From IMG/VR virus record IMGVR_UViG_3300025012_000155, positions 1 to 45,543 of that record: a stretch of 45,543 bases of DNA, one strand, 5' to 3'. Position numbers and translations under genes: made by a program. Source of the DNA: a virus. Below the pieces are notes generated by a model, which ran no database searches, was not told the origin of the DNA, and saw nothing but the letters and a program-made list of their open reading frames with translations. Positions 1 through 45,543 of the stretch are shown piece after piece. Positions within the stretch are counted from its first letter, which is position 1, and every line of letters starts with the position of its first letter.

Positions 1-216
1 GCATCATCCGCCACCGGGGACAGGTCCGCATCATCCGCCACCGGGTACAGTTCCGCATCATCCGCCACCGGGGACAGTTCCGCATCATCCGCCACCGGGT
101 ACAGTTCCGCATCATCCGCCACCGGGTACAGTTCCGCATCATCCGCCACCGGGTACAGTTCCGCATCATCCGCCACCGGGGACAGGTCCGCATCATCCGC
201 CACTGGGGACAGCAGT
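1..216 (+). repeat. 27-bp in-frame tandem repeat, 8 copies at the left end
   Basis: Eight consecutive 27-bp units begin with GCATCATCCGCCACCGGG or a one-base variant. They differ mainly at TAC versus GAC (Tyr/Asp) and AGT versus AGG (Ser/Arg). The unit is nine codons, so copy-number change keeps the frame. The same unit occurs at 45417-45543. The 100 bases at 45444-45543 are identical to 28-127, but unit 1 (gac-agg type) has no match at the right end. Repeat collapse or an assembly break is therefore likely. Confidence 0.97.
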
Positions 217-420
217 GCTGCTGTCGCTACTGGTTTGTGGAGCGAGGCGATGGCTGGGAAATATGGCTGCATCGCTCTCCAGTGGTGGAACGAAAAAGAG
301 AACCGCAGCGAAATGCGGTGTGCTGAAACCGGTTGCGGGGACGGCAGCGATGGCAAACTGAAGTCGGATGTCTGGTATCGGCTGAACGAGGGCGGGGAGT
401 TTGAGGAGGTGGGATCATGA
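1..420 (+). CDS. C-terminal part of a nonapeptide-repeat phage protein (continues from the right end of the window)
   Basis: Frame 1 is open from the first base and stops at TGA 418-420. It starts with eight 9-residue repeats of the type ASSATG(Y/D)(S/R)S, followed by a degenerate repeat (to about base 240) and a unique C-terminal domain rich in Trp, Cys and charged residues (GCIALQWW, RCAETGCG, SDVWYRL). The right end of the window stops inside the same repeat in the gene starting at 45015, so the two pieces are very probably one gene split by linearisation. Repeats with this spacing suggest a beta-helical or fibrous stretch. The N-terminal half resembles the DUF7666 family (unknown function). 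The stop overlaps the start of the nuclease gene at 417 (ATGA), so the two are translationally coupled. Function unknown. Confidence 0.8.
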   Translation, partial: ASSATGDRSASSATGYSSASSATGDSSASSATGYSSASSATGYSSASSATGYSSASSATGDRSASSATGDSSAAVATGLWSEAMAGKYGCIALQWWNEKENRSEMRCAETGCGDGSDGKLKSDVWYRLNEGGEFEEVGS

Positions 421-1349
421 TCGAGCTTCAACCAGGAATTTATCACGGTATACCGGCTGCTGTTTACCATGCGCTGCCGTATGTCTCTAACACCTACCTC
501 AAGAAGATTAACAAATGTCCGGCGAACGGTAAGGTCGAAGATCCGGACGACACGAAGGCGCTGCGTTTCGGTCGGGCTGCTCACGTCATGACGCTGGAAG
601 GCGATGATGCTTTTCATTCTGAGTGCGTCGTTCTTCCAGAGAATGCTCCGAAGCGTCCGACTGAGCGGCAGGTATTTGCAAAGAAACCCTCTCCGGAAAC
701 CCTTTATGCGATTGATTGGTGGAAAAGCTTCTCCGCCAATGCCAACGGGAAAACAATTCTTTCCCTCGACGATTACAACACATTGCGCGGGGTCAAGGAT
801 TCCGTCCGAAGTCATCCCTTCGCAAAGCTTCTTCTTGCTGAAGGCGTATCCGAGACGACAGTCATCTTCGACGTAAAGGTGAACGGTCAGGTCATGCGCT
901 GCAAATGTCGACCGGACCGGACGCCCTCCTTGGAGATGATGACGCTTATCGACCTCAAGACTGCAGAGGATGTAGGGCTTGAGGCATTCCGGAGATCTTG
1001 CATCAAGTACTCCTATTTTCAACAAAGCGCCTTCTACATCGACGGTTACAACTCCGTTCGTCATCTGCCCATGAAGAAGAACGCGGCGGGAGAATGGGAG
1101 CACGACAAGGCTGATCCGGTCGCTCCTGAGATGGACGCTTTTGCTTTCATCGCCGTCGAGAAAAAGCCTCCCTATCGCTGCGAAGTCTACACATTGGGCG
1201 GGGACAGTACCTATCTCCTGCGGGGCCGGGAGTCATACGAAAGGGCGCTCAAGACGGAGGCTGAATGTCGGCAGCGTGGGTCATGGCCGAACTATGTAAA
1301 TGCCGGATGTCAGGAGCTGGTTCCGTGGGAAGAGGAGGCTGCGGCATGA
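417..1349 (+). CDS. RecE-like PD-(D/E)XK exonuclease (DUF3799-type)
   Basis: The 310-residue product looks like the phage family of RecB-type nucleases called exodeoxyribonuclease VIII-like (DUF3799). Such enzymes resect dsDNA to single strands for annealing-based recombination. Visible nuclease motifs are the RFGRAAHVMTLE histidine motif near residue 50, CRPD around 160, IDLKTAED around 175 (the D...DxK core) and YFQQSAFY around 200 (Q-x3-Y motif of RecB-family nucleases). The N-terminus (PGIYHGIPAAVYHALPYVSNTYLKKI) is typical. The ATG overlaps the stop of the preceding gene, and the gene ends in an ATGA overlap with the next one. Together with the SMC-like ATPase and the 3196 gene it forms a recombination module. 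The family call is firm; the substrate is inferred. Confidence 0.88.
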   Translation: MIELQPGIYHGIPAAVYHALPYVSNTYLKKINKCPANGKVEDPDDTKALRFGRAAHVMTLEGDDAFHSECVVLPENAPKRPTERQVFAKKPSPETLYAIDWWKSFSANANGKTILSLDDYNTLRGVKDSVRSHPFAKLLLAEGVSETTVIFDVKVNGQVMRCKCRPDRTPSLEMMTLIDLKTAEDVGLEAFRRSCIKYSYFQQSAFYIDGYNSVRHLPMKKNAAGEWEHDKADPVAPEMDAFAFIAVEKKPPYRCEVYTLGGDSTYLLRGRESYERALKTEAECRQRGSWPNYVNAGCQELVPWEEEAAA

Positions 1350-1486
1350 CAGAGATATTCCTATCGGTCTTCATCGTATGGGTGGCGCTGTCGATTGCGG
1401 CCGCTTTCTTTCGACGGTCGAAGTGTCCGAAGTGCGGGATCTTTACAACGTGCGCTGAGTGTAGCGCGAAGATGAATCAGGATTAA
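1346..1486 (+). CDS. Small single-pass membrane protein with Cys pairs
   Basis: This 46-residue protein starts at ATG 1346, overlapping the TGA of the nuclease gene. Residues 4-22 form one hydrophobic helix (IFLSVFIVWVALSIAAAFF). A short cytoplasmic-looking tail follows with CPKC and CAEC, which could bind zinc. No family is recognised. The position between nuclease and HhH genes and the tight coupling argue that it is translated. Function unknown. Confidence 0.6.
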   Translation: MTEIFLSVFIVWVALSIAAAFFRRSKCPKCGIFTTCAECSAKMNQD

Positions 1487-1504
1487 ATCGAAAGGGAGAA
1501 TATC

Positions 1505-1807
1505 ATGTTTTCGATACGTTTTTGGCTGGGAGACAAGACAACGGAAAAGCTTGCGAATATTGGCATTGTTTCTATTGAAGACGTTATCAAAGCAACAGAC
1601 GATAAGATACTTAGCGTTAAGGGAATAGGGGAGGGGAAGCTTTCCAAAATACGCGAGTATTACAGCAAAGAAGCTATCCAACATGCAATTGAAAATATCG
1701 AAACCGGCATACAAAAACGCAAAGAAAAAATAGCCCCTCAGTTGGTTGCAATTGACCAGTCAACAGAAAGAGTTGCCGCTTTAAGGTCAATGCTTGAAAG
1801 GCTGTAG
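1505..1807 (+). CDS. Helix-hairpin-helix DNA-binding protein
   Basis: The 100-residue product has an N-terminal HhH-type segment at residues 8-50. It reads DKTTEKLANIGIVSIEDVI, then LSVKGIGEGKLSKIREYY, whose GIG is the usual hairpin glycine pattern of non-specific DNA-binding HhH motifs. A charged helical tail follows. A good Shine-Dalgarno (AAAGGGAGAA) precedes ATG 1505. Its place between a nuclease and an SMC-like ATPase suggests a DNA-binding accessory factor in recombination, but no catalytic motif is visible. The DNA is more AT-rich than the genes on either side, which may mean separate acquisition. Confidence 0.7.
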   Translation: MFSIRFWLGDKTTEKLANIGIVSIEDVIKATDDKILSVKGIGEGKLSKIREYYSKEAIQHAIENIETGIQKRKEKIAPQLVAIDQSTERVAALRSMLERL

Positions 1808-1853
1808 TGATCATTGCTGGCATAAATCAAACATTCAATTCAGGAGGTAGGCA

Positions 1854-3203
1854 GTGGAAACAAAAAAGGGACTCACAATAATTGAATTTGCAGCTGAGAA
1901 CTTTATGAAGCTGAAAGCGGTTCGCATCCGTCCGGATGGCGCGAACATGGTCGTTCTCAGCGGGAAAAACGGGGCGGGGAAGAGTTCGATTCTCAATGCA
2001 ATCATGGCGGTCGTCGACAAGGCGGCACTCAAAAAGCAGGGGATCACGAAGCTTTTGCGCGAAGGTCAGGAGCGGGGATTTGTCAAGATCGACCTGGGCG
2101 ACATCATTGCAAAGTTGACGCTCACGGAACGCGGGGAATACCTCACGGTCGAGAATAAGGAAGGGATGGCGTTTAAGTCTCCGGCTGGCGTCATGGACCG
2201 TCTCCGGGGTATGATCTCCTTCGATCCCCTGGCTTTCGCAAAGATGGACGCGAAGAAGCAGAAGGACATTCTCCTCGGGCTGGTCGACGTGGGTATTGAC
2301 CTGGATGTACACGACAAGGAACGTGCGCGTATTTTCGACGAGCGGACCAATGTCGGCCGGAAACGGGACGAGCTTAAGGGGAAACTGGCGGATCTGCCAA
2401 ATCTCCCTGCAGATCTTCCGGAAAACGAGGTTCCGCTTTCATCCGTATCGGAAGAGCGACGGCAACTGGAAGCGGTCAAAGCAGAGAATGACACGCGCCG
2501 GAAGGAATACAGCGATCTCAAGGAACGGTATCAGTCGACGAAGTATCAGCACGAGGCGGCTCGTCTGGAGTGGGAGCAGATCGAAGCTCAGATAAAAGAG
2601 CTGAGGGGGAAACAGGATGTTCTTTTTCAGAAGGGTCAACATCTGGCGAAGGAAGTCCAGAAGATAGAGGAAAGCGGGAAGGGACTCAAGGCAGCGGTTG
2701 ACGCTCTTGTCGATCCGGACTTTTCTATTCTTGACACGCGCCTCGAAGAGATCGAACAGACGAACCAGGCGGTTCGGGAGAAAAATCGTCGGGAGCATAT
2801 CCGCCAAGAGGCTAACCTTGCCAACATTTCTTATGTTCGAATGACCGACGAATTGTCCACGCTCGATAAGAAAAAGACCGATGCTCTTGCTGCGGCAAAG
2901 TTCCCGGTCGAAGGGCTCGGTTTTAATGCGGAGGGGATCACATTCAACGGCCTTCCTCTCGACCATGCTTCCGACGGCGAAAAGCTCACGGTGTCGGTTG
3001 CAATCGGGATGGCTCTCAACCCGGAGTTGCGCGTTCTCTGGTTCAATCATGGGGAGATGCTTGATTCCGACAATTGGGCGATCATTGAGAAGCTTGCTGG
3101 GTCTGAGGAATATCAGGTGTGGGCCGAGAGAATGTCGGAAGATCCGTCGGTCGGAATTCATATCGTCGATGGGGAGATTTCGGGGGAGGTAGCCAATGGA
3201 TAA
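1854..3203 (+). CDS. RecF/SMC-like ABC ATPase of the recombination module
   Basis: The start is GTG 1854 behind CAGGAGGTAG. The 449-residue product has a RecF/SMC architecture. A Walker A motif (SGKNGAGKSSILNAIM) lies near residue 40, a long coiled coil spans about 165-345, and an ABC signature-like DGEKLTVSVAIGMAL sits near 380. Where a Walker B DE is expected the sequence reads LRVLWFNHGEMLD, so the usual acidic pair is missing; I recall similar variation in phage homologues of this family. Proteins of this type tether or process DNA ends with a nuclease partner, here most likely the 417 gene. The end overlaps the next start by 8 bp, indicating coupling. Confidence 0.85.
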   Translation: METKKGLTIIEFAAENFMKLKAVRIRPDGANMVVLSGKNGAGKSSILNAIMAVVDKAALKKQGITKLLREGQERGFVKIDLGDIIAKLTLTERGEYLTVENKEGMAFKSPAGVMDRLRGMISFDPLAFAKMDAKKQKDILLGLVDVGIDLDVHDKERARIFDERTNVGRKRDELKGKLADLPNLPADLPENEVPLSSVSEERRQLEAVKAENDTRRKEYSDLKERYQSTKYQHEAARLEWEQIEAQIKELRGKQDVLFQKGQHLAKEVQKIEESGKGLKAAVDALVDPDFSILDTRLEEIEQTNQAVREKNRREHIRQEANLANISYVRMTDELSTLDKKKTDALAAAKFPVEGLGFNAEGITFNGLPLDHASDGEKLTVSVAIGMALNPELRVLWFNHGEMLDSDNWAIIEKLAGSEEYQVWAERMSEDPSVGIHIVDGEISGEVANG

Positions 3204-4092
3204 CGAAATGGTCAAGACAACAGGCGGGGCTCTTGTCCAGACCGAAAGCAATCGGGCAATTGCAGAGGTTCAGGCTGCAATGATTCTGGCTCGACAGTTT
3301 CCCCGCGATACACAGGCGGCACTGGACAAGATGCTTGTCGCTTTTCAGCGGAAAGGGCTCGCGGAAGTGGCGCTCTATTCTTACAACAGAGGGGGGACGG
3401 AGATCACCGGTCCTTCTATTCGGGCTGCGGAGGCTATTGCCCAGAATTGGGGAAACCTTCAATTCGGCGTGCGGGAACTTTCTCAGAGCAATGGGGAGAG
3501 TACCGTCGAGGCTTTCGCCTGGGATGTGGAAACGAACGTGAGACAGGTCAAAGTGTTCCAGGTTCCCCATGTAAGAGGAAAGCGGTCGGGCAATGTCAAG
3601 CTCACAGACCCCCGCGACATTTACGAGCTTGTTGCAAACCAGGGGGCGCGGCGTCTCCGGGCTTGTATCCTGGGCGTCATCCCTGGCGACATTATCGAGG
3701 CCGTATGTGAACAAACCGACACGACCTTGAAGGCTACGGCGGACACTTCGCCGGCAGCACTTAAGAAGCTGGTCGAAGTCTTTACTTCCTACGGTGTTAC
3801 TCAAGAGATGATCGAGAAGAAGATTCAGCGGCGGTTAGAAGCTATCACTCCGGCGCAGATCGTCAACCTCCGGAAGGTCTACAACTCCCTGAAAGATGGG
3901 ATGAGCAAGCCGTCTGATTGGTTCGAGGATATCAAAGACCCTGCAGCGGTGGGTGCGGCAAAGGATCTCATGGGCCGTTTCGGATTTAAGACCGATGAAA
4001 ACAAGCCGGCAACCGACGAGCCCATGACCTGTGAATTCTGCATTCCGGAGAATGGTCAGCATCAGAGCGCATGTCCTAACAGGGAGGAGTGA
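3196..4092 (+). CDS. Conserved phage recombination-module protein (possible ssDNA annealing factor)
   Basis: The 298-residue product has the conserved phage signature AIAEVQAAMILARQFPRD near residue 22, then LYSYNRGGTEITGPSIRAAE and AQNWGNLQFGVREL at 70-105. I know this family as an uncharacterised protein often encoded beside phage RecE-like nucleases. That synteny suggests a single-strand annealing role like RecT, but no fold evidence is visible here. The C-terminus ends in a short Cys/His stretch (CEFCIPENGQHQSACPNREE), a possible zinc ribbon. It overlaps the ATPase gene upstream. The role is inferred from neighbours only. Confidence 0.75.
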   Translation: MDNEMVKTTGGALVQTESNRAIAEVQAAMILARQFPRDTQAALDKMLVAFQRKGLAEVALYSYNRGGTEITGPSIRAAEAIAQNWGNLQFGVRELSQSNGESTVEAFAWDVETNVRQVKVFQVPHVRGKRSGNVKLTDPRDIYELVANQGARRLRACILGVIPGDIIEAVCEQTDTTLKATADTSPAALKKLVEVFTSYGVTQEMIEKKIQRRLEAITPAQIVNLRKVYNSLKDGMSKPSDWFEDIKDPAAVGAAKDLMGRFGFKTDENKPATDEPMTCEFCIPENGQHQSACPNREE

Positions 4093-4096
4093 CATT

Positions 4097-4231
4097 ATGG
4101 CAAAAAAAGAGGACTGCTCAAATTGCGAATATGCCAGTACGAAAACGTCTGAACCTCCGTGTTCCGAGTGCATGGAAGAGTTTTGCAAGCCGGACGGGGA
4201 GACATACTCGGAGTGGCAACCCAAGAAGTGA
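4097..4231 (+). CDS. Small Cys-rich protein, probable zinc ribbon
   Basis: This 44-residue protein starts at ATG 4097 behind GGGAGGAGTGAC. It has two CxxC pairs (CSNCEYA and PCSECMEEFC), a likely zinc-binding fold. Many phage early operons carry such miniature zinc-ribbon proteins of unknown role. It is the last gene before the attC-like palindrome at 4241. Confidence 0.6.
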   Translation: MAKKEDCSNCEYASTKTSEPPCSECMEEFCKPDGETYSEWQPKK

Positions 4232-4240
4232 ACGCGCCGG

Positions 4241-4288
4241 AATAACGGGCTAGAGTCCAGCGGCTAGTCCGCTGCTGCGGGAGTTATT
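4241..4288 (+). other. attC-like palindromic element
   Basis: Outer 6-bp arms AATAAC (4241-4246) and GTTATT (4283-4288) are perfectly complementary. Each is followed inwards by a 5-nt unpaired spacer (GGGCT and CGGGA). The core is a perfect hairpin, CAGCGG-CTAGT-CCGCTG. Complementary TAAC/GTTA outer boxes, 5-nt spacers and an inner stem are the layout of integron attC sites, although clear L boxes are weak here. The right-hand segment GCGGGAGTTA recurs exactly in the element at 12718. An alternative is a simple intergenic hairpin. Confidence 0.45.
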
Positions 4289-4305
4289 AAACCAAGGAGG
4301 ATTCA

Positions 4306-5292
4306 ATGGGAAGAAAGAAGATTGAAGAAGAAGTTGCAGCAACGGATGCACTAGCAAGAGGCGCGGAAGATATCCGGCAAGAGTGCGAAGAAGATCCGGA
4401 GATATTTGAACACGGCGAGGACGATGCGCAGTGGGCGAGTATTCCGGATACTGAGGAAGTCGACAACCCTTGGGACGTTAAAGAAGTGGTTAAAGCCAAG
4501 GTAAATTTGTGTGCTGACTGTCTCTACGCTTTTGCAACCTGTGACAGCAAACCTGTATTCGGCTGCGACGACGGCGGCGAACCGACAGATGACAACGTGA
4601 CCATGTGTGACGGATATGTCCCCAGTGGCGATTTCGCCGACGCTTCCACCTCCATCCCTGAAGTTCAGGAGACGGTCATTATCGATCTGCCGATGAGCGA
4701 CGTGTTTACGCATCCCCTCCCGGTGTTCCTCACTGACGTTGAACTCGGCTGCTACTCGAAGCATCAGGCCGAACTCTGGACGAAATGGGGGCGGCTCAAT
4801 CAGCAGAAGAAGGACAGCGCAAAAGCTTACGGTGATTCGATCAAGAAGGTAGAGGACGAACTGGACGAGGTTTCTCGTATCGTCGAAGAGGGCTCAGAAG
4901 AGAGGCCGGTTGAATGCCGCTGGCTGTTCGACTATCAGCACGGTATCAAGAAGCTGATTCGCCTGGACAAGAACATCGTCGTCGAAGAGAAGACGCTGAC
5001 AAAGGAAGAGCTTGATACCTATCGACAGCCGACACTTTTGGATGACGTCGAAAAATCCGTTGCAGCGGTCGAAGAGTGTTTCGGACATACGGATGCCAGC
5101 GCCGAAGACGGAGAACCTGTTGAGGGCGAGATTTGCCCTACGGAGGACGGTAATTTATTTGATGGTTCTTCTGCCGTAGAAGAAGATCCCGAAATGGAGG
5201 CGGCGGTGAACATTGCTGAAGAAGCTGTGTTTTCCCGTACTCACAAGAATCTTGACGACGAATGGCCGCTGAACGTACCGGGGGAGGTGTGA
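4306..5292 (+). CDS. Acidic phage protein of unknown function
   Basis: The 328-residue product is strongly acidic at both ends (many Glu/Asp between 1-60 and 260-328). Residues 65-105 form a Cys-containing patch ([30 protein letters not shown]) that could bind metal. A helical middle region, about 150-240, contains [24 protein letters not shown] and [21 protein letters not shown], which I have seen as a stand-alone small phage protein of unknown function. The gene may be a fusion of a Cys-rich module and that module. It starts at ATG 4306 with AAGGAGG and ends in an ATGA overlap with the next gene. Confidence 0.7.
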
Positions 5293-5954
5293 TGAAAGCG
5301 CCAACGATTGGAGAAAGATTCGGGATGCTTGTTGTTTTGGAACTGGCACCTTCTGACGGGAAAAATAAAAGATTTGTATGCGTTTGTGACTGCGGGAACG
5401 TGAAGGCCGTCGCCAACCACCATCTTACACAGGGAAGAATGAAAAGCTGTGGATGTGGCAGGATTAAGCACGGCCACTGCAGATCAAACACAAGATCTCA
5501 CGAATTTACCGTGTGGAACTCTATGCGGCAACGCTGTAACAATCCACATAGCAAACGTTACAAGGATTATGGCGGCAGGGGGATAACTGTTGATTCCAAA
5601 TGGGACAACTTTGAAGCCTTCCTTGCTGACATGGGGACGGCTCCAGCGGGTTACGAACTTGACCGCATCGACAATGACAAAGGCTATTCAAAAGAAAACT
5701 GCAAATGGTCCACGCCAAAGGAGCAATGCAGAAACAGAAGATCCAATACGTTCCTCACCCACAATGGACGCACGATGATAGCTGCGGACTGGGCAAAGGA
5801 GTTAGGCGTCCCGAATACTACCTTGCACTCCGCTCTCTCCAGTGGGCACACGCTTTCCGGGTTTATTTATCGGCTTGAGCACGGGTTAAAGAATAAGAAG
5901 CTCAATGTGAATAGGATCGGAAATCGTGTGGGGGTTGGCAATGTTCAAGCGTAG
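5292..5954 (+). CDS. HNH-like phage protein with N-terminal Cys module
   Basis: The start is ATG 5292, overlapping the previous TGA and preceded by GGGGAGG. The 220-residue product has an N-terminal segment with CVCDCGN and CGCGR, a zinc-binding-like region common in phage DNA-binding proteins. A conserved block follows at about 75-150: WNSMRQRCNNPHSKRYKDYGG, TVDSKWDNFEAFLADMG, ELDRIDNDKGYSKENCKW and KEQCRNRR. This is the recurrent phage family annotated as HNH or homing-endonuclease-like, where the D-x-I-D-N stretch resembles an HNH second strand, but the catalytic His is not obvious. The C-terminal 60 residues look like a DNA-recognition helix (IAADWAKELGVPNTTLHSAL). Possible homing activity is inference. 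Confidence 0.7.
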   Translation: MKAPTIGERFGMLVVLELAPSDGKNKRFVCVCDCGNVKAVANHHLTQGRMKSCGCGRIKHGHCRSNTRSHEFTVWNSMRQRCNNPHSKRYKDYGGRGITVDSKWDNFEAFLADMGTAPAGYELDRIDNDKGYSKENCKWSTPKEQCRNRRSNTFLTHNGRTMIAADWAKELGVPNTTLHSALSSGHTLSGFIYRLEHGLKNKKLNVNRIGNRVGVGNVQA

Positions 5955-6297
5955 CAGCAATAAATCATTTGCGCTCGGTCGACTGAAGACTGGGCAACTC
6001 AATAAGACCGAGGAGCAATATCGCGTTTATCTGGATATGCTCAAGATGGCCGGCGAAGTCCTTTGGTATCGCTTCGAGGGTCTGAAACTGCGGCTTGCGG
6101 ACAACACGTTTTACACTCCCGACTTTGCGGTAATGCTCTCGAACGGGCTGATTGAACTTCACGAGGTCAAGGGCTTTTGGCAGGATGATGCTCGGGCAAA
6201 GATAAAGATTGCTGCCGATATGTACCCGTTCCGGTTCCTGGCTGTAAAGGTCAAACCAAAGAAGGACGGCGGCGGCTGGGAGTGGGAAGAATTCTAA
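5941..6297 (+). CDS. DUF1064-type PD-(D/E)XK nuclease
   Basis: The ATG at 5941 lies inside the end of the preceding gene and has GTGGGGGTTGGC upstream. The 118-residue product shows the DUF1064 pattern: TEEQYRVYLDMLK near 24, then YTPDFAVM and ELHEVKGFWQDDARAKIKIAADMYP around 65-95. The PD...ExK residues match a small restriction-endonuclease-like fold. In other phages this family sits in replication modules and is presumed to cut branched or recombination DNA intermediates. Its context here is the same. The catalytic residues are intact. Confidence 0.82.
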   Translation: MFKRSSNKSFALGRLKTGQLNKTEEQYRVYLDMLKMAGEVLWYRFEGLKLRLADNTFYTPDFAVMLSNGLIELHEVKGFWQDDARAKIKIAADMYPFRFLAVKVKPKKDGGGWEWEEF

Positions 6298-6331
6298 TAC
6301 TGTGGCGCCGGGGTAACAGCCGGCGCGTATT
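6296..6331 (+). other. Intergenic hairpin
   Basis: GCGCCGG (6305-6311) pairs with CCGGCGC (6320-6326) around the loop GGTAACAG. The flanks AATAC (6296-6300) and GTATT (6327-6331) also pair, with a 4-nt bulge on the left. There is no T run, so it is not a typical intrinsic terminator. It may be an mRNA processing or stability element between the nuclease gene and the next small gene. Confidence 0.55.
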
Positions 6332-6346
6332 CTGAGGAGGCGAACC

Positions 6347-6499
6347 GTGAAGGATCATGTCCACAAATTTTACAGGACGGCAGAGGTTAAGCATTATCCG
6401 AAGCGGTTCAATTTCAAATCAAGCGCCGTCGGCAGCGTAAAAACATATCGTAAATACGTCTGCATACTGTGCAGATGCGAAGATTGGAGGGAAGCGTGA
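6347..6499 (+). CDS. Small basic protein with CxxCxC motif
   Basis: A 50-residue frame begins at GTG 6347 behind a strong GAGGAGG. It is rich in Lys, Arg and His and ends with CILCRCEDW, a possible metal site. The stop overlaps the GTG of the next gene (GTGA), which supports translation. No family recognised. Confidence 0.55.
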   Translation: MKDHVHKFYRTAEVKHYPKRFNFKSSAVGSVKTYRKYVCILCRCEDWREA

Positions 6500-6744
6500 A
6501 CTGCCTTATCTCCGCAGACATGCCGCTTGAACGCTGTACGCAGCTCAGGCGGCACACCTTGAAATGCCGCGAATGCACCGGGAAGCAGACCAGGGATATT
6601 ATCATTCCGGACGTTGACGCTGCCGATTACGAAATGCTGCGACAGGCAGCGAAAAAGGACGGCAAAGACGTTATCTCCGAACTCAAGCGGCTCATCCATG
6701 AGATGGCGGATACGGCGCGGACCGGGGAAAGGCGGGCGGTATGA
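6496..6744 (+). CDS. Small Cys-containing phage protein, replication module
   Basis: The chosen start is GTG 6496, overlapping the upstream stop and behind GGAGGG. A more upstream ATG at 6469 lacks a ribosome site. The 82-residue product has Cys at 3, 14, 24 and 27 (including CRECTGK) and a helical C-terminal half (DYEMLRQAAKKDGKDVISELKRLI) that could be a ribbon-helix-helix or coiled segment. The end overlaps the initiator gene by 4 bp. Function unknown. Confidence 0.6.
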   Translation: MNCLISADMPLERCTQLRRHTLKCRECTGKQTRDIIIPDVDAADYEMLRQAAKKDGKDVISELKRLIHEMADTARTGERRAV

Positions 6745-7502
6745 GCGACGGATGGGTGAAGGTCTATCGCAAAGTTCAGGATAATTGGCTTTGGCATCAT
6801 CGGCCTTTCTCTTACGGACAAGCGTGGATCGATCTCGTTATGATTGCAAATTACAAGGAGGGGTACATTTACCCGCGTAATGTGCAAATCCGCATTGAGC
6901 GCGGTCAGGTGGGCTACAGTATTCTGCAACTGGCCGCTAGATGGGGATGGGGAAGAACTGCAGTGAAAACTTTTTTGAACAGGCTCGAAAGTGCGCATCA
7001 GATTGTACAACAGAATAATAAGCTAAGTAGTGTAATTACAATAATAAAATACGAAGAGTATCAGGAAACCGTGCAACAGACTGAGCAACAACCGTGCAAC
7101 AGCCGTGCATCAACCGTGCAACAACCGTGCACTAACAAGAAAGAGAAGAAGGATAAGAAAGAAAAGAAAGAATCTTTAGAAGCTAGTGTCGATCAGGATA
7201 AACCTTCTCGACCAACGCCAGCAGCGAAGATGCCAGATGAAGAATGGCTTGCAAGCCTGAAATCGAATTCTGCCTACGAGGGGATCAGCATCGAAGTGCT
7301 ACACGGAAAGATGTTGGCATGGTGTCAGTTAAAAGGGAAGAAGCCGACACGCGCCCGCCTTCTGAACTGGTTGAACCGGGAAGAGAAACCAATGACAGGG
7401 AAAACGACAACAAGACAGACCGCGGACGATATTCGCCGGCAGAATCATGCAGATGCCAGGGACTTCGTGGAATCGGCAGCCAGGGGGGAATTCTCGCGAT
7501 GA
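6741..7502 (+). CDS. Phage replication initiator-like protein (DnaD/O type)
   Basis: The 253-residue product has an N-terminal winged-helix domain typical of phage replisome-organiser proteins: SDGWVKVYRKVQDNWLWHH, then SILQLAARWGWGRTAVKTFLNRLE, a recognition helix near residues 60-85. A low-complexity linker follows at 110-150 (Gln/Thr/Cys repeats, then a KEKKDKKEKKE run). The C-terminal 90 residues are charged (LNWLNREEKP). The linker DNA is an iteron array plus purine-rich tract, the same layout as lambda gene O with its internal origin. The start overlaps the upstream gene, and the stop overlaps the radical SAM start (ATGA). It would bind the origin and recruit helicase through the downstream loader-like gene. 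Confidence 0.75.
   Translation: MSDGWVKVYRKVQDNWLWHHRPFSYGQAWIDLVMIANYKEGYIYPRNVQIRIERGQVGYSILQLAARWGWGRTAVKTFLNRLESAHQIVQQNNKLSSVITIIKYEEYQETVQQTEQQPCNSRASTVQQPCTNKKEKKDKKEKKESLEASVDQDKPSRPTPAAKMPDEEWLASLKSNSAYEGISIEVLHGKMLAWCQLKGKKPTRARLLNWLNREEKPMTGKTTTRQTADDIRRQNHADARDFVESAARGEFSR
7068..7133 (+). repeat. Iteron array inside the initiator gene (candidate origin)
   Basis: Direct repeats of ACCGTGCAAC or close variants start at 7068, 7080 (degenerate, ACTGAGCAAC), 7091, 7102 (GCCGTGCATC), 7113 and 7124 (ACCGTGCACT). The period is 11 bp after a first step of 12. Because 11 is not a multiple of 3, the reading frame shifts through the repeat, so the repeat is conserved as DNA and not as peptide. 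One helical turn per repeat fits protein binding on one face of DNA. Confidence 0.8.
7134..7185 (+). promoter_or_regulatory. Purine-rich, A-rich tract next to the iterons (candidate unwinding element)
   Basis: Immediately after the iterons the strand is almost pure A/G with many A residues (AAGAAAGAGAAGAAGGATAA, then GAAAGAAAAGAAAGAATC). It codes for the KEKKDKKEKKE linker. In lambda O the iterons are likewise followed by an A-rich region that melts. Assignment as a DNA unwinding element is by analogy. Confidence 0.55.
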
Positions 7503-8317
7503 AGAAGATCATCCGTGTATTCCCTCGACGGACGAATGCCACGCCAGATGATGAACTGGTACGGATAAACTGCGCTCCGAATCTCTTCGATGAGGCAGAC
7601 GAGGTGCATGTGTCGGTGGCGTTCACCTGGGATTTACCGCAAGCGGATCGGTTGGCCGAAGCATGGCGCTGTGTTGCTTCGGTGAAGATCGGAGGACCGG
7701 CAACCGGTGACAGGGGGGGGGAGTTCATACCGGGGATGTACGTCAAGCCGGGGTATCTCATTCACTCCAGGGGATGCCCAAACTCCTGTTGGTTCTGCTG
7801 CGAACGGGAAACAGAACTGGAATTGTTGACCATCCATGAAGGTTACAACGACATATCGAGTAACCTGCTGGCGTGTCCCGAGGATCATATCAGAAACGTC
7901 TTCTCAGCAATGGAGCGGGGCAAGAAGATTTATGGACGTGCGCCTGAGTTCACCGGAGGGCTGGAAGCGAAGCGGCTGGAATGGTGGCACGTTCAGGAGC
8001 TGCGGAAACTGAAACCGAAGCAACTCTTCTTTGCCTATGACACGCCTGATGATTGGCACTGGTTGTATGCGGCAGGGTGGATGCTGATATGTGGAGGATT
8101 CACACTCACAAGTCATGCACTCCGCGCCTATGTCTTGTGCGGCTATCCGAAAGACACATTCGAAGCGGCAGCAAGGCGGATATGGGAAACCAGGCAATGC
8201 GGATTCATGCCGATGGCAATGCTGTACCGCGACCAAAGCGGCAGGCGCGATCCTGAGTGGATGAAGTGGCAACGACAATGGGCAAGGCCGGCGATTATTG
8301 GAGGAAAGCAGGGATGA
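7499..8317 (+). CDS. Phage radical SAM-like protein
   Basis: The ATG at 7499 overlaps the initiator stop. The 272-residue product has SRGCPNSCWFCC near residue 95, the CxxxCxxC signature that binds the 4Fe-4S cluster of radical SAM enzymes. Before it, residues 1-85 look like a shrunken Rossmann or B12-binding-type lead-in (VHVSVAFTWD, VASVKIGGPATG) without the DxHxxG cobalamin motif. After it come strand-like stretches (KPKQLFFAYDTPDD, MLICGGFTLTSHALRAYVLCGYPKDTFEAAARRI) fitting a partial TIM barrel. No auxiliary-cluster Cys set is clear. The substrate is unknown; nucleotide, tRNA or DNA modification would fit the replication setting. Confidence 0.75.
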   Translation: MKKIIRVFPRRTNATPDDELVRINCAPNLFDEADEVHVSVAFTWDLPQADRLAEAWRCVASVKIGGPATGDRGGEFIPGMYVKPGYLIHSRGCPNSCWFCCERETELELLTIHEGYNDISSNLLACPEDHIRNVFSAMERGKKIYGRAPEFTGGLEAKRLEWWHVQELRKLKPKQLFFAYDTPDDWHWLYAAGWMLICGGFTLTSHALRAYVLCGYPKDTFEAAARRIWETRQCGFMPMAMLYRDQSGRRDPEWMKWQRQWARPAIIGGKQG

Positions 8318-8706
8318 AATACGACAACCTAGACGACGTGCGAAGATTTGCCGCCGCTATCAACTGGCTCGGGGAGAAGTTCCAGCGAACGGTCAACGGT
8401 GAACCACAGCCGGTGCGACTGAGCAAGCCTGACATGAAAGACTTGTTTGATGCGCTCTCCGACTTTCCGATCCAAAAGATCGAATGGGCCGCGAAGGAGT
8501 ATTTCAAGGAAGGGAAGTATTTCCCGAAGCCGCGAGACATCCGGGAACTGGCAAAGTGTGCGCCGGCTCCACAGGTGGAGAATAAACCGCTGCGACTGTT
8601 GGAGGATCTGACGCCACCGGAAGAGGCAAGGGAAAAGCTCAAAGAGATACTTCAAGGGCTGGATGATAAGTTTGGGACGACGCTCTCGGAGAAGGTCGAA
8701 GGCTGA
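8314..8706 (+). CDS. Possible helicase-loader-like replication protein
   Basis: The best start is ATG 8314, overlapping the previous TGA; an earlier ATG at 8257 would give a long overlap. The 130-residue product is helical. Residues 1-75 include DDVRRFAAAINWLGEKFQ and DFPIQKIEWAAKEYF, followed by YFPKPRDIRELAKC. That last pattern recalls the YxP-x-I-x-x-I region of small phage loader and G40P-type proteins encoded after an initiator. No Walker motifs are present. The role as a loader is inferred from size, pattern and position. Confidence 0.55.
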   Translation: MKYDNLDDVRRFAAAINWLGEKFQRTVNGEPQPVRLSKPDMKDLFDALSDFPIQKIEWAAKEYFKEGKYFPKPRDIRELAKCAPAPQVENKPLRLLEDLTPPEEAREKLKEILQGLDDKFGTTLSEKVEG

Positions 8707-8721
8707 AGGTTTATCAACGGT

Positions 8722-8737
8722 TTCTACTACCATAGAA
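8722..8737 (+). promoter_or_regulatory. Recurrent TTCTACTA-type palindrome, copy 1
   Basis: TTCTACTACCATAGAA has TTCTA/TAGAA arms and sits directly before the AGGAGG that serves the gene at 8752. Related copies occur at 13128, 15730, 20323 and 37418, always just upstream of a gene. It could be an operator, or an RNA hairpin affecting the adjacent ribosome site. Confidence 0.5.
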
Positions 8738-8751
8738 GGAGGTTAGTTGTA

Positions 8752-9084
8752 ATGGCTGAACGGGGAATAGACGCTCTTGGGTACATGCTTACAGAAGAAG
8801 GGCGCATCGTGGCGATCAGGAATAAGCAGATCAAGCATCTGAGCCACATCAAGTACGACGAATTGAACAGCGGCAGGCGGACTCTGCTCATGGTTCCGAA
8901 AGACCTTATGCACGAGGGGTGGGAGCTTGGATGGGACTGCGTAACCTGTCGCGGGAATGGTGTCACTGCCGATTCGTGCTCGTGCGCGAGTCATCATATC
9001 AACAGCGGGGCATGCTGTGACGGGACGGTTGAGACGAAATGTCCTGACTGTGAGGATGGCATTCGGTGGGAAGATAAGTATTGA
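8752..9084 (+). CDS. Cys-rich DnaJ-type zinc-finger protein
   Basis: The 110-residue product starts at ATG 8752 after GAAGGAGGTTAGTTGTA. The C-terminal half has CVTCRGNGV, SCSCASHH, ACCDGTVETKCPDCEDG, which resembles the CxxCxGxG zinc-finger repeats of DnaJ. The N-terminal half (LGYMLTEEGRIVAIRNKQIKHLSHIKYDEL) looks like a small beta domain. Such zinc-ribbon proteins are common phage accessory proteins. No enzyme motif is visible. Confidence 0.65.
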   Translation: MAERGIDALGYMLTEEGRIVAIRNKQIKHLSHIKYDELNSGRRTLLMVPKDLMHEGWELGWDCVTCRGNGVTADSCSCASHHINSGACCDGTVETKCPDCEDGIRWEDKY

Positions 9085-9113
9085 TAACGGTCAGTTATAA
9101 AGGGGGTGCATCA

Positions 9114-9545
9114 TTGAAACGCTATGTTATTGGATTCGCATTTACGCCGAATCGTCTCCAGGTGGCTTTGATCCTGCGGGAATGGGCGACGGAAGAATCT
9201 TCCTGGCAACTTGGCAAGATGAACGGCCTCGGGGGAAAGATCAAGCCGGGGGAGATACTTTCAGATGCAATGGAGCGGGAATTCGGGGAGGAGTCGGGGG
9301 TAACGATTCCTGCGGAGCGGTGGCAGTATCGGGGCGTCTATCTGAAGGCGGACGAGTGGAAGGTGTTTGTCTTCACGGTCTTTGACGATCTGGTTTACGG
9401 AGTGCGGACGAATTCGGAAGAGGGTAAAGTTCAGCTCGTGGGCGTGCCAAATCTTAGTTATTTACCGGTGGTGGCGAACGTTCGATGGCTCGTGCCGATG
9501 CTGCTTAACAAGGATCTCAAATCATTTGAAATGGAGGAAGTTTAA
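9114..9545 (+). CDS. Nudix hydrolase
   Basis: The Nudix box is complete at about residues 40-62: GGKIKPGEILSDAMEREF followed by GEESGV, matching G-x5-E-x7-RE-x-x-EE-x-G with the RE position slightly varied (MEREFGEE). The family hydrolyses nucleoside diphosphates linked to another moiety, such as oxidised dNTPs or ADP-ribose. The frame is open from TTG 9081, but TTG 9114 has AGGGGGTG six bases upstream and is preferred (143 residues, starting LKRYVIGFAFTPN). A role in nucleotide-pool cleaning or NAD-related defence is plausible; the substrate is not determinable here. Confidence 0.85.
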   Translation: MKRYVIGFAFTPNRLQVALILREWATEESSWQLGKMNGLGGKIKPGEILSDAMEREFGEESGVTIPAERWQYRGVYLKADEWKVFVFTVFDDLVYGVRTNSEEGKVQLVGVPNLSYLPVVANVRWLVPMLLNKDLKSFEMEEV

Positions 9546-9546
9546 C

Positions 9547-10011
9547 ATGGAGAAAAAAGTGCTTTTGACGACAGGTGGAGAGGTGATCATTCCCATTCCT
9601 GACGGGGCAACGGTTGACGCTGATGAGGGATGGTTCAAGCCTCTGGCAAATCCCTTTCTTCACGGCTGCTGCGACTGCGGGCTGATGCACAAGGTCGAGT
9701 ATACCCTTTGCGACGATAACGGTGGTGAGATTTCGCTTTCCGAACGTGCCGGACTGGTGCTTCGCTTTTCCAGGGACAGTGCAGAGACGGTGCATCTCAG
9801 GCAGAAACAGGCGATGATAAAACTGATGAACATGACTCCTCAGCATCACGAGGCGGTCAACTTTCTGGATCAATCGGTTCCTGCCGGCCTGGTAGAAGAT
9901 ACGACATTCAGCGGGGTAGCGATCAAGGATCTATCGCGGGAATCGCTGCTCAAGCTGGTGGCGCTGCTGGCTGCGGGGAAAAAGGAAGAGAGCCGGATAA
10001 TTCGGATTTAG
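9547..10011 (+). CDS. Phage protein of unknown function
   Basis: The 154-residue product starts at ATG 9547 with GGAGGAAG upstream. Residues 25-55 contain GWFKPLANPFLHGCCDCGLMHKVEY, a possible metal site (HGCCDC...H) with conserved aromatic residues. I recall this HGCCDCGLxH pattern in phage hypothetical proteins. The C-terminal third is helical. It follows the Nudix gene closely. No function assigned. Confidence 0.65.
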   Translation: MEKKVLLTTGGEVIIPIPDGATVDADEGWFKPLANPFLHGCCDCGLMHKVEYTLCDDNGGEISLSERAGLVLRFSRDSAETVHLRQKQAMIKLMNMTPQHHEAVNFLDQSVPAGLVEDTTFSGVAIKDLSRESLLKLVALLAAGKKEESRIIRI

Positions 10012-10072
10012 ATAACGGGTAGCCGGTGACCCGCGCAGCGAAGCGGAGTCGGCGTCTATAGGCGGGTTATGT
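10011..10072 (+). other. attC-like palindromic element
   Basis: ATAAC (10012-10016) directly follows the stop codon TAG and is complementary to GTTAT (10066-10070). Inside is GCCG...GAC pairing with GTCGGC, around an inner stem of CCGC/GCGG type (10030-10046). The 62-bp size and TAAC...GTTATG ends match integron attC sites, though the right-hand spacer is longer than usual. The next gene begins 25 bp beyond. Confidence 0.45.
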
Positions 10073-10096
10073 AGCGGGGGCGGATCGGAGATACGA

Positions 10097-10462
10097 ATGT
10101 TGAGAGATAATGACGAATATCGCAGGATTATGAAAGAGCTGGGGCCACCACCGTTGCCGCCAATTGATGTCCTTGTAATGCAGGCGATGCGAGATGATTG
10201 CATTGACCGCTTTAAAAACAATGGATACGGGTTGCAACAATTTATGCTCCGGGATGATGTTTCCGCCGTAATAATGGGAACGCTAACAACAGATATTGCC
10301 GATAAACTAGGGTTGACTACAGCACAAGCACGATCTGCCTTGAATTTGCTCCGAAGCCGTGGGCGAGTGCTGAAATACACTGACGGCCCTGGCTGTACGT
10401 CTCGCTGGTGGCCAAAGGGATTATCTGAGGAACTGGAATCATGTAGCCGTGGCAGCAGGTAA
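10097..10462 (+). CDS. Small winged-helix-like protein in a cassette-like unit
   Basis: The 121-residue product begins at ATG 10097 with a weak GGAG site. The C-terminal half carries LTTDIADKLGLTTAQARSALNLLRSRGRVLKY, a clear helix-turn-helix/winged-helix pattern, ending with SRWWPKG as wing. The N-terminal half is helical. It stands alone between two attC-like palindromes, as cassette ORFs do. It is likely a DNA-binding regulator with unknown target. Confidence 0.6.
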   Translation: MLRDNDEYRRIMKELGPPPLPPIDVLVMQAMRDDCIDRFKNNGYGLQQFMLRDDVSAVIMGTLTTDIADKLGLTTAQARSALNLLRSRGRVLKYTDGPGCTSRWWPKGLSEELESCSRGSR

Positions 10463-10529
10463 TGCCCCAGTAGATATTATGCTGCTATCCGGGAGCGTCT
10501 TTTGACAAGGGCGGGGTAGCTGGGGAGCT

Positions 10530-10633
10530 ACATAACGGGGCGGCGGATTAGCGGCCCCCCGCTTGCGGGGGACTGACTCGATCCGTTGGTTCCGCATCGT
10601 TGCGCGGGTGACGGAGTGACCATGTTGTTAACG
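10530..10633 (+). other. Gene-free GC-rich palindromic region with attC-like ends
   Basis: The gene-free stretch from 10463 to 10749 holds ACATAAC at 10530, a strong stem CCCCCGC-TT-GCGGGGG (10556-10571) and GTTAACG at 10627 followed by a second GTTAAC. It ends in an A run and has no T run, so it is not a plus-strand terminator. The TAAC and GTTA ends suggest an attC-like element, but inner pairing is poorer than at 12718. Confidence 0.35.
10534..10554 (+). repeat. Left copy of a perfect 21-bp inverted repeat
   Basis: The 21 bases from AACGGGGCGG to GATTAGCGG are the exact reverse complement of 11284-11304. The pair bounds a 771-bp segment that holds two small genes. Confidence 0.9.
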
Positions 10634-10688
10634 TTAACAAAAAAGTATCGAAGTAGAGGGCGGAAGCAACGAACCGCCAGGGTGTAGG

Positions 10689-10706
10689 GGTTTAAATCCC
10701 GCGCGC
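10689..10706 (+). repeat. Left copy of a perfect 18-bp inverted repeat
   Basis: GGTTTAAATCCCGCGCGC is the exact reverse complement of 11262-11279. It is nested inside the 21-bp pair. On the right the two blocks are 4 bp apart, while on the left they are 134 bp apart, as if DNA had been inserted between them. Confidence 0.9.
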
Positions 10707-10749
10707 GGTTTTGACTTTACAGAATGGCCGGAGGCCATAGGGGGTGCGA

Positions 10750-10944
10750 ATGTCGAGAAGGTATCAAGTTGAGGTTGTTGAGTGTGGTACAGATTGCCCC
10801 GCCTTTTTGGAGGATGGATACGCCTGTGGCATTCATTCTTGCTCGATGCATGAAGAGGATATGCCTGCTGAGATGTTTCAGGAAATGGTGCAGGAAGATA
10901 AACAGTTTCCAGATTTTTGCCCACTGGTAGAGATGGAGGACTAA
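10750..10944 (+). CDS. Small Cys-rich protein inside the inverted-repeat segment
   Basis: ATG 10750 has AGGGGG just upstream. The 64-residue product carries EVVECGTDCPAFLEDGYACG, HSCSMHEED and FPDFCPLVEMED, four or more Cys plus His that could bind a metal. I have seen similar small proteins in phage and accessory regions, without function. It is followed after 3 bp by the next gene, so the two form a pair. Confidence 0.55.
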   Translation: MSRRYQVEVVECGTDCPAFLEDGYACGIHSCSMHEEDMPAEMFQEMVQEDKQFPDFCPLVEMED

Positions 10945-10947
10945 GCG

Positions 10948-11232
10948 ATGAACGATATTTTCCCTGAAGATACAGCGTGTTGCTCTGTTGAATTCCCGGA
11001 TTGCGGAGCATTTGGCCCGTGTACCACCAACGAACGAGCCTTACGGCGTTACATCCAGGGCGACCCTATGCCACCGCTTACTTCTGAGCAGCGGGACGAA
11101 TTGCTTGCGGACGCTGATTCCTGCGGCGAAGGATCATTCCCCCGTGAAGAAGCGAAAGACTTTTCTGACAAAGACCTCTGCAAGTGGACGCTGGATGCAT
11201 GGTGGGCATATGTGCGGAGTAACTGCTTATGA
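10948..11232 (+). CDS. Small accessory protein, unknown function
   Basis: The 94-residue product starts at ATG 10948 behind GGAGGACTAAGCG. Its C-terminal part (GDPMPPLTSEQRDELLADAD, then DKDLCKWTLDAWWAYV) resembles a family of small phage and plasmid proteins with the same MPPLT-x-EQRD motif. The N-terminus is Cys-rich. Both genes of this pair lie within the 21-bp inverted repeats. Function unknown. Confidence 0.55.
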   Translation: MNDIFPEDTACCSVEFPDCGAFGPCTTNERALRRYIQGDPMPPLTSEQRDELLADADSCGEGSFPREEAKDFSDKDLCKWTLDAWWAYVRSNCL

Positions 11233-11261
11233 CCGATTCGGGCCAGGTTTATCGGCCCGAT

Positions 11262-11279
11262 GCGCGCGGGATTTAAACC
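11262..11279 (-). repeat. Right copy of the 18-bp inverted repeat
   Basis: GCGCGCGGGATTTAAACC is the reverse complement of 10689-10706. It lies four bases before the right copy of the 21-bp repeat. Confidence 0.9.
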
Positions 11280-11283
11280 TTAG

Positions 11284-11304
11284 CCGCTAATCCGCCGCCC
11301 CGTT
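11284..11304 (-). repeat. Right copy of the 21-bp inverted repeat
   Basis: The 21 bases from CCGCTAATCC to GCCCCGTT are the exact reverse complement of 10534-10554. The last three bases also begin the strong hairpin at 11302. Confidence 0.9.
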
Positions 11305-11340
11305 CCTCATTCGACGAGCGTAGCGCGGCGAATGAGGAAC
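11302..11340 (+). other. Strong 12-bp stem hairpin
   Basis: GTTCCTCATTCG (11302-11313) and CGAATGAGGAAC (11329-11340) are perfect complements around a 15-base loop ACGAGCGTAGCGCGG. There is no T run. The right arm with its flank (GCGGCGAATGAG) recurs at 11600 in the next palindromic element, showing that these intergenic elements are related. Confidence 0.8.
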
Positions 11341-11396
11341 GGCTTGTAAATAAACAGCGGAGCGTAGCGAAGACCGAGTTGATTGTTTGGTTATGG
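11341..11396 (+). other. Probable attC-like right end before the next small gene
   Basis: The segment contains AGCGGAG, then GCGTAGCGAAGACCGAGTTGA, and ends in GGTTATGGCG (GTTATGG at 11390-11396). The same GGTTATGGCG ends the element at 11592-11641. A clean TAAC partner is not visible, so this copy is degenerate or misread. Confidence 0.3.
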
Positions 11397-11420
11397 CGCG
11401 TTCTCGCCACGGAGGAAAAC

Positions 11421-11594
11421 ATGCGGATAGACGATTTGATTTTGGAGATGGAGAAATTCAAGGAGAAGCACGGAAACTGCATTGTCCGCTATTATGATGA
11501 GGTTGAAGAAAAGGACTTCCGGATAGAGGCGCTTATGCCGGTAAACATTAACACAGCAGAAAAGCCGGTATGGGCGTGTTTTCTGTCTGACTAA
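11421..11594 (+). CDS. Small acidic protein in a cassette-like unit
   Basis: The 57-residue product starts at ATG 11421 behind CGGAGGAAAAC. It reads as one alpha/beta domain (DDLILEMEKFKEKHGNCIVR then YYDEVEEKDFRIEALMPVNI). Its stop TAA is the first three bases of the TAACGG that opens the next palindromic element. No family recognised. Confidence 0.55.
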   Translation: MRIDDLILEMEKFKEKHGNCIVRYYDEVEEKDFRIEALMPVNINTAEKPVWACFLSD

Positions 11595-11641
11595 CGGTGC
11601 GGCGAATGAGAAACAATTTTAGATCAGCGGAGGGGTTATGG
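11592..11641 (+). other. attC-like element between small genes
   Basis: TAAC (11592-11595) contains the stop of the upstream gene. GTTATGG (11635-11641) contains the ATG of the downstream gene. GCGGCGAATGAG and AGCGGAGG with GGTTATGGCG match the preceding element at 11325-11398. Outer boxes pair (TAAC/GTTA) but inner pairing is weak. Confidence 0.4.
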
Positions 11642-11946
11642 CGTGTGACAAATGCGGAGGCGGGTATACAGCGGGGATAGGCAATTACATTGAGTGTGAT
11701 TGTCCTCCCGCTACATCGGCTGGTTATATTTCTGATGACATCAAGGCAGCAATGACGGCCTTGCAAAATGCTATCCCTGGCAATAACTATCATAAATCCT
11801 CAGTGGCTCATCTAGTTTACGCCGCTGCACATTCGGAGGCTGCTAGGTCGGCGTTGAAGAAAATTGCTAACATGGTGATTGAGCCCGGATATGCATACGA
11901 GCAAGCGCTTAGAATGCGTGAAATTGCTCGCGAGGTATTAAGATAA
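11638..11946 (+). CDS. Small protein with N-terminal Cys motif
   Basis: The 102-residue product begins at ATG 11638 behind GGAGGGG. Residues 3-22 have CDKCGGGYTAGIGNYIECDC, a zinc-ribbon-like start. The rest is helical and Ala-rich (AAMTALQNAI, LVYAAAHSEAARSALKKIAN, ALRMREIAREVLR). The stop TAA is part of the TAACGAC that opens the next palindromic element. No function can be assigned. Confidence 0.55.
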   Translation: MACDKCGGGYTAGIGNYIECDCPPATSAGYISDDIKAAMTALQNAIPGNNYHKSSVAHLVYAAAHSEAARSALKKIANMVIEPGYAYEQALRMREIAREVLR

Positions 11947-12036
11947 CGACAAAGCGGACCCGCATGCCGGGTGGTGTGGGGAGGGGGAGAGTGAAGCTCC
12001 CCCTTACCCGATTAGCCCCGGTCGCCACCGTTAGAA
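11943..12036 (+). other. attC-like palindromic element
   Basis: TAACG (11944-11948, including the upstream stop codon) pairs with CGTTA (12029-12033). After an unpaired spacer, GCG-G-ACC pairs with GGTCGC with one bulged G. The centre has ACCCG/CGGGT and GGGGGAG/CTCCCCC stems. Complementary outer boxes, spacer, second boxes and an extrahelical base are attC-like features. It is followed by an A run and then a promoter. Confidence 0.5.
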
Positions 12037-12042
12037 AAAAAA

Positions 12043-12103
12043 TACGCATATTGCATTTTTATTTGAAATACCCCCTTGACAAAGTACGCATTGCGTGTAT
12101 AAT
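12043..12103 (+). promoter_or_regulatory. Sigma70-type promoter with palindromic operator
   Basis: TTGACA (12076-12081) and TATAAT (12098-12103) are both consensus, 16 bases apart. The spacer contains the perfect palindrome ACGCATTGCGT (12086-12096). A related sequence, TACGCATATTGCA, lies 30 bp upstream at 12043. This promoter drives the small gene at 12141 and the HTH gene at 12302. Autorepression by the HTH protein through the palindrome is the likely logic. Confidence 0.85.
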
Positions 12104-12140
12104 GGTAATCAAGATGAACAACAAACCAAGGGGGTACACA

Positions 12141-12305
12141 ATGAGAACTTTAATTATCCACCTGAGAATCACAGCGAAAAGCGGCAAATCATTTTTAACC
12201 CAAACCCGCGAAACCGGCAGATCGGTACATGAATGTCTGAGTAAAGCAGCAGAAGGCTGGGAAGCTGGCGACGAAGTAGCAATAACCGGGTGGTGGGCCG
12301 TATGA
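12141..12305 (+). CDS. 54-residue protein at the head of an HTH-regulated operon
   Basis: ATG 12141 follows CCAAGGGGGTACACA. The 54-residue product (LIIHLRITAKSGKSFLTQTR then SVHECLSKAAEGWEAGDEVA) is a small alpha/beta protein without recognisable family. It is first in an operon with a consensus promoter and operator, and its stop overlaps the HTH gene (ATGA). Unknown small gene followed by a small HTH gene is the layout of anti-CRISPR/Aca operons and of some toxin-antitoxin pairs. Either is inference. Confidence 0.6.
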   Translation: MRTLIIHLRITAKSGKSFLTQTRETGRSVHECLSKAAEGWEAGDEVAITGWWAV

Positions 12306-12538
12306 CAGGTGCAGACCTCCGAGAGACCCGGAAAACGGCGGGTCTCTCGATGAAACAGGCGGCAGAGTTGAGCGGCACACCGTACCGCACTTGGCAGGAT
12401 TGGGAAGGCGGGAAAAGAAGGGTGCCTGGGATAGCCTTTGCATGGCTGGAACTTTACAGTTACCGAAAAATGAGGAGGAGAGAAAATGGACTCGAAGAAA
12501 CTTGCAGCGGCGATACGGGAAATGAAGGCAAAAGTTGA
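12302..12538 (+). CDS. Small HTH (XRE-like) regulator, Aca-like candidate
   Basis: The 78-residue product, starting at ATG 12302, has an N-terminal helix-turn-helix (ADLRETRKTAGLSMKQAAEL then SGTPYRTWQDWEGGKRRVPG). The YRTWQDWE-x-G-x-R-x-VP pattern is typical of small phage and mobile-element regulators, including some anti-CRISPR-associated (Aca) repressors. It probably binds the palindrome at 12086. The tail is basic and then Gly/Glu-rich. It overlaps both neighbours. Confidence 0.75.
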   Translation: MTGADLRETRKTAGLSMKQAAELSGTPYRTWQDWEGGKRRVPGIAFAWLELYSYRKMRRRENGLEETCSGDTGNEGKS

Positions 12539-12722
12539 CGTTATCATGGATGCGGATGTCCCCGAGGTTGAAGCGGTCCGCGAAGATCTCCGCGACGCGA
12601 AAGACCTTCTCGGGGTGTTGGCGCACATCGTGGACGGCAAACCCATTGACAAGGCGTTCGGCTCGCCTGGCGACTGGGGTTACGGAACTGAAATAGGCGC
12701 TGCCCTCGCAAGTAGGGGATAA
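12486..12722 (+). CDS. Small phage protein, unknown function
   Basis: The 78-residue product starts at ATG 12486 behind AGGAGGAGAAA, overlapping the HTH gene by 53 bp. The first 40 residues are helical and charged (DSKKLAAAIREMKAKVDVIM). The end reads GKPIDKAFGSPGDWGYGTEIG. The strong ribosome site supports translation. The stop TAA is the start of the attC-like TAAC box at 12720. Confidence 0.55.
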   Translation: MDSKKLAAAIREMKAKVDVIMDADVPEVEAVREDLRDAKDLLGVLAHIVDGKPIDKAFGSPGDWGYGTEIGAALASRG

Positions 12723-12763
12723 CAACAAGCTCACCGGCTCGCCCGGTGCAGCGGGAGTTAGCC
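12718..12763 (+). other. Best attC-like palindromic element
   Basis: TAAC (12720-12723) pairs with GTTA (12757-12760). Both sides then have a 5-nt unpaired spacer (AACAA and CGGGA), followed by GCT/AGC pairing and a perfect terminal hairpin CACCGG-CTCGC-CCGGTG. R box, 5-nt spacer, L box and hairpin in that order is the textbook attC fold, and the right end GTTAGCC fits GTTRRRY except one base. The upstream stop codon lies within the TAAC. Confidence 0.55.
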
Positions 12764-12801
12764 GCCATCTGCGCGGCCATAACGAGGATGAGGGAGGGGA
12801 G

Positions 12802-12948
12802 ATGAAATACGAATTACCGGATTACGCTGAAATGTGGCGGATAGCCAGCTCGGAAAACGTCAGGCTGCGGGAAGCTATGGAAGCCTATAGGATCACACTG
12901 CGCGACCAATTTGCCATGGCTGCTATGTCTGGTGATTGGGCGGCTTAG
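12802..12948 (+). CDS. Small helical phage protein, ends at an in-frame amber
   Basis: ATG 12802 lies behind GGGAGGGGAG. The 48-residue product contains LPDYAEMWRIASSENVRLRE and ends SGDWAA before TAG 12946-12948. The same frame stays open for 38 more codons and both parts look like one helical protein, so this is either a truncated gene or one read through the amber. No family recognised. Confidence 0.5.
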   Translation: MKYELPDYAEMWRIASSENVRLREAMEAYRITLRDQFAMAAMSGDWAA

Positions 12949-13065
12949 TCTGAAGCAATGCGCGAGTTTACGGACGACACCAAGCAGGAGTTTTTGCAAC
13001 TTCGCGCAACGTTGTATTACCGAATGGCATCGGCCATGATGGAAGCACGGAAGGAGGCACCATGA
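12949..13065 (+). pseudogene. Continuation of the 12802 frame beyond the amber codon
   Basis: After TAG 12946-12948 the frame reads SEAMREFTDDTKQEFLQLRA and YYRMASAMMEARKEAP before TGA 13063-13065. No ribosome site precedes its first ATG (12958). A CAG to TAG change would explain the break. Confidence 0.4.
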
Positions 13066-13112
13066 GCGAAAAGAGCGACCTGCGGGAGAGGGCGAGTAAG
13101 TTGGTGAAGTAA
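13062..13112 (+). CDS. Possible 16-residue ORF
   Basis: AAGGAGG lies a few bases before ATG 13062. The frame MSEKSDLRERASKLVK ends at TAA 13112 and overlaps the preceding stop (ATGA). Only the ribosome site and coupling support it. Confidence 0.25.
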   Translation: MSEKSDLRERASKLVK

Positions 13113-13127
13113 ATTTATCTTGACAAT

Positions 13128-13146
13128 TTCTACTATAGTAGTAGAA
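13128..13146 (+). promoter_or_regulatory. Recurrent TTCTACTA-type palindrome, copy 2 (best copy)
   Basis: TTCTACTA (13128-13135) and TAGTAGAA (13139-13146) are perfect 8-bp arms around TAG. It lies in the 112-bp gap before the terminase genes, just after TTGACA (13120-13125). No good -10 box stands at the right distance from that TTGACA. The position suggests control of the late (virion) operon. Confidence 0.6.
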
Positions 13147-13224
13147 GCTATTTCCCATTAAAAGACATTCTCGCGGTGGGCGGGGATGTTCCAAGTCCGA
13201 TAGCCACAATGGAGCGCATCGGCG

Positions 13225-13872
13225 ATGGATCAGAAACGATCCAAAAACAAAGGCAGGAAAGAGGGGACATCTCCGGGCGGGGGGTCCCCTTCTGCCGTTG
13301 AAGAAGAAAAACCTTTCCTTTTTGATCCCTCCCTCCCCTTAGAGAATGAGCGGCACGAGCGGTTCGTCCTGGAACTGCTCGCGTACAAGTCACAGACTCA
13401 AGCCTACCTTCGAGCCTATCCCAATTCATCTTATGATTCCGCTCGTAATTCCGCGTCCGACCTCATTGCGAATCATTGCGTGAAGGAACGACTCGAATAT
13501 CTCCGCGAAGAACAGAAGACTCGCTGCAAAATGACCGCTGATGAAGTGCTCTTCGGGCTCACTCTCGCGGCTCGTTTTGATCCTGCCGATTTGTATCGTC
13601 CCGACGGGTCGATGATCCCTATTACCGAGCTACCTCCAGAAGTGCGCCAGTGCATCGAGAAGGTTGAATTCGATGAGATATACATGGGCGAAGGCAAGGA
13701 CCGGAAGGTTATCGGGCGGACGGGTAAGGTCCAGGCAATGAGCAAGAAGGCGGCATATGAGCTGCTTGGGAAGGCTCACAAGCTGTTTACGGATAAGGTT
13801 ATTCACGAGCACAAGTTCAGCCTTGAAGACATTCTCGCCGGAGATACTTCAGAGGTGGCGAATGAGAATTAA
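13225..13872 (+). CDS. terS: Terminase small subunit
   Basis: The 215-residue product has the Terminase_2 pattern. Residues 40-95 include RHERFVLELLAYKSQTQAYL and YPNSSYDSARNSASDLIANH, followed by VKERLEYLREEQKTR, a DNA-binding helical domain. An oligomerisation region follows (ITELPPEVRQCIEKVEF, GRTGKVQAMSKKAAYELLGK). It recognises the packaging site and feeds DNA to the large subunit two genes on. The N-terminal 35 residues are Gly/Pro/Lys-rich. Start ATG 13225 has only a weak GGAG 11 bases upstream. Confidence 0.9.
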   Translation: MDQKRSKNKGRKEGTSPGGGSPSAVEEEKPFLFDPSLPLENERHERFVLELLAYKSQTQAYLRAYPNSSYDSARNSASDLIANHCVKERLEYLREEQKTRCKMTADEVLFGLTLAARFDPADLYRPDGSMIPITELPPEVRQCIEKVEFDEIYMGEGKDRKVIGRTGKVQAMSKKAAYELLGKAHKLFTDKVIHEHKFSLEDILAGDTSEVANEN

Positions 13873-13984
13873 GGTTGGTCGCGTTGAGGCTACTTTTTGG
13901 GTGTGGATCGCTCTCATCGGTCTTTTTGGGAGTGCCCTTACCTCAACTCTTGCATTTGTAGCTTTTATCTGGAGCCTGTCATGA
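13862..13984 (+). CDS. Small membrane protein between the terminase genes
   Basis: ATG 13862 lies in the end of terS, and the stop overlaps the large-subunit start. The 40-residue product has two hydrophobic stretches (TFWVWIALIGLFGSALTSTL and LAFVAFIWSL) after a basic N-terminus, so one or two membrane helices. Size and hydrophobicity would suit a holin-like protein, but the place inside the packaging operon is unusual. Confidence 0.55.
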   Translation: MRIKVGRVEATFWVWIALIGLFGSALTSTLAFVAFIWSLS

Positions 13985-15486
13985 GTTCCGCGCTTGCTCG
14001 GGCTAGTTCCCGAATCAGATCCTGGAGGGAAAACCCCGCTCAGTTTGTCCATGAGGAATTCGGGGATAATCCGGACGAGTGGCAAGTCGAGGTGCTTAAC
14101 GCTCTTGGTGGTGGGCATCAGCCCGTTCGTCGCGTAGGAATGAAGGCCTGTACAGGCCCAGGTAAGACTCGCGTTCTCGGGTGGGCTGGCTGGCACCGGC
14201 TCAGTTGTTTTGGAGGGAAGGGAAAGCATCCAAAAGGCGCTGCGCTGGCAATCACCAAGGATAATCTCAAAGACAACCTGTGGCCGGAACTGATAGGGCT
14301 TAGGCAGAAAAGCGAATATTTAAAAGCCGCTTTCACTCCAACCAAAGAGCGCATTTACGCGAATGATCATCCCGAAACCTGGTTCCTATCCGCTCGTTCC
14401 TTTGCCAAAGATGCAGACGCTGACGCGATAGGACGGGCGCTCTCTGGGCTGCATTCTCCCTTCCCCTTCATCCTTCTCGACGAGATCGGGGATATGCCGG
14501 TCGCAGTGGGTCGGACTGCCGATCAGATATTCACCGGATCACCTATCGACGCGGTTATTCTGGCGGCCGGCAACCCGACGAGCGTCAATGGCCTTCTCTA
14601 TCAGATATGTACGAAGCTGCGGGAAAGCTGGAAAGTGGTCACGGTTACCGCGGATCCTGACGATCCAAAGCGTACGCCGCGGGTGAGTGCTGAACTGGCT
14701 CGGGCTCAGATCAAGGAATTCGGGAAAGATAATCCGTGGATCATGGCGACGATTCTCGGGCTGTTTCCTTCCGTTGGGTTCAACAATCTGATAGGCGTCG
14801 AAGATGTTGAAACGGCGATGAAGCGGACCTACCACGAGGAGGATTATTCCTTTGCTGCGAAGATCCTCGGGGTCGACGTTGCCCGGGAAGGAGATGACCG
14901 CTCGACTATCTGCCCGCGTCAAGGGCTTGTATGCTTCAGGCCGAAGATCTTTCGGAACATTCGCGGTAACGTCCTGGCCGGCTACATCGCACAGGCTGAG
15001 GACAAATGGGGCGCGGACGGAACAATCGTTGACGGCACCGGGGGCTATGGTTCAGGCGTCATTGATGCTGGCTTCACCATGGGGCGCAGCTGGTTTGACT
15101 GCCAGTTTTCCGGAAAGGCGTTCAATCCTAAGTTTGCCAACAAACGAGCGGAGATCCTTTTCCTCTTTGCCGATTGGATTGTCAAAGGTGGCGCCCTCCC
15201 CTATCTGCCGGAACTGCTCCGGGAACTGACCGGCATCACGTACACCTTCCAGGGTGATCAATTCCTTGTCGAGCCGAAGAAGATCATTAAGGCGCGGCTC
15301 GGGGTATCAACTGACTTGACGGACGGATACGCGACAACTTTTGCCTTTCCGATAGTGCCGAAACCGAAGATCCCCGCGAATATCCACATCGGGGCAAATG
15401 GCGAATATGATCCGGTCGCTCGTGCTGCCGAACAAATGCAGAAGGCAGGGCGCGGCGATTACAACCCTTTTGATGAGAGGAGATAG
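13981..15486 (+). CDS. terL: Terminase large subunit
   Basis: The 501-residue product, starting at ATG 13981, has an ATPase P-loop-like MKACTGPGKTRVLGWAGW near residue 55 and Walker B FILLDEIGD near 163. The nuclease domain carries ILGVDVAREGDD near 295, DGTGGYGSGVID near 350 and STDLTDGYATTFA near 445, giving the acidic residues of an RNase-H-like nuclease. It pumps DNA into the prohead and cuts concatemers. The start overlaps the small membrane gene (ATGA). The family fits podoviruses of the BPP-1 kind. Confidence 0.94.
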   Translation: MSSALARASSRIRSWRENPAQFVHEEFGDNPDEWQVEVLNALGGGHQPVRRVGMKACTGPGKTRVLGWAGWHRLSCFGGKGKHPKGAALAITKDNLKDNLWPELIGLRQKSEYLKAAFTPTKERIYANDHPETWFLSARSFAKDADADAIGRALSGLHSPFPFILLDEIGDMPVAVGRTADQIFTGSPIDAVILAAGNPTSVNGLLYQICTKLRESWKVVTVTADPDDPKRTPRVSAELARAQIKEFGKDNPWIMATILGLFPSVGFNNLIGVEDVETAMKRTYHEEDYSFAAKILGVDVAREGDDRSTICPRQGLVCFRPKIFRNIRGNVLAGYIAQAEDKWGADGTIVDGTGGYGSGVIDAGFTMGRSWFDCQFSGKAFNPKFANKRAEILFLFADWIVKGGALPYLPELLRELTGITYTFQGDQFLVEPKKIIKARLGVSTDLTDGYATTFAFPIVPKPKIPANIHIGANGEYDPVARAAEQMQKAGRGDYNPFDERR

Positions 15487-15489
15487 ACG

Positions 15490-15717
15490 ATGAAGTATTT
15501 CTCTGGCGTGGCAGTGGTGACTTGCAGTTCTTCGCCTCCCTCCCCTCCCCCTCCGGCGCCTCCGCCTCCTGAAGAACAAGACGCGGGAGTCGTTGCATCC
15601 AGGGACAATGAACGGCGTCGTCGTCGGGCTGCGGCAAGCAATACGTTTCTCACGGCAAGCACAGGCGCTGCGGCTGCTCCTGCGATGGTCGGCACAAAAA
15701 CATTACTCGGGCAATAA
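15490..15717 (+). CDS. Proline-rich small virion-module protein with shared N-terminal leader
   Basis: ATG 15490 follows GAGGAGATAGACG. The 75-residue product has a short N-terminal leader MKYFSGVAVVT directly before CSSSPPSPPPPAPPPPEEQ, then a basic and Ala-rich tail. Similar Pro-rich small proteins sit between terminase and portal in related phages, where as I recall the protein starts at about the CSSSP position. The leader ends with GTG-ACT, which could be that older start. Role unknown. Confidence 0.65.
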   Translation: MKYFSGVAVVTCSSSPPSPPPPAPPPPEEQDAGVVASRDNERRRRRAAASNTFLTASTGAAAAPAMVGTKTLLGQ

Positions 15718-15729
15718 CAGGACTATTGG

Positions 15730-15748
15730 TTCTTCTACTGTAGGAGAA
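15730..15748 (+). promoter_or_regulatory. Recurrent TTCTACTA-type palindrome, copy 3
   Basis: TTCTTCTACTGTAGGAGAA is an imperfect palindrome (CTAC/GTAG with TTCT/AGAA) that overlaps the ribosome site AGGAGAAAG of the portal gene at 15756. The overlap would let a hairpin or bound protein control portal translation or transcription. Confidence 0.45.
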
Positions 15749-15755
15749 AGCGGAC

Positions 15756-17444
15756 ATGAAATCAGAGAATCAGGAAATAGTTGAAAAGATCAATTCCCGG
15801 AAGGGTTCTCTCCGTCTGGAACGCTCCTCTTTCATTACTCACTGGCAGGAGATAACCCGGTACATCTCTCCTCGTTCGGCGCGGTATCTAAGGACCGAGC
15901 GCAATCGCGGAGAGAAGGTGCACCAGGAAATCATCAACGAAACGGGGACCATCGCCTCCCGGACGCTCGAATCCGGAATGATGGCGGGGATGTCCTCTCC
16001 TGCTCGTCCGTGGTTCATGCTCGGACCTCCAGATCCTGGGATGAAAGAATTTGGACCGGTGAAGGAGTGGATCGATTTTGTCACGCGGACGATGCGGGAC
16101 ACCTTTTCACGCAGCAACATCTATTCGGTGCTGCCGAAAGCATATGGTTCCCTTGGGGACTATGGGACTGCGGCATTTGGACTGCTGGAGGATGACAAGG
16201 AAATCGTTCGGGCGTACCCCTTCCCCGTTGGCTCGTACTGTCTTGACTGCAACGACCGGATGACCGTTGACACCATTTACCGGGAATACTCGCTCACGGT
16301 GCGGCAAGTCGTCGAGAAGTTTGGAGTAGAGAACGTTTCAATTGCCGTTCGCAACCTGTGGGACAAGGGCAATTACGGAGTATGGATTCCGATCGTCCAT
16401 GCTGTCGAGCCAAATTTTGCAGCGCAACCGGGGAAGATGAACTCTCGGGATAAGGCTTTTCTCTCCGTCTATTACGAGGAGGGAGGCGACAGGAATCAAG
16501 CTCTCCGCGTCATGGGCTTCGACGAGTTTCCTGCTCTAGGTCCCCGCTGGTCGGTGAACGGCGAAGATGTTTATGGGACCAACTGTCCCGGAATGCTGGC
16601 GCTCGGGTCGATTAAGGGTTTGCAACTGCTGGAGCGCAGGAGTTACCAACTAGGAGACAAAATTGTCAATCCTGCCATGAATGCCGACGCAACACTTCGC
16701 AACACTGGAATGGATCTCCTACCGGGTGGAAAGAACTGGGTCCCAGGAATGAGCCAGACCGGGAATCCCGGCATCCGGCCTATACATGAGGCCGATCCTC
16801 GGGGGATTCAATGGTTTGAAGCAAAGATCAGGGAAGCGGAGAACCGCATCCGTCGAGCCTACTACGAAGATCTCATGCTCATGCTGGCTCAGTCCGACAA
16901 TCCGCAGATGACGGCGCGGGAAGTCGAGGAGCGGCATCAGGAGAAGCTGCTCGTCCTGGGTCCGATGATGGAGCAGCAGAATGACGACCTATTTGATCCG
17001 CTCATTGACCGGACGTTCAACATCATGCTCCGCCGCGGGATGTTCCCCCCTCCTCCTCAGGAACTTCTTGGAAAACCTCTCCGCGTTGAATACGTCTCGA
17101 TCATGGCACAGGCTCAAAAGCTTATCGGTGTCGCTTCAATTGAGCGATTCATCGGGTTTGTCACAAACATGGCCGCAACGACTCAGCGCTTTGATCTGCT
17201 CGACAAGGTGGATTTTGATCAGACTATTGACGAGTACGGGGACATGACCGGAGTGTCGACAAAGATCATCGTCCCAGACGATGTTGTTGCCGGGAAGCGG
17301 GATCAACGCGCACAGGCTGAACAGGCTCAGAGAGTGGCTGAGACCATGCCGGCAATGCAGCAGGGAGCACAGGCAGCAAAGGCGCTGAGTGAAACAGACA
17401 TGGAAGGCGTGAATGCTCTGACTCGCCTTATAGGTGGCGCATGA
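15756..17444 (+). CDS. Portal (head-to-tail connector) protein
   Basis: The 562-residue product matches podoviral head-to-tail connecting proteins. It starts EIVEKINSRKGSLRLERSSF, then HWQEITRYISPRSARYL, with SGMMAGMSSPARPWFMLG near residue 75, PKAYGSLGDYGTAAFGLLED near 125 and RRAYYEDLMLMLAQ near 370. Twelve copies form the channel at the capsid vertex used by terminase and tail. The family is normally about 500-560 residues, so it is complete. It overlaps the next gene by 4 bp. No N-terminal leader of the kind seen in other head genes is present. Confidence 0.93.
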   Translation: MKSENQEIVEKINSRKGSLRLERSSFITHWQEITRYISPRSARYLRTERNRGEKVHQEIINETGTIASRTLESGMMAGMSSPARPWFMLGPPDPGMKEFGPVKEWIDFVTRTMRDTFSRSNIYSVLPKAYGSLGDYGTAAFGLLEDDKEIVRAYPFPVGSYCLDCNDRMTVDTIYREYSLTVRQVVEKFGVENVSIAVRNLWDKGNYGVWIPIVHAVEPNFAAQPGKMNSRDKAFLSVYYEEGGDRNQALRVMGFDEFPALGPRWSVNGEDVYGTNCPGMLALGSIKGLQLLERRSYQLGDKIVNPAMNADATLRNTGMDLLPGGKNWVPGMSQTGNPGIRPIHEADPRGIQWFEAKIREAENRIRRAYYEDLMLMLAQSDNPQMTAREVEERHQEKLLVLGPMMEQQNDDLFDPLIDRTFNIMLRRGMFPPPPQELLGKPLRVEYVSIMAQAQKLIGVASIERFIGFVTNMAATTQRFDLLDKVDFDQTIDEYGDMTGVSTKIIVPDDVVAGKRDQRAQAEQAQRVAETMPAMQQGAQAAKALSETDMEGVNALTRLIGGA

Positions 17445-18088
17445 CAGCCGAAGAGCAGCTTCAACAGTATCTTTTACAGAAAAGTGCGTCTGCAATACTG
17501 GATCACGTCGCAGAAGAGGACCCTCATTCTCAGTACACAACCGAGGACGAGGCATCGTCTTTAGCTCCAGTGCAAAGCGTAAACAATGAAACAGGAGACG
17601 TTGTAACCACTTTAGACAAGGTCACGGAACAAGGCGCAAATTCTTCTCGGTTAATTTCTTGCGGTGGAAAAGTGGCGCTTACTCCTGATGGGGGCATCGC
17701 TGTACTACTCACAAACAAAACCGGAGCACCCTCGGTAAAAGGCGAAGTTGTCACAGTAAACACCACGGTCAGCAGTGCTGTTGAAAAAATCGTTGTAGAT
17801 AATCCGAACCCTATTGGAGTTTTTTACGAGTCAGACGTTGCTGATGGTTTGGGCGCATGGGTTGTGGTATCCGGGATAGCAGACGCCTATTTTGTGGGCG
17901 ACACAGCTCCAGGGCATATAGCAAGAGGCTTCTTAGGTGGCGATTCCGGATATGTTGTGGGCCAGGTCATGTCAGAGGTTTATCCGGTTGCTCCATTTGC
18001 CTCTGATAAGCATTTCTACGAAATAGGTCATGTACTAGAGAGTCGAGTCGGACCCGGATTAGCAAAAGTGGTACTCCATTTCAACTGA
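17441..18088 (+). CDS. Probable head decoration or minor virion protein
   Basis: The 215-residue product starts in the portal stop. The first 45 residues (EEQLQQYLLQKSASAILDHV, EEDPHSQYTTEDEA) look like the collagen- or fibre-attachment segments found in some structural proteins. Residues 85-215 (VLLTNKTGAPSVKGEVVTV, WVVVSGIADAYFVGD, HFYEIGHVLESRVGPGLAKVVLHFN) match a small beta domain often encoded next to capsid genes and presumed decorative. Its DNA is more AT-rich than the portal gene, suggesting exchange. Function inferred. Confidence 0.55.
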   Translation: MTAEEQLQQYLLQKSASAILDHVAEEDPHSQYTTEDEASSLAPVQSVNNETGDVVTTLDKVTEQGANSSRLISCGGKVALTPDGGIAVLLTNKTGAPSVKGEVVTVNTTVSSAVEKIVVDNPNPIGVFYESDVADGLGAWVVVSGIADAYFVGDTAPGHIARGFLGGDSGYVVGQVMSEVYPVAPFASDKHFYEIGHVLESRVGPGLAKVVLHFN

Positions 18089-18096
18089 GAGGCGAC

Positions 18097-18456
18097 ATGG
18101 ATAGAAAAGAGACAATAAATTTTCTCCGACGCGAGCAGGAGATTGGAGATTTGAAGAAAGTCATGGAGACGCCAGAGGGCCGTCGGTTTATCTGGCGGAT
18201 TCTTGGGGAGGCCGGAGTTTTCCGGTTGTCATTTGTAGCTGGATCTCCAGACGCGACATTTTTTAACGAGGGCGCTCGGAATAACGGACTCACTCTCCTG
18301 AACGAGATTATGACCGAAGTTTCGGGAAGTTTCCTCTTAATGCAAAAGGAGGCAATTGAACATGAAGAGAAACAGCGAGCTTTGCAAAACAGACACCGGG
18401 AGGAGACTGATTTTTCTGCTGGCTACGGCGGTCTTGACGACTCCGGGGGAAGGTGA
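18097..18456 (+). CDS. Bbp19-like virion-module protein
   Basis: The 119-residue product carries the Bbp19-type pattern: VMETPEGRRFIWRILGEAGV, FVAGSPDATFFNEGARNNGL, then LLNEIMTEV. BPP-1 and many related podoviruses have this small protein just before the scaffold. Its exact role is not known to me. The last 95 bp overlap the scaffold gene in another frame. Confidence 0.75.
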   Translation: MDRKETINFLRREQEIGDLKKVMETPEGRRFIWRILGEAGVFRLSFVAGSPDATFFNEGARNNGLTLLNEIMTEVSGSFLLMQKEAIEHEEKQRALQNRHREETDFSAGYGGLDDSGGR

Positions 18457-19192
18457 AGGAGAAGGCGCAGGGGGAGAGGAAGAAGGGTCAGGCGGCGAAG
18501 GTGCGTCCGAAGGTTCTTCTACAGGAAAAGAAGGGGGTGAGGTAGATCTTACCACTCTATTCCCCGCTGAAATGGTCGAGGCTCGAAAGGCGGAACTTGC
18601 TGCAGCCAAAGCGGAAGAAGATCGTCGAGCGGCACTTACTGACGAGCAACGGGCGGAAGAGGATCGGGTCAAGACGGAGGAGGCAGCAAAGAACCAGGTT
18701 CCTGAAGAGTACGCGGACTTTACCGTCGAGGAAGGCGTCATCATCGACGCGGATCTTCTCGAAGAATTCAAGCCTCTGGCGAAGGAACTCGGGCTCACAC
18801 AGGAGAAAGCTCAGAAGCTTATCGACCTATCAGCAAAGCACAATCAGAAGATCATGGACGGCATTCTCGCAGCTCACGAGCAGCGTAAAGCGTCATGGCT
18901 CGAAGCAGCAAAAAAAGATCCGGAGATCGGCGCGGATATCAGCTTGTTTGATGACAAAGATCCGGAGTCGGTCAAAAAGTCCGTCGCCTTCCGTGCATTC
19001 AACACGATTGCTGCCGGGGCTCCAGGACTCAAGGCAATGGTTGATGAGCTTGGAATAGGCAACCATCCGGAGTTTCTTCGCGTGTTCCATCGCATCGGCA
19101 AGAACATGAGGGAGGACACTTTCGAGCAGGGCAAGGGCGGCGGAGGTGGAGAGAAGACCATTGCTAAATCCCTGTGGCCGGGAATGAATTAA
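18362..19192 (+). CDS. Capsid scaffolding protein
   Basis: ATG 18362 follows AAAGGAGGCAATTGAAC. The 276-residue product is acidic and Gly/Glu-rich at 30-65, then helical and charged to the end, with the conserved YADFTVEEGVIIDADLLEEF and LGLTQEKAQKLIDL patterns of podoviral scaffolds, ending GGGGGEKTIAKSLWPGMN. It directs capsid assembly and leaves before packaging. The N-terminus holds RRLIFLLATAVLTTPGE, a hydrophobic leader like those of the neighbouring head genes. TTG-ACG in the leader, preceded by GGGAGGAG, may mark an older start. It overlaps the Bbp19-like gene. Confidence 0.8.
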   Translation: MKRNSELCKTDTGRRLIFLLATAVLTTPGEGEGEGAGGEEEGSGGEGASEGSSTGKEGGEVDLTTLFPAEMVEARKAELAAAKAEEDRRAALTDEQRAEEDRVKTEEAAKNQVPEEYADFTVEEGVIIDADLLEEFKPLAKELGLTQEKAQKLIDLSAKHNQKIMDGILAAHEQRKASWLEAAKKDPEIGADISLFDDKDPESVKKSVAFRAFNTIAAGAPGLKAMVDELGIGNHPEFLRVFHRIGKNMREDTFEQGKGGGGGEKTIAKSLWPGMN

Positions 19193-19277
19193 TCCACTTT
19201 GAAAGGAGGGAAACGGTTTTATCAGTGACAGTAGCAGGAGGACCGAAACCATAAATCAAGTGAAAGGAGTACAACAG

Positions 19278-20315
19278 ATGAAAAGAAAATTTGTCATGGG
19301 AGCGGCTATCCTGACTACCACAGCCGCTGGTGCAACCGCTCTAACTCTCGCAGATTGGGCAAAGCGACTTGATCCGGACGGGAACGTTCCCAAGGTTATT
19401 GAGATGCTTTCTCAGAAAAACGAGATCCTCGAAGATATGCTCTTCGTCGAGGGCAACCTTCCGACGGGTCATCGTTCGACCATTCGGACGGGGCTTCCTG
19501 AAGCAGCATGGCGGAAGCTGAACTACGGGACTCCGCAGTCCAAATCTCAGACCGTCACGGTTGACGACAACTGCGGCATGCTGGAAGCTCGGGGGCAGAT
19601 TGACCTGAAACTTGCTGCTCTCAACGGCAATTCCGCAGCGTTCCGCCTGTCCGAAAACTCCGCCTTCCTGGAGGCAATGAATCAGGAGATGGCGGAAGCG
19701 GTCATCTATGGCGACACCGATGTCGATCCTGAAAAGTTCCTCGGCATGGCTCCGCGGTTCTCTGACATCGGGGCCGGCGCTCCGTCCAATGCCGTGAACA
19801 TCATCGATGCCGGCGGCGAAGGGTCCGACAATACCTCCATCTATTTTGTCGCATGGGGAGAGGATACCTGCCACGGCATATTCCCAAAAGGATCGAAAGC
19901 CGGGATTGTCCACCAGGACCTTGGCGAAGGCGATGCTTTTGACGCAGCCGGGAATCGCTTCCGGGCGCTCATGGATCTTTGGCAGTGGGACTGCGGACTT
20001 GTGGTCCGGGATTGGCGGTATGTCTCCCGCATCTGCAACATCGACGTTCCGCTCATCAGGACCGATGTCCCCTCCATGAAGGCGCTGCTTAACTTCCTGG
20101 TGGATGCAGAAGAGCGCATTCAGGACATGAACACCGGCAAAGTAGCTATCTACTGCAACCGTACTATCCGGGCGGCTCTCCGCAAGGCAATCATCGAGAA
20201 GCTTTCCAACAACCTGACGGAAGAAACCGTAGCCGGCAAGCGGGTTACCATGTGGAACGGGATTCCTGTTCGCATCGTGGACAAGATCCTGTTGACTGAG
20301 ACTCGCGTTGTTTAA
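19278..20315 (+). CDS. Major capsid protein (BPP-1-like) with N-terminal leader
   Basis: ATG 19278 has AAAGGAG eight bases upstream. The 345-residue product is the BPP-1-type HK97-fold capsid protein: DWAKRLDPDGNVPKVIEML, LFVEGNLPTGHRSTIRTGLP, SAFLEAMNQEMAEAVIYGD, EKFLGMAPRFSDIG, WNGIPVRIVDKILLTE. In relatives, as I recall, the protein begins at about TLADxAKR. Here about 20 extra residues precede it (MKRKFVMGAAILTTTAAGAT), basic then hydrophobic, like a leader. CTG-ACT inside it is a possible relic start. Its removal or retention in the virion cannot be told from sequence. Confidence 0.92.
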   Translation: MKRKFVMGAAILTTTAAGATALTLADWAKRLDPDGNVPKVIEMLSQKNEILEDMLFVEGNLPTGHRSTIRTGLPEAAWRKLNYGTPQSKSQTVTVDDNCGMLEARGQIDLKLAALNGNSAAFRLSENSAFLEAMNQEMAEAVIYGDTDVDPEKFLGMAPRFSDIGAGAPSNAVNIIDAGGEGSDNTSIYFVAWGEDTCHGIFPKGSKAGIVHQDLGEGDAFDAAGNRFRALMDLWQWDCGLVVRDWRYVSRICNIDVPLIRTDVPSMKALLNFLVDAEERIQDMNTGKVAIYCNRTIRAALRKAIIEKLSNNLTEETVAGKRVTMWNGIPVRIVDKILLTETRVV

Positions 20316-20322
20316 CCTGCGA

Positions 20323-20338
20323 TTCTACTACCGTAGAA
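20323..20338 (+). promoter_or_regulatory. Recurrent TTCTACTA-type palindrome, copy 4
   Basis: TTCTACTACCGTAGAA has perfect 6-bp arms (TTCTAC/GTAGAA) around TACC. It lies between the capsid and cement genes, 8 bp after the capsid stop and just before the stem at 20342. Confidence 0.6.
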
Positions 20339-20341
20339 GAA

Positions 20342-20367
20342 GGGGCCGCTCTCTCCGGAGGCGGTCC
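20342..20367 (+). other. Hairpin after the capsid gene
   Basis: GGGGCCGC pairs with GCGGTCCC (8 bp with one G-T pair) around an 11-base loop. The sequence after it (CATAACCAAAC) lacks a T run, so a Rho-independent terminator is not supported. It could stabilise the abundant capsid mRNA or attenuate transcription. Confidence 0.5.
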
Positions 20368-20397
20368 CATAACCAAACAAAGAAGGGAGTAAAGACC

Positions 20398-20874
20398 ATG
20401 TTACGAAAACTGAAGCTCTTCCTTGCGGGAGCGATCATCACGACCATAATCGACAAGTTTAACGAGTTCTCCGACGCTCAAGCATTCACGACCGGGGCGA
20501 ATACATCCACGTTCTCGTTCGACACTCACGGCGCGGACATTGGCTCCGGCGAGAATCTGTATCTCGTCATTCAGTGCGATGTTACTTGCACGTCGAATGG
20601 CGCGGCAACTGTCGCCTTTGCCTATGTCGAGGACGACAATGCGGATCTTTCGACTGCTACCGTTCTGCACGAGACGGCTGCAATCGGCAAAGCAACGCTT
20701 GTCGCCGGGTACCAGGTGCTCAAGATGAAGATTCCCGCAAACACGAAGCGATATGTGGGGGTTACTTACACCGTCGCAACCGCAGACCTGACTGCCGGGA
20801 AGTTTTCCGCGTTCCTCTGCAAAGACATCACGGACGCAAAAACCCGGATGTATCCGGCTGGCTATACCATTTAA
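20398..20874 (+). CDS. Bbp16-like capsid cement protein with N-terminal leader
   Basis: ATG 20398 follows AGAAGGGAGTAAAGACC. The 158-residue product matches Bbp16-type cement proteins from about residue 20 (FNEFSDAQAFTTGANT, then IGSGENLYLVIQCDV, GYQVLKMKIPANTKRYVGV, RMYPAGYTI). These trimers sit on the outer capsid and stabilise it. The first 18 residues (MLRKLKLFLAGAIITTII) are an extra basic-hydrophobic leader like that on the capsid protein. It is part of the head operon. Confidence 0.8.
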   Translation: MLRKLKLFLAGAIITTIIDKFNEFSDAQAFTTGANTSTFSFDTHGADIGSGENLYLVIQCDVTCTSNGAATVAFAYVEDDNADLSTATVLHETAAIGKATLVAGYQVLKMKIPANTKRYVGVTYTVATADLTAGKFSAFLCKDITDAKTRMYPAGYTI

Positions 20875-20898
20875 CGAATGACGGGAAGGAGGTAACTC

Positions 20899-21288
20899 AT
20901 GCCGTTTTATAAAGCAATCAAAAGAGGATGGGACGGACGGCGCATCCGCAAGGAGGGCACGGTCTTTTGGTTTGATGGTCCGAAAGGGTCATGGATGGCG
21001 GAATGTGACCCGGCAGGCAACATCAAGGCCGGAGAAAAGGACCTTGTCCCTCAGCGCGATGTCCGGGCGGGAGCAAGCAAGTCGACGGGAAAATCGCGGA
21101 ACGAACTTCGGGATCAACTCCGGGAGCTGAAGATCAGCTTCCCAGCAACCGCCGGCGCCGTGCAACTGGCGGAACTGCTCCGTCAACATCAGGAAGGCGA
21201 GCCGGTCGAACCGAAGGCAGCGGCAGAAGGAGAGACAGTAACTCCTGAAAGCGGCACCAAAGGGACCAGCGACACGGACGTAATTTAA
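20899..21288 (+). CDS. Small phage protein with HeH/LEM-like tail
   Basis: ATG 20899 follows GGAAGGAGGTAACTC. The 129-residue product starts with a compact SH3-like stretch (AIKRGWDGRRIRKEGTVFWF, KGSWMAE). Near 65-95 comes SRNELRDQLRELKISFPATA then GAVQLAELLRQH, which resembles HeH/LEM mini-domains common in phage head proteins. The tail is acidic and disordered. Probably a head-tail accessory protein; function not known. Confidence 0.65.
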   Translation: MPFYKAIKRGWDGRRIRKEGTVFWFDGPKGSWMAECDPAGNIKAGEKDLVPQRDVRAGASKSTGKSRNELRDQLRELKISFPATAGAVQLAELLRQHQEGEPVEPKAAAEGETVTPESGTKGTSDTDVI

Positions 21289-21326
21289 CCCGCTTAGGCG
21301 GCATTCTTCACGGAAGGAGAGACAGC

Positions 21327-21716
21327 ATGAAGAAGCTCAACGTTTACACCTTGCTGGCTGTTGTGGCAGCGCTGCTGATGACGTGCGCTCTTGCATTTGG
21401 TCAGGGCAAGGCTGAAAGGTACGGAGACGACAAAACTGAAGCGGTGGATGGATTCGCCGTCAGATCTATTACTCACTATGCCCACACGAAAGCAAACGTA
21501 ACGGTCCCCCTAACTGCTACTGGCGCTTCTGCAGTAACCAAGTTCTGCGCCTTCTGTACCAAAGCGCTGACGGTCATGATAAACGGCACTGGAGATGCCC
21601 GGACGATCCCCGCAAACACCGATTATTGCCGAACGGTCAGAAGGGGGGTGACTTCCCTTGTATTTGGGGGAGCATCCTCAGCCTCGACAAACATTCAATT
21701 TGAGCGCGGTTATTAA
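21327..21716 (+). CDS. Small secreted-type protein with signal peptide in the tail region
   Basis: ATG 21327 follows GGAAGGAGAGACAGC. The 129-residue product begins with a textbook Sec signal: KKLN, then VYTLLAVVAALLMTCALAFG with a likely cut before QGKAERYG. The mature part is a small beta domain with two CxxC/C pairs (FCAFCTKAL, YCRTVRRG). An exported protein in the middle of the virion operon is unusual. It may be a decoration or fibre-like protein that carries a leader, or a surface protein made by the host. No family recognised. Confidence 0.65.
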   Translation: MKKLNVYTLLAVVAALLMTCALAFGQGKAERYGDDKTEAVDGFAVRSITHYAHTKANVTVPLTATGASAVTKFCAFCTKALTVMINGTGDARTIPANTDYCRTVRRGVTSLVFGGASSASTNIQFERGY

Positions 21717-21735
21717 GTTTTTTACCTGTTGATAG

Positions 21736-21767
21736 AACGCCGGGGCTTTCCGGTTCCGGCGTTTTCT
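21736..21767 (+). terminator. Probable intrinsic terminator or attenuator
   Basis: AACGCCGG (21736-21743) pairs with CCGGCGTT (21756-21763) and is followed by TTC. The T run is short (GTTTTC). It sits between the signal-peptide protein and the holin-like gene, so partial termination is likely. Confidence 0.55.
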
Positions 21768-21803
21768 TGAGCAGGTAAACAAAGCGGAGAGGGGAGGCGA
21801 ATT

Positions 21804-22175
21804 ATGGGGGGTGCGGCTGATGAGCATAAATGCGCGAAGGAATATGAATTCGGTGAAATATCGACGACTCTCAGATTTTTCCAAGATGCAGAAATGCGGC
21901 GGGAAAAACGCGACGAGAAGATGCTTGAAACAATGGAAACTATCGCGGCACAGGGAGCAACGATTCAGTCCCATGCAGAAACCTTAGCTCGTCATGACAA
22001 ATCCCACAGGGAAGCATTCTCCCGCATTCGCAGCCTTGAATCTCCAATAGGCCGTCTCTTCATGGGGAAGAAAGGTCCGTACATCCTGGCCGTGCTTGTC
22101 GTCGGTTTCCTGGTGGGGCTCTGGACGAATCACGAGGCAGTTGCAAAGCTGGCGGTGAAGGTTGTATTCGGATAA
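21804..22175 (+). CDS. Coiled-coil membrane protein, holin-like candidate
   Basis: ATG 21804 follows GGAGAGGGGAGGCGAATT. The 123-residue product has an N-terminal helical coiled-coil region (KRDEKMLETMETIAAQGATI, SHREAFSRIRSLES) and one C-terminal membrane helix (YILAVLVVGFLVGLWT) followed by a second weakly hydrophobic stretch. The layout recalls XhlA-type holin-associated proteins. It lies away from the lysis genes at 39.3-40.8 kb, so the holin role is tentative. Confidence 0.55.
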   Translation: MGGAADEHKCAKEYEFGEISTTLRFFQDAEMRREKRDEKMLETMETIAAQGATIQSHAETLARHDKSHREAFSRIRSLESPIGRLFMGKKGPYILAVLVVGFLVGLWTNHEAVAKLAVKVVFG

Positions 22176-22199
22176 ATCACAAACAGACGGAGGTATTCA

Positions 22200-22622
22200 A
22201 TGAAAACGTTATTCTGTGCCATTGCTTTTGTTGTCGTATCAGTAGCCACCTTGTATGCTGGACCTCTCACTTACCCTCTACAAAGTACCGGGCCGGTTCT
22301 CCACGGAGGCGACGGAGTACCGCTCCAGGTGTTTACTCCCAAACCGTCAACATTGAAAAACTCAACCATCACCGGGACAAAGGGATACGTCAATCATTCA
22401 ACCGCAACAAAATCGGCGGCAACAAAATGGACTTGTACCGACGCGACAGGAACCAGCAAGCCGTGCAAAGTGTATCCCAACGGCCAGAGCGCTTATATAA
22501 ACTCTCCAACAGGTGAAGGGGTCAGGGGCAATCATCCTGATGTAACGTTCTGGAGATTTGGGAAGTATTCCTCTGCTACCTCGGAGACTCTCATAGTTAC
22601 CAGTGAACAACAAAAGAAGTGA
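22200..22622 (+). CDS. Signal-peptide-bearing small protein in the tail region
   Basis: ATG 22200 follows GGAGGTATTCA. The 140-residue product starts with a Sec signal (MKTLFCAIAFVVVSVATLYA, cut before GPLTYPLQ). The mature part is Ser/Thr-rich beta (GKVYPNG-like repeats, TWKCTDATGTSKPCKVYPNG type pattern with a Cys pair). No family recognised. It stops in overlap with the upstream GTG of the next frame. An export signal here matches the neighbouring genes 21327 and 22631. Confidence 0.6.
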   Translation: MKTLFCAIAFVVVSVATLYAGPLTYPLQSTGPVLHGGDGVPLQVFTPKPSTLKNSTITGTKGYVNHSTATKSAATKWTCTDATGTSKPCKVYPNGQSAYINSPTGEGVRGNHPDVTFWRFGKYSSATSETLIVTSEQQKK

Positions 22623-22630
22623 GGGGCGAC

Positions 22631-24577
22631 ATGAGAACACTTTTATCAATCATCCTGCTCATCCTCATCACCGGCAACGCCTGGGGTGGCGCCATCACCT
22701 CCGCACAATCCGGCAACTGGTCGGATACTGCAACGTGGACAGGGGGGTCTGTGCCAGGAGATGCGGATACAGCCACCATAGCTACCGGTCACACGGTCAC
22801 GGTTGCCTCTGGCGATACTAGAGTAATTGCCGGTATCACCATCTCTGCGTCAGCCGGAACTGGCGGAACCTTAAATGTCTCTGGCGATTTAACATCTACC
22901 GGCAACATAACTGTAACCTCATCGGGAGCTACTGTTGATGTAAAGCCAGGGGGCATACTACGTTTAAAGGGTGGCGCAGCCGGTAGGCCCTTACTGACAG
23001 AAGGGGCGGGAACAACCTATGCCTATATAAAAGCCTCCGGCACAGGATGGGGGGTCGGAGAGTTTGCCACAATAGATGGAATAGCTACAACTGCTGACCC
23101 TAACGATAACGGAGCAATCAGCGTAGCAGAACGGACGCAGTTAATTTTCAGCTATGTGAAACTGCTGAATTTGGGTGAAAACGCCAGTAATCTACATGGC
23201 GTTAATATAGTGCCAAAAGCAGCAGTCACCGGCCAGATTGTAAGGATGTCAAACGTATTGCTCGACGGCTGCGGCACCATGAAAATATCAACTCCGTTGG
23301 CAGATACTGAAATAAATCTCAGTGGCGTAGATATACGCAACTCTATCGCATACAGCGCCAGCGGCCCATTGTGGATGGATGGATCAACAGCAAAAGACGT
23401 TGGAGCTACCAGAAGCCTCATCAATGTTACATATTACGGAACAGTTACGGCTCGGGTGTTTACTACTACTATGGCCGATTTGTCAGTTAGTAATTTGTAT
23501 CTCTACAACGCGCATATAGACGCAAAAGCCAATTTATCAACACCATCGCTGGCTTTAAACAGACAGACATACGACAAGGTTGCTTTGCTGCGAGACATAC
23601 CAGTTACTGGTTGGACCGGCATTGCAACCAAGGACCGTCAGAGCATGACAATCAGCAACTCTTTGTTCCTGGTGGATACAGTCATAAATCCCCATTACAT
23701 TGCAGCCGATAGAAGCGCGATAATTGACGGAGCCGGGAACGGGCTGGTTGCTGACGGAAATATTTTCACTGGCATAAACACACCTGCCGGTGATTATGGC
23801 GAAGGTGTGGTAAATGGGTACGCAACGATAAAAAACAACATCGGGCTGGCAGGGATAGGCGCTTTAGTCGGCGGCACCCAAGCTGCTGACACTGATATAG
23901 ACGTAATCAACAATACTGTCGTTGGCGCAAAATCCAGTTTAATTCAGACAGGTGAGACCTCAGCGCCAGCAACTATGTTGAAAATTGTCAAAAATAACTT
24001 CATGGGATGGGACTCGGGCGAATCTCCTGCAACTGCCGGCATCCATCGGCAGGCTAATCAAGCACAGACCCAACTGGTGTTAGATTATAACGCTTCGTAT
24101 CTCAACACCACTGCGGGGAACCTGGATTACCCGGTAGGACATACTCACGCAGCAAATCAAAACAGCTATATGGGCGCGGAAGGTGGTGGGGTAGCCTGGA
24201 TCAGCGGTCAAACTTTTGGTGCTGACTATGCCACGCATGACCGATACGGTGACCCATTGTTTGCCAATAAAAACATTACAGTTTTATCTGCCTGTGGTGA
24301 CGCGGCCACAACTGCTGTGTGTGCTCAACGGCTCGTTTCCATAAACGGATGGGATCATAGTAGTCCGGCGCAAAGGGTCACCTCGTCAGAGTACACACTG
24401 GCGGCTGTTTTATCCAACATACGTTCAGCACTCAAACCAACAGCGTCGTTTATGGCCACTGGTGATCCATTGTTGGCAAATACCTACATCGGCGCGGTGC
24501 AGCCGGTGGCGGCTGGTGGTGTTACTGTAGGTCGCCCTTACCGCAGTTTTTGCCCCAACCTTAACCTAGAGTTATAA
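22631..24577 (+). CDS. Beta-helix surface or spike-like protein with Sec signal
   Basis: ATG 22631 (648 residues) with GAGGGG upstream; a GTG at 22619 is less likely. Residues 1-21 form a signal peptide (LLSIILLILITGNAWG). Right after it GAITSAQSGNWSDTATWTGG and DADTATIATGHTVTVASG resemble the start of G8-like or adhesin beta domains. The long remainder has the small-residue, Asn-rich turns of a right-handed beta-helix. The DNA uses more AT-ending codons than the capsid genes. It could be a receptor-binding spike or an exported surface protein made in lysogens. The export signal is odd for a virion protein. Confidence 0.65.
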   Translation: MRTLLSIILLILITGNAWGGAITSAQSGNWSDTATWTGGSVPGDADTATIATGHTVTVASGDTRVIAGITISASAGTGGTLNVSGDLTSTGNITVTSSGATVDVKPGGILRLKGGAAGRPLLTEGAGTTYAYIKASGTGWGVGEFATIDGIATTADPNDNGAISVAERTQLIFSYVKLLNLGENASNLHGVNIVPKAAVTGQIVRMSNVLLDGCGTMKISTPLADTEINLSGVDIRNSIAYSASGPLWMDGSTAKDVGATRSLINVTYYGTVTARVFTTTMADLSVSNLYLYNAHIDAKANLSTPSLALNRQTYDKVALLRDIPVTGWTGIATKDRQSMTISNSLFLVDTVINPHYIAADRSAIIDGAGNGLVADGNIFTGINTPAGDYGEGVVNGYATIKNNIGLAGIGALVGGTQAADTDIDVINNTVVGAKSSLIQTGETSAPATMLKIVKNNFMGWDSGESPATAGIHRQANQAQTQLVLDYNASYLNTTAGNLDYPVGHTHAANQNSYMGAEGGGVAWISGQTFGADYATHDRYGDPLFANKNITVLSACGDAATTAVCAQRLVSINGWDHSSPAQRVTSSEYTLAAVLSNIRSALKPTASFMATGDPLLANTYIGAVQPVAAGGVTVGRPYRSFCPNLNLEL

Positions 24578-24590
24578 AGGAGTACCGCAC

Positions 24591-25217
24591 ATGGCAAAAG
24601 ACGACGTATCAATCGGCAATCTGACGCTTTCCCGAATAGGTATCACGTTGAAGATTGACTCTTTTGATCAGCGGGTCAAGGAAGCAACCGAACTAAAGAA
24701 CGTATTTGAAGAGACTCGGGATCGGGTTCTTTCCGCTGCTCCCTGGCCGTTCGCTCGGAAGTTGGAAACGCTGCAGCTTACCGGGGCGACTCCTCTCAAG
24801 TGGGCATATCGCTATCAATATCCGAACAACTGCATCGCGGTCCGGGCGATTCATCCTCCTATCGGCGCCGGCATGTCGAAAGAATCCTATCGGCGGTCCC
24901 TGAGTCAAAACAAGATCCCTTTTGAAGTTGAAATTGACAACGACGATTCACAGACCATTTGCACCGATCAGGAAAACGCGATCATCGAGTTTACCGTTCG
25001 GGTGACAAATCCAATGCGGTTCAATGCAAGCTTCACTTCCTGCTTTGCATGGGCTCTTGCTGCTGAAGTTGCTCTTCCTCTGGCGAAGGGTATCGATTAC
25101 GCAAAGAATGCAGCGGCAGCATACGAGAAGGAGCTTTTGGAGGCATCGGCGCGAGCGTTCAATGAAGAGCTTACGCCTGAACCTCCCGATTCTGAATTTG
25201 TCAGGGCTCGGCTCTAA
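24591..25217 (+). CDS. Tail tubular protein A-like adaptor
   Basis: The 208-residue product has the T7 gp11-like pattern: SIGNLTLSRIGIT, KNVFEETRDRVLSAAPWPFARKLE cut into two parts near residues 38-62, WAYRYQYPNNCIAVRAI, and a C-terminal helical part (LAWALAAEV-like, LEASARAFNEEL). It forms the ring below the portal and joins to the nozzle. ATG 24591 follows AAAGGAGTACCGCAC. It is followed closely by the nozzle gene. Confidence 0.85.
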   Translation: MAKDDVSIGNLTLSRIGITLKIDSFDQRVKEATELKNVFEETRDRVLSAAPWPFARKLETLQLTGATPLKWAYRYQYPNNCIAVRAIHPPIGAGMSKESYRRSLSQNKIPFEVEIDNDDSQTICTDQENAIIEFTVRVTNPMRFNASFTSCFAWALAAEVALPLAKGIDYAKNAAAAYEKELLEASARAFNEELTPEPPDSEFVRARL

Positions 25218-25226
25218 GGGGGATCC

Positions 25227-27890
25227 ATGACGGCAATAGCGCAACCTTCATTTACCACTGGCGAGCTTTCCCCTTCTCTTCAGGCCCGGGTCGATCTGGC
25301 TCGATATTATACGGGGCTGAGAACGTGCCGAAACTTTGTTGTTCGTCCGTACGGTGGAGTCATGAACCGATCGGGGACGATCTTCTGTCTGGAGGTGAAG
25401 GACTCAACAAAGAAAGTCCGCCTCGTCGAGTTTATCGTTTCGTCTACGCAGGCATACATTCTTGAAGTTGGTCCGCTCTATACCAGATTCATCAATGCCG
25501 GTGCATACGTCAAGGTTGGCGGGGTTCCTGTCGAGGTTGCGACTCCGTACTTGGAAGATGATCTCGCTCTCCTTAAGTGGGTTCAGTCCATCGACGTTCT
25601 GACCATCTGTCATCAAAACTACAAACAGCGGCAATTGAGCCGGCTTTCCTCAACGTCCTGGAGCATGACGGAATTTGCAAACGTCGAAGGACCTTTTCAG
25701 GAGATCAACGTCGACACGTCGAAAACGCTCTATGCCAGCGCAGTAACCGGCAACGTGACAGTAACGGCAGCAGTGGACATCTTCACGGCGGACATGGTCG
25801 GTCAGATGCTTTACATCGAACAGGCACCAGACCATGTAACGAGTAAGTGGGAAGTGGCAAAAGCGATGGTAGTCAACGACGTTCGTCGGGCGGGGTCGAA
25901 TTACTACCAGGCGCTGACTTCAGGTACAACGGGAACGGTTCGACCGGAGACGGTTGACGGCACGGAGCGGGACGGAGATCCGGGCGTTACCTGGCAGTAT
26001 CTTCATAATGGATTTGGCATTGTTAAAATTACTGGCTTCACTTCAGCAAAGATTGTTACCGGTACCGTGCTCGTTCGACTTCCTGATTCCGTGCTGACTG
26101 AGACACAGGTCCGCAACGTAACCGGCGTCACTGCTTACGATCCGGATATAGAGGCGGCAAGCGGCGACGAATACGCTGTTGTCGAGATCCTTGCTCATGG
26201 GTTCCAGACGGGCGACTCGGTAACGTTTGCAGCCGTGGGCGGGTCGGTGGAACTCAACGGAGTGAATCAGGTCGTTGTTATCGATGCAAATCACGTCCGG
26301 GTAAATGTCGAAGTGACTAATGCCTACACTTCAGGCGGTACGGCAACGCGGACCTTGACCGCGGTTCCTACTTACAAATGGGCGCTGGAAGCGTGGGGTG
26401 GGGATCAGAAGTATCCGACGACGACGACGTACTATCAGCAACGACAGATATTCGGCGGGACTGCCGGACTGCCGCATACGGTCTGGATGTCACGGAGCGG
26501 CGGGTTCCTGGATTTTGGCCGGTCGATTCCTGAAATGGATGATGACGGCATTACCTTTGCTGTCGTCTCTGAGAAGCTGAACGAGATTCGGCATTTTGTC
26601 CGCATGAAAAACTTGATTGCGCTCACGTCCGAAGCGGCATGGATGATCACGAAGGAGCAGGGAAACCGGATACCGATCACCGATCCGCAAGAGGACGGCG
26701 GGGCTTCTCACGTTCGACCGCTGAAGATTGGCAAGAAGGCTATCTATGTCGAGGCAAACGGGAGCGCGATTCGTTCCCTTGGGTACGAATTCAGTTCCGA
26801 TGCCTACGAAGGGATGGATCTCACAATGACCGGCTCACATCTCTTCGATGGGCGGACGGTTGTTGATTGGGCATATCAGAAGAATCCTTTCCGGTGCGTT
26901 TGGATTGTGCTCGACAATGGCGCACTGCTCGGCCTGACGTATCTTCCAGATCAAGAGGTCATCGGCTGGCATCGGCATGACACGGACGGTGGCTATTTTG
27001 AATCCGTCGCGTGTATTCCTGAAGGCAGCGAAGATGTCGTGTATGTCGTCGTCCGTCGGCTGGTAAATGGAACATGGAAGCGCTACATCGAGAAGTTTGC
27101 TTCCCGGATGTTCACGGACATTAACGATGCTTTCTTTGTCGATTCCGGGCTCACGTATGACGGGCGGGCAGCTGGCGCCGGGGTGACATTCACCTTGTCC
27201 GGTGGGACGGGATGGACTCACGAAGAATCGCTCACGTTCACGACAGCAACGAATTTCTTTGTTGGCGCCTCCGACGTGGGGGACATGATCGTTCTGCATG
27301 ATGCCAGCGGCGAAGCTCTTCGACTGACAATCCTCGGTTACACGTCGGCAAAGGTTGTAACGGTATCCGCAAACCGGACGGTGCCCGCCGAATTCAGGGC
27401 CATGGCATCGACCGGCTTTCAGGTGGCGCGGGACACCTTTACCGGATTGGATCACCTGGAAGGGGAAACCGTTTCAATCCTGGCGGACGGTAATGTCGAG
27501 ACTCAGCAGGTTGTAGCAAACGGCTCTTTTGCACTGGCGAATCCGGCAATTGTGGTGCATGCAGGGTTGCCGATTGAAGCGGACATCGAAACGCTTGACA
27601 TCAACGTTCAGGGTCAGTCGATACAGGACCGGGTAAAAAACGTGAAGAGCGTCACGCTGCTGGTTGAGAAAACACGCGGTCTTCTTGCTGGTCCTGATGC
27701 CGATCACCTTCTTGAATACATGCCGGATATGTCCGGGGAATATGACATGCCGGTCGAACTGAAGACAGGCGCCATAGAAATGAACATCATTTCGGATTGG
27801 TCAAAAGGGGGACGGGTGCTCGTGCGACAGAGCGATCCCCTCCCCGCTTCTATCCTGGGGGCAATTCCGGAGGTAACCATCGGTGGGTAA
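25227..27890 (+). CDS. Tail nozzle-like protein (tubular protein B type)
   Basis: The 887-residue product begins AIAQPSFTTGELSPSLQARV and DLARYYTGLRTCRNFVVRPY followed by GGVMNRSGT, the standard start of podoviral stabilisation/tail nozzle proteins. VEFIVSSTQAYILEVGP, TYYQQRQIFGGTAGLPHTVW and WLIT-like blocks (AAWMITKEQ) follow. It forms the distal tail tube in T7-like virions. The length fits the family. It ends within the start of the next gene (8-bp overlap). Confidence 0.88.
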   Translation: MTAIAQPSFTTGELSPSLQARVDLARYYTGLRTCRNFVVRPYGGVMNRSGTIFCLEVKDSTKKVRLVEFIVSSTQAYILEVGPLYTRFINAGAYVKVGGVPVEVATPYLEDDLALLKWVQSIDVLTICHQNYKQRQLSRLSSTSWSMTEFANVEGPFQEINVDTSKTLYASAVTGNVTVTAAVDIFTADMVGQMLYIEQAPDHVTSKWEVAKAMVVNDVRRAGSNYYQALTSGTTGTVRPETVDGTERDGDPGVTWQYLHNGFGIVKITGFTSAKIVTGTVLVRLPDSVLTETQVRNVTGVTAYDPDIEAASGDEYAVVEILAHGFQTGDSVTFAAVGGSVELNGVNQVVVIDANHVRVNVEVTNAYTSGGTATRTLTAVPTYKWALEAWGGDQKYPTTTTYYQQRQIFGGTAGLPHTVWMSRSGGFLDFGRSIPEMDDDGITFAVVSEKLNEIRHFVRMKNLIALTSEAAWMITKEQGNRIPITDPQEDGGASHVRPLKIGKKAIYVEANGSAIRSLGYEFSSDAYEGMDLTMTGSHLFDGRTVVDWAYQKNPFRCVWIVLDNGALLGLTYLPDQEVIGWHRHDTDGGYFESVACIPEGSEDVVYVVVRRLVNGTWKRYIEKFASRMFTDINDAFFVDSGLTYDGRAAGAGVTFTLSGGTGWTHEESLTFTTATNFFVGASDVGDMIVLHDASGEALRLTILGYTSAKVVTVSANRTVPAEFRAMASTGFQVARDTFTGLDHLEGETVSILADGNVETQQVVANGSFALANPAIVVHAGLPIEADIETLDINVQGQSIQDRVKNVKSVTLLVEKTRGLLAGPDADHLLEYMPDMSGEYDMPVELKTGAIEMNIISDWSKGGRVLVRQSDPLPASILGAIPEVTIGG

Positions 27891-28353
27891 AAAAGCGCAG
27901 ATCATAACGGCGCTGCCGGAGCATATCGGGCCGATAGGTCAGAACGTGCGTGAAGCTGACAAACTCGAATTTGCGGCAAACATGCGGACAGCTGAACAGG
28001 TTATGACGGCAGGGCTGAAGATCTCAACGGTGGCATGGACCGGACTTGTCGACGACGTGCCGGTCTGCATGTTTGGAGTGGCGCCGGCTGGTTCAATCTT
28101 CATTGCGGAATATGGTCGACCGTGGATGGTGGGGACACGGCTTCTCGATGACGTTGCTGTTCTCTTTCTCCGTCGCTGCCGGGGTCAGATCAAGGAAATG
28201 CTCGACTTGTATCCGGTGCTTTCTAATTACGTGGCTGCTTCCAATACTCAGGCTATCCGCTGGTTGCGGTGGCTTGGCTTCAAGGTATCCGATTTCCCTG
28301 TACCGATGGGAATCCGGGCCGTTCCCTTTCTACATTTCGAGCTTCGGAGGTAA
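27883..28353 (+). CDS. GNAT-like internal virion protein A (gp13/DUF2833 type)
   Basis: The GTG start at 27883 overlaps the nozzle gene end. The 156-residue product is an acetyltransferase-fold protein like T7 gp13: TALPEHIGPIGQNVREADKL, CMFGVAPAGSIFIAEYGRPW, ASNTQAIRWLRWLGFKVSD. In T7 it is needed for virion assembly. The AcCoA loop is poorly conserved, so catalysis is doubtful. Gene order before the two other internal proteins matches T7. Confidence 0.8.
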   Translation: MGKKAQIITALPEHIGPIGQNVREADKLEFAANMRTAEQVMTAGLKISTVAWTGLVDDVPVCMFGVAPAGSIFIAEYGRPWMVGTRLLDDVAVLFLRRCRGQIKEMLDLYPVLSNYVAASNTQAIRWLRWLGFKVSDFPVPMGIRAVPFLHFELRR

Positions 28354-28356
28354 GGC

Positions 28357-28884
28357 ATGAAAAAGTTTATCTGTGGACCAGCTGTTATGACGTGCGAGCC
28401 GGCAACAATCGCAACTATTGCAGCGGTCGCGGCAACCGTCGGAGCTGGAGTCTCGGCCTATTCGCAGTATGAAGCAGGGCAAACACAAAAGAAAGCCGGA
28501 GAGTACAACGCTGAGATAGGCCGGCAGAAAGCACAAGACACATTGCAGCGGGGAGCGATTGACGCGGCAAACAAACGGACTCAGGCGCGAAAGGTGGCGG
28601 CTGCACAGGCAGAAGGCGCGGCAATGTCGGGGGTGGCGCTGGACTCGGGTACTCCGCTTGCGCTCCTTACCGAAACGGCAGGGCTAGGGGAACTGGATGC
28701 GATGAGGATCAGGAACAACGCCTTCCGGGAAGCGTACGGCTACAAGGCACAGTCGGAACTAGATATCTACCAGGGGAAGGCGGCGGGACGGGCGGGGACT
28801 CTCAATGCAGGGGGGACGTTCCTTTCTGGTGCGGCATCCGGGGCAAGTTCTTATTATGGGATCATCAATGCAAAAGCGGCATAA
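28357..28884 (+). CDS. Internal virion protein B-like (gp14 type) with N-terminal leader
   Basis: ATG 28357 follows CGGAGGTAAGGC. The 175-residue product shows CEPATIATIAAVAATVGAG, VSAYSQYEAGQTQKKAGEYN, a membrane-seeking start and coiled region seen in podoviral gp14-like ejection proteins, which normally begin MCEPATI. Here MKKFICGPAVMT precedes it. ATG-ACG sits exactly before the canonical TGC-GAG, so the old start is still there but the better ribosome site is at the upstream ATG. It probably forms part of the ejected pore. Confidence 0.8.
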   Translation: MKKFICGPAVMTCEPATIATIAAVAATVGAGVSAYSQYEAGQTQKKAGEYNAEIGRQKAQDTLQRGAIDAANKRTQARKVAAAQAEGAAMSGVALDSGTPLALLTETAGLGELDAMRIRNNAFREAYGYKAQSELDIYQGKAAGRAGTLNAGGTFLSGAASGASSYYGIINAKAA

Positions 28885-28893
28885 GGGGGAACA

Positions 28894-30669
28894 ATGAAAA
28901 GGATTTCCTTTAAATACGGAGCGGCGGTCCTGACAACGCCTCAAGTCCCGCGTTATGTCGAATCGGTCGAGAATGCGCCGATCCAGACGCCTAGGACTCA
29001 GGGGCTTGGGCCGGAAGCGTTCGGGGCGGGGCTTGGTCAGGGGCTGCAACGGGTGGGTAATATCGGGCTTGACCTGGCGAAGCAGGAGCGGGACAAGGCT
29101 GTCCGGACGATGACCATTGAGGGGCGGACAAAAATTAATCAGAGGGAAGTGGATCTTCTTTATCATCCGGAAAACGGCGCTTTGGCGAAAAAAGGGAAGA
29201 ACACTTTCGGCATAGAAGAACCGACGCTAAAAGCTTTTGATGAATCCATGGCGAAACTTGAGCAGGAAATGACGGCTCCTGAAGCAAGGGACGCTCTCAA
29301 GCTGTTCGGGCAACAGCGGAGGGTAGAGATCCAGAAGCAAATTCAGCGGCACGTCTCCGGGGAAACCAGGGCGTATGCTGAGGAAACGAATAAGGCAAGT
29401 TTGGAGTCGACGCTTAACAACGTCATGACCTTCTACCAAGATCCGGACCGAGTCGAGCAGGAACGTAAATTCGGGCTGGGCGTCATTATGTCTGACACGA
29501 ACAATAAGGGACTCCCTCCGGAAGCGGTCAAGATGAAGGCCGCTACGTGGGAATCTATGGTTCACCGGGGAGTGATTGAACGGATGTCGGTCGACTCTCC
29601 ATCGAAAGCGAAGGAGTATTTCGAGAAGAACAGGGATTGGCTGCTTCCTACCGATGCGGCGAAGATCGAAGGAACGCTCAAGCCTCTTGTTTCAAAACAG
29701 GCCGGCATGGATACGGCGCTTGAACTGGCAACAAAGTTTCAGGGCTCTACAGATCCGGCATCAATTCAAACGTTGGAAGCTGAGGCGCTGAAGGAAGCGC
29801 GGACCAGGCTGAAGTCAGATCCGGACGCTCTCAACATTGCAGAAACGCAGATCGGACAAATGGCAGCGGAGCGGGTCCAGCTTATCAAGGCTGAGAAAGA
29901 ACAGGCGGCGGCTCCAGTGCATAAGCGTATTGCTGAAATTCGCCTCAAGAACGGCATACCGAAACTTTCTGATATTCCCGCTGAAGAGTGGGCGACGCTC
30001 ATCGAAAAGAATCCGGAGGAGGCGGGACAGATACAGACGGCACTCAGGACGGAGCGGGAACATGCGGACGACCGGAAACGAGCGGAGCAGGATCGGCGGG
30101 AAACGAAAGCGACGGTTGAGTCAATCACAACTTGGGGGATGCTGAAAACGAACCCGGCACTTCTGCAGCAAACGAATCTGGACAAGCTTCTTTCTACCGG
30201 TAAGATCACGAAGACTCTTTATTCGGACCTCATCACCGATCAGCTTGCAATCAAGCAGGGCAAGGGGGAGCAGGAGGCAAAGATCCTCTCGAACAAGGCA
30301 GCGGTCGACGTTGTCCTCTCGGCGGTGGACATCAACGACAAGGATGATCCGGACAAATACATGAAGTTTTACGAGTCGTTGAACGGTCGGATGAAAACGT
30401 TTGAAGCAGAGAACGGAGCGAAACCGAAACAGGAGGATGTCATCAAGCTGGCGCGGGGACTCCTCGGGGAAGTGTCGCAAGATCGTAACTTCTGGCCGGT
30501 CGACAAGGATGTCCGGGTGTTCGAAGCAGACCCGGCAAAGGTGCGCGTACCTGGTGCGGACAGGACGGCAATCGTCAAGGCACTGAAGGCGAATAAACGA
30601 CCGGTAACAGAAGAGAACATCCGGACGCTGTACCTGCAAGGCAAAGAGCGCAGCGGGAGGGGTAAATAA
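28894..30669 (+). CDS. Internal virion protein C-like (gp15 type) with N-terminal leader
   Basis: ATG 28894 follows AAGGGGGAACA. The 591-residue product is largely helical. It has TPRTQGLGPEAFGAGLGQGL near residue 30 and long charged helices to the end (ETRAYAEETNKASLESTLNN and similar), as in ejected tail-channel proteins. The leader MKRISFKYGAAVLT stands before TPQVPRYVESVEN. Its stop overlaps the polyvalent gene start. It probably assembles the periplasmic DNA conduit with its neighbours. Confidence 0.75.
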   Translation: MKRISFKYGAAVLTTPQVPRYVESVENAPIQTPRTQGLGPEAFGAGLGQGLQRVGNIGLDLAKQERDKAVRTMTIEGRTKINQREVDLLYHPENGALAKKGKNTFGIEEPTLKAFDESMAKLEQEMTAPEARDALKLFGQQRRVEIQKQIQRHVSGETRAYAEETNKASLESTLNNVMTFYQDPDRVEQERKFGLGVIMSDTNNKGLPPEAVKMKAATWESMVHRGVIERMSVDSPSKAKEYFEKNRDWLLPTDAAKIEGTLKPLVSKQAGMDTALELATKFQGSTDPASIQTLEAEALKEARTRLKSDPDALNIAETQIGQMAAERVQLIKAEKEQAAAPVHKRIAEIRLKNGIPKLSDIPAEEWATLIEKNPEEAGQIQTALRTEREHADDRKRAEQDRRETKATVESITTWGMLKTNPALLQQTNLDKLLSTGKITKTLYSDLITDQLAIKQGKGEQEAKILSNKAAVDVVLSAVDINDKDDPDKYMKFYESLNGRMKTFEAENGAKPKQEDVIKLARGLLGEVSQDRNFWPVDKDVRVFEADPAKVRVPGADRTAIVKALKANKRPVTEENIRTLYLQGKERSGRGK

Positions 30670-33600
30670 TGGCCGATGATCTCTTTCCCGTCTATGACGA
30701 GATTTTGAAAAGTTCTCAGAAGATGGCGAATCCGCAACTTCGTGGTTCCCTCTACACTGCGGCGGACACGAGCCCGGATGAAGAGGCGCACTTTCAGAAG
30801 CTTTCCAAAAAGGTAGGCCTTCCAGTCGAGGCGCTTCGCGTGGATAGGGGGGCGGAGGCTCGTCGGCTGGCAACGGTGCAAGGCATCGAGCAACTTCCGC
30901 AAGATGCGCCGGCTGCGGCTGATTGGCTGGCGAATCAGGAGAACGCTGGACTCGCTCACGATGACACGGAAAATCTTTCCATGGCGGAGCGGCTGCTTAC
31001 CTCTGCCGGTAACTTCCTGAGAAACGACATCCCGGCACTCGCCACAACGTACGGAGCACGTATCGGCGCGGGGTATCAAAAGTCATTTGGTGGACTCCTC
31101 CGGTTTATCAGCGAATCAGACGAGCCGATGACTACCCTTTACGGCGAAGAGCACGACAAACGGATGAACGCCTACTTTGCGGACCTGGCGCAGAAGGGGG
31201 CGAACATTGCGGCGGAGGGTCGGGGTATCGCTGCGGAGGTTGAGAAGGAAAAGCCTCTACGAAGTTATCCGGGAAAGATCCTCGGAAATGCGGTCGAAAG
31301 TATTGGCGCCATGGTTCCGGGGATAGCGGGATCGATTGCAACGCTTAATCCTGGGACGGGGCTCGTCATGATGGGCGCTCAGACGATGGGCGACACGTAC
31401 GGGGAGAGTCGGGAGAAAGGGATCTCGATAGGCGACTCCACGGTCAATGCATCGATTCAGGGCGGCGTCGAGACGATGACGGAACTTCTCCCCTTCATGG
31501 CACTGACAAAGTTCTTCAAGCCGGGGAAGATGACAAAGAAGCTTGCAACCTATTACCTTGCGGACATTCCGGGCGAACACATAGCGACGGCGGTCCAGAA
31601 TACGACAGGAAAGTATTTTGAAGAGGAGGATCCGGAGCGACGAAAACAGGCTGCAATCGACTATTTCTTTTCCGAAGAGCACGGTCAGGCTCAGATTGAT
31701 ACCTTTTTCACAACCATTGTCCAGGGCGCCATTATGACAGGCGCCTCTGCCGGCATTAACCGGGCCGGAGGGAAGCGGGAGAAAAAGGGAGGCGCGGACG
31801 ATACGGTCGGGGGACTAGCGGCGGCAGCGGCACGGACGAACGCGGCAACGACTATGTTGACGAGCCTCGGGGAAATCACGTCAACGTCGAAACTGCGGGA
31901 ACGTCTCCCGGAAAAATTCCGCGAATTCATCGAGAAGGCGAAAGCAGAAGGCGGCGTTGACAACGTCTATATTTCTGCCGATCAGTGGGCCACGTTCTGG
32001 CAGTCTCAGGGGGAGAATCCGGCAGAGAAGGCGGCTGAACTCGGGAACGATTTGCAGGAGTACAATCAGGCGCTGGCGGCTGGCGGGGATCTGGTCATTC
32101 CCTTCGAGGCATACGCGACGGAACTCGCTTCGACTGAATTCCATCAGGAACTTCTGAAAGATCTCCGGCTTCATCCTGGCGACATGACACAGCGGGAACT
32201 TGAAGAATGGGGCGGCAAGATGCCGGAGGACTTCGACTCCATGCTGAAGGATCTGGACAAGGAAGAAACGTCCGGGGACCGGAAGGTATATGAAGCGCTG
32301 CTAGGGGAACTCCTCGGGGTGGGACGGGAAAGGAGCACGGCAGAGCGGGAAGCAATGTTGTGGGGCTCGCGTTATCGTTCAAGGGCTGAACGGCTCGGTA
32401 AGGATGCGTGGGAACTGTATCAGGAGAATCCGGTCAGGGTGCGGCGTTCGATTCCCGAATTCATGACGCGGCGGGACTTTGTTGATACGTCGATTGATCC
32501 ACTTCTCGACCGTCTCCGGGCTGGCGACATCCCGACAGAGAAGCAAGCCTTTGGGGACTCGCTCGTCGATTTCCTCCGGATGCAGGGCATACAGGATTCA
32601 GGCGGGGAACTGGCATCTCTTGGCGTCGATGAAGGGCTCCGTCCGTTTGAGCGGATGGTTCAGGATGCGGGGATCTCTCTCGACCGTGCCGGGGAGATTG
32701 CGGCGGAGTCGGGGTATTTTGCTGAACGTCCTTCCGTGAAAGATCTGCTTGACGCAATCGACAAGGAGCGCCGGGGCTCTCCTGTCTACTCCATGACACC
32801 ACGAGACGAGACGGCAGCGGGTATCCGGTCGGACCTGAGGCAACTCCTGGAGTTTCTTGATTCAATGGGGATTGATCCGGCTGAGATGACAAACGATGAA
32901 ATCAGGGGGATGCTGCAGGGAGCGACGTTCAATCAGGAAAATAAAACCTTTCTTGAAGGCAAACGCGGCTCTATCACCTTCGGACCAGGCTTCCGCAACA
33001 TTGCACTTCTTGAAAAAGCAGACCTATCCACCTTCGCGCATGAATCCGGGCACGCATGGCTTGAGGAACTGAAGGAGGATAAGGCAGTCGAAGGCGCTCC
33101 GGAACAACTTCGGGAGGATTGGGAAACAATCGCAGCCTGGGCCGGCTTTGCGCCTTACGTTTCTTCTATTCCAGTAGAAGCTCACGAGAAGTTTGCTCGT
33201 GCTGTAGAAGCATATCTCATGGAAGGAAAGGCTCCATCCGTCGAGCTGCAACCGGCTTTCCAGCGGTTCAAGGCGTGGCTCGTCCGTATCTATCGCAGCA
33301 TGAAGGGGCTGAATGTCGAGCTTACCGACGAGGTCCGGGGGGTGCTTGACCGGCTTCTCGCTACGGACGAGGAGATCAAACGGGCGGAGGAGCTACATTC
33401 ATTTATGCCACTCTTCACCGATGCTGAATCTGCCGGGATGACACCGCGGGAATTCTCGGCCTATCGGAAGGAAGTCGAGAAGGCGCACAACGAAGCGGAG
33501 ACTCGTCTCCAGCAGAAGCTTATGAAAGAGATCTCTCGGGAGCAAGAATCCTGGTGGAAAGAAGAACGGGCGAAGGTCCGGGCGGAAGTCGAGAAGGAGG

Positions 33601-36600
33601 CGAAGGAAGAACCTGCCTATATCGCCTTCCAGGTGCTGACTAACGGGAAGGACTTCGAGGGGCGTCCCGTCGAGGATGGTTTCAAACTGTCGAAAACCGA
33701 TCTCGTCCGGATGTACGGCAAGGAATTCGTCAAGAAGCTTCCCCGCTCCTTCCGTTATCTCTACGCAAAAGAAGGCGGTCTTCATCCTGATGCAGTAGCT
33801 GAAGTGTTTGGCTTCTCCTCCGGCGACGAGATGATCAGGAAGATGGCGAACATCCCGCCGATGAAGCAATTCGTCGAGGCGGAAACAGATGTCCGGATGC
33901 GGCAGACATACGGGGACATGCTCAACGATGGGACGATAGCAGATGAAGCGCTCAAGGCGTTGCATTCCGACTATCAAGGGCAAGTGCTCAGGGCTGAACT
34001 CCGGGCGCTCAGACGCAAAGAAAGGGAAGTCAAGCCGTTTGTCCAGGCTGAAAAGGAAAAGGGCGAGAGTGCTCTTCAGCGGGAGAAGCGGGAACGTGAT
34101 TATGAACGTCGCTGGATGGAAGCGGGTATTCCTCCCCTCGAAGCATTTCGCATGTGGGCGGCTCAAGCAATAGGAGCGAAACCGATCAAAGACATCAACA
34201 TCGGCGTCTATGCCCGGGCCGAACAGAAGGCTGGGAAGGAAGCTTTTGCAGCGGCGGCAAAGGGCCAATTCGACAAGGCCGGCGAGATGAAGCAGAAGCA
34301 GCTGTTGAATCATTACCTCTACCTCGAAGCGGTCACGGCGAAGGAGGAATCAGAAAAGATCTATTCCTACGCGAAAAGGCTTGAAAAGCCGGCGTCTCAA
34401 TCCCGTATCGGCAAGGCTGGCGGGGAATACCTCGAACAGATCAACGCAATTCTTGAACGGTACGAATTCAAGAAGCAAACGCTCGAAACGCTCGGGAAGC
34501 GTCAATCTCTCCTTGAGTGGGCGCAGCAACAGGAAGAGTTGGGACTTGAGCCGGCGATACCGGAAGAACTTCTTATCGATGCCGGGAGGCGCAACTACAA
34601 GGAGCTGACAATTGATGAACTCCGGGCGGTGCGGGACGCTCTCAAGAACATTGAGCATCTTTCGCGGGAAGTGAACCGGATAAGAATCGAAAACGAAGAG
34701 ATTGAACTTGAGGAAGCGATCAACGAGCTTTCTTCTGCAGCAACGACGAACTTCGACATGAAGAAGATCCCGCTCGACAGGGAAACGAAAACATGGATCG
34801 AGAAACAGGCGGAGAATCTTTCCCGGCTTGACGCTTCCCTTCTCAAAGTCGAGCAACTTGTCGAATGGATGGACGGCGGTCGGATTGACGGGCCGTGGGC
34901 TCGGATGATCTTTCGTCCAATAGCTGCGGCTCAGTCTCGGGAGCAGGATCTTACTCTCCAGTATACGAAGAAGCTGATGGACATCTTCGAGGCATACGGC
35001 AAGGAAAAGGGCTCGGGGATGATGGACAAGGTTTTCCTCAATTCCCTAAACGAGTCAATCACCAAACAGGCGGCAATCGCGGCGGCTCTCAACGTCGGGA
35101 ACGATTCAAACAGAAAAAAACTCCTCGAAGGGTACGGCTGGCAGGAATACAACCTTGACGAGATCCTTTCTTCTCTCGATGCGGCGGATTGGGATTTTGT
35201 GCAACGGGTATGGGACACGATAGAAGAGTTTTGGCCGGAGATTGCTGCTCTCGAAAAACGGTTGACGGGTGTCACCCCTCCAAAGGTTCAGGCTCGGGAA
35301 TTTACGAACGAGTACGGCACATGGCGCGGCGGATATTTTCCGGTTGTCTATGATCCTGCTCAATCGGCAGCTGGCGAAAAGCAGACAGACGCGAAAGGGG
35401 ACCGGCTTTTTGATTCGAACTATGTCCGGTCAACGACAGAGAAGGGCCACACGAAAGCAAGGATCGAGGGCGCAGCGTATCCGATTCTCCTCTCTCTGGA
35501 AGCGATACCTCAGCACATGGCGCAAGTGATACACGACCTGACGCATCGGGAAGCTATCGTTGCGGCAGATCGGCTGCTCAACAACAAGGAACTCCGGCAA
35601 GTGCTTAACTCCACGATAGGCGCTCCGTACTATCGGCTTCTGAAACAATGGCTGGCGAACGTGGCGAATGACCGGAACATTGACCGGACGGGCGTCGAGT
35701 TTTGGGCTCGTTTTCTGGGGGCGCTGCGGACGAATGCGACAATCGTCGGGATGGGATTCAGGGCAACAACCATGTTCACTCAGATCGTGGGACTTTCTCA
35801 GTCGCTCGACGTGGTGAGCGCGAAGTATCTCGGGCCGGCAATGGGCCGCTTCATGCGGAATCCCTTTCAGGCTACGGCATGGGTGAACGAGAAGAGCGGC
35901 GAAATGCGGCATCGGCGCAACTCCCTTGACCGGGACATACGGGACGGGGTGCGTAAGCTCATGGGCAAGAAAGGCGCGAAGGCGTGGGTTCAAAGTAAGG
36001 CCTTCATGGGGATTGCGATATTTGATGCAATGGTTTCGGTTCCAACCTGGATGGGCGCTTACGAACAGGCGAAGGCCGGGAGCCTGTCAGAAAGAGATTC
36101 CATTGCTGCGGCGGATCGTGCCGTCCGACTTTCACAGGGCGCCGGGGGTGCAAAGGATCTTGCGGCGGTGCAACGGTCGAACGACCTAATGAAACTGTTC
36201 ACCATGTTCTATTCATACTGCTCCGTCTTGTACAGTCGGCTCCGCAACATGGGACGGCTGAAGCGGATTGACGAGATCGGGTATCTCGATGTCGCGTGGA
36301 AAAGTTTTATCATGGTCATGGTTCCCGCAATCCTGACGGACCTGATAGTCGGGCGGGGACCGGAGGACGATGACGATCCTGCATGGTGGGCGCTGCGAAA
36401 GGTGATGGCGTACTCCTTTATAACGATTCCCTTTGTTCGGGACATTGTCAACTCGACCGAATCGGGCCGTCCTTACTCCATGACGCCGATCTCGCGGGTC
36501 TTTGAAATGACTGCAAAGCTTCCCGCTCAGATCGAAGCGGTCGCAGACAACAAGAAGGATCTGGACGATCTCATATTCCAATCGTTTGACCTTCCCGGCT

Positions 36601-36743
36601 ACGCTTTCGGACTGCCGACGGGACAGGCGCGGACGACGACAAAATACATCTGGGATCTCATGGAAGGGGATGTTCAGGCTGATGACGTGGGCGACGTGCT
36701 CAAGGGGCTTTTATTTGGACAGAAAAAGGAGGGGAGACGATGA
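30669..36743 (+). CDS. Large polyvalent ejection protein with zincin domain
   Basis: The 2024-residue product is one of the large multi-domain virion proteins (LPD-type). Residues about 788-798 read FAHESGHAWLEEL, an HExxH zinc-peptidase motif with a downstream region holding ELQPAFQRFKAWLVRIYRSM. Long charged helices follow at 960-1500. The last 350 residues (FTMFYSYCSVLYSRLRNMGR, IDEIGYLDVAWKSFIMVMV, PEDDDDPAWWALRKVMAY) resemble the LPD38 C-terminal domain. It is placed after the internal core proteins, where T7 encodes gp16, so it is probably ejected into the cell. The peptidase might cleave host or virion proteins, including the leaders noted elsewhere. That last idea is speculation. Confidence 0.82.
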   Translation: MADDLFPVYDEILKSSQKMANPQLRGSLYTAADTSPDEEAHFQKLSKKVGLPVEALRVDRGAEARRLATVQGIEQLPQDAPAAADWLANQENAGLAHDDTENLSMAERLLTSAGNFLRNDIPALATTYGARIGAGYQKSFGGLLRFISESDEPMTTLYGEEHDKRMNAYFADLAQKGANIAAEGRGIAAEVEKEKPLRSYPGKILGNAVESIGAMVPGIAGSIATLNPGTGLVMMGAQTMGDTYGESREKGISIGDSTVNASIQGGVETMTELLPFMALTKFFKPGKMTKKLATYYLADIPGEHIATAVQNTTGKYFEEEDPERRKQAAIDYFFSEEHGQAQIDTFFTTIVQGAIMTGASAGINRAGGKREKKGGADDTVGGLAAAAARTNAATTMLTSLGEITSTSKLRERLPEKFREFIEKAKAEGGVDNVYISADQWATFWQSQGENPAEKAAELGNDLQEYNQALAAGGDLVIPFEAYATELASTEFHQELLKDLRLHPGDMTQRELEEWGGKMPEDFDSMLKDLDKEETSGDRKVYEALLGELLGVGRERSTAEREAMLWGSRYRSRAERLGKDAWELYQENPVRVRRSIPEFMTRRDFVDTSIDPLLDRLRAGDIPTEKQAFGDSLVDFLRMQGIQDSGGELASLGVDEGLRPFERMVQDAGISLDRAGEIAAESGYFAERPSVKDLLDAIDKERRGSPVYSMTPRDETAAGIRSDLRQLLEFLDSMGIDPAEMTNDEIRGMLQGATFNQENKTFLEGKRGSITFGPGFRNIALLEKADLSTFAHESGHAWLEELKEDKAVEGAPEQLREDWETIAAWAGFAPYVSSIPVEAHEKFARAVEAYLMEGKAPSVELQPAFQRFKAWLVRIYRSMKGLNVELTDEVRGVLDRLLATDEEIKRAEELHSFMPLFTDAESAGMTPREFSAYRKEVEKAHNEAETRLQQKLMKEISREQESWWKEERAKVRAEVEKEAKEEPAYIAFQVLTNGKDFEGRPVEDGFKLSKTDLVRMYGKEFVKKLPRSFRYLYAKEGGLHPDAVAEVFGFSSGDEMIRKMANIPPMKQFVEAETDVRMRQTYGDMLNDGTIADEALKALHSDYQGQVLRAELRALRRKEREVKPFVQAEKEKGESALQREKRERDYERRWMEAGIPPLEAFRMWAAQAIGAKPIKDINIGVYARAEQKAGKEAFAAAAKGQFDKAGEMKQKQLLNHYLYLEAVTAKEESEKIYSYAKRLEKPASQSRIGKAGGEYLEQINAILERYEFKKQTLETLGKRQSLLEWAQQQEELGLEPAIPEELLIDAGRRNYKELTIDELRAVRDALKNIEHLSREVNRIRIENEEIELEEAINELSSAATTNFDMKKIPLDRETKTWIEKQAENLSRLDASLLKVEQLVEWMDGGRIDGPWARMIFRPIAAAQSREQDLTLQYTKKLMDIFEAYGKEKGSGMMDKVFLNSLNESITKQAAIAAALNVGNDSNRKKLLEGYGWQEYNLDEILSSLDAADWDFVQRVWDTIEEFWPEIAALEKRLTGVTPPKVQAREFTNEYGTWRGGYFPVVYDPAQSAAGEKQTDAKGDRLFDSNYVRSTTEKGHTKARIEGAAYPILLSLEAIPQHMAQVIHDLTHREAIVAADRLLNNKELRQVLNSTIGAPYYRLLKQWLANVANDRNIDRTGVEFWARFLGALRTNATIVGMGFRATTMFTQIVGLSQSLDVVSAKYLGPAMGRFMRNPFQATAWVNEKSGEMRHRRNSLDRDIRDGVRKLMGKKGAKAWVQSKAFMGIAIFDAMVSVPTWMGAYEQAKAGSLSERDSIAAADRAVRLSQGAGGAKDLAAVQRSNDLMKLFTMFYSYCSVLYSRLRNMGRLKRIDEIGYLDVAWKSFIMVMVPAILTDLIVGRGPEDDDDPAWWALRKVMAYSFITIPFVRDIVNSTESGRPYSMTPISRVFEMTAKLPAQIEAVADNKKDLDDLIFQSFDLPGYAFGLPTGQARTTTKYIWDLMEGDVQADDVGDVLKGLLFGQKKEGRR

Positions 36744-37405
36744 CAGTATCGGTTAACGAAAGCAGCAAGCGGTTTCATGGCTCCGGGAGTACAGGTCCGT
36801 TTACTTGGACGTGGCGATTTCTGGCGAATAGCGATGTGAACGTCTATCTCATAACTAGCCCGGATGAGGATAATCCAAGCTCAGAAAGCAAACTTCTGTT
36901 GGTGGAGACAACGGATTACACGTTGACCGGTGCAGGAACGTATTTAGGGGGAAGCCTAACACTTGTTTCTGCGTTGGCTGTTGGTGCGGATCTTCTTGTC
37001 GAGCGGATGACAGCTCCGCTTCAAAACGTCTCAATACGCAATCAGGGAAACAATTTTCGACCGGAGGTGCACGAGGAGGTTTTTGACCGTCTGACAATGA
37101 TGATCCAGGACAGGGACCGGATTATAGCCGAACTGCAAGGCCGCGTTGTTCCTGTTGATCTAGTAACTCTTGCTGATGGGGTAACAACTCTTGTCAATGT
37201 AAATGCGGCATCTGGGGAGACAGAGGTCGACCTTTCTGGACTGACAGGCGCAATAGTAATCAAGGAAGATGACTCAGCAAATGCTGTTGTAATAATCGAC
37301 ACCTCAGGAAATACAGTTGCAAGACAGGTGTCTTTGTCACTTCAGGTTCAGGACGAGTCAATCCGTCTCGTGCTGATAGACGATAACTGGAAACGCGTCG
37401 GGTAA
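36740..37405 (+). CDS. Tail fibre adaptor (T7 fibre N-terminal type)
   Basis: The ATG at 36740 overlaps the polyvalent stop. The 221-residue product begins with the T7 tail-fibre N-terminal pattern (TVSVNESSKRFHGSGSTGPFTW cut short as FTWTWRFLANSDVNVYLIT, TLTGAGTYLGGSLTL, VERMTAPLQNVSIRNQGNN, PEVHEEVFDRLTMMIQDRD). This segment attaches fibres to the tail. The C-terminal 80 residues are a small beta domain ending LVLIDDNWKRVG. The receptor-binding part is probably the next gene. Confidence 0.85.
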   Translation: MTVSVNESSKRFHGSGSTGPFTWTWRFLANSDVNVYLITSPDEDNPSSESKLLLVETTDYTLTGAGTYLGGSLTLVSALAVGADLLVERMTAPLQNVSIRNQGNNFRPEVHEEVFDRLTMMIQDRDRIIAELQGRVVPVDLVTLADGVTTLVNVNAASGETEVDLSGLTGAIVIKEDDSANAVVIIDTSGNTVARQVSLSLQVQDESIRLVLIDDNWKRVG

Positions 37406-37417
37406 CTGCGGCTGTCG

Positions 37418-37436
37418 TTTCTACTACTGTAAAAGG
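37418..37436 (+). promoter_or_regulatory. Recurrent TTCTACTA-type palindrome, copy 5
   Basis: TTTCTACTACTGTAAAAGG is the weakest member (right arm GTAAAA for GTAGAA). It precedes the AAAGGAGG ribosome site of the spike gene at 37448 in the same arrangement as copy 1. Confidence 0.4.
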
Positions 37437-37447
37437 AGGATGCGCGC

Positions 37448-39265
37448 ATGAAACTCAGATTATTCTTGTTGGCAACCATTATTTTCACCCTTGTGGGCTG
37501 TGGGTCTGCAGACTCCGCAGTGCTGGTAATGTCTCCAAACGGGGCTTTTGTCGGCAAAAGCAGTATTTACGCCGCAAATGTTTCCTTGGACGCTGCGGGA
37601 AAAACGATTGTTATTACTTCTCCTCAGACGCTTACGGAGAATATTACGCTTGCTACCGACAGAGTGTGGCGATTCGAAAAAGGAGCAATCATAACCACCA
37701 CCGGTTACACCTTAAATGCAAACGGCGCGGTTGTGGATGCTGAGGACTACAGAATATTTGCCGGCACAGGTACGGTTACAGGGTTGCGAGAACCACGGGC
37801 GGCATGGTGGGGTTTCGATGTTTCGGCCTCCGCAGCGGTCAACGCGGCAGCTATTCAGTATGCCATAGGAAACTTTACTTCAACCTCCGGAGGCACTGTA
37901 AAGCTTCATCGAGGTTCCTTTTCTGTCGCTCCGGATGTCGTTTCAATAGTGGGAAAACGAGGGGTCACCATTTCAGGGGCAAGCACCGGGTATGGATATG
38001 TTAATTCCTACTCTGGCACCCGCTTGACCTTTACGGCTGGTACAGTCGGAATCAATATGTACGATTCAGACGCCGGGACGTTGGCAACAAATTCGTTCAA
38101 CAATAAGGTGCAGAACCTTACTGTCGACGGCAACAGCGTTCTTGCCACCGGGATCAAGGTCAACGGGAATCAGGTTATTGAAGATGTGGGGGTCACTGGC
38201 TGCACTACCTATGGCATCCACCTTGCTAACATGACCAACTCGGCACACCTGTTTCGTGTCAGCAGTTTCGCCAACGGCGGCAAGGGGTTGTACACTGACG
38301 GCGCACTAACAACGACGTACAGTGTCAGGGACTCCAATTTTCGTATTAATACTGGCGCAGGTATCGAGATACAGGCGGGTAACGGGGTGTTGTTCGACCA
38401 TGTAGTGACCGAAAGCAACGGAGAAGAAGGTTTAAAAATATACCGACCAGCTACTACCACACCGGTTTCGAAGCTGCGGTTCCAGCATGTCTGGGTTGAA
38501 AACAACTGGTATGGCAACGGGACAGGCGGGTATTCCATAAACATCGACTCTGCAACCAAAGATTACGGCGATGGTCCTCCTAACTACATAATTTTTGATA
38601 CCTGCGACGTGACAGCGGCAGTATCAGGCAAGCACCTGTCTATTGAATCCGCCCGGTTTGTCGACTTCTTTAATTGTAATTTCAGCTCGGGAGATACCGC
38701 CAACGGAATGAACCTTGATCCCACGTATGCCAGCTACGTTTATTTCTATGATGGCGAGATGGTGACTGAGCCGACTGGCAGCACTGGCTACCTGGGAGGA
38801 TCCTTCCGCAAAGCACAAGTCAACTCGACAGGCGGGTTTGTTTCAGATGCTGGCATGTCGAACCGTTTTCAGCGGGTTTATCACACGAGTGGCGGGATTG
38901 TAACAAAGGTTGCCTATGCGACTGTGGATGTAACGGCAGCATCAACCATAACGATACCTGTTGAAGTACCTGCTGGCGCCAGATTAATTGGTGCGCAAAT
39001 ACGCGTTGATTCTGCGCTTGCATCAGGAGAGACATGGAACTCGGCGTACAGTGGGGGGGCTACAGCCAATATAGCCATAGGTGGGCTAGGAGTAACCAAA
39101 AACGTCAAAGCAAACGGTTTATTTGAATACCAGAGCAGCACTTCAGTGACGACCGACGTAACCAATATAGCCATAACCCGCAGCGCAGGCGGCAATTTTA
39201 CCGCCCAAGGGTCTTTTAGCGGGTGGGTTTATTACCAGACGTTTGAAGCAGTAGACAACTTATAG
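37448..39265 (+). CDS. Beta-helix tail spike-like protein with lipoprotein signal
   Basis: ATG 37448 follows AAAAGGAGGATGCGCGC. The 605-residue product starts with KLRLFLLATIIFTLVGCGSA, a lipobox (LVGC) lipoprotein signal. A pectate-lyase-like right-handed beta-helix follows (VSLDAAGKTIVITSPQTLTE, GGTVKLHRGSFSVAP, GVLFDHVVTESNGEEG), with a C-terminal beta domain (TITIPVEVPAGARLIGAQI). By place after the fibre adaptor it should be the receptor-binding spike or depolymerase. The lipoprotein signal is very unusual for that job. It may instead be an exported lipoprotein, or the signal may serve as the attachment peptide. Confidence 0.75.
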   Translation: MKLRLFLLATIIFTLVGCGSADSAVLVMSPNGAFVGKSSIYAANVSLDAAGKTIVITSPQTLTENITLATDRVWRFEKGAIITTTGYTLNANGAVVDAEDYRIFAGTGTVTGLREPRAAWWGFDVSASAAVNAAAIQYAIGNFTSTSGGTVKLHRGSFSVAPDVVSIVGKRGVTISGASTGYGYVNSYSGTRLTFTAGTVGINMYDSDAGTLATNSFNNKVQNLTVDGNSVLATGIKVNGNQVIEDVGVTGCTTYGIHLANMTNSAHLFRVSSFANGGKGLYTDGALTTTYSVRDSNFRINTGAGIEIQAGNGVLFDHVVTESNGEEGLKIYRPATTTPVSKLRFQHVWVENNWYGNGTGGYSINIDSATKDYGDGPPNYIIFDTCDVTAAVSGKHLSIESARFVDFFNCNFSSGDTANGMNLDPTYASYVYFYDGEMVTEPTGSTGYLGGSFRKAQVNSTGGFVSDAGMSNRFQRVYHTSGGIVTKVAYATVDVTAASTITIPVEVPAGARLIGAQIRVDSALASGETWNSAYSGGATANIAIGGLGVTKNVKANGLFEYQSSTSVTTDVTNIAITRSAGGNFTAQGSFSGWVYYQTFEAVDNL

Positions 39266-39275
39266 GGGGTGTCAC

Positions 39276-39734
39276 GTGAGTAAAAAAGAGATCATCATTC
39301 ATTGCAGCGATTCACCGGACGGCAGAAACGACGACGTTCTTGATATCGACAAGTGGCACCATGAGCGGGGATTCAAACGACTGCGGACAAGGAGAGAGGA
39401 CTTCAATCCAAAGCTTGTCGCCGTCGGATATCAATACGTCATTTGCCGGGACGGTAAGGTTCAGACCGGCAGAGCAGAGAACGAGGTCGGGGCGCATTGT
39501 CTTGGCCACAATGCAACCTCGATAGGCATCTGCATGATCGGCAGAAAACGGTATTCTCCGGCTCAATGGGACAGTCTTATCAAACTGCTTCAGGATATAC
39601 AGACGCGGCATCCTGAAGCGAAGATATACGGCCACTTCCAGTTTGCCACCAATAAGCCGTTTTGTCCCGGCTTCGATGTCCCGGCATTCGTTGCCGCTGG
39701 GTATGCGCCACCGGCAGAAAACAGGTATGCGTGA
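39276..39734 (+). CDS. N-acetylmuramoyl-L-alanine amidase (T7 lysozyme type)
   Basis: The GTG at 39276 with AGGGGGTGTC upstream gives a 152-residue Amidase_2 protein. Zinc and catalytic residues are visible: IIIHCSDSP near residue 9, GAHCLGHNATSIGICMIG near 72, GHFQFATNKPFCPGFD near 117 (His, Lys and Cys as in T7 lysozyme). It cleaves the bond between MurNAc and L-Ala in peptidoglycan and serves as the endolysin. No signal peptide is present, so release needs a holin. Confidence 0.93.
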   Translation: MSKKEIIIHCSDSPDGRNDDVLDIDKWHHERGFKRLRTRREDFNPKLVAVGYQYVICRDGKVQTGRAENEVGAHCLGHNATSIGICMIGRKRYSPAQWDSLIKLLQDIQTRHPEAKIYGHFQFATNKPFCPGFDVPAFVAAGYAPPAENRYA

Positions 39735-39746
39735 GGGGGGGGTGAA

Positions 39747-40550
39747 ATGAAGATAGCTTTCCGCAAGAAGTGCCACACTATCTATGCAAAGATCATCTGC
39801 TTCTGGACGTTTGGCAAGTACAGCCATTCCGAACTGGTTTTCTCGGACGGGACGACCTTCTCTTCAGACGAGGCCGACGGCGGCACCAGATGGAAGGATG
39901 AACTGGAAAAACCTGAAGAGTGGGATTTTATTGACATCCCTTGTAACAAAACTCAGGAGAAGGAAATCCGGCGGTTCTGCGAAGGGGAGGATGGTTTGAA
40001 GTATGACATGGCGGGGATTGGTTTTTCATTCCTCCCCATTCCTATCGGCTGGCAGTCGGCTGAGAAGTGGTTTTGCTCCGAAATCTGCGCGGCAGCTCTG
40101 CAACAGATTGGATATCTTGTCGGCTACACTCCTTCGAGAATCAGCCCGAACAAGCTCTATTCTCTACTTAAAAGTGAGCGGCGGTTTCGTATCAAGTCGC
40201 TGCCTCTGTCGCTGGTGGCGCTACTTCTTCTTGTCTCCACAGGTGCGTACGCTGGATGGGAAGGTTTCTATTACGGCAACGCAAACACTCATACCTGTGA
40301 GTATGAAAAAGTGACGCGCCTTATGAATGAAGGTGATACCGCCTGCAATCACGATTGGGTGTATGAACCGGAAAGCGCCCCTAGTGCAATCAATGCCGTC
40401 TATTGCGTCTGTGGTTGCCCCAATGAAGGTCGCAACAAGATATGCCGCAAATGTCTCCGTAAGGTCAATGAAAGAATCGAAGGGAGAATGGTATCGCCGC
40501 AGGAGTCGGGATACAGCAAACTGAACCGGCTTATAGAAGGTGTGAAATGA
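39747..40550 (+). CDS. NlpC/P60-like (permuted papain) protein fused to a membrane and Cys-rich tail
   Basis: ATG 39747 follows GGGGGGGGTGAA. The 267-residue product has KYSHSELVFSDGTTFSSDEA near residue 25 and KWFCSEICAAALQQIG near 108, the His and Cys boxes of permuted NlpC/P60-type hydrolases. After about residue 150 comes a hydrophobic helix (LPLSLVALLLLVSTGAYAG), then a Cys-rich domain (HTCEYE, CVCGCPNEGRNKICRKCL). No internal start with a ribosome site is visible, so it looks like a real fusion of a cell-wall hydrolase and a membrane-linked zinc-like domain. It is probably a lysis protein. Confidence 0.7.
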   Translation: MKIAFRKKCHTIYAKIICFWTFGKYSHSELVFSDGTTFSSDEADGGTRWKDELEKPEEWDFIDIPCNKTQEKEIRRFCEGEDGLKYDMAGIGFSFLPIPIGWQSAEKWFCSEICAAALQQIGYLVGYTPSRISPNKLYSLLKSERRFRIKSLPLSLVALLLLVSTGAYAGWEGFYYGNANTHTCEYEKVTRLMNEGDTACNHDWVYEPESAPSAINAVYCVCGCPNEGRNKICRKCLRKVNERIEGRMVSPQESGYSKLNRLIEGVK

Positions 40551-40804
40551 GGTGGCTACTGGTAGCAACACTATTGCTTTCCGGCTGCGTCGGGCTCGGC
40601 GGTCGGGATTCCTACGTTCGAACTTCAGACGGCAAAGAGTACCTGGTTCGCTGTCAAAGCGACGGCAAGGTTGAGTACATCGACGGTAATGTAAAGATCA
40701 TTGTTGACAACCGTGGGCCTCTTGGTCAGGTATGGGCGGCGGGTACGGCATCTCTCGGGAAAATTTACGACAAGGTGAAGGGTGAGGACGTAATAAAGGA
40801 ATAA
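40547..40804 (+). CDS. Small lipoprotein, possible outer-membrane spanin
   Basis: The ATG overlaps the preceding stop (ATGA). The 85-residue product has the lipobox LLSGC at residue 14 (RWLLVATLLLSGCVGLGG). The mature part is about 70 residues and polar (SYVRTSDGKEYLVRCQSDGK). It lies last in the lysis gene group. This size and signal suit an o-spanin, but the family is not recognised and no clear i-spanin is present except possibly the tail of the preceding protein. Confidence 0.65.
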   Translation: MRWLLVATLLLSGCVGLGGRDSYVRTSDGKEYLVRCQSDGKVEYIDGNVKIIVDNRGPLGQVWAAGTASLGKIYDKVKGEDVIKE

Positions 40805-40846
40805 ATTTCAATGTGACGAATTTCGGGGCGGTCCCGGATATGTCAA

Positions 40847-40888
40847 CCCTCTGGTGAGTTCTCCTCCTACTCGCCGGGGGGTCTTTTT
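40847..40888 (+). terminator. Late-operon intrinsic terminator
   Basis: CCCTCTGGTGAG pairs with CTCGCCGGGGGG over 12 bp (some G-T pairs), around an 11-base loop. It is followed by TCTTTTTTG. Position after the last lysis gene and the T run make this a strong terminator. Confidence 0.85.
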
Positions 40889-40901
40889 TGTTGTGAATCA
40901 A

Positions 40902-40921
40902 TGTGGACAACTGTGGACAAC
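40902..40921 (+). repeat. Tandem TGTGGACAAC, probable integrase arm sites (left)
   Basis: Two identical 10-bp units stand 50 bp left of the tRNA-like core. A matching inverted copy (TTGTCCACA) lies right of the core at 41074. Direct arm-type repeats on both sides of a core are usual for tyrosine-integrase attP sites. Confidence 0.6.
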
Positions 40922-40931
40922 TTGCAACAAA

Positions 40932-40962
40932 AAGGGTTTCCGGTTTATGGCCGGGAACCCTT
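40932..40962 (-). terminator. Bidirectional-type stem, terminator for the integrase operon
   Basis: AAGGGTTTCCGG and CCGGGAACCCTT pair over 12 bp with one G-T pair. On the minus strand it is followed by TTTTTGTTG, so it ends the leftward integrase transcript. Confidence 0.75.
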
Positions 40963-40970
40963 GTGTTTAC

Positions 40971-41015
40971 TGGAGCCGATGAGCGGATTTGAACCGCTGA
41001 CCTGCTGATTACGAA
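40971..41015 (-). other. attP: attP core: 3' end of a tRNA-Thr(CGU) gene
   Basis: Read on the minus strand, the 45 bases run from TTCGTAA (anticodon loop, anticodon CGT) through the variable loop and T-arm (AGCGG-TTCAAAT-CCGCT) to the acceptor strand and CCA. Only the 3' half of the tRNA is present. Upstream of TTCGTAA the sequence no longer fits a tRNA, and the integrase stop is 4 bp away. This is the classic phage core that restores the host tRNA on integration. Confidence 0.85.
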
Positions 41016-41018
41016 CTA

Positions 41019-42077
41019 TCATGCAGCTTCCTTCTTGCGCCGTTTCTGCTGGCGCTTCGCCGCTTTTCGTAACTTGTCCACATGGACAATGACATCCTGG
41101 TTGATTTTTGACCGGCGCTGGTCATCTATTCCGAGATACCGCATGGTGGTTCTGATGTCTTTGTGCCGCAAATGCTTCTGAGCTGCAAATATATCGTAGC
41201 CGCTTGCCTCATAAACATTCTGGCCGCTTCGTCTCCTGAAATCGTGATGGGTAATCTTTCGGGCAAGGGGGGCGCTGGCCGTCTTGAGAACTCGCTTTAA
41301 GGATGTCCACGGCTTTTCAGTTTTTGGATTCTCCCAGATGTACCCTGACGCCTTCCGATTTGCCTTCAACCATTTCCTTTGCTCGGGCCAAATAGCAATA
41401 TGCACTTCTTCTTCCTGGTCGCTTTCCCTTACCCTGATGATTCCCTCGTCAAGATACACATCCTCCCACTTGAGAAGCCTTGCCTCGTTCCAGCGTAGAC
41501 CGGGCCATAGCATAGCGTGGAGCATCGCCTTCTTGTCGGGGGCGTCTACGGAGTCAATGACTGTCTGGATATCTGCCATTGAAGGGATGATCGGTTTTCC
41601 CGGTCGATACTTCGGTTCCTCTGGTTTGAAGCCGAGAGGTGGCGCCATGCTGCGCTTTACCATCCACTTGATGAGCCCTGACAGGTAGTGTTGATAAGCG
41701 ATGATGGCACGGCGTTTTCCGGGAAGCCTCTTGTGGAAATCATCAAAAACGGTCTGCGACAGTTCTTTTACTCTGAAATCTCCAAAGTGTGGGATGAGAT
41801 GCACCTTGAAAGCGTTTTTTTTGCTGCGGTAGGTGTCGGGCGCCTGGTTCGCCTTTACCCATGTGAGATATTCGCTGTAAACGTCTTCGATGCGCGGGTG
41901 CGTCTCCTGCTTCTTCTCGGGGTTGTCGTAACGTTCCTGGATGAGATCACGACGGCGACAGGCGTGTTCGTATCCTTCAACCGGGATACGCTCTCGCTTC
42001 CCCTTGTATCCCTCCGGGCGGTATTCGACGTAATACCAACCGTCGCGGGTAGGGTGGGGGATGACGTTTACTTTCAC
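41019..42077 (-). CDS. int: Tyrosine-recombinase integrase
   Basis: The 352-residue product on the minus strand starts at GTG 42077, overlapping the upstream repressor stop. Catalytic residues are present: LRWNEARLLKWEDV (first Arg), ITHHDFRRRSG near residue 277 (His-x-x-Arg), HLRHKDIRTTMRYLG ending in the nucleophilic Tyr near 314. The N-terminal half has an arm-binding and SAM-like core-binding part (RYDNPEKKQETHP, YLTWVKANQAPDTYRSKKN). It acts on the adjacent tRNA-Thr attP. The last 30 residues are very basic. Confidence 0.93.
   Translation of the reverse strand: MKVNVIPHPTRDGWYYVEYRPEGYKGKRERIPVEGYEHACRRRDLIQERYDNPEKKQETHPRIEDVYSEYLTWVKANQAPDTYRSKKNAFKVHLIPHFGDFRVKELSQTVFDDFHKRLPGKRRAIIAYQHYLSGLIKWMVKRSMAPPLGFKPEEPKYRPGKPIIPSMADIQTVIDSVDAPDKKAMLHAMLWPGLRWNEARLLKWEDVYLDEGIIRVRESDQEEEVHIAIWPEQRKWLKANRKASGYIWENPKTEKPWTSLKRVLKTASAPLARKITHHDFRRRSGQNVYEASGYDIFAAQKHLRHKDIRTTMRYLGIDDQRRSKINQDVIVHVDKLRKAAKRQQKRRKKEAA
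41074..41089 (+). repeat. Probable integrase arm site (right)
   Basis: TTGTCCACATGGACAA contains the inverse of the left arm unit (TGTGGACAA) and a second half copy GGACAA. It lies within the 3' end of int, about 60 bp from the core. Confidence 0.45.
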
Positions 42078-42409
42078 GGCTGCAAGATCCTGAGCAGGTT
42101 TTCTGCCTTCTCGTCAGTCATGGCCGCGATGCAGTCCCATAGTTGACGCTTGGGCGGGGAGAGTTCGGAAAGATCAAGCAACGCTTTATTGGTGGGTTCG
42201 GTGTCAGAGTCGCCGCGTAGCCACGATATTCTTCTGCCGTAGGCTCGGGCGATCTTCTCCAGGCTGTCCTGTGTCGGTTCGGAACGACCGGAGAGATAGG
42301 AAGTGATTGTGTTATGGTTCAGACCGGTACGTGACACGATCCGGTTGACGCTGCCGGTTTTTTCCAGTTCCTTCTGAAGTAGCTCTATGACTCGGGGGAA
42401 GGTTCTCAT
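42074..42409 (-). CDS. HTH (XRE-like) repressor cotranscribed with int
   Basis: The 111-residue product starts at ATG 42409. It has an N-terminal HTH: FPRVIELLQKELEKTGSVNR, IVSRTGLNHNTITSYLSGRS, then DSLEKIARAYGRRISWLRGD. The C-terminal half is helical (RQLWDCIAAMTDEKAENLLR). It overlaps both neighbours (HNH stop and int start). This second repressor-like gene, directly before int, may set integrase expression or bind other operators. Confidence 0.75.
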   Translation of the reverse strand: MRTFPRVIELLQKELEKTGSVNRIVSRTGLNHNTITSYLSGRSEPTQDSLEKIARAYGRRISWLRGDSDTEPTNKALLDLSELSPPKRQLWDCIAAMTDEKAENLLRILQP

Positions 42410-42696
42410 TGTTCGCGTCCTGTCTTTTTCCGATGATCCTCAATGGTCAGCCACTGCATGTTTTCCTGTGAGTCGCAGCCGCCTTTATGCAGCGGGGTAA
42501 TGTGGTCTATTTCATAACCGGGGCGTCCCTTGGGAAAGCCGGTGGTTTTCTTGTACTGCCTCACTGCTGCCGCACTCCGCTTGATTTCCCCTGTTTCTGT
42601 CCTGGGGATTTGGTGGGCGGAGGTGTAGCAGAGGAGAGCAAGGCTAATCGTCGTGCTTAATCGGAGGATGGTATTTCTCCAGTATGTTATTTTCAA
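42406..42696 (-). CDS. HNH endonuclease-type protein with hydrophobic N-terminus
   Basis: The 96-residue product contains PGYEIDHITPLHKGGCDSQE then NMQWLTIEDHRKKTG, a standard HNH motif (DH...N...H). The N-terminus (ILRLSTTISLALLCYTSAHQ) is signal-peptide-like, so the nuclease may be exported. The start is TTG 42696 and lacks a clear ribosome site. It overlaps the membrane protein gene by 53 bp, so translational coupling is likely. Its place in the lysogeny operon suggests expression in lysogens, perhaps as a defence protein. Confidence 0.65.
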   Translation of the reverse strand: MKITYWRNTILRLSTTISLALLCYTSAHQIPRTETGEIKRSAAAVRQYKKTTGFPKGRPGYEIDHITPLHKGGCDSQENMQWLTIEDHRKKTGREQ

Positions 42697-42868
42697 TCTT
42701 TGCTTTTGCGTACATACCTAGTGCGCAAGCAGAAATAAGAAACATCGTGATTGTCTTTTCCGTTAATCCATTCCACAGCCAATAACCTAGAGTAAACAAA
42801 AGGCATGCCGATCCGGTAGGGCCACAAAATACGATTACGGTTCTATTGTTTTCATAGGCTCGCTTCAT
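42644..42868 (-). CDS. Two-helix membrane protein in the lysogeny operon
   Basis: ATG 42868 has GGTGAGGTAAATT upstream. The 74-residue product has two membrane helices (VIVFCGPTGSACLLFTLGYW and MFLISACALGMYAKA). It is encoded between the CI-type repressor and HNH genes, so it is likely made by lysogens. Superinfection exclusion is a reasonable but unproven role. Confidence 0.6.
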   Translation of the reverse strand: MKRAYENNRTVIVFCGPTGSACLLFTLGYWLWNGLTEKTITMFLISACALGMYAKAKIENNILEKYHPPIKHDD

Positions 42869-42880
42869 AATTTACCTCAC

Positions 42881-43174
42881 CTACTCTTCATCCATTTCTA
42901 AGGCAATCCTTAGCAGCCGCTTTCTTTTCTTTTCGTCCCATTGTTCAAGAATTTCGCAGAGCATCGCTGCCTCTTTCGAGGTGTAGCAGTGGTTAACGAC
43001 GTGGTTGTTGTCTCCAATAATCCCGAATGTTCTAGCGTCTACCATTTTTACGATTCGATCTGGCACTCCGGTTCTCCCCCAGTTTGAAATAGCCGTCTCT
43101 TTCACTTTAAAAATATCGGCTAACTGGCGGTTTGTCTTAACTTTTAACCTGTCCTTTAATTCTTGAACGTCCAC
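42881..43174 (-). CDS. CI-type phage repressor N-terminal domain protein
   Basis: The GTG start at 43174 lies seven bases after AAGGGG and is preferred over TTG 43180. The 97-residue product has LKDRLKVKTNRQLADIFKVK, ETAISNWGRTGVPDRIVKMV, the Phage_CI_repr-type helix-turn-helix. There is no LexA-like peptidase domain; the C-terminal half is helical (CEILEQWDEKKRKRLLRIAL). Induction therefore is probably not by self-cleavage but through the antirepressor at 43669. It probably binds the TTCAA/TTGAA palindromes just upstream. Confidence 0.8.
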   Translation of the reverse strand: MDVQELKDRLKVKTNRQLADIFKVKETAISNWGRTGVPDRIVKMVDARTFGIIGDNNHVVNHCYTSKEAAMLCEILEQWDEKKRKRLLRIALEMDEE

Positions 43175-43192
43175 TTGCAAACCCCTTCAAAA

Positions 43193-43206
43193 AAGTTTCA
43201 AAACTT
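43193..43206. promoter_or_regulatory. Second operator-like palindrome
   Basis: AAGTTTCAAAACTT is a perfect palindrome with a 2-base centre and lies between the repressor start and the rightward promoter. With the palindrome at 43224 it makes a two-site operator region. Confidence 0.55.
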
Positions 43207-43217
43207 CAATTTTATGT

Positions 43218-43246
43218 TTGACATACTTCAAATATTGAAGTATAAC
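43218..43246 (+). promoter_or_regulatory. Early rightward promoter with operator in its spacer
   Basis: TTGACA (43218-43223) and TATAAC (43241-43246) are 17 bp apart. The spacer is filled by TACTTCAAATATTGAAGTA (43224-43242), a perfect palindrome of 8-bp arms around ATA that also overlaps the first bases of the -10 box. A bound repressor would block RNA polymerase. It drives the early operon from 43272. Confidence 0.88.
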
Positions 43247-43271
43247 CATCACATCACAACGCCACGGAGGT

Positions 43272-43304
43272 ATGAAAAAGGGCGCACCTGTAGCGGGTCG
43301 CTAA
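43272..43304 (+). CDS. Ten-residue leader peptide
   Basis: ATG 43272 follows ACGGAGGT and reads MKKGAPVAGR then TAA. It is the first ORF on the early transcript. GGGTC (43310-43314) and GACCC (43329-43333) downstream can pair, so the leader may affect mRNA folding. Low certainty that the peptide itself matters. Confidence 0.4.
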   Translation: MKKGAPVAGR

Positions 43305-43413
43305 AAGAGGGGTCTACGAAAAGAGAACGACCCTTCTTCGACAGTAGAAACATAGAGGGCATCACTTATAACACAATGACACGACAATGCAACAAAAAAA
43401 GGAGGTGGGCATT

Positions 43414-43602
43414 TTGAACAGAGAGGCAACACGTCAGAAGCTGGAAGGTACTGGTCGGACAGTGGCGGGATGGGCGCGGTCTAAAGGCTTTGATCCTGAA
43501 CGGATGCGTAATGTTTTCCGTGGAAGGTTTCAACCAAGGAATGAGGAGATTGAGGCGCTGAAGGCTGATGGCCTGCTCGTCGAGAACGGCCACAACGCCT
43601 GA
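43414..43602 (+). CDS. Small Cro-position DNA-binding protein (BcepMu gp16-like)
   Basis: TTG 43414 has AAAGGAGGTGG upstream; the ATG at 43387 has no ribosome site. The 62-residue product has REATRQKLEGTGRTVAGWAR and SKGFDPERMRNVFRGRF, an HTH pattern known as the BcepMu gp16 family. As first full gene after the early promoter it is in the Cro position and may repress lysogeny genes. The spacing to the next gene holds a minus-strand terminator stem. Confidence 0.7.
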   Translation: MNREATRQKLEGTGRTVAGWARSKGFDPERMRNVFRGRFQPRNEEIEALKADGLLVENGHNA

Positions 43603-43608
43603 AAATGA

Positions 43609-43641
43609 AAAACCCCCACGCCTGGCAGGGCAAATGGGGGC
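43609..43641 (-). terminator. Terminator stem pointing left
   Basis: CCCCCA and TGGGGG pair around a 17-base loop. On the minus strand the stem is followed by TTTTTCATTT. It would stop leftward transcription coming from the antirepressor side. Confidence 0.55.
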
Positions 43642-43668
43642 AACAACAGAACGGAGGAAGAATAACAC

Positions 43669-44391
43669 ATGAACGTTGCTATTGCAAACGTCGGCATTCG
43701 CCAGATTGAAAACGGGCTCTTTTGCATCAACGATCTTCATCGAGCATCAGGCGGGGAACACAGGCACCGTCCTAACTACTGGATACAAACCCAAGTTTTC
43801 AGGGACTTAGCCAATCAAATGGAGATAGCCGGATTTCCGGCTTTCGAGTCAAAACAAGGAGTTGGGACATTCGTAGCGAAAGAGTTGGTTTACGCCTACG
43901 CCATGTGGATCAGCCCTTCATTTCATCTGCAGGTCATTCGGACATTTGACAAGTCCGTCGCTCCTCAAGTCCCGCAAATTCCGCAATCTCTGCCGGAAGC
44001 GCTTCGCCTCGCTGCTGACTTGGCAGACGAAGTTGAAAAACAGAAGCTGGCAATGATCGAAATGCAGCCGAAAGCCGACGCGCTCGATCTGCTCTCCAGT
44101 GCAGACGGCAGTTTCTGTCTTACCGATGCGGCGAAGTCGCTGCAAGTTCCCCCGCACAAATTCTGTGTGTTCCTCCAGTACGAAAAATGGATTTATCGGC
44201 GCCCAGGCAACGGCTCTTTCATCGCCTACCAGACGAAGATTCAGGCCGGGTATCTCATTCACAAGATCACCACGATTCCCCTTGCCGATGGCAGCGAACG
44301 CATCAGCGAACAGGTACGGGTGACTCCGAAGGGCATGGCGAAGCTGGCAACGATGGTTATCGGGGCGAGGAATGCAGCGCATCCATCCTGA
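43669..44391 (+). CDS. KilA-N/KilAC-type antirepressor
   Basis: ATG 43669 follows ACGGAGGAAGAATAACAC. The 240-residue product has an N-terminal KilA-N-like part (FCINDLHRASGGEHRHRPNY, GVGTFVAKELVYAYAMWISP, SFHLQVIRTFDKSV). A C-terminal KilAC/ANT-like part follows (KADALDLLSSADGSFCLTDA, AKSLQVPPHKFCVFLQYEKW, RVTPKGMAKLATMV). Such antirepressors lift CI repression, which fits a CI protein without a peptidase domain. It overlaps the next gene by 20 bp. Confidence 0.85.
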   Translation: MNVAIANVGIRQIENGLFCINDLHRASGGEHRHRPNYWIQTQVFRDLANQMEIAGFPAFESKQGVGTFVAKELVYAYAMWISPSFHLQVIRTFDKSVAPQVPQIPQSLPEALRLAADLADEVEKQKLAMIEMQPKADALDLLSSADGSFCLTDAAKSLQVPPHKFCVFLQYEKWIYRRPGNGSFIAYQTKIQAGYLIHKITTIPLADGSERISEQVRVTPKGMAKLATMVIGARNAAHPS

Positions 44392-44554
44392 GGACATAAA
44401 GCGCATTGCTGCAGAAGTGGTGCGGCAGCTTCGCAGTGAGGAGTCGGCACGGCTGGATGAACAGTATCTGGCAAGCCTCCCCCCGAAAGAGCAGAAGAAA
44501 CATGCTCGGGAGCAGATGCGTTTGCAGGACAAGGAGCGGCAAAAGCGGGAGTAA
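44372..44554 (+). CDS. Small charged helical protein
   Basis: ATG 44372 lies in the end of the antirepressor gene behind GGGGCGAGGA. The 60-residue product is one long charged helix (EDIKRIAAEVVRQLRSEESA, KEQKKHAREQMRLQDKERQK), probably a coiled coil. No family recognised. Confidence 0.5.
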   Translation: MQRIHPEDIKRIAAEVVRQLRSEESARLDEQYLASLPPKEQKKHAREQMRLQDKERQKRE

Positions 44555-44558
44555 TTTT

Positions 44559-44642
44559 TTGTCTTACATTGAATTGCAAGGCCGTACCTATCCAGTACAA
44601 ATCTTAAATTGTGTTAATGCAATGTCAAGGGAGGAGCAATGA
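44559..44642 (+). CDS. Possible 27-residue protein coupled to the haem-c gene
   Basis: TTG 44559 has GGGAG seven bases upstream and the frame reads SYIELQGRTYPVQILN, CVNAMSREEQ before TGA 44642. The stop overlaps the ATG at 44639. The sequence looks like a genuine small beta hairpin protein. Only ribosome site and coupling support it. Confidence 0.4.
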   Translation: MSYIELQGRTYPVQILNCVNAMSREEQ

Positions 44643-44803
44643 AGAAAAAGTTCGCGGTGGAATGTATCTCCTGTTTCGTGGCTGTTCTCGTCTTCTCAAT
44701 CCTGATGATCCGTCCTCCTGAAACTACTACTGCAGATAAGAAATTCGGCGTCGTCCTGGACAAGAACGGCGAACCTCAAAGCTGTGTGGTGTGTCACCGA
44801 TGA
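44639..44803 (+). CDS. Membrane-anchored mini protein with haem-c motif
   Basis: ATG 44639 follows AAGGGAGGAGCA. The 54-residue product has a basic start (MKKK), one hydrophobic helix (FAVECISCFVAVLVFSILMI, residues 5-24) and a short tail ending PQSCVVCHR. CxxCH is the covalent haem-binding motif of c-type cytochromes. The anchor would place it in the periplasm, where haem is attached. A distal Met ligand is not visible, so a five-coordinate or shared-ligand haem would be needed. Chance occurrence of CxxCH in so short a protein remains possible. Confidence 0.6.
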   Translation: MKKKFAVECISCFVAVLVFSILMIRPPETTTADKKFGVVLDKNGEPQSCVVCHR

Positions 44804-44832
44804 ACGGCAATAATATTTTACGGAGGGAACCG

Positions 44833-45018
44833 ATGAGCAAAACCGTCTTAACGAAAACGCCACGATGTCCGGTAGAAATATATCGAATTGCCGAACAGGA
44901 AGGTTTTGTTGGTGATTATAAAAAGGGACGTGCCGAACGGAGTGAGTACATTAAGCAACAGGTGGCGGACCAGGTTCTTCTGCAGGTCATTATTTTATTA
45001 AAAGGAGTGAAGGCATGA
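44833..45018 (+). CDS. Small phage protein, unknown function
   Basis: ATG 44833 follows CGGAGGGAACCG; a more upstream ATG at 44791 has no ribosome site. The 61-residue product (CPVEIYRIAEQEGFVGDYKK, GRAERSEYIKQQVADQVLLQ) is helical and may be ribbon-helix-helix-like. It overlaps the next start by 4 bp. Confidence 0.55.
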   Translation: MSKTVLTKTPRCPVEIYRIAEQEGFVGDYKKGRAERSEYIKQQVADQVLLQVIILLKGVKA

Positions 45019-45543
45019 GAAAAAAGAAGGTCACAAAAATAAACGAACCGGAGACCTATGCCGTTGCCGGGTTCAAGGGATTTGACAAGAACATGCAGTG
45101 TCGCGGCTTCCAGTTCAAGGAAGGCGAAACTTATACTCACAACGGAACCGCTAAAGCGTGTTCATCAGGCTTTCACTTCTGCGAAAACCCCCTGGATGTG
45201 TTTGGTTACTACGAGCCTGGGTCGAGTATTTACCACACCGTGACTGGCAGTGGCGCTATAGATCGTCACGATGAAGACAGCAAGATAGCATGTACCGAAA
45301 TCAAAATAGGGCTATCGCTGAAACTGCATGATTTCATAGGCTCTGCCATTGATTTTATGTTCAACCGCAGGACGTATGACGAGAGCGGGTCGAAACACGG
45401 TGAAGGCAACAGTTCCGCATCATCCGCCACCGGGTACAGTTCCGCATCATCCGCCACCGGGTACAGTTCCGCATCATCCGCCACCGGGGACAGTTCCGCA
45501 TCATCCGCCACCGGGTACAGTTCCGCATCATCCGCCACCGGGT
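45015..45543 (+). CDS. N-terminal part of the DUF7666-like nonapeptide-repeat protein (runs off the right end)
   Basis: ATG 45015 overlaps the preceding stop, with AAAGGAG upstream. The first 130 residues (EPETYAVAGFKGFDKNMQCR, GFQFKEGETYTHNGTAKACS, SGFHFCENPLDVFGYYEPGS) match the DUF7666 domain seen in many phages, which is followed by repeats. From residue 135 onward the ASSATG(Y/D)SS repeats begin and run to the end of the window. The gene continues at position 1. Joining 45543 to 1 directly breaks the frame; eight further bases (modulo 27) restore it. Function unknown; early-gene placement argues against a virion role. Confidence 0.8.
   Translation, partial: MRKKKVTKINEPETYAVAGFKGFDKNMQCRGFQFKEGETYTHNGTAKACSSGFHFCENPLDVFGYYEPGSSIYHTVTGSGAIDRHDEDSKIACTEIKIGLSLKLHDFIGSAIDFMFNRRTYDESGSKHGEGNSSASSATGYSSASSATGYSSASSATGDSSASSATGYSSASSATG
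45417..45543 (+). repeat. 27-bp tandem repeat, right end (4 full copies and 19 bases)
   Basis: Four complete units and 19 bases of a fifth are present, identical in type to those at 1-216. Bases 45444-45543 equal 28-127. The true copy number across the junction is at least about 10 if the overlap is real and about 13 if the ends simply abut. Confidence 0.95.

Follow-up and report, generated by a model that had tools for sequence, protein, structure and literature searches.

Two probable attC-type sites lie antiparallel to small phage genes

The phage record analysed here (IMG/VR IMGVR_UViG_3300025012_000155; "the window" denotes its full 45,543 nt) probably carries two attC-type sites with putative recombination activity, termed E5 and E0. 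Both are short, lie on the minus strand after small plus-strand genes and belong to a family dispersed in phages; it is likely that they mark cassettes gained by integron-type recombination in trans. A distance of 8.4 kb separates the two sites, so they do not make up a cassette array. The features referred to below are:

4097–4231, plus strand: 44-aa gene (script gene call), ending 9 nt upstream of E0
4240–4289, minus strand: E0, second member of the E5 family (model R2), with more degenerate L' and R'
10010–10072, no strand assigned: E1, TAAC...GTTA boxes only, not counted as attC (model R1: 8.4 bits, E=7.6, R boxes only)
10534–11304, no strand assigned: segment within long inverted repeats around genes 10744–10944 and 10948–11232
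11943–12035, no strand assigned: E4, GC-rich hairpin (z about -2; no attC score) followed by a perfect sigma-70 promoter (12076–12103)
12486–12722, plus strand: 78-aa gene whose stop codon TAA (12720–12722) lies inside the TAAC box of E5
12717–12763, minus strand: E5, attC-type site antiparallel to its upstream gene (models R1 and R2)
41019–42077, minus strand: tyrosine integrase of the phage rather than the integron type (phrog_1 integrase, E=4.6e-36)

The record encodes terS (at 13225) and terL (at 13897). A search of this possibly incomplete record for an integron integrase (TIGR02249) gave a top score of 22 bits against a cut-off of 265, and this match was the phage integrase. GenBank phages searched by DNA with positions 9000–13500 yielded no match, and no Rfam family reached its cut-off. 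A weak atoC match was considered as a host clue and discounted.

Read on the minus strand, E5 consists of R'' (GGCTAAC), spacer (tccc), L'' (GCT[G]CACCGG, the bracketed base being extra), loop (gcgag), L' (CCGGTGAGC), spacer (ttgtt) and R' (GTTATCC). Its L arms pair with an extrahelical base in L'', as demanded of an attC, and their letters are the same as in an integron attC (L138:5251–5355). The succession of R box, spacer and L box described in the original prediction is real, with an extra base, but on the minus rather than the plus strand. The R'' and R' boxes of attCs, RYYYAAC and GTTRRRY, are complementary; in E5, as in E0 (TAATAAC/GTTATTC), the invariant AAC/GTT plus the adjacent T-A pair are present, while the outer bases agree in part only with the consensus and with one another. 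At 47 nt, E5 is among the shortest attCs of this analysis, with an R''–L'' spacer of 4 instead of 5 nt.

E0 was found within 4200–4300, a stretch that had been singled out for checking. The sequence TAACTCCCGCNGCANCGG, common to E0 and E5, has two exact matches in the window; when three mismatches or fewer were allowed, 10% of shuffles held at least two matches to the E0/E5 core, compared with zero mismatches in the real pair. The L stem of E0 has one mismatch at its base.

Covariance models place E0 and E5 in a phage-borne family

A general attC covariance model, R1, was trained on 50 integron attCs (82.3% of its alignment paired; covariation score 0.386 vs. 0.141 in shuffles). R1 recovers integron sites and also the three TJE1 phage attCs that served as an external control (26.2, 25.6 and 20.7 bits). 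In the window it matched E5 alone, its best hit there, and weakly (16.4 bits on the minus strand; E=0.088 over the window and E=0.0054 over 9990–12800). This score lies below the 20-bit attC cut-off, although bit scores cannot be compared strictly from one model to another. R1 gave no match to E0 at E<=10.

The palindrome also occurs in seven other viral contigs, always intergenic and after different genes. These contigs (L156–L162) were found by a pattern derived from E0 and E5; a first search pattern, AACGGGGCGGCGGATTAGCGG, had returned zero viral matches. Stretches bearing the 3' half CCGNTGCNGCGGGAGTTA fell outside the family in 14 of 21 cases and look like coding coincidences. The seven copies, with the window left out, were built into a second covariance model, R2, which scored E5 at 60.7 bits (E=5e-17) and E0 at 35.5 bits (E=1e-8). 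Since the search pattern came from E0 and E5, these scores speak to family membership, not to function. Across all nine copies the L stem covaries (G-C to C-G, A-U to U-A; 0.170 vs. 0.080 in shuffles).

That E0 and E5 are probably attC-type is suggested by what R2 finds beyond the family itself: of 16 such matches (E<=0.1, 505 kb of integron and phage loci), 14 were R1 attCs on the same strand. Under R1, the best family member reaches 19.8 bits, compared with the usual 20-bit cut-off. It lies at 1374–1430 of a contig (L160) where it and a 19.1-bit site, about 740 bp apart, flank a 207-aa gene. In two other contigs, a family site is found at cassette distance from another attC-like site, scoring 21.6 bits in L156 (the other contig being L162). 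The initial proposal of attC-type sites in a phage devoid of an integron integrase is supported for 12717–12763 and 4240–4289 at the family level, with the general score of E5 as a reservation.

Two terL relatives of the phage carry strong attCs, in one case a 36.8-bit site (L007) and in the other an array with an exact 367-bp duplication (L025); the window's closest relative is L002 (terL 91%). Ten viral contigs hold homologues of gene 12486–12722. An attC-like site directly follows the homologue in two of them (L163 and L167) and a 38.8-bit attC directly precedes it in a third (L171); other homologues are free of attC-like sites. The combination named beforehand as refuting the original prediction, namely no covariance match in any element together with palindrome-free homologous phages, was not observed. 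A terL scan over genome contigs led to two MAGs only, one of which (PRO3; G001) encodes an integron integrase (468 bits) with an attC nearby (38.9 bits), but no visible cassette array. No host integron with the E0/E5 family was detected among 399 Pseudomonadota genomes, and plasmids and phages likewise gave no convincing match.

Alternative readings of the palindromes

Dispersed repetitive palindromes or mRNA hairpins, whether REP-like, 3'-end protecting or weakly terminating, could resemble attCs in looks only. E0 and E5 do sit at gene 3' ends within an operon, where the mRNA would fold into a hairpin, and like intrinsic terminators and REP elements they are short GC-rich palindromes. Their folding is moderately better than that of shuffled sequences only (z about -1.8 for E5), and the low R1 score of E5 would fit the same explanation. 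Yet the coding strand lacks a T-run; indeed, no intrinsic terminator (hairpin plus T-run on the plus strand) was found throughout 9990–13250. Moreover, the family retains both R boxes, the distances within L and the additional base of L'', its copies are paired with other attC-like sites, and R2 selects attCs almost exclusively out of half a megabase. We therefore regard this explanation as unlikely.

Far less credible is the notion that 10011–12763 as a whole is a CALIN of the standard kind, its attCs running in the same direction as the genes. CALINs do exist in virulent and temperate phages, e.g. Tetrasphaera phage TJE1 (Qi et al. 2023, Front Microbiol 14:1091391, PMC9892861), and TAAC...GTTA palindromes are indeed present between small genes at the places originally reported. 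However, most of these are not structured when compared with shuffles, only the elements at 11943 and 12718 folding beyond them. The attC pipeline of that study applies a 20-bit cut-off and defines a CALIN as at least two sites within 3 kb; E5 is alone in its region, on the strand opposite to that expected, and its nearest supported partner is E0. The series of attCs proposed for 10011–12763, and with it the CALIN-like cluster, is accordingly abandoned. Of the covariance searches, R1 (weakly) and R2 recovered E5 and R2 alone recovered E0, whereas the elements at 10011, 10530, 11341, 11592 and 11943 gave no passing R1 score and no match using the L stem.

These other palindromes are ordinary intergenic sequence, a promoter-adjacent hairpin (E4) and the edges of an inverted-repeat segment. 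Folding of the 10011 element is at shuffle level (z 0.1 to 0.35); its CGCGCAGCGAAGCGGAGTCGGC comes near an aadA-type attC core, but the L arms are unpaired, and E1 is at best a degenerate remnant. The 11341 element likewise folds at shuffle level (z 0.5 to 1.3). Considered on the minus strand as a degenerate attC (E6), it contains CATAACCAAACAATCAACTCGG, similar to the starts of real attCs, but its second half misfits and the model gives no match. The 11592 element is unfolded (best energy 0 and -0.6 kcal/mol; 200/200 shuffles fold equally well or better). The likeness once drawn between these two holds for the block GCGGCGAATGAG, present at 11325 and 11599; the right end of the 11592 element, GGTTATGGCG, is the Shine-Dalgarno/ATG with which the following gene (11638) starts. 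A point missed in the original prediction is that 10530 and 11341 mark the edges of the inverted-repeat segment, bounded by exact repeats of 22 nt (10534–10555/11283–11304, outer) and 18 nt (10689–10706/11262–11279, inner).

Chance TAAC...GTTA pairs around hairpins explain the 11592 element and probably the one at 10011, but hardly all elements including E5: such pairs are frequent, and 10% of shuffles hold the core matches given above, yet the heuristic score of E5 was attained once across 1.51 Mb of viral sequence and the family conserves structure and intergenic position in seven other contigs, contradicting chance for E0 and E5.

Gene and site orientation is mostly reversed in the viral contigs examined

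In the usual cassette, a gene and its 3' attC share one strand; here, gene 12486–12722 is on the plus and E5 on the minus strand. Both E0 and E5 are antiparallel to their genes, and the same holds for those family members whose abutting gene is clear. Integrons showed the abutting gene parallel to its attC at 32 sites and antiparallel at 2. In viral contigs chosen by a generic attC pattern, it was antiparallel at 47 sites vs. 9 (17 contigs vs. 2); among the antiparallel cases is an array of seven sites located between terL and portal. Strand misassignment was rejected as a cause, because the same model assigns a parallel arrangement to plasmid cassettes and to TJE1, and the opposite strand of the viral sites either goes unreported by the model or scores at least 13 bits lower. 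attCs in phages are known (Qi et al. 2023); for this reversal, no earlier report was found.

Under the favored reading of E0 and E5, gene-plus-site units would have entered the phage as cassettes. As no integron integrase gene was seen in the record, the integrase would have acted in trans, supplied by the host or another element; recognition of E0 and E5 by IntI, movement as cassettes and this origin are what we infer. Gene strand and attC bottom strand are one and the same, so that folding and recombination would likely involve the coding strand of the phage; for replication-codirectional genes, this strand would be the lagging-strand template. More tentatively, phages may possess a cassette pool of their own, with attC antiparallel to gene and the recombinogenic bottom strand as coding strand. 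Reversed arrays would then be common in virus contigs and rare in bacterial integrons, integrases would come from the host or, in some viruses, the virus itself, and E0 and E5 would be worn remains.

Were the reversal systematic, phage cassettes would not simply be bacterial integron cassettes caught by accident, but a distinct pool of genes assembled under a rule of its own. How replication strand exposure relates to attC orientation is a standing question in integron biology; its role in setting that orientation would become testable, as would the exchange of small genes such as methyltransferases by phages, and surveys of phage integrons should then state site-versus-gene orientation.

Comparison with known systems

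E0 and E5 resemble phage CALINs such as that of TJE1 in having attCs between small phage genes, a phage without integrase and methyltransferase genes among the cassettes. The TJE1 sites, however, are gene-parallel and score 20.7–26.2 bits, whereas E0 and E5 are antiparallel, weaker and widely separated. With chromosomal and class 1 integron attCs (aadA-type), they have in common the order R'', L'', L' and R', a single additional base in L'' and arms that are complementary in L and, in part, in R; E5 differs in its 4-nt R''–L'' spacer, 5-nt terminal loop and reversed gene orientation. The antiparallel viral arrays (L202, L198, L203, L213, L227, L153 and others) have the same reversed arrangement, their genes being small ones without known function and DNA methyltransferases, and two of them (L203 and L210) belong to a record that also encodes a full integron integrase; unlike E0 and E5, they are true arrays of canonical, high-scoring attCs.

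Layout of the virus record

The window, a virus record of 45,543 bases, encodes a block of functions for recombination and replication (exonuclease VIII, HNH, Holliday junction resolvase and a DnaD-like loader), small genes at 9.5-13.2 kb, and terS/terL with a morphogenesis block. Three features recur below:

4240-4289 (−), palindrome E0
12717-12763 (−), palindrome E5
41019-42077, phage tyrosine integrase

The last was ruled out as an integron integrase, its 22 bits falling below the cut-off of 265. A 27-nt tandem repeat (GCATCATCCGCCACCGGGGACAGTTCC) is found at both window ends (1-216 and 45417-45543), suggesting terminal redundancy or circular assembly. The 20-nt near-palindrome TTCTTCTGCCGTAGAAGAAG, possibly a phage motif for regulation or replication, occurs in six copies (5166, 8722, 13287, 15730, 18514 and 20323; 80-100% identical), of which at least those at 8722 and 15730 are intergenic.

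Palindromes at 10011-12763

Of 274 genomes in the class to which a related prophage's host belongs, 103 encode an integron integrase. attCs were extracted by script from the arrays of these integrase-bearing genomes and from plasmids, and 50 were aligned to build a general covariance model (R1). On this alignment, the attC fold left 82.3% of cells paired; its covariation of 0.386 exceeded that of shuffles (0.141) and, by far, that of slid partners. R1 recovered integron attCs mostly at >25 bits, many of them being training members; as an outside control, it matched exactly three sites in Tetrasphaera phage TJE1, whose CALIN comprises three attC sites (Qi et al. 2023, PMC9892861).

The sole notable R1 match in the window was E5 (16.4 bits; E-value 0.088 for the whole window, 0.0054 for the candidate region). 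The original prediction had read palindromes at 10011, 10530, 11341, 11592, 11943 and 12718 as a CALIN-like cassette array. Their TAAC...GTTA pairs are present, but the series does not hold up as attCs: R1 matched 10011 (8.4 bits) and 11592 (2.9 bits) in their R boxes only, and the covariance search of the window returned no match at 10530, 11341 or 11943. By the rules of Qi et al. (20 bits; two sites within 3 kb) the window does not count as a CALIN, the 20-bit comparison being only indicative as the two models differ. When either strand was folded as DNA, the elements at 11943 and 12718 folded ~2 SD better than shuffles, those at 11592 and 11341 formed no hairpin beyond chance, and 10011 equaled its shuffles. 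The right end of the 11592 element is the ribosome site and ATG of the downstream gene, and the two weaker elements, 10530 and 11341, sit at the edges of an inverted-repeat-bounded segment enclosing two genes.

Two small genes (10744-11232) within 10534-11304 are surrounded by exact inverted repeats of 22 nt and 18 nt. An additional ~130 nt in the left copy contains a perfect palindrome, TTGTTAACGTTAACAA (10625-10640). A hairpin with 20-nt arms (90% complementary) and a 3-nt loop spans 11300-11342; its block GCGGCGAATGAG recurs at 11599. At 12069-12136, a perfect sigma-70 promoter (TTGACA-16-TATAAT) precedes the HTH gene at 12302; it has one arm of an inverted repeat on either side (TACCCCCTTG/CAAGGGGGTA) and is probably regulated, with operators.

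The E0/E5 family

E5 and E0 share TAACTCCCGCNGCANCGG, which together with the second arm is present in seven other viral contigs (estimated chance expectation <1, assuming a collection of ~43 Gb). The element is intergenic in every one of the seven, mostly near a stop codon. R'', a 4-nt spacer, L'' with its extra base, L' and R' are retained in all nine copies, and the L stem shows compensatory changes. The same element directly follows a homologue (53% identity) of the gene preceding E5 in L158/L167, a different attC-like element follows the homologue in L163 (69% identity), and a 38.8-bit attC precedes that in L171; the remaining homologues have no such element directly adjoining.

A second model (R2), trained on the seven outside copies without E0 or E5, scored E5 at 60.7 bits and E0 at 35.5 bits, which reflects family membership only, as these copies were found with an E0/E5-derived pattern. 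Outside the family, R2 matched 16 sites in 505 kb of sequence from integron and phage loci. Fourteen of these coincided with R1 attCs on the same strand, among them L127:1515 (34 bits) and L122:7845, a cassette site on a plasmid; the remaining pair, in L163 and L166, are attC-like elements that follow genes. These outside matches are independent evidence, and good evidence, that the E0/E5 family belongs to the attC type.

Orientation of viral attCs

Strong attCs occur in two terL relatives, L007 (36.8 bits) and L025, where about six sites form an array. In both, and likewise in those family copies whose abutting gene is clear, site and gene run antiparallel, the attC adjoining the gene's 3′ end. 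For an unbiased test, IMG/VR was scanned with two generic attC patterns, the second set including the first; R1 matches at E<=0.05 were counted, and orientation was called from an ORF with a Shine-Dalgarno site and a stop abutting the element.

Orientation of attCs relative to the abutting gene (same script)
Viral sites: 47 antiparallel, 9 parallel
Viral contigs: 17 antiparallel, 2 parallel, six more tied or without call
Integron sites: 2 antiparallel, 32 parallel
Integron loci: 1 antiparallel, 12 parallel

Viral and integron orientation differed at Fisher p = 6e-14 for sites and 5e-6 for loci, the latter being the fair figure since sites within one array are not independent. A looser caller gave the same picture; the parallel exceptions were TJE1, L211 and L228. 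Homology backed the coding strand for five neighboring genes:

Methyltransferases: contigs L007, L202 and L203
Radical SAM protein: contig L162
crAss001_48-domain protein: contig L160

Phage context and integrases

Contig L202 (IMGVR_UViG_3300040801_001646, 84-8431) has the order terL, seven attCs, methyltransferase, portal and capsid. The seven attCs (1634-4037) are canonical and all antiparallel to genes; the DNA methyltransferase and small genes accompany them between terL and portal/capsid. Most of the contigs carry phage genes, with head, tail, terminase, polymerase or helicase genes in others besides L202.

The L025 array contains an exact 367-bp duplication of one cassette, its copies 710 bp apart (L153:5893-6975, IMGVR_UViG_3300048576_000125), a sign of recent cassette activity in a record without an integron integrase. 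Full-length integron integrases (416 and 428 bits) stand beside antiparallel attC arrays in the virus-classed records of L203 and L210. A truncated integron-integrase-like ORF (136 bits) opens the phage contig G329, to which L163 belongs (L232:16-423, at the contig edge); window gene 12486-12722 has its closest homologue (69%) on the same contig. The L215 record gave a weak integron integrase match (69.6 bits), and the other 25 of the 29 searched records had none at E<=1e-20. An integron integrase (468 bits), with a 38.9-bit attC nearby (L087:1848-1914), is also encoded by a MAG (L076 / G001 C61) whose prophage is related by terL (57%).

Proposed working and known systems

The comparisons establish the structure, family, position and orientation of E0/E5-type sites. 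In the working we propose, IntI acting in trans would integrate or shuffle gene + attC units, and the folding (bottom) attC strand would be the phage coding strand. Where a gene runs co-directionally with replication, its coding strand is the lagging-strand template, the more exposed as single strand, and this exposure could select for reversed attCs.

No description of systematic attC reversal was found in the open literature, most subscription papers lying outside that search; attCs and CALINs as such are already known in phages (PMC9892861). Only two worn family members are present in the window itself, and its interest lies in what E0 and E5 led to.
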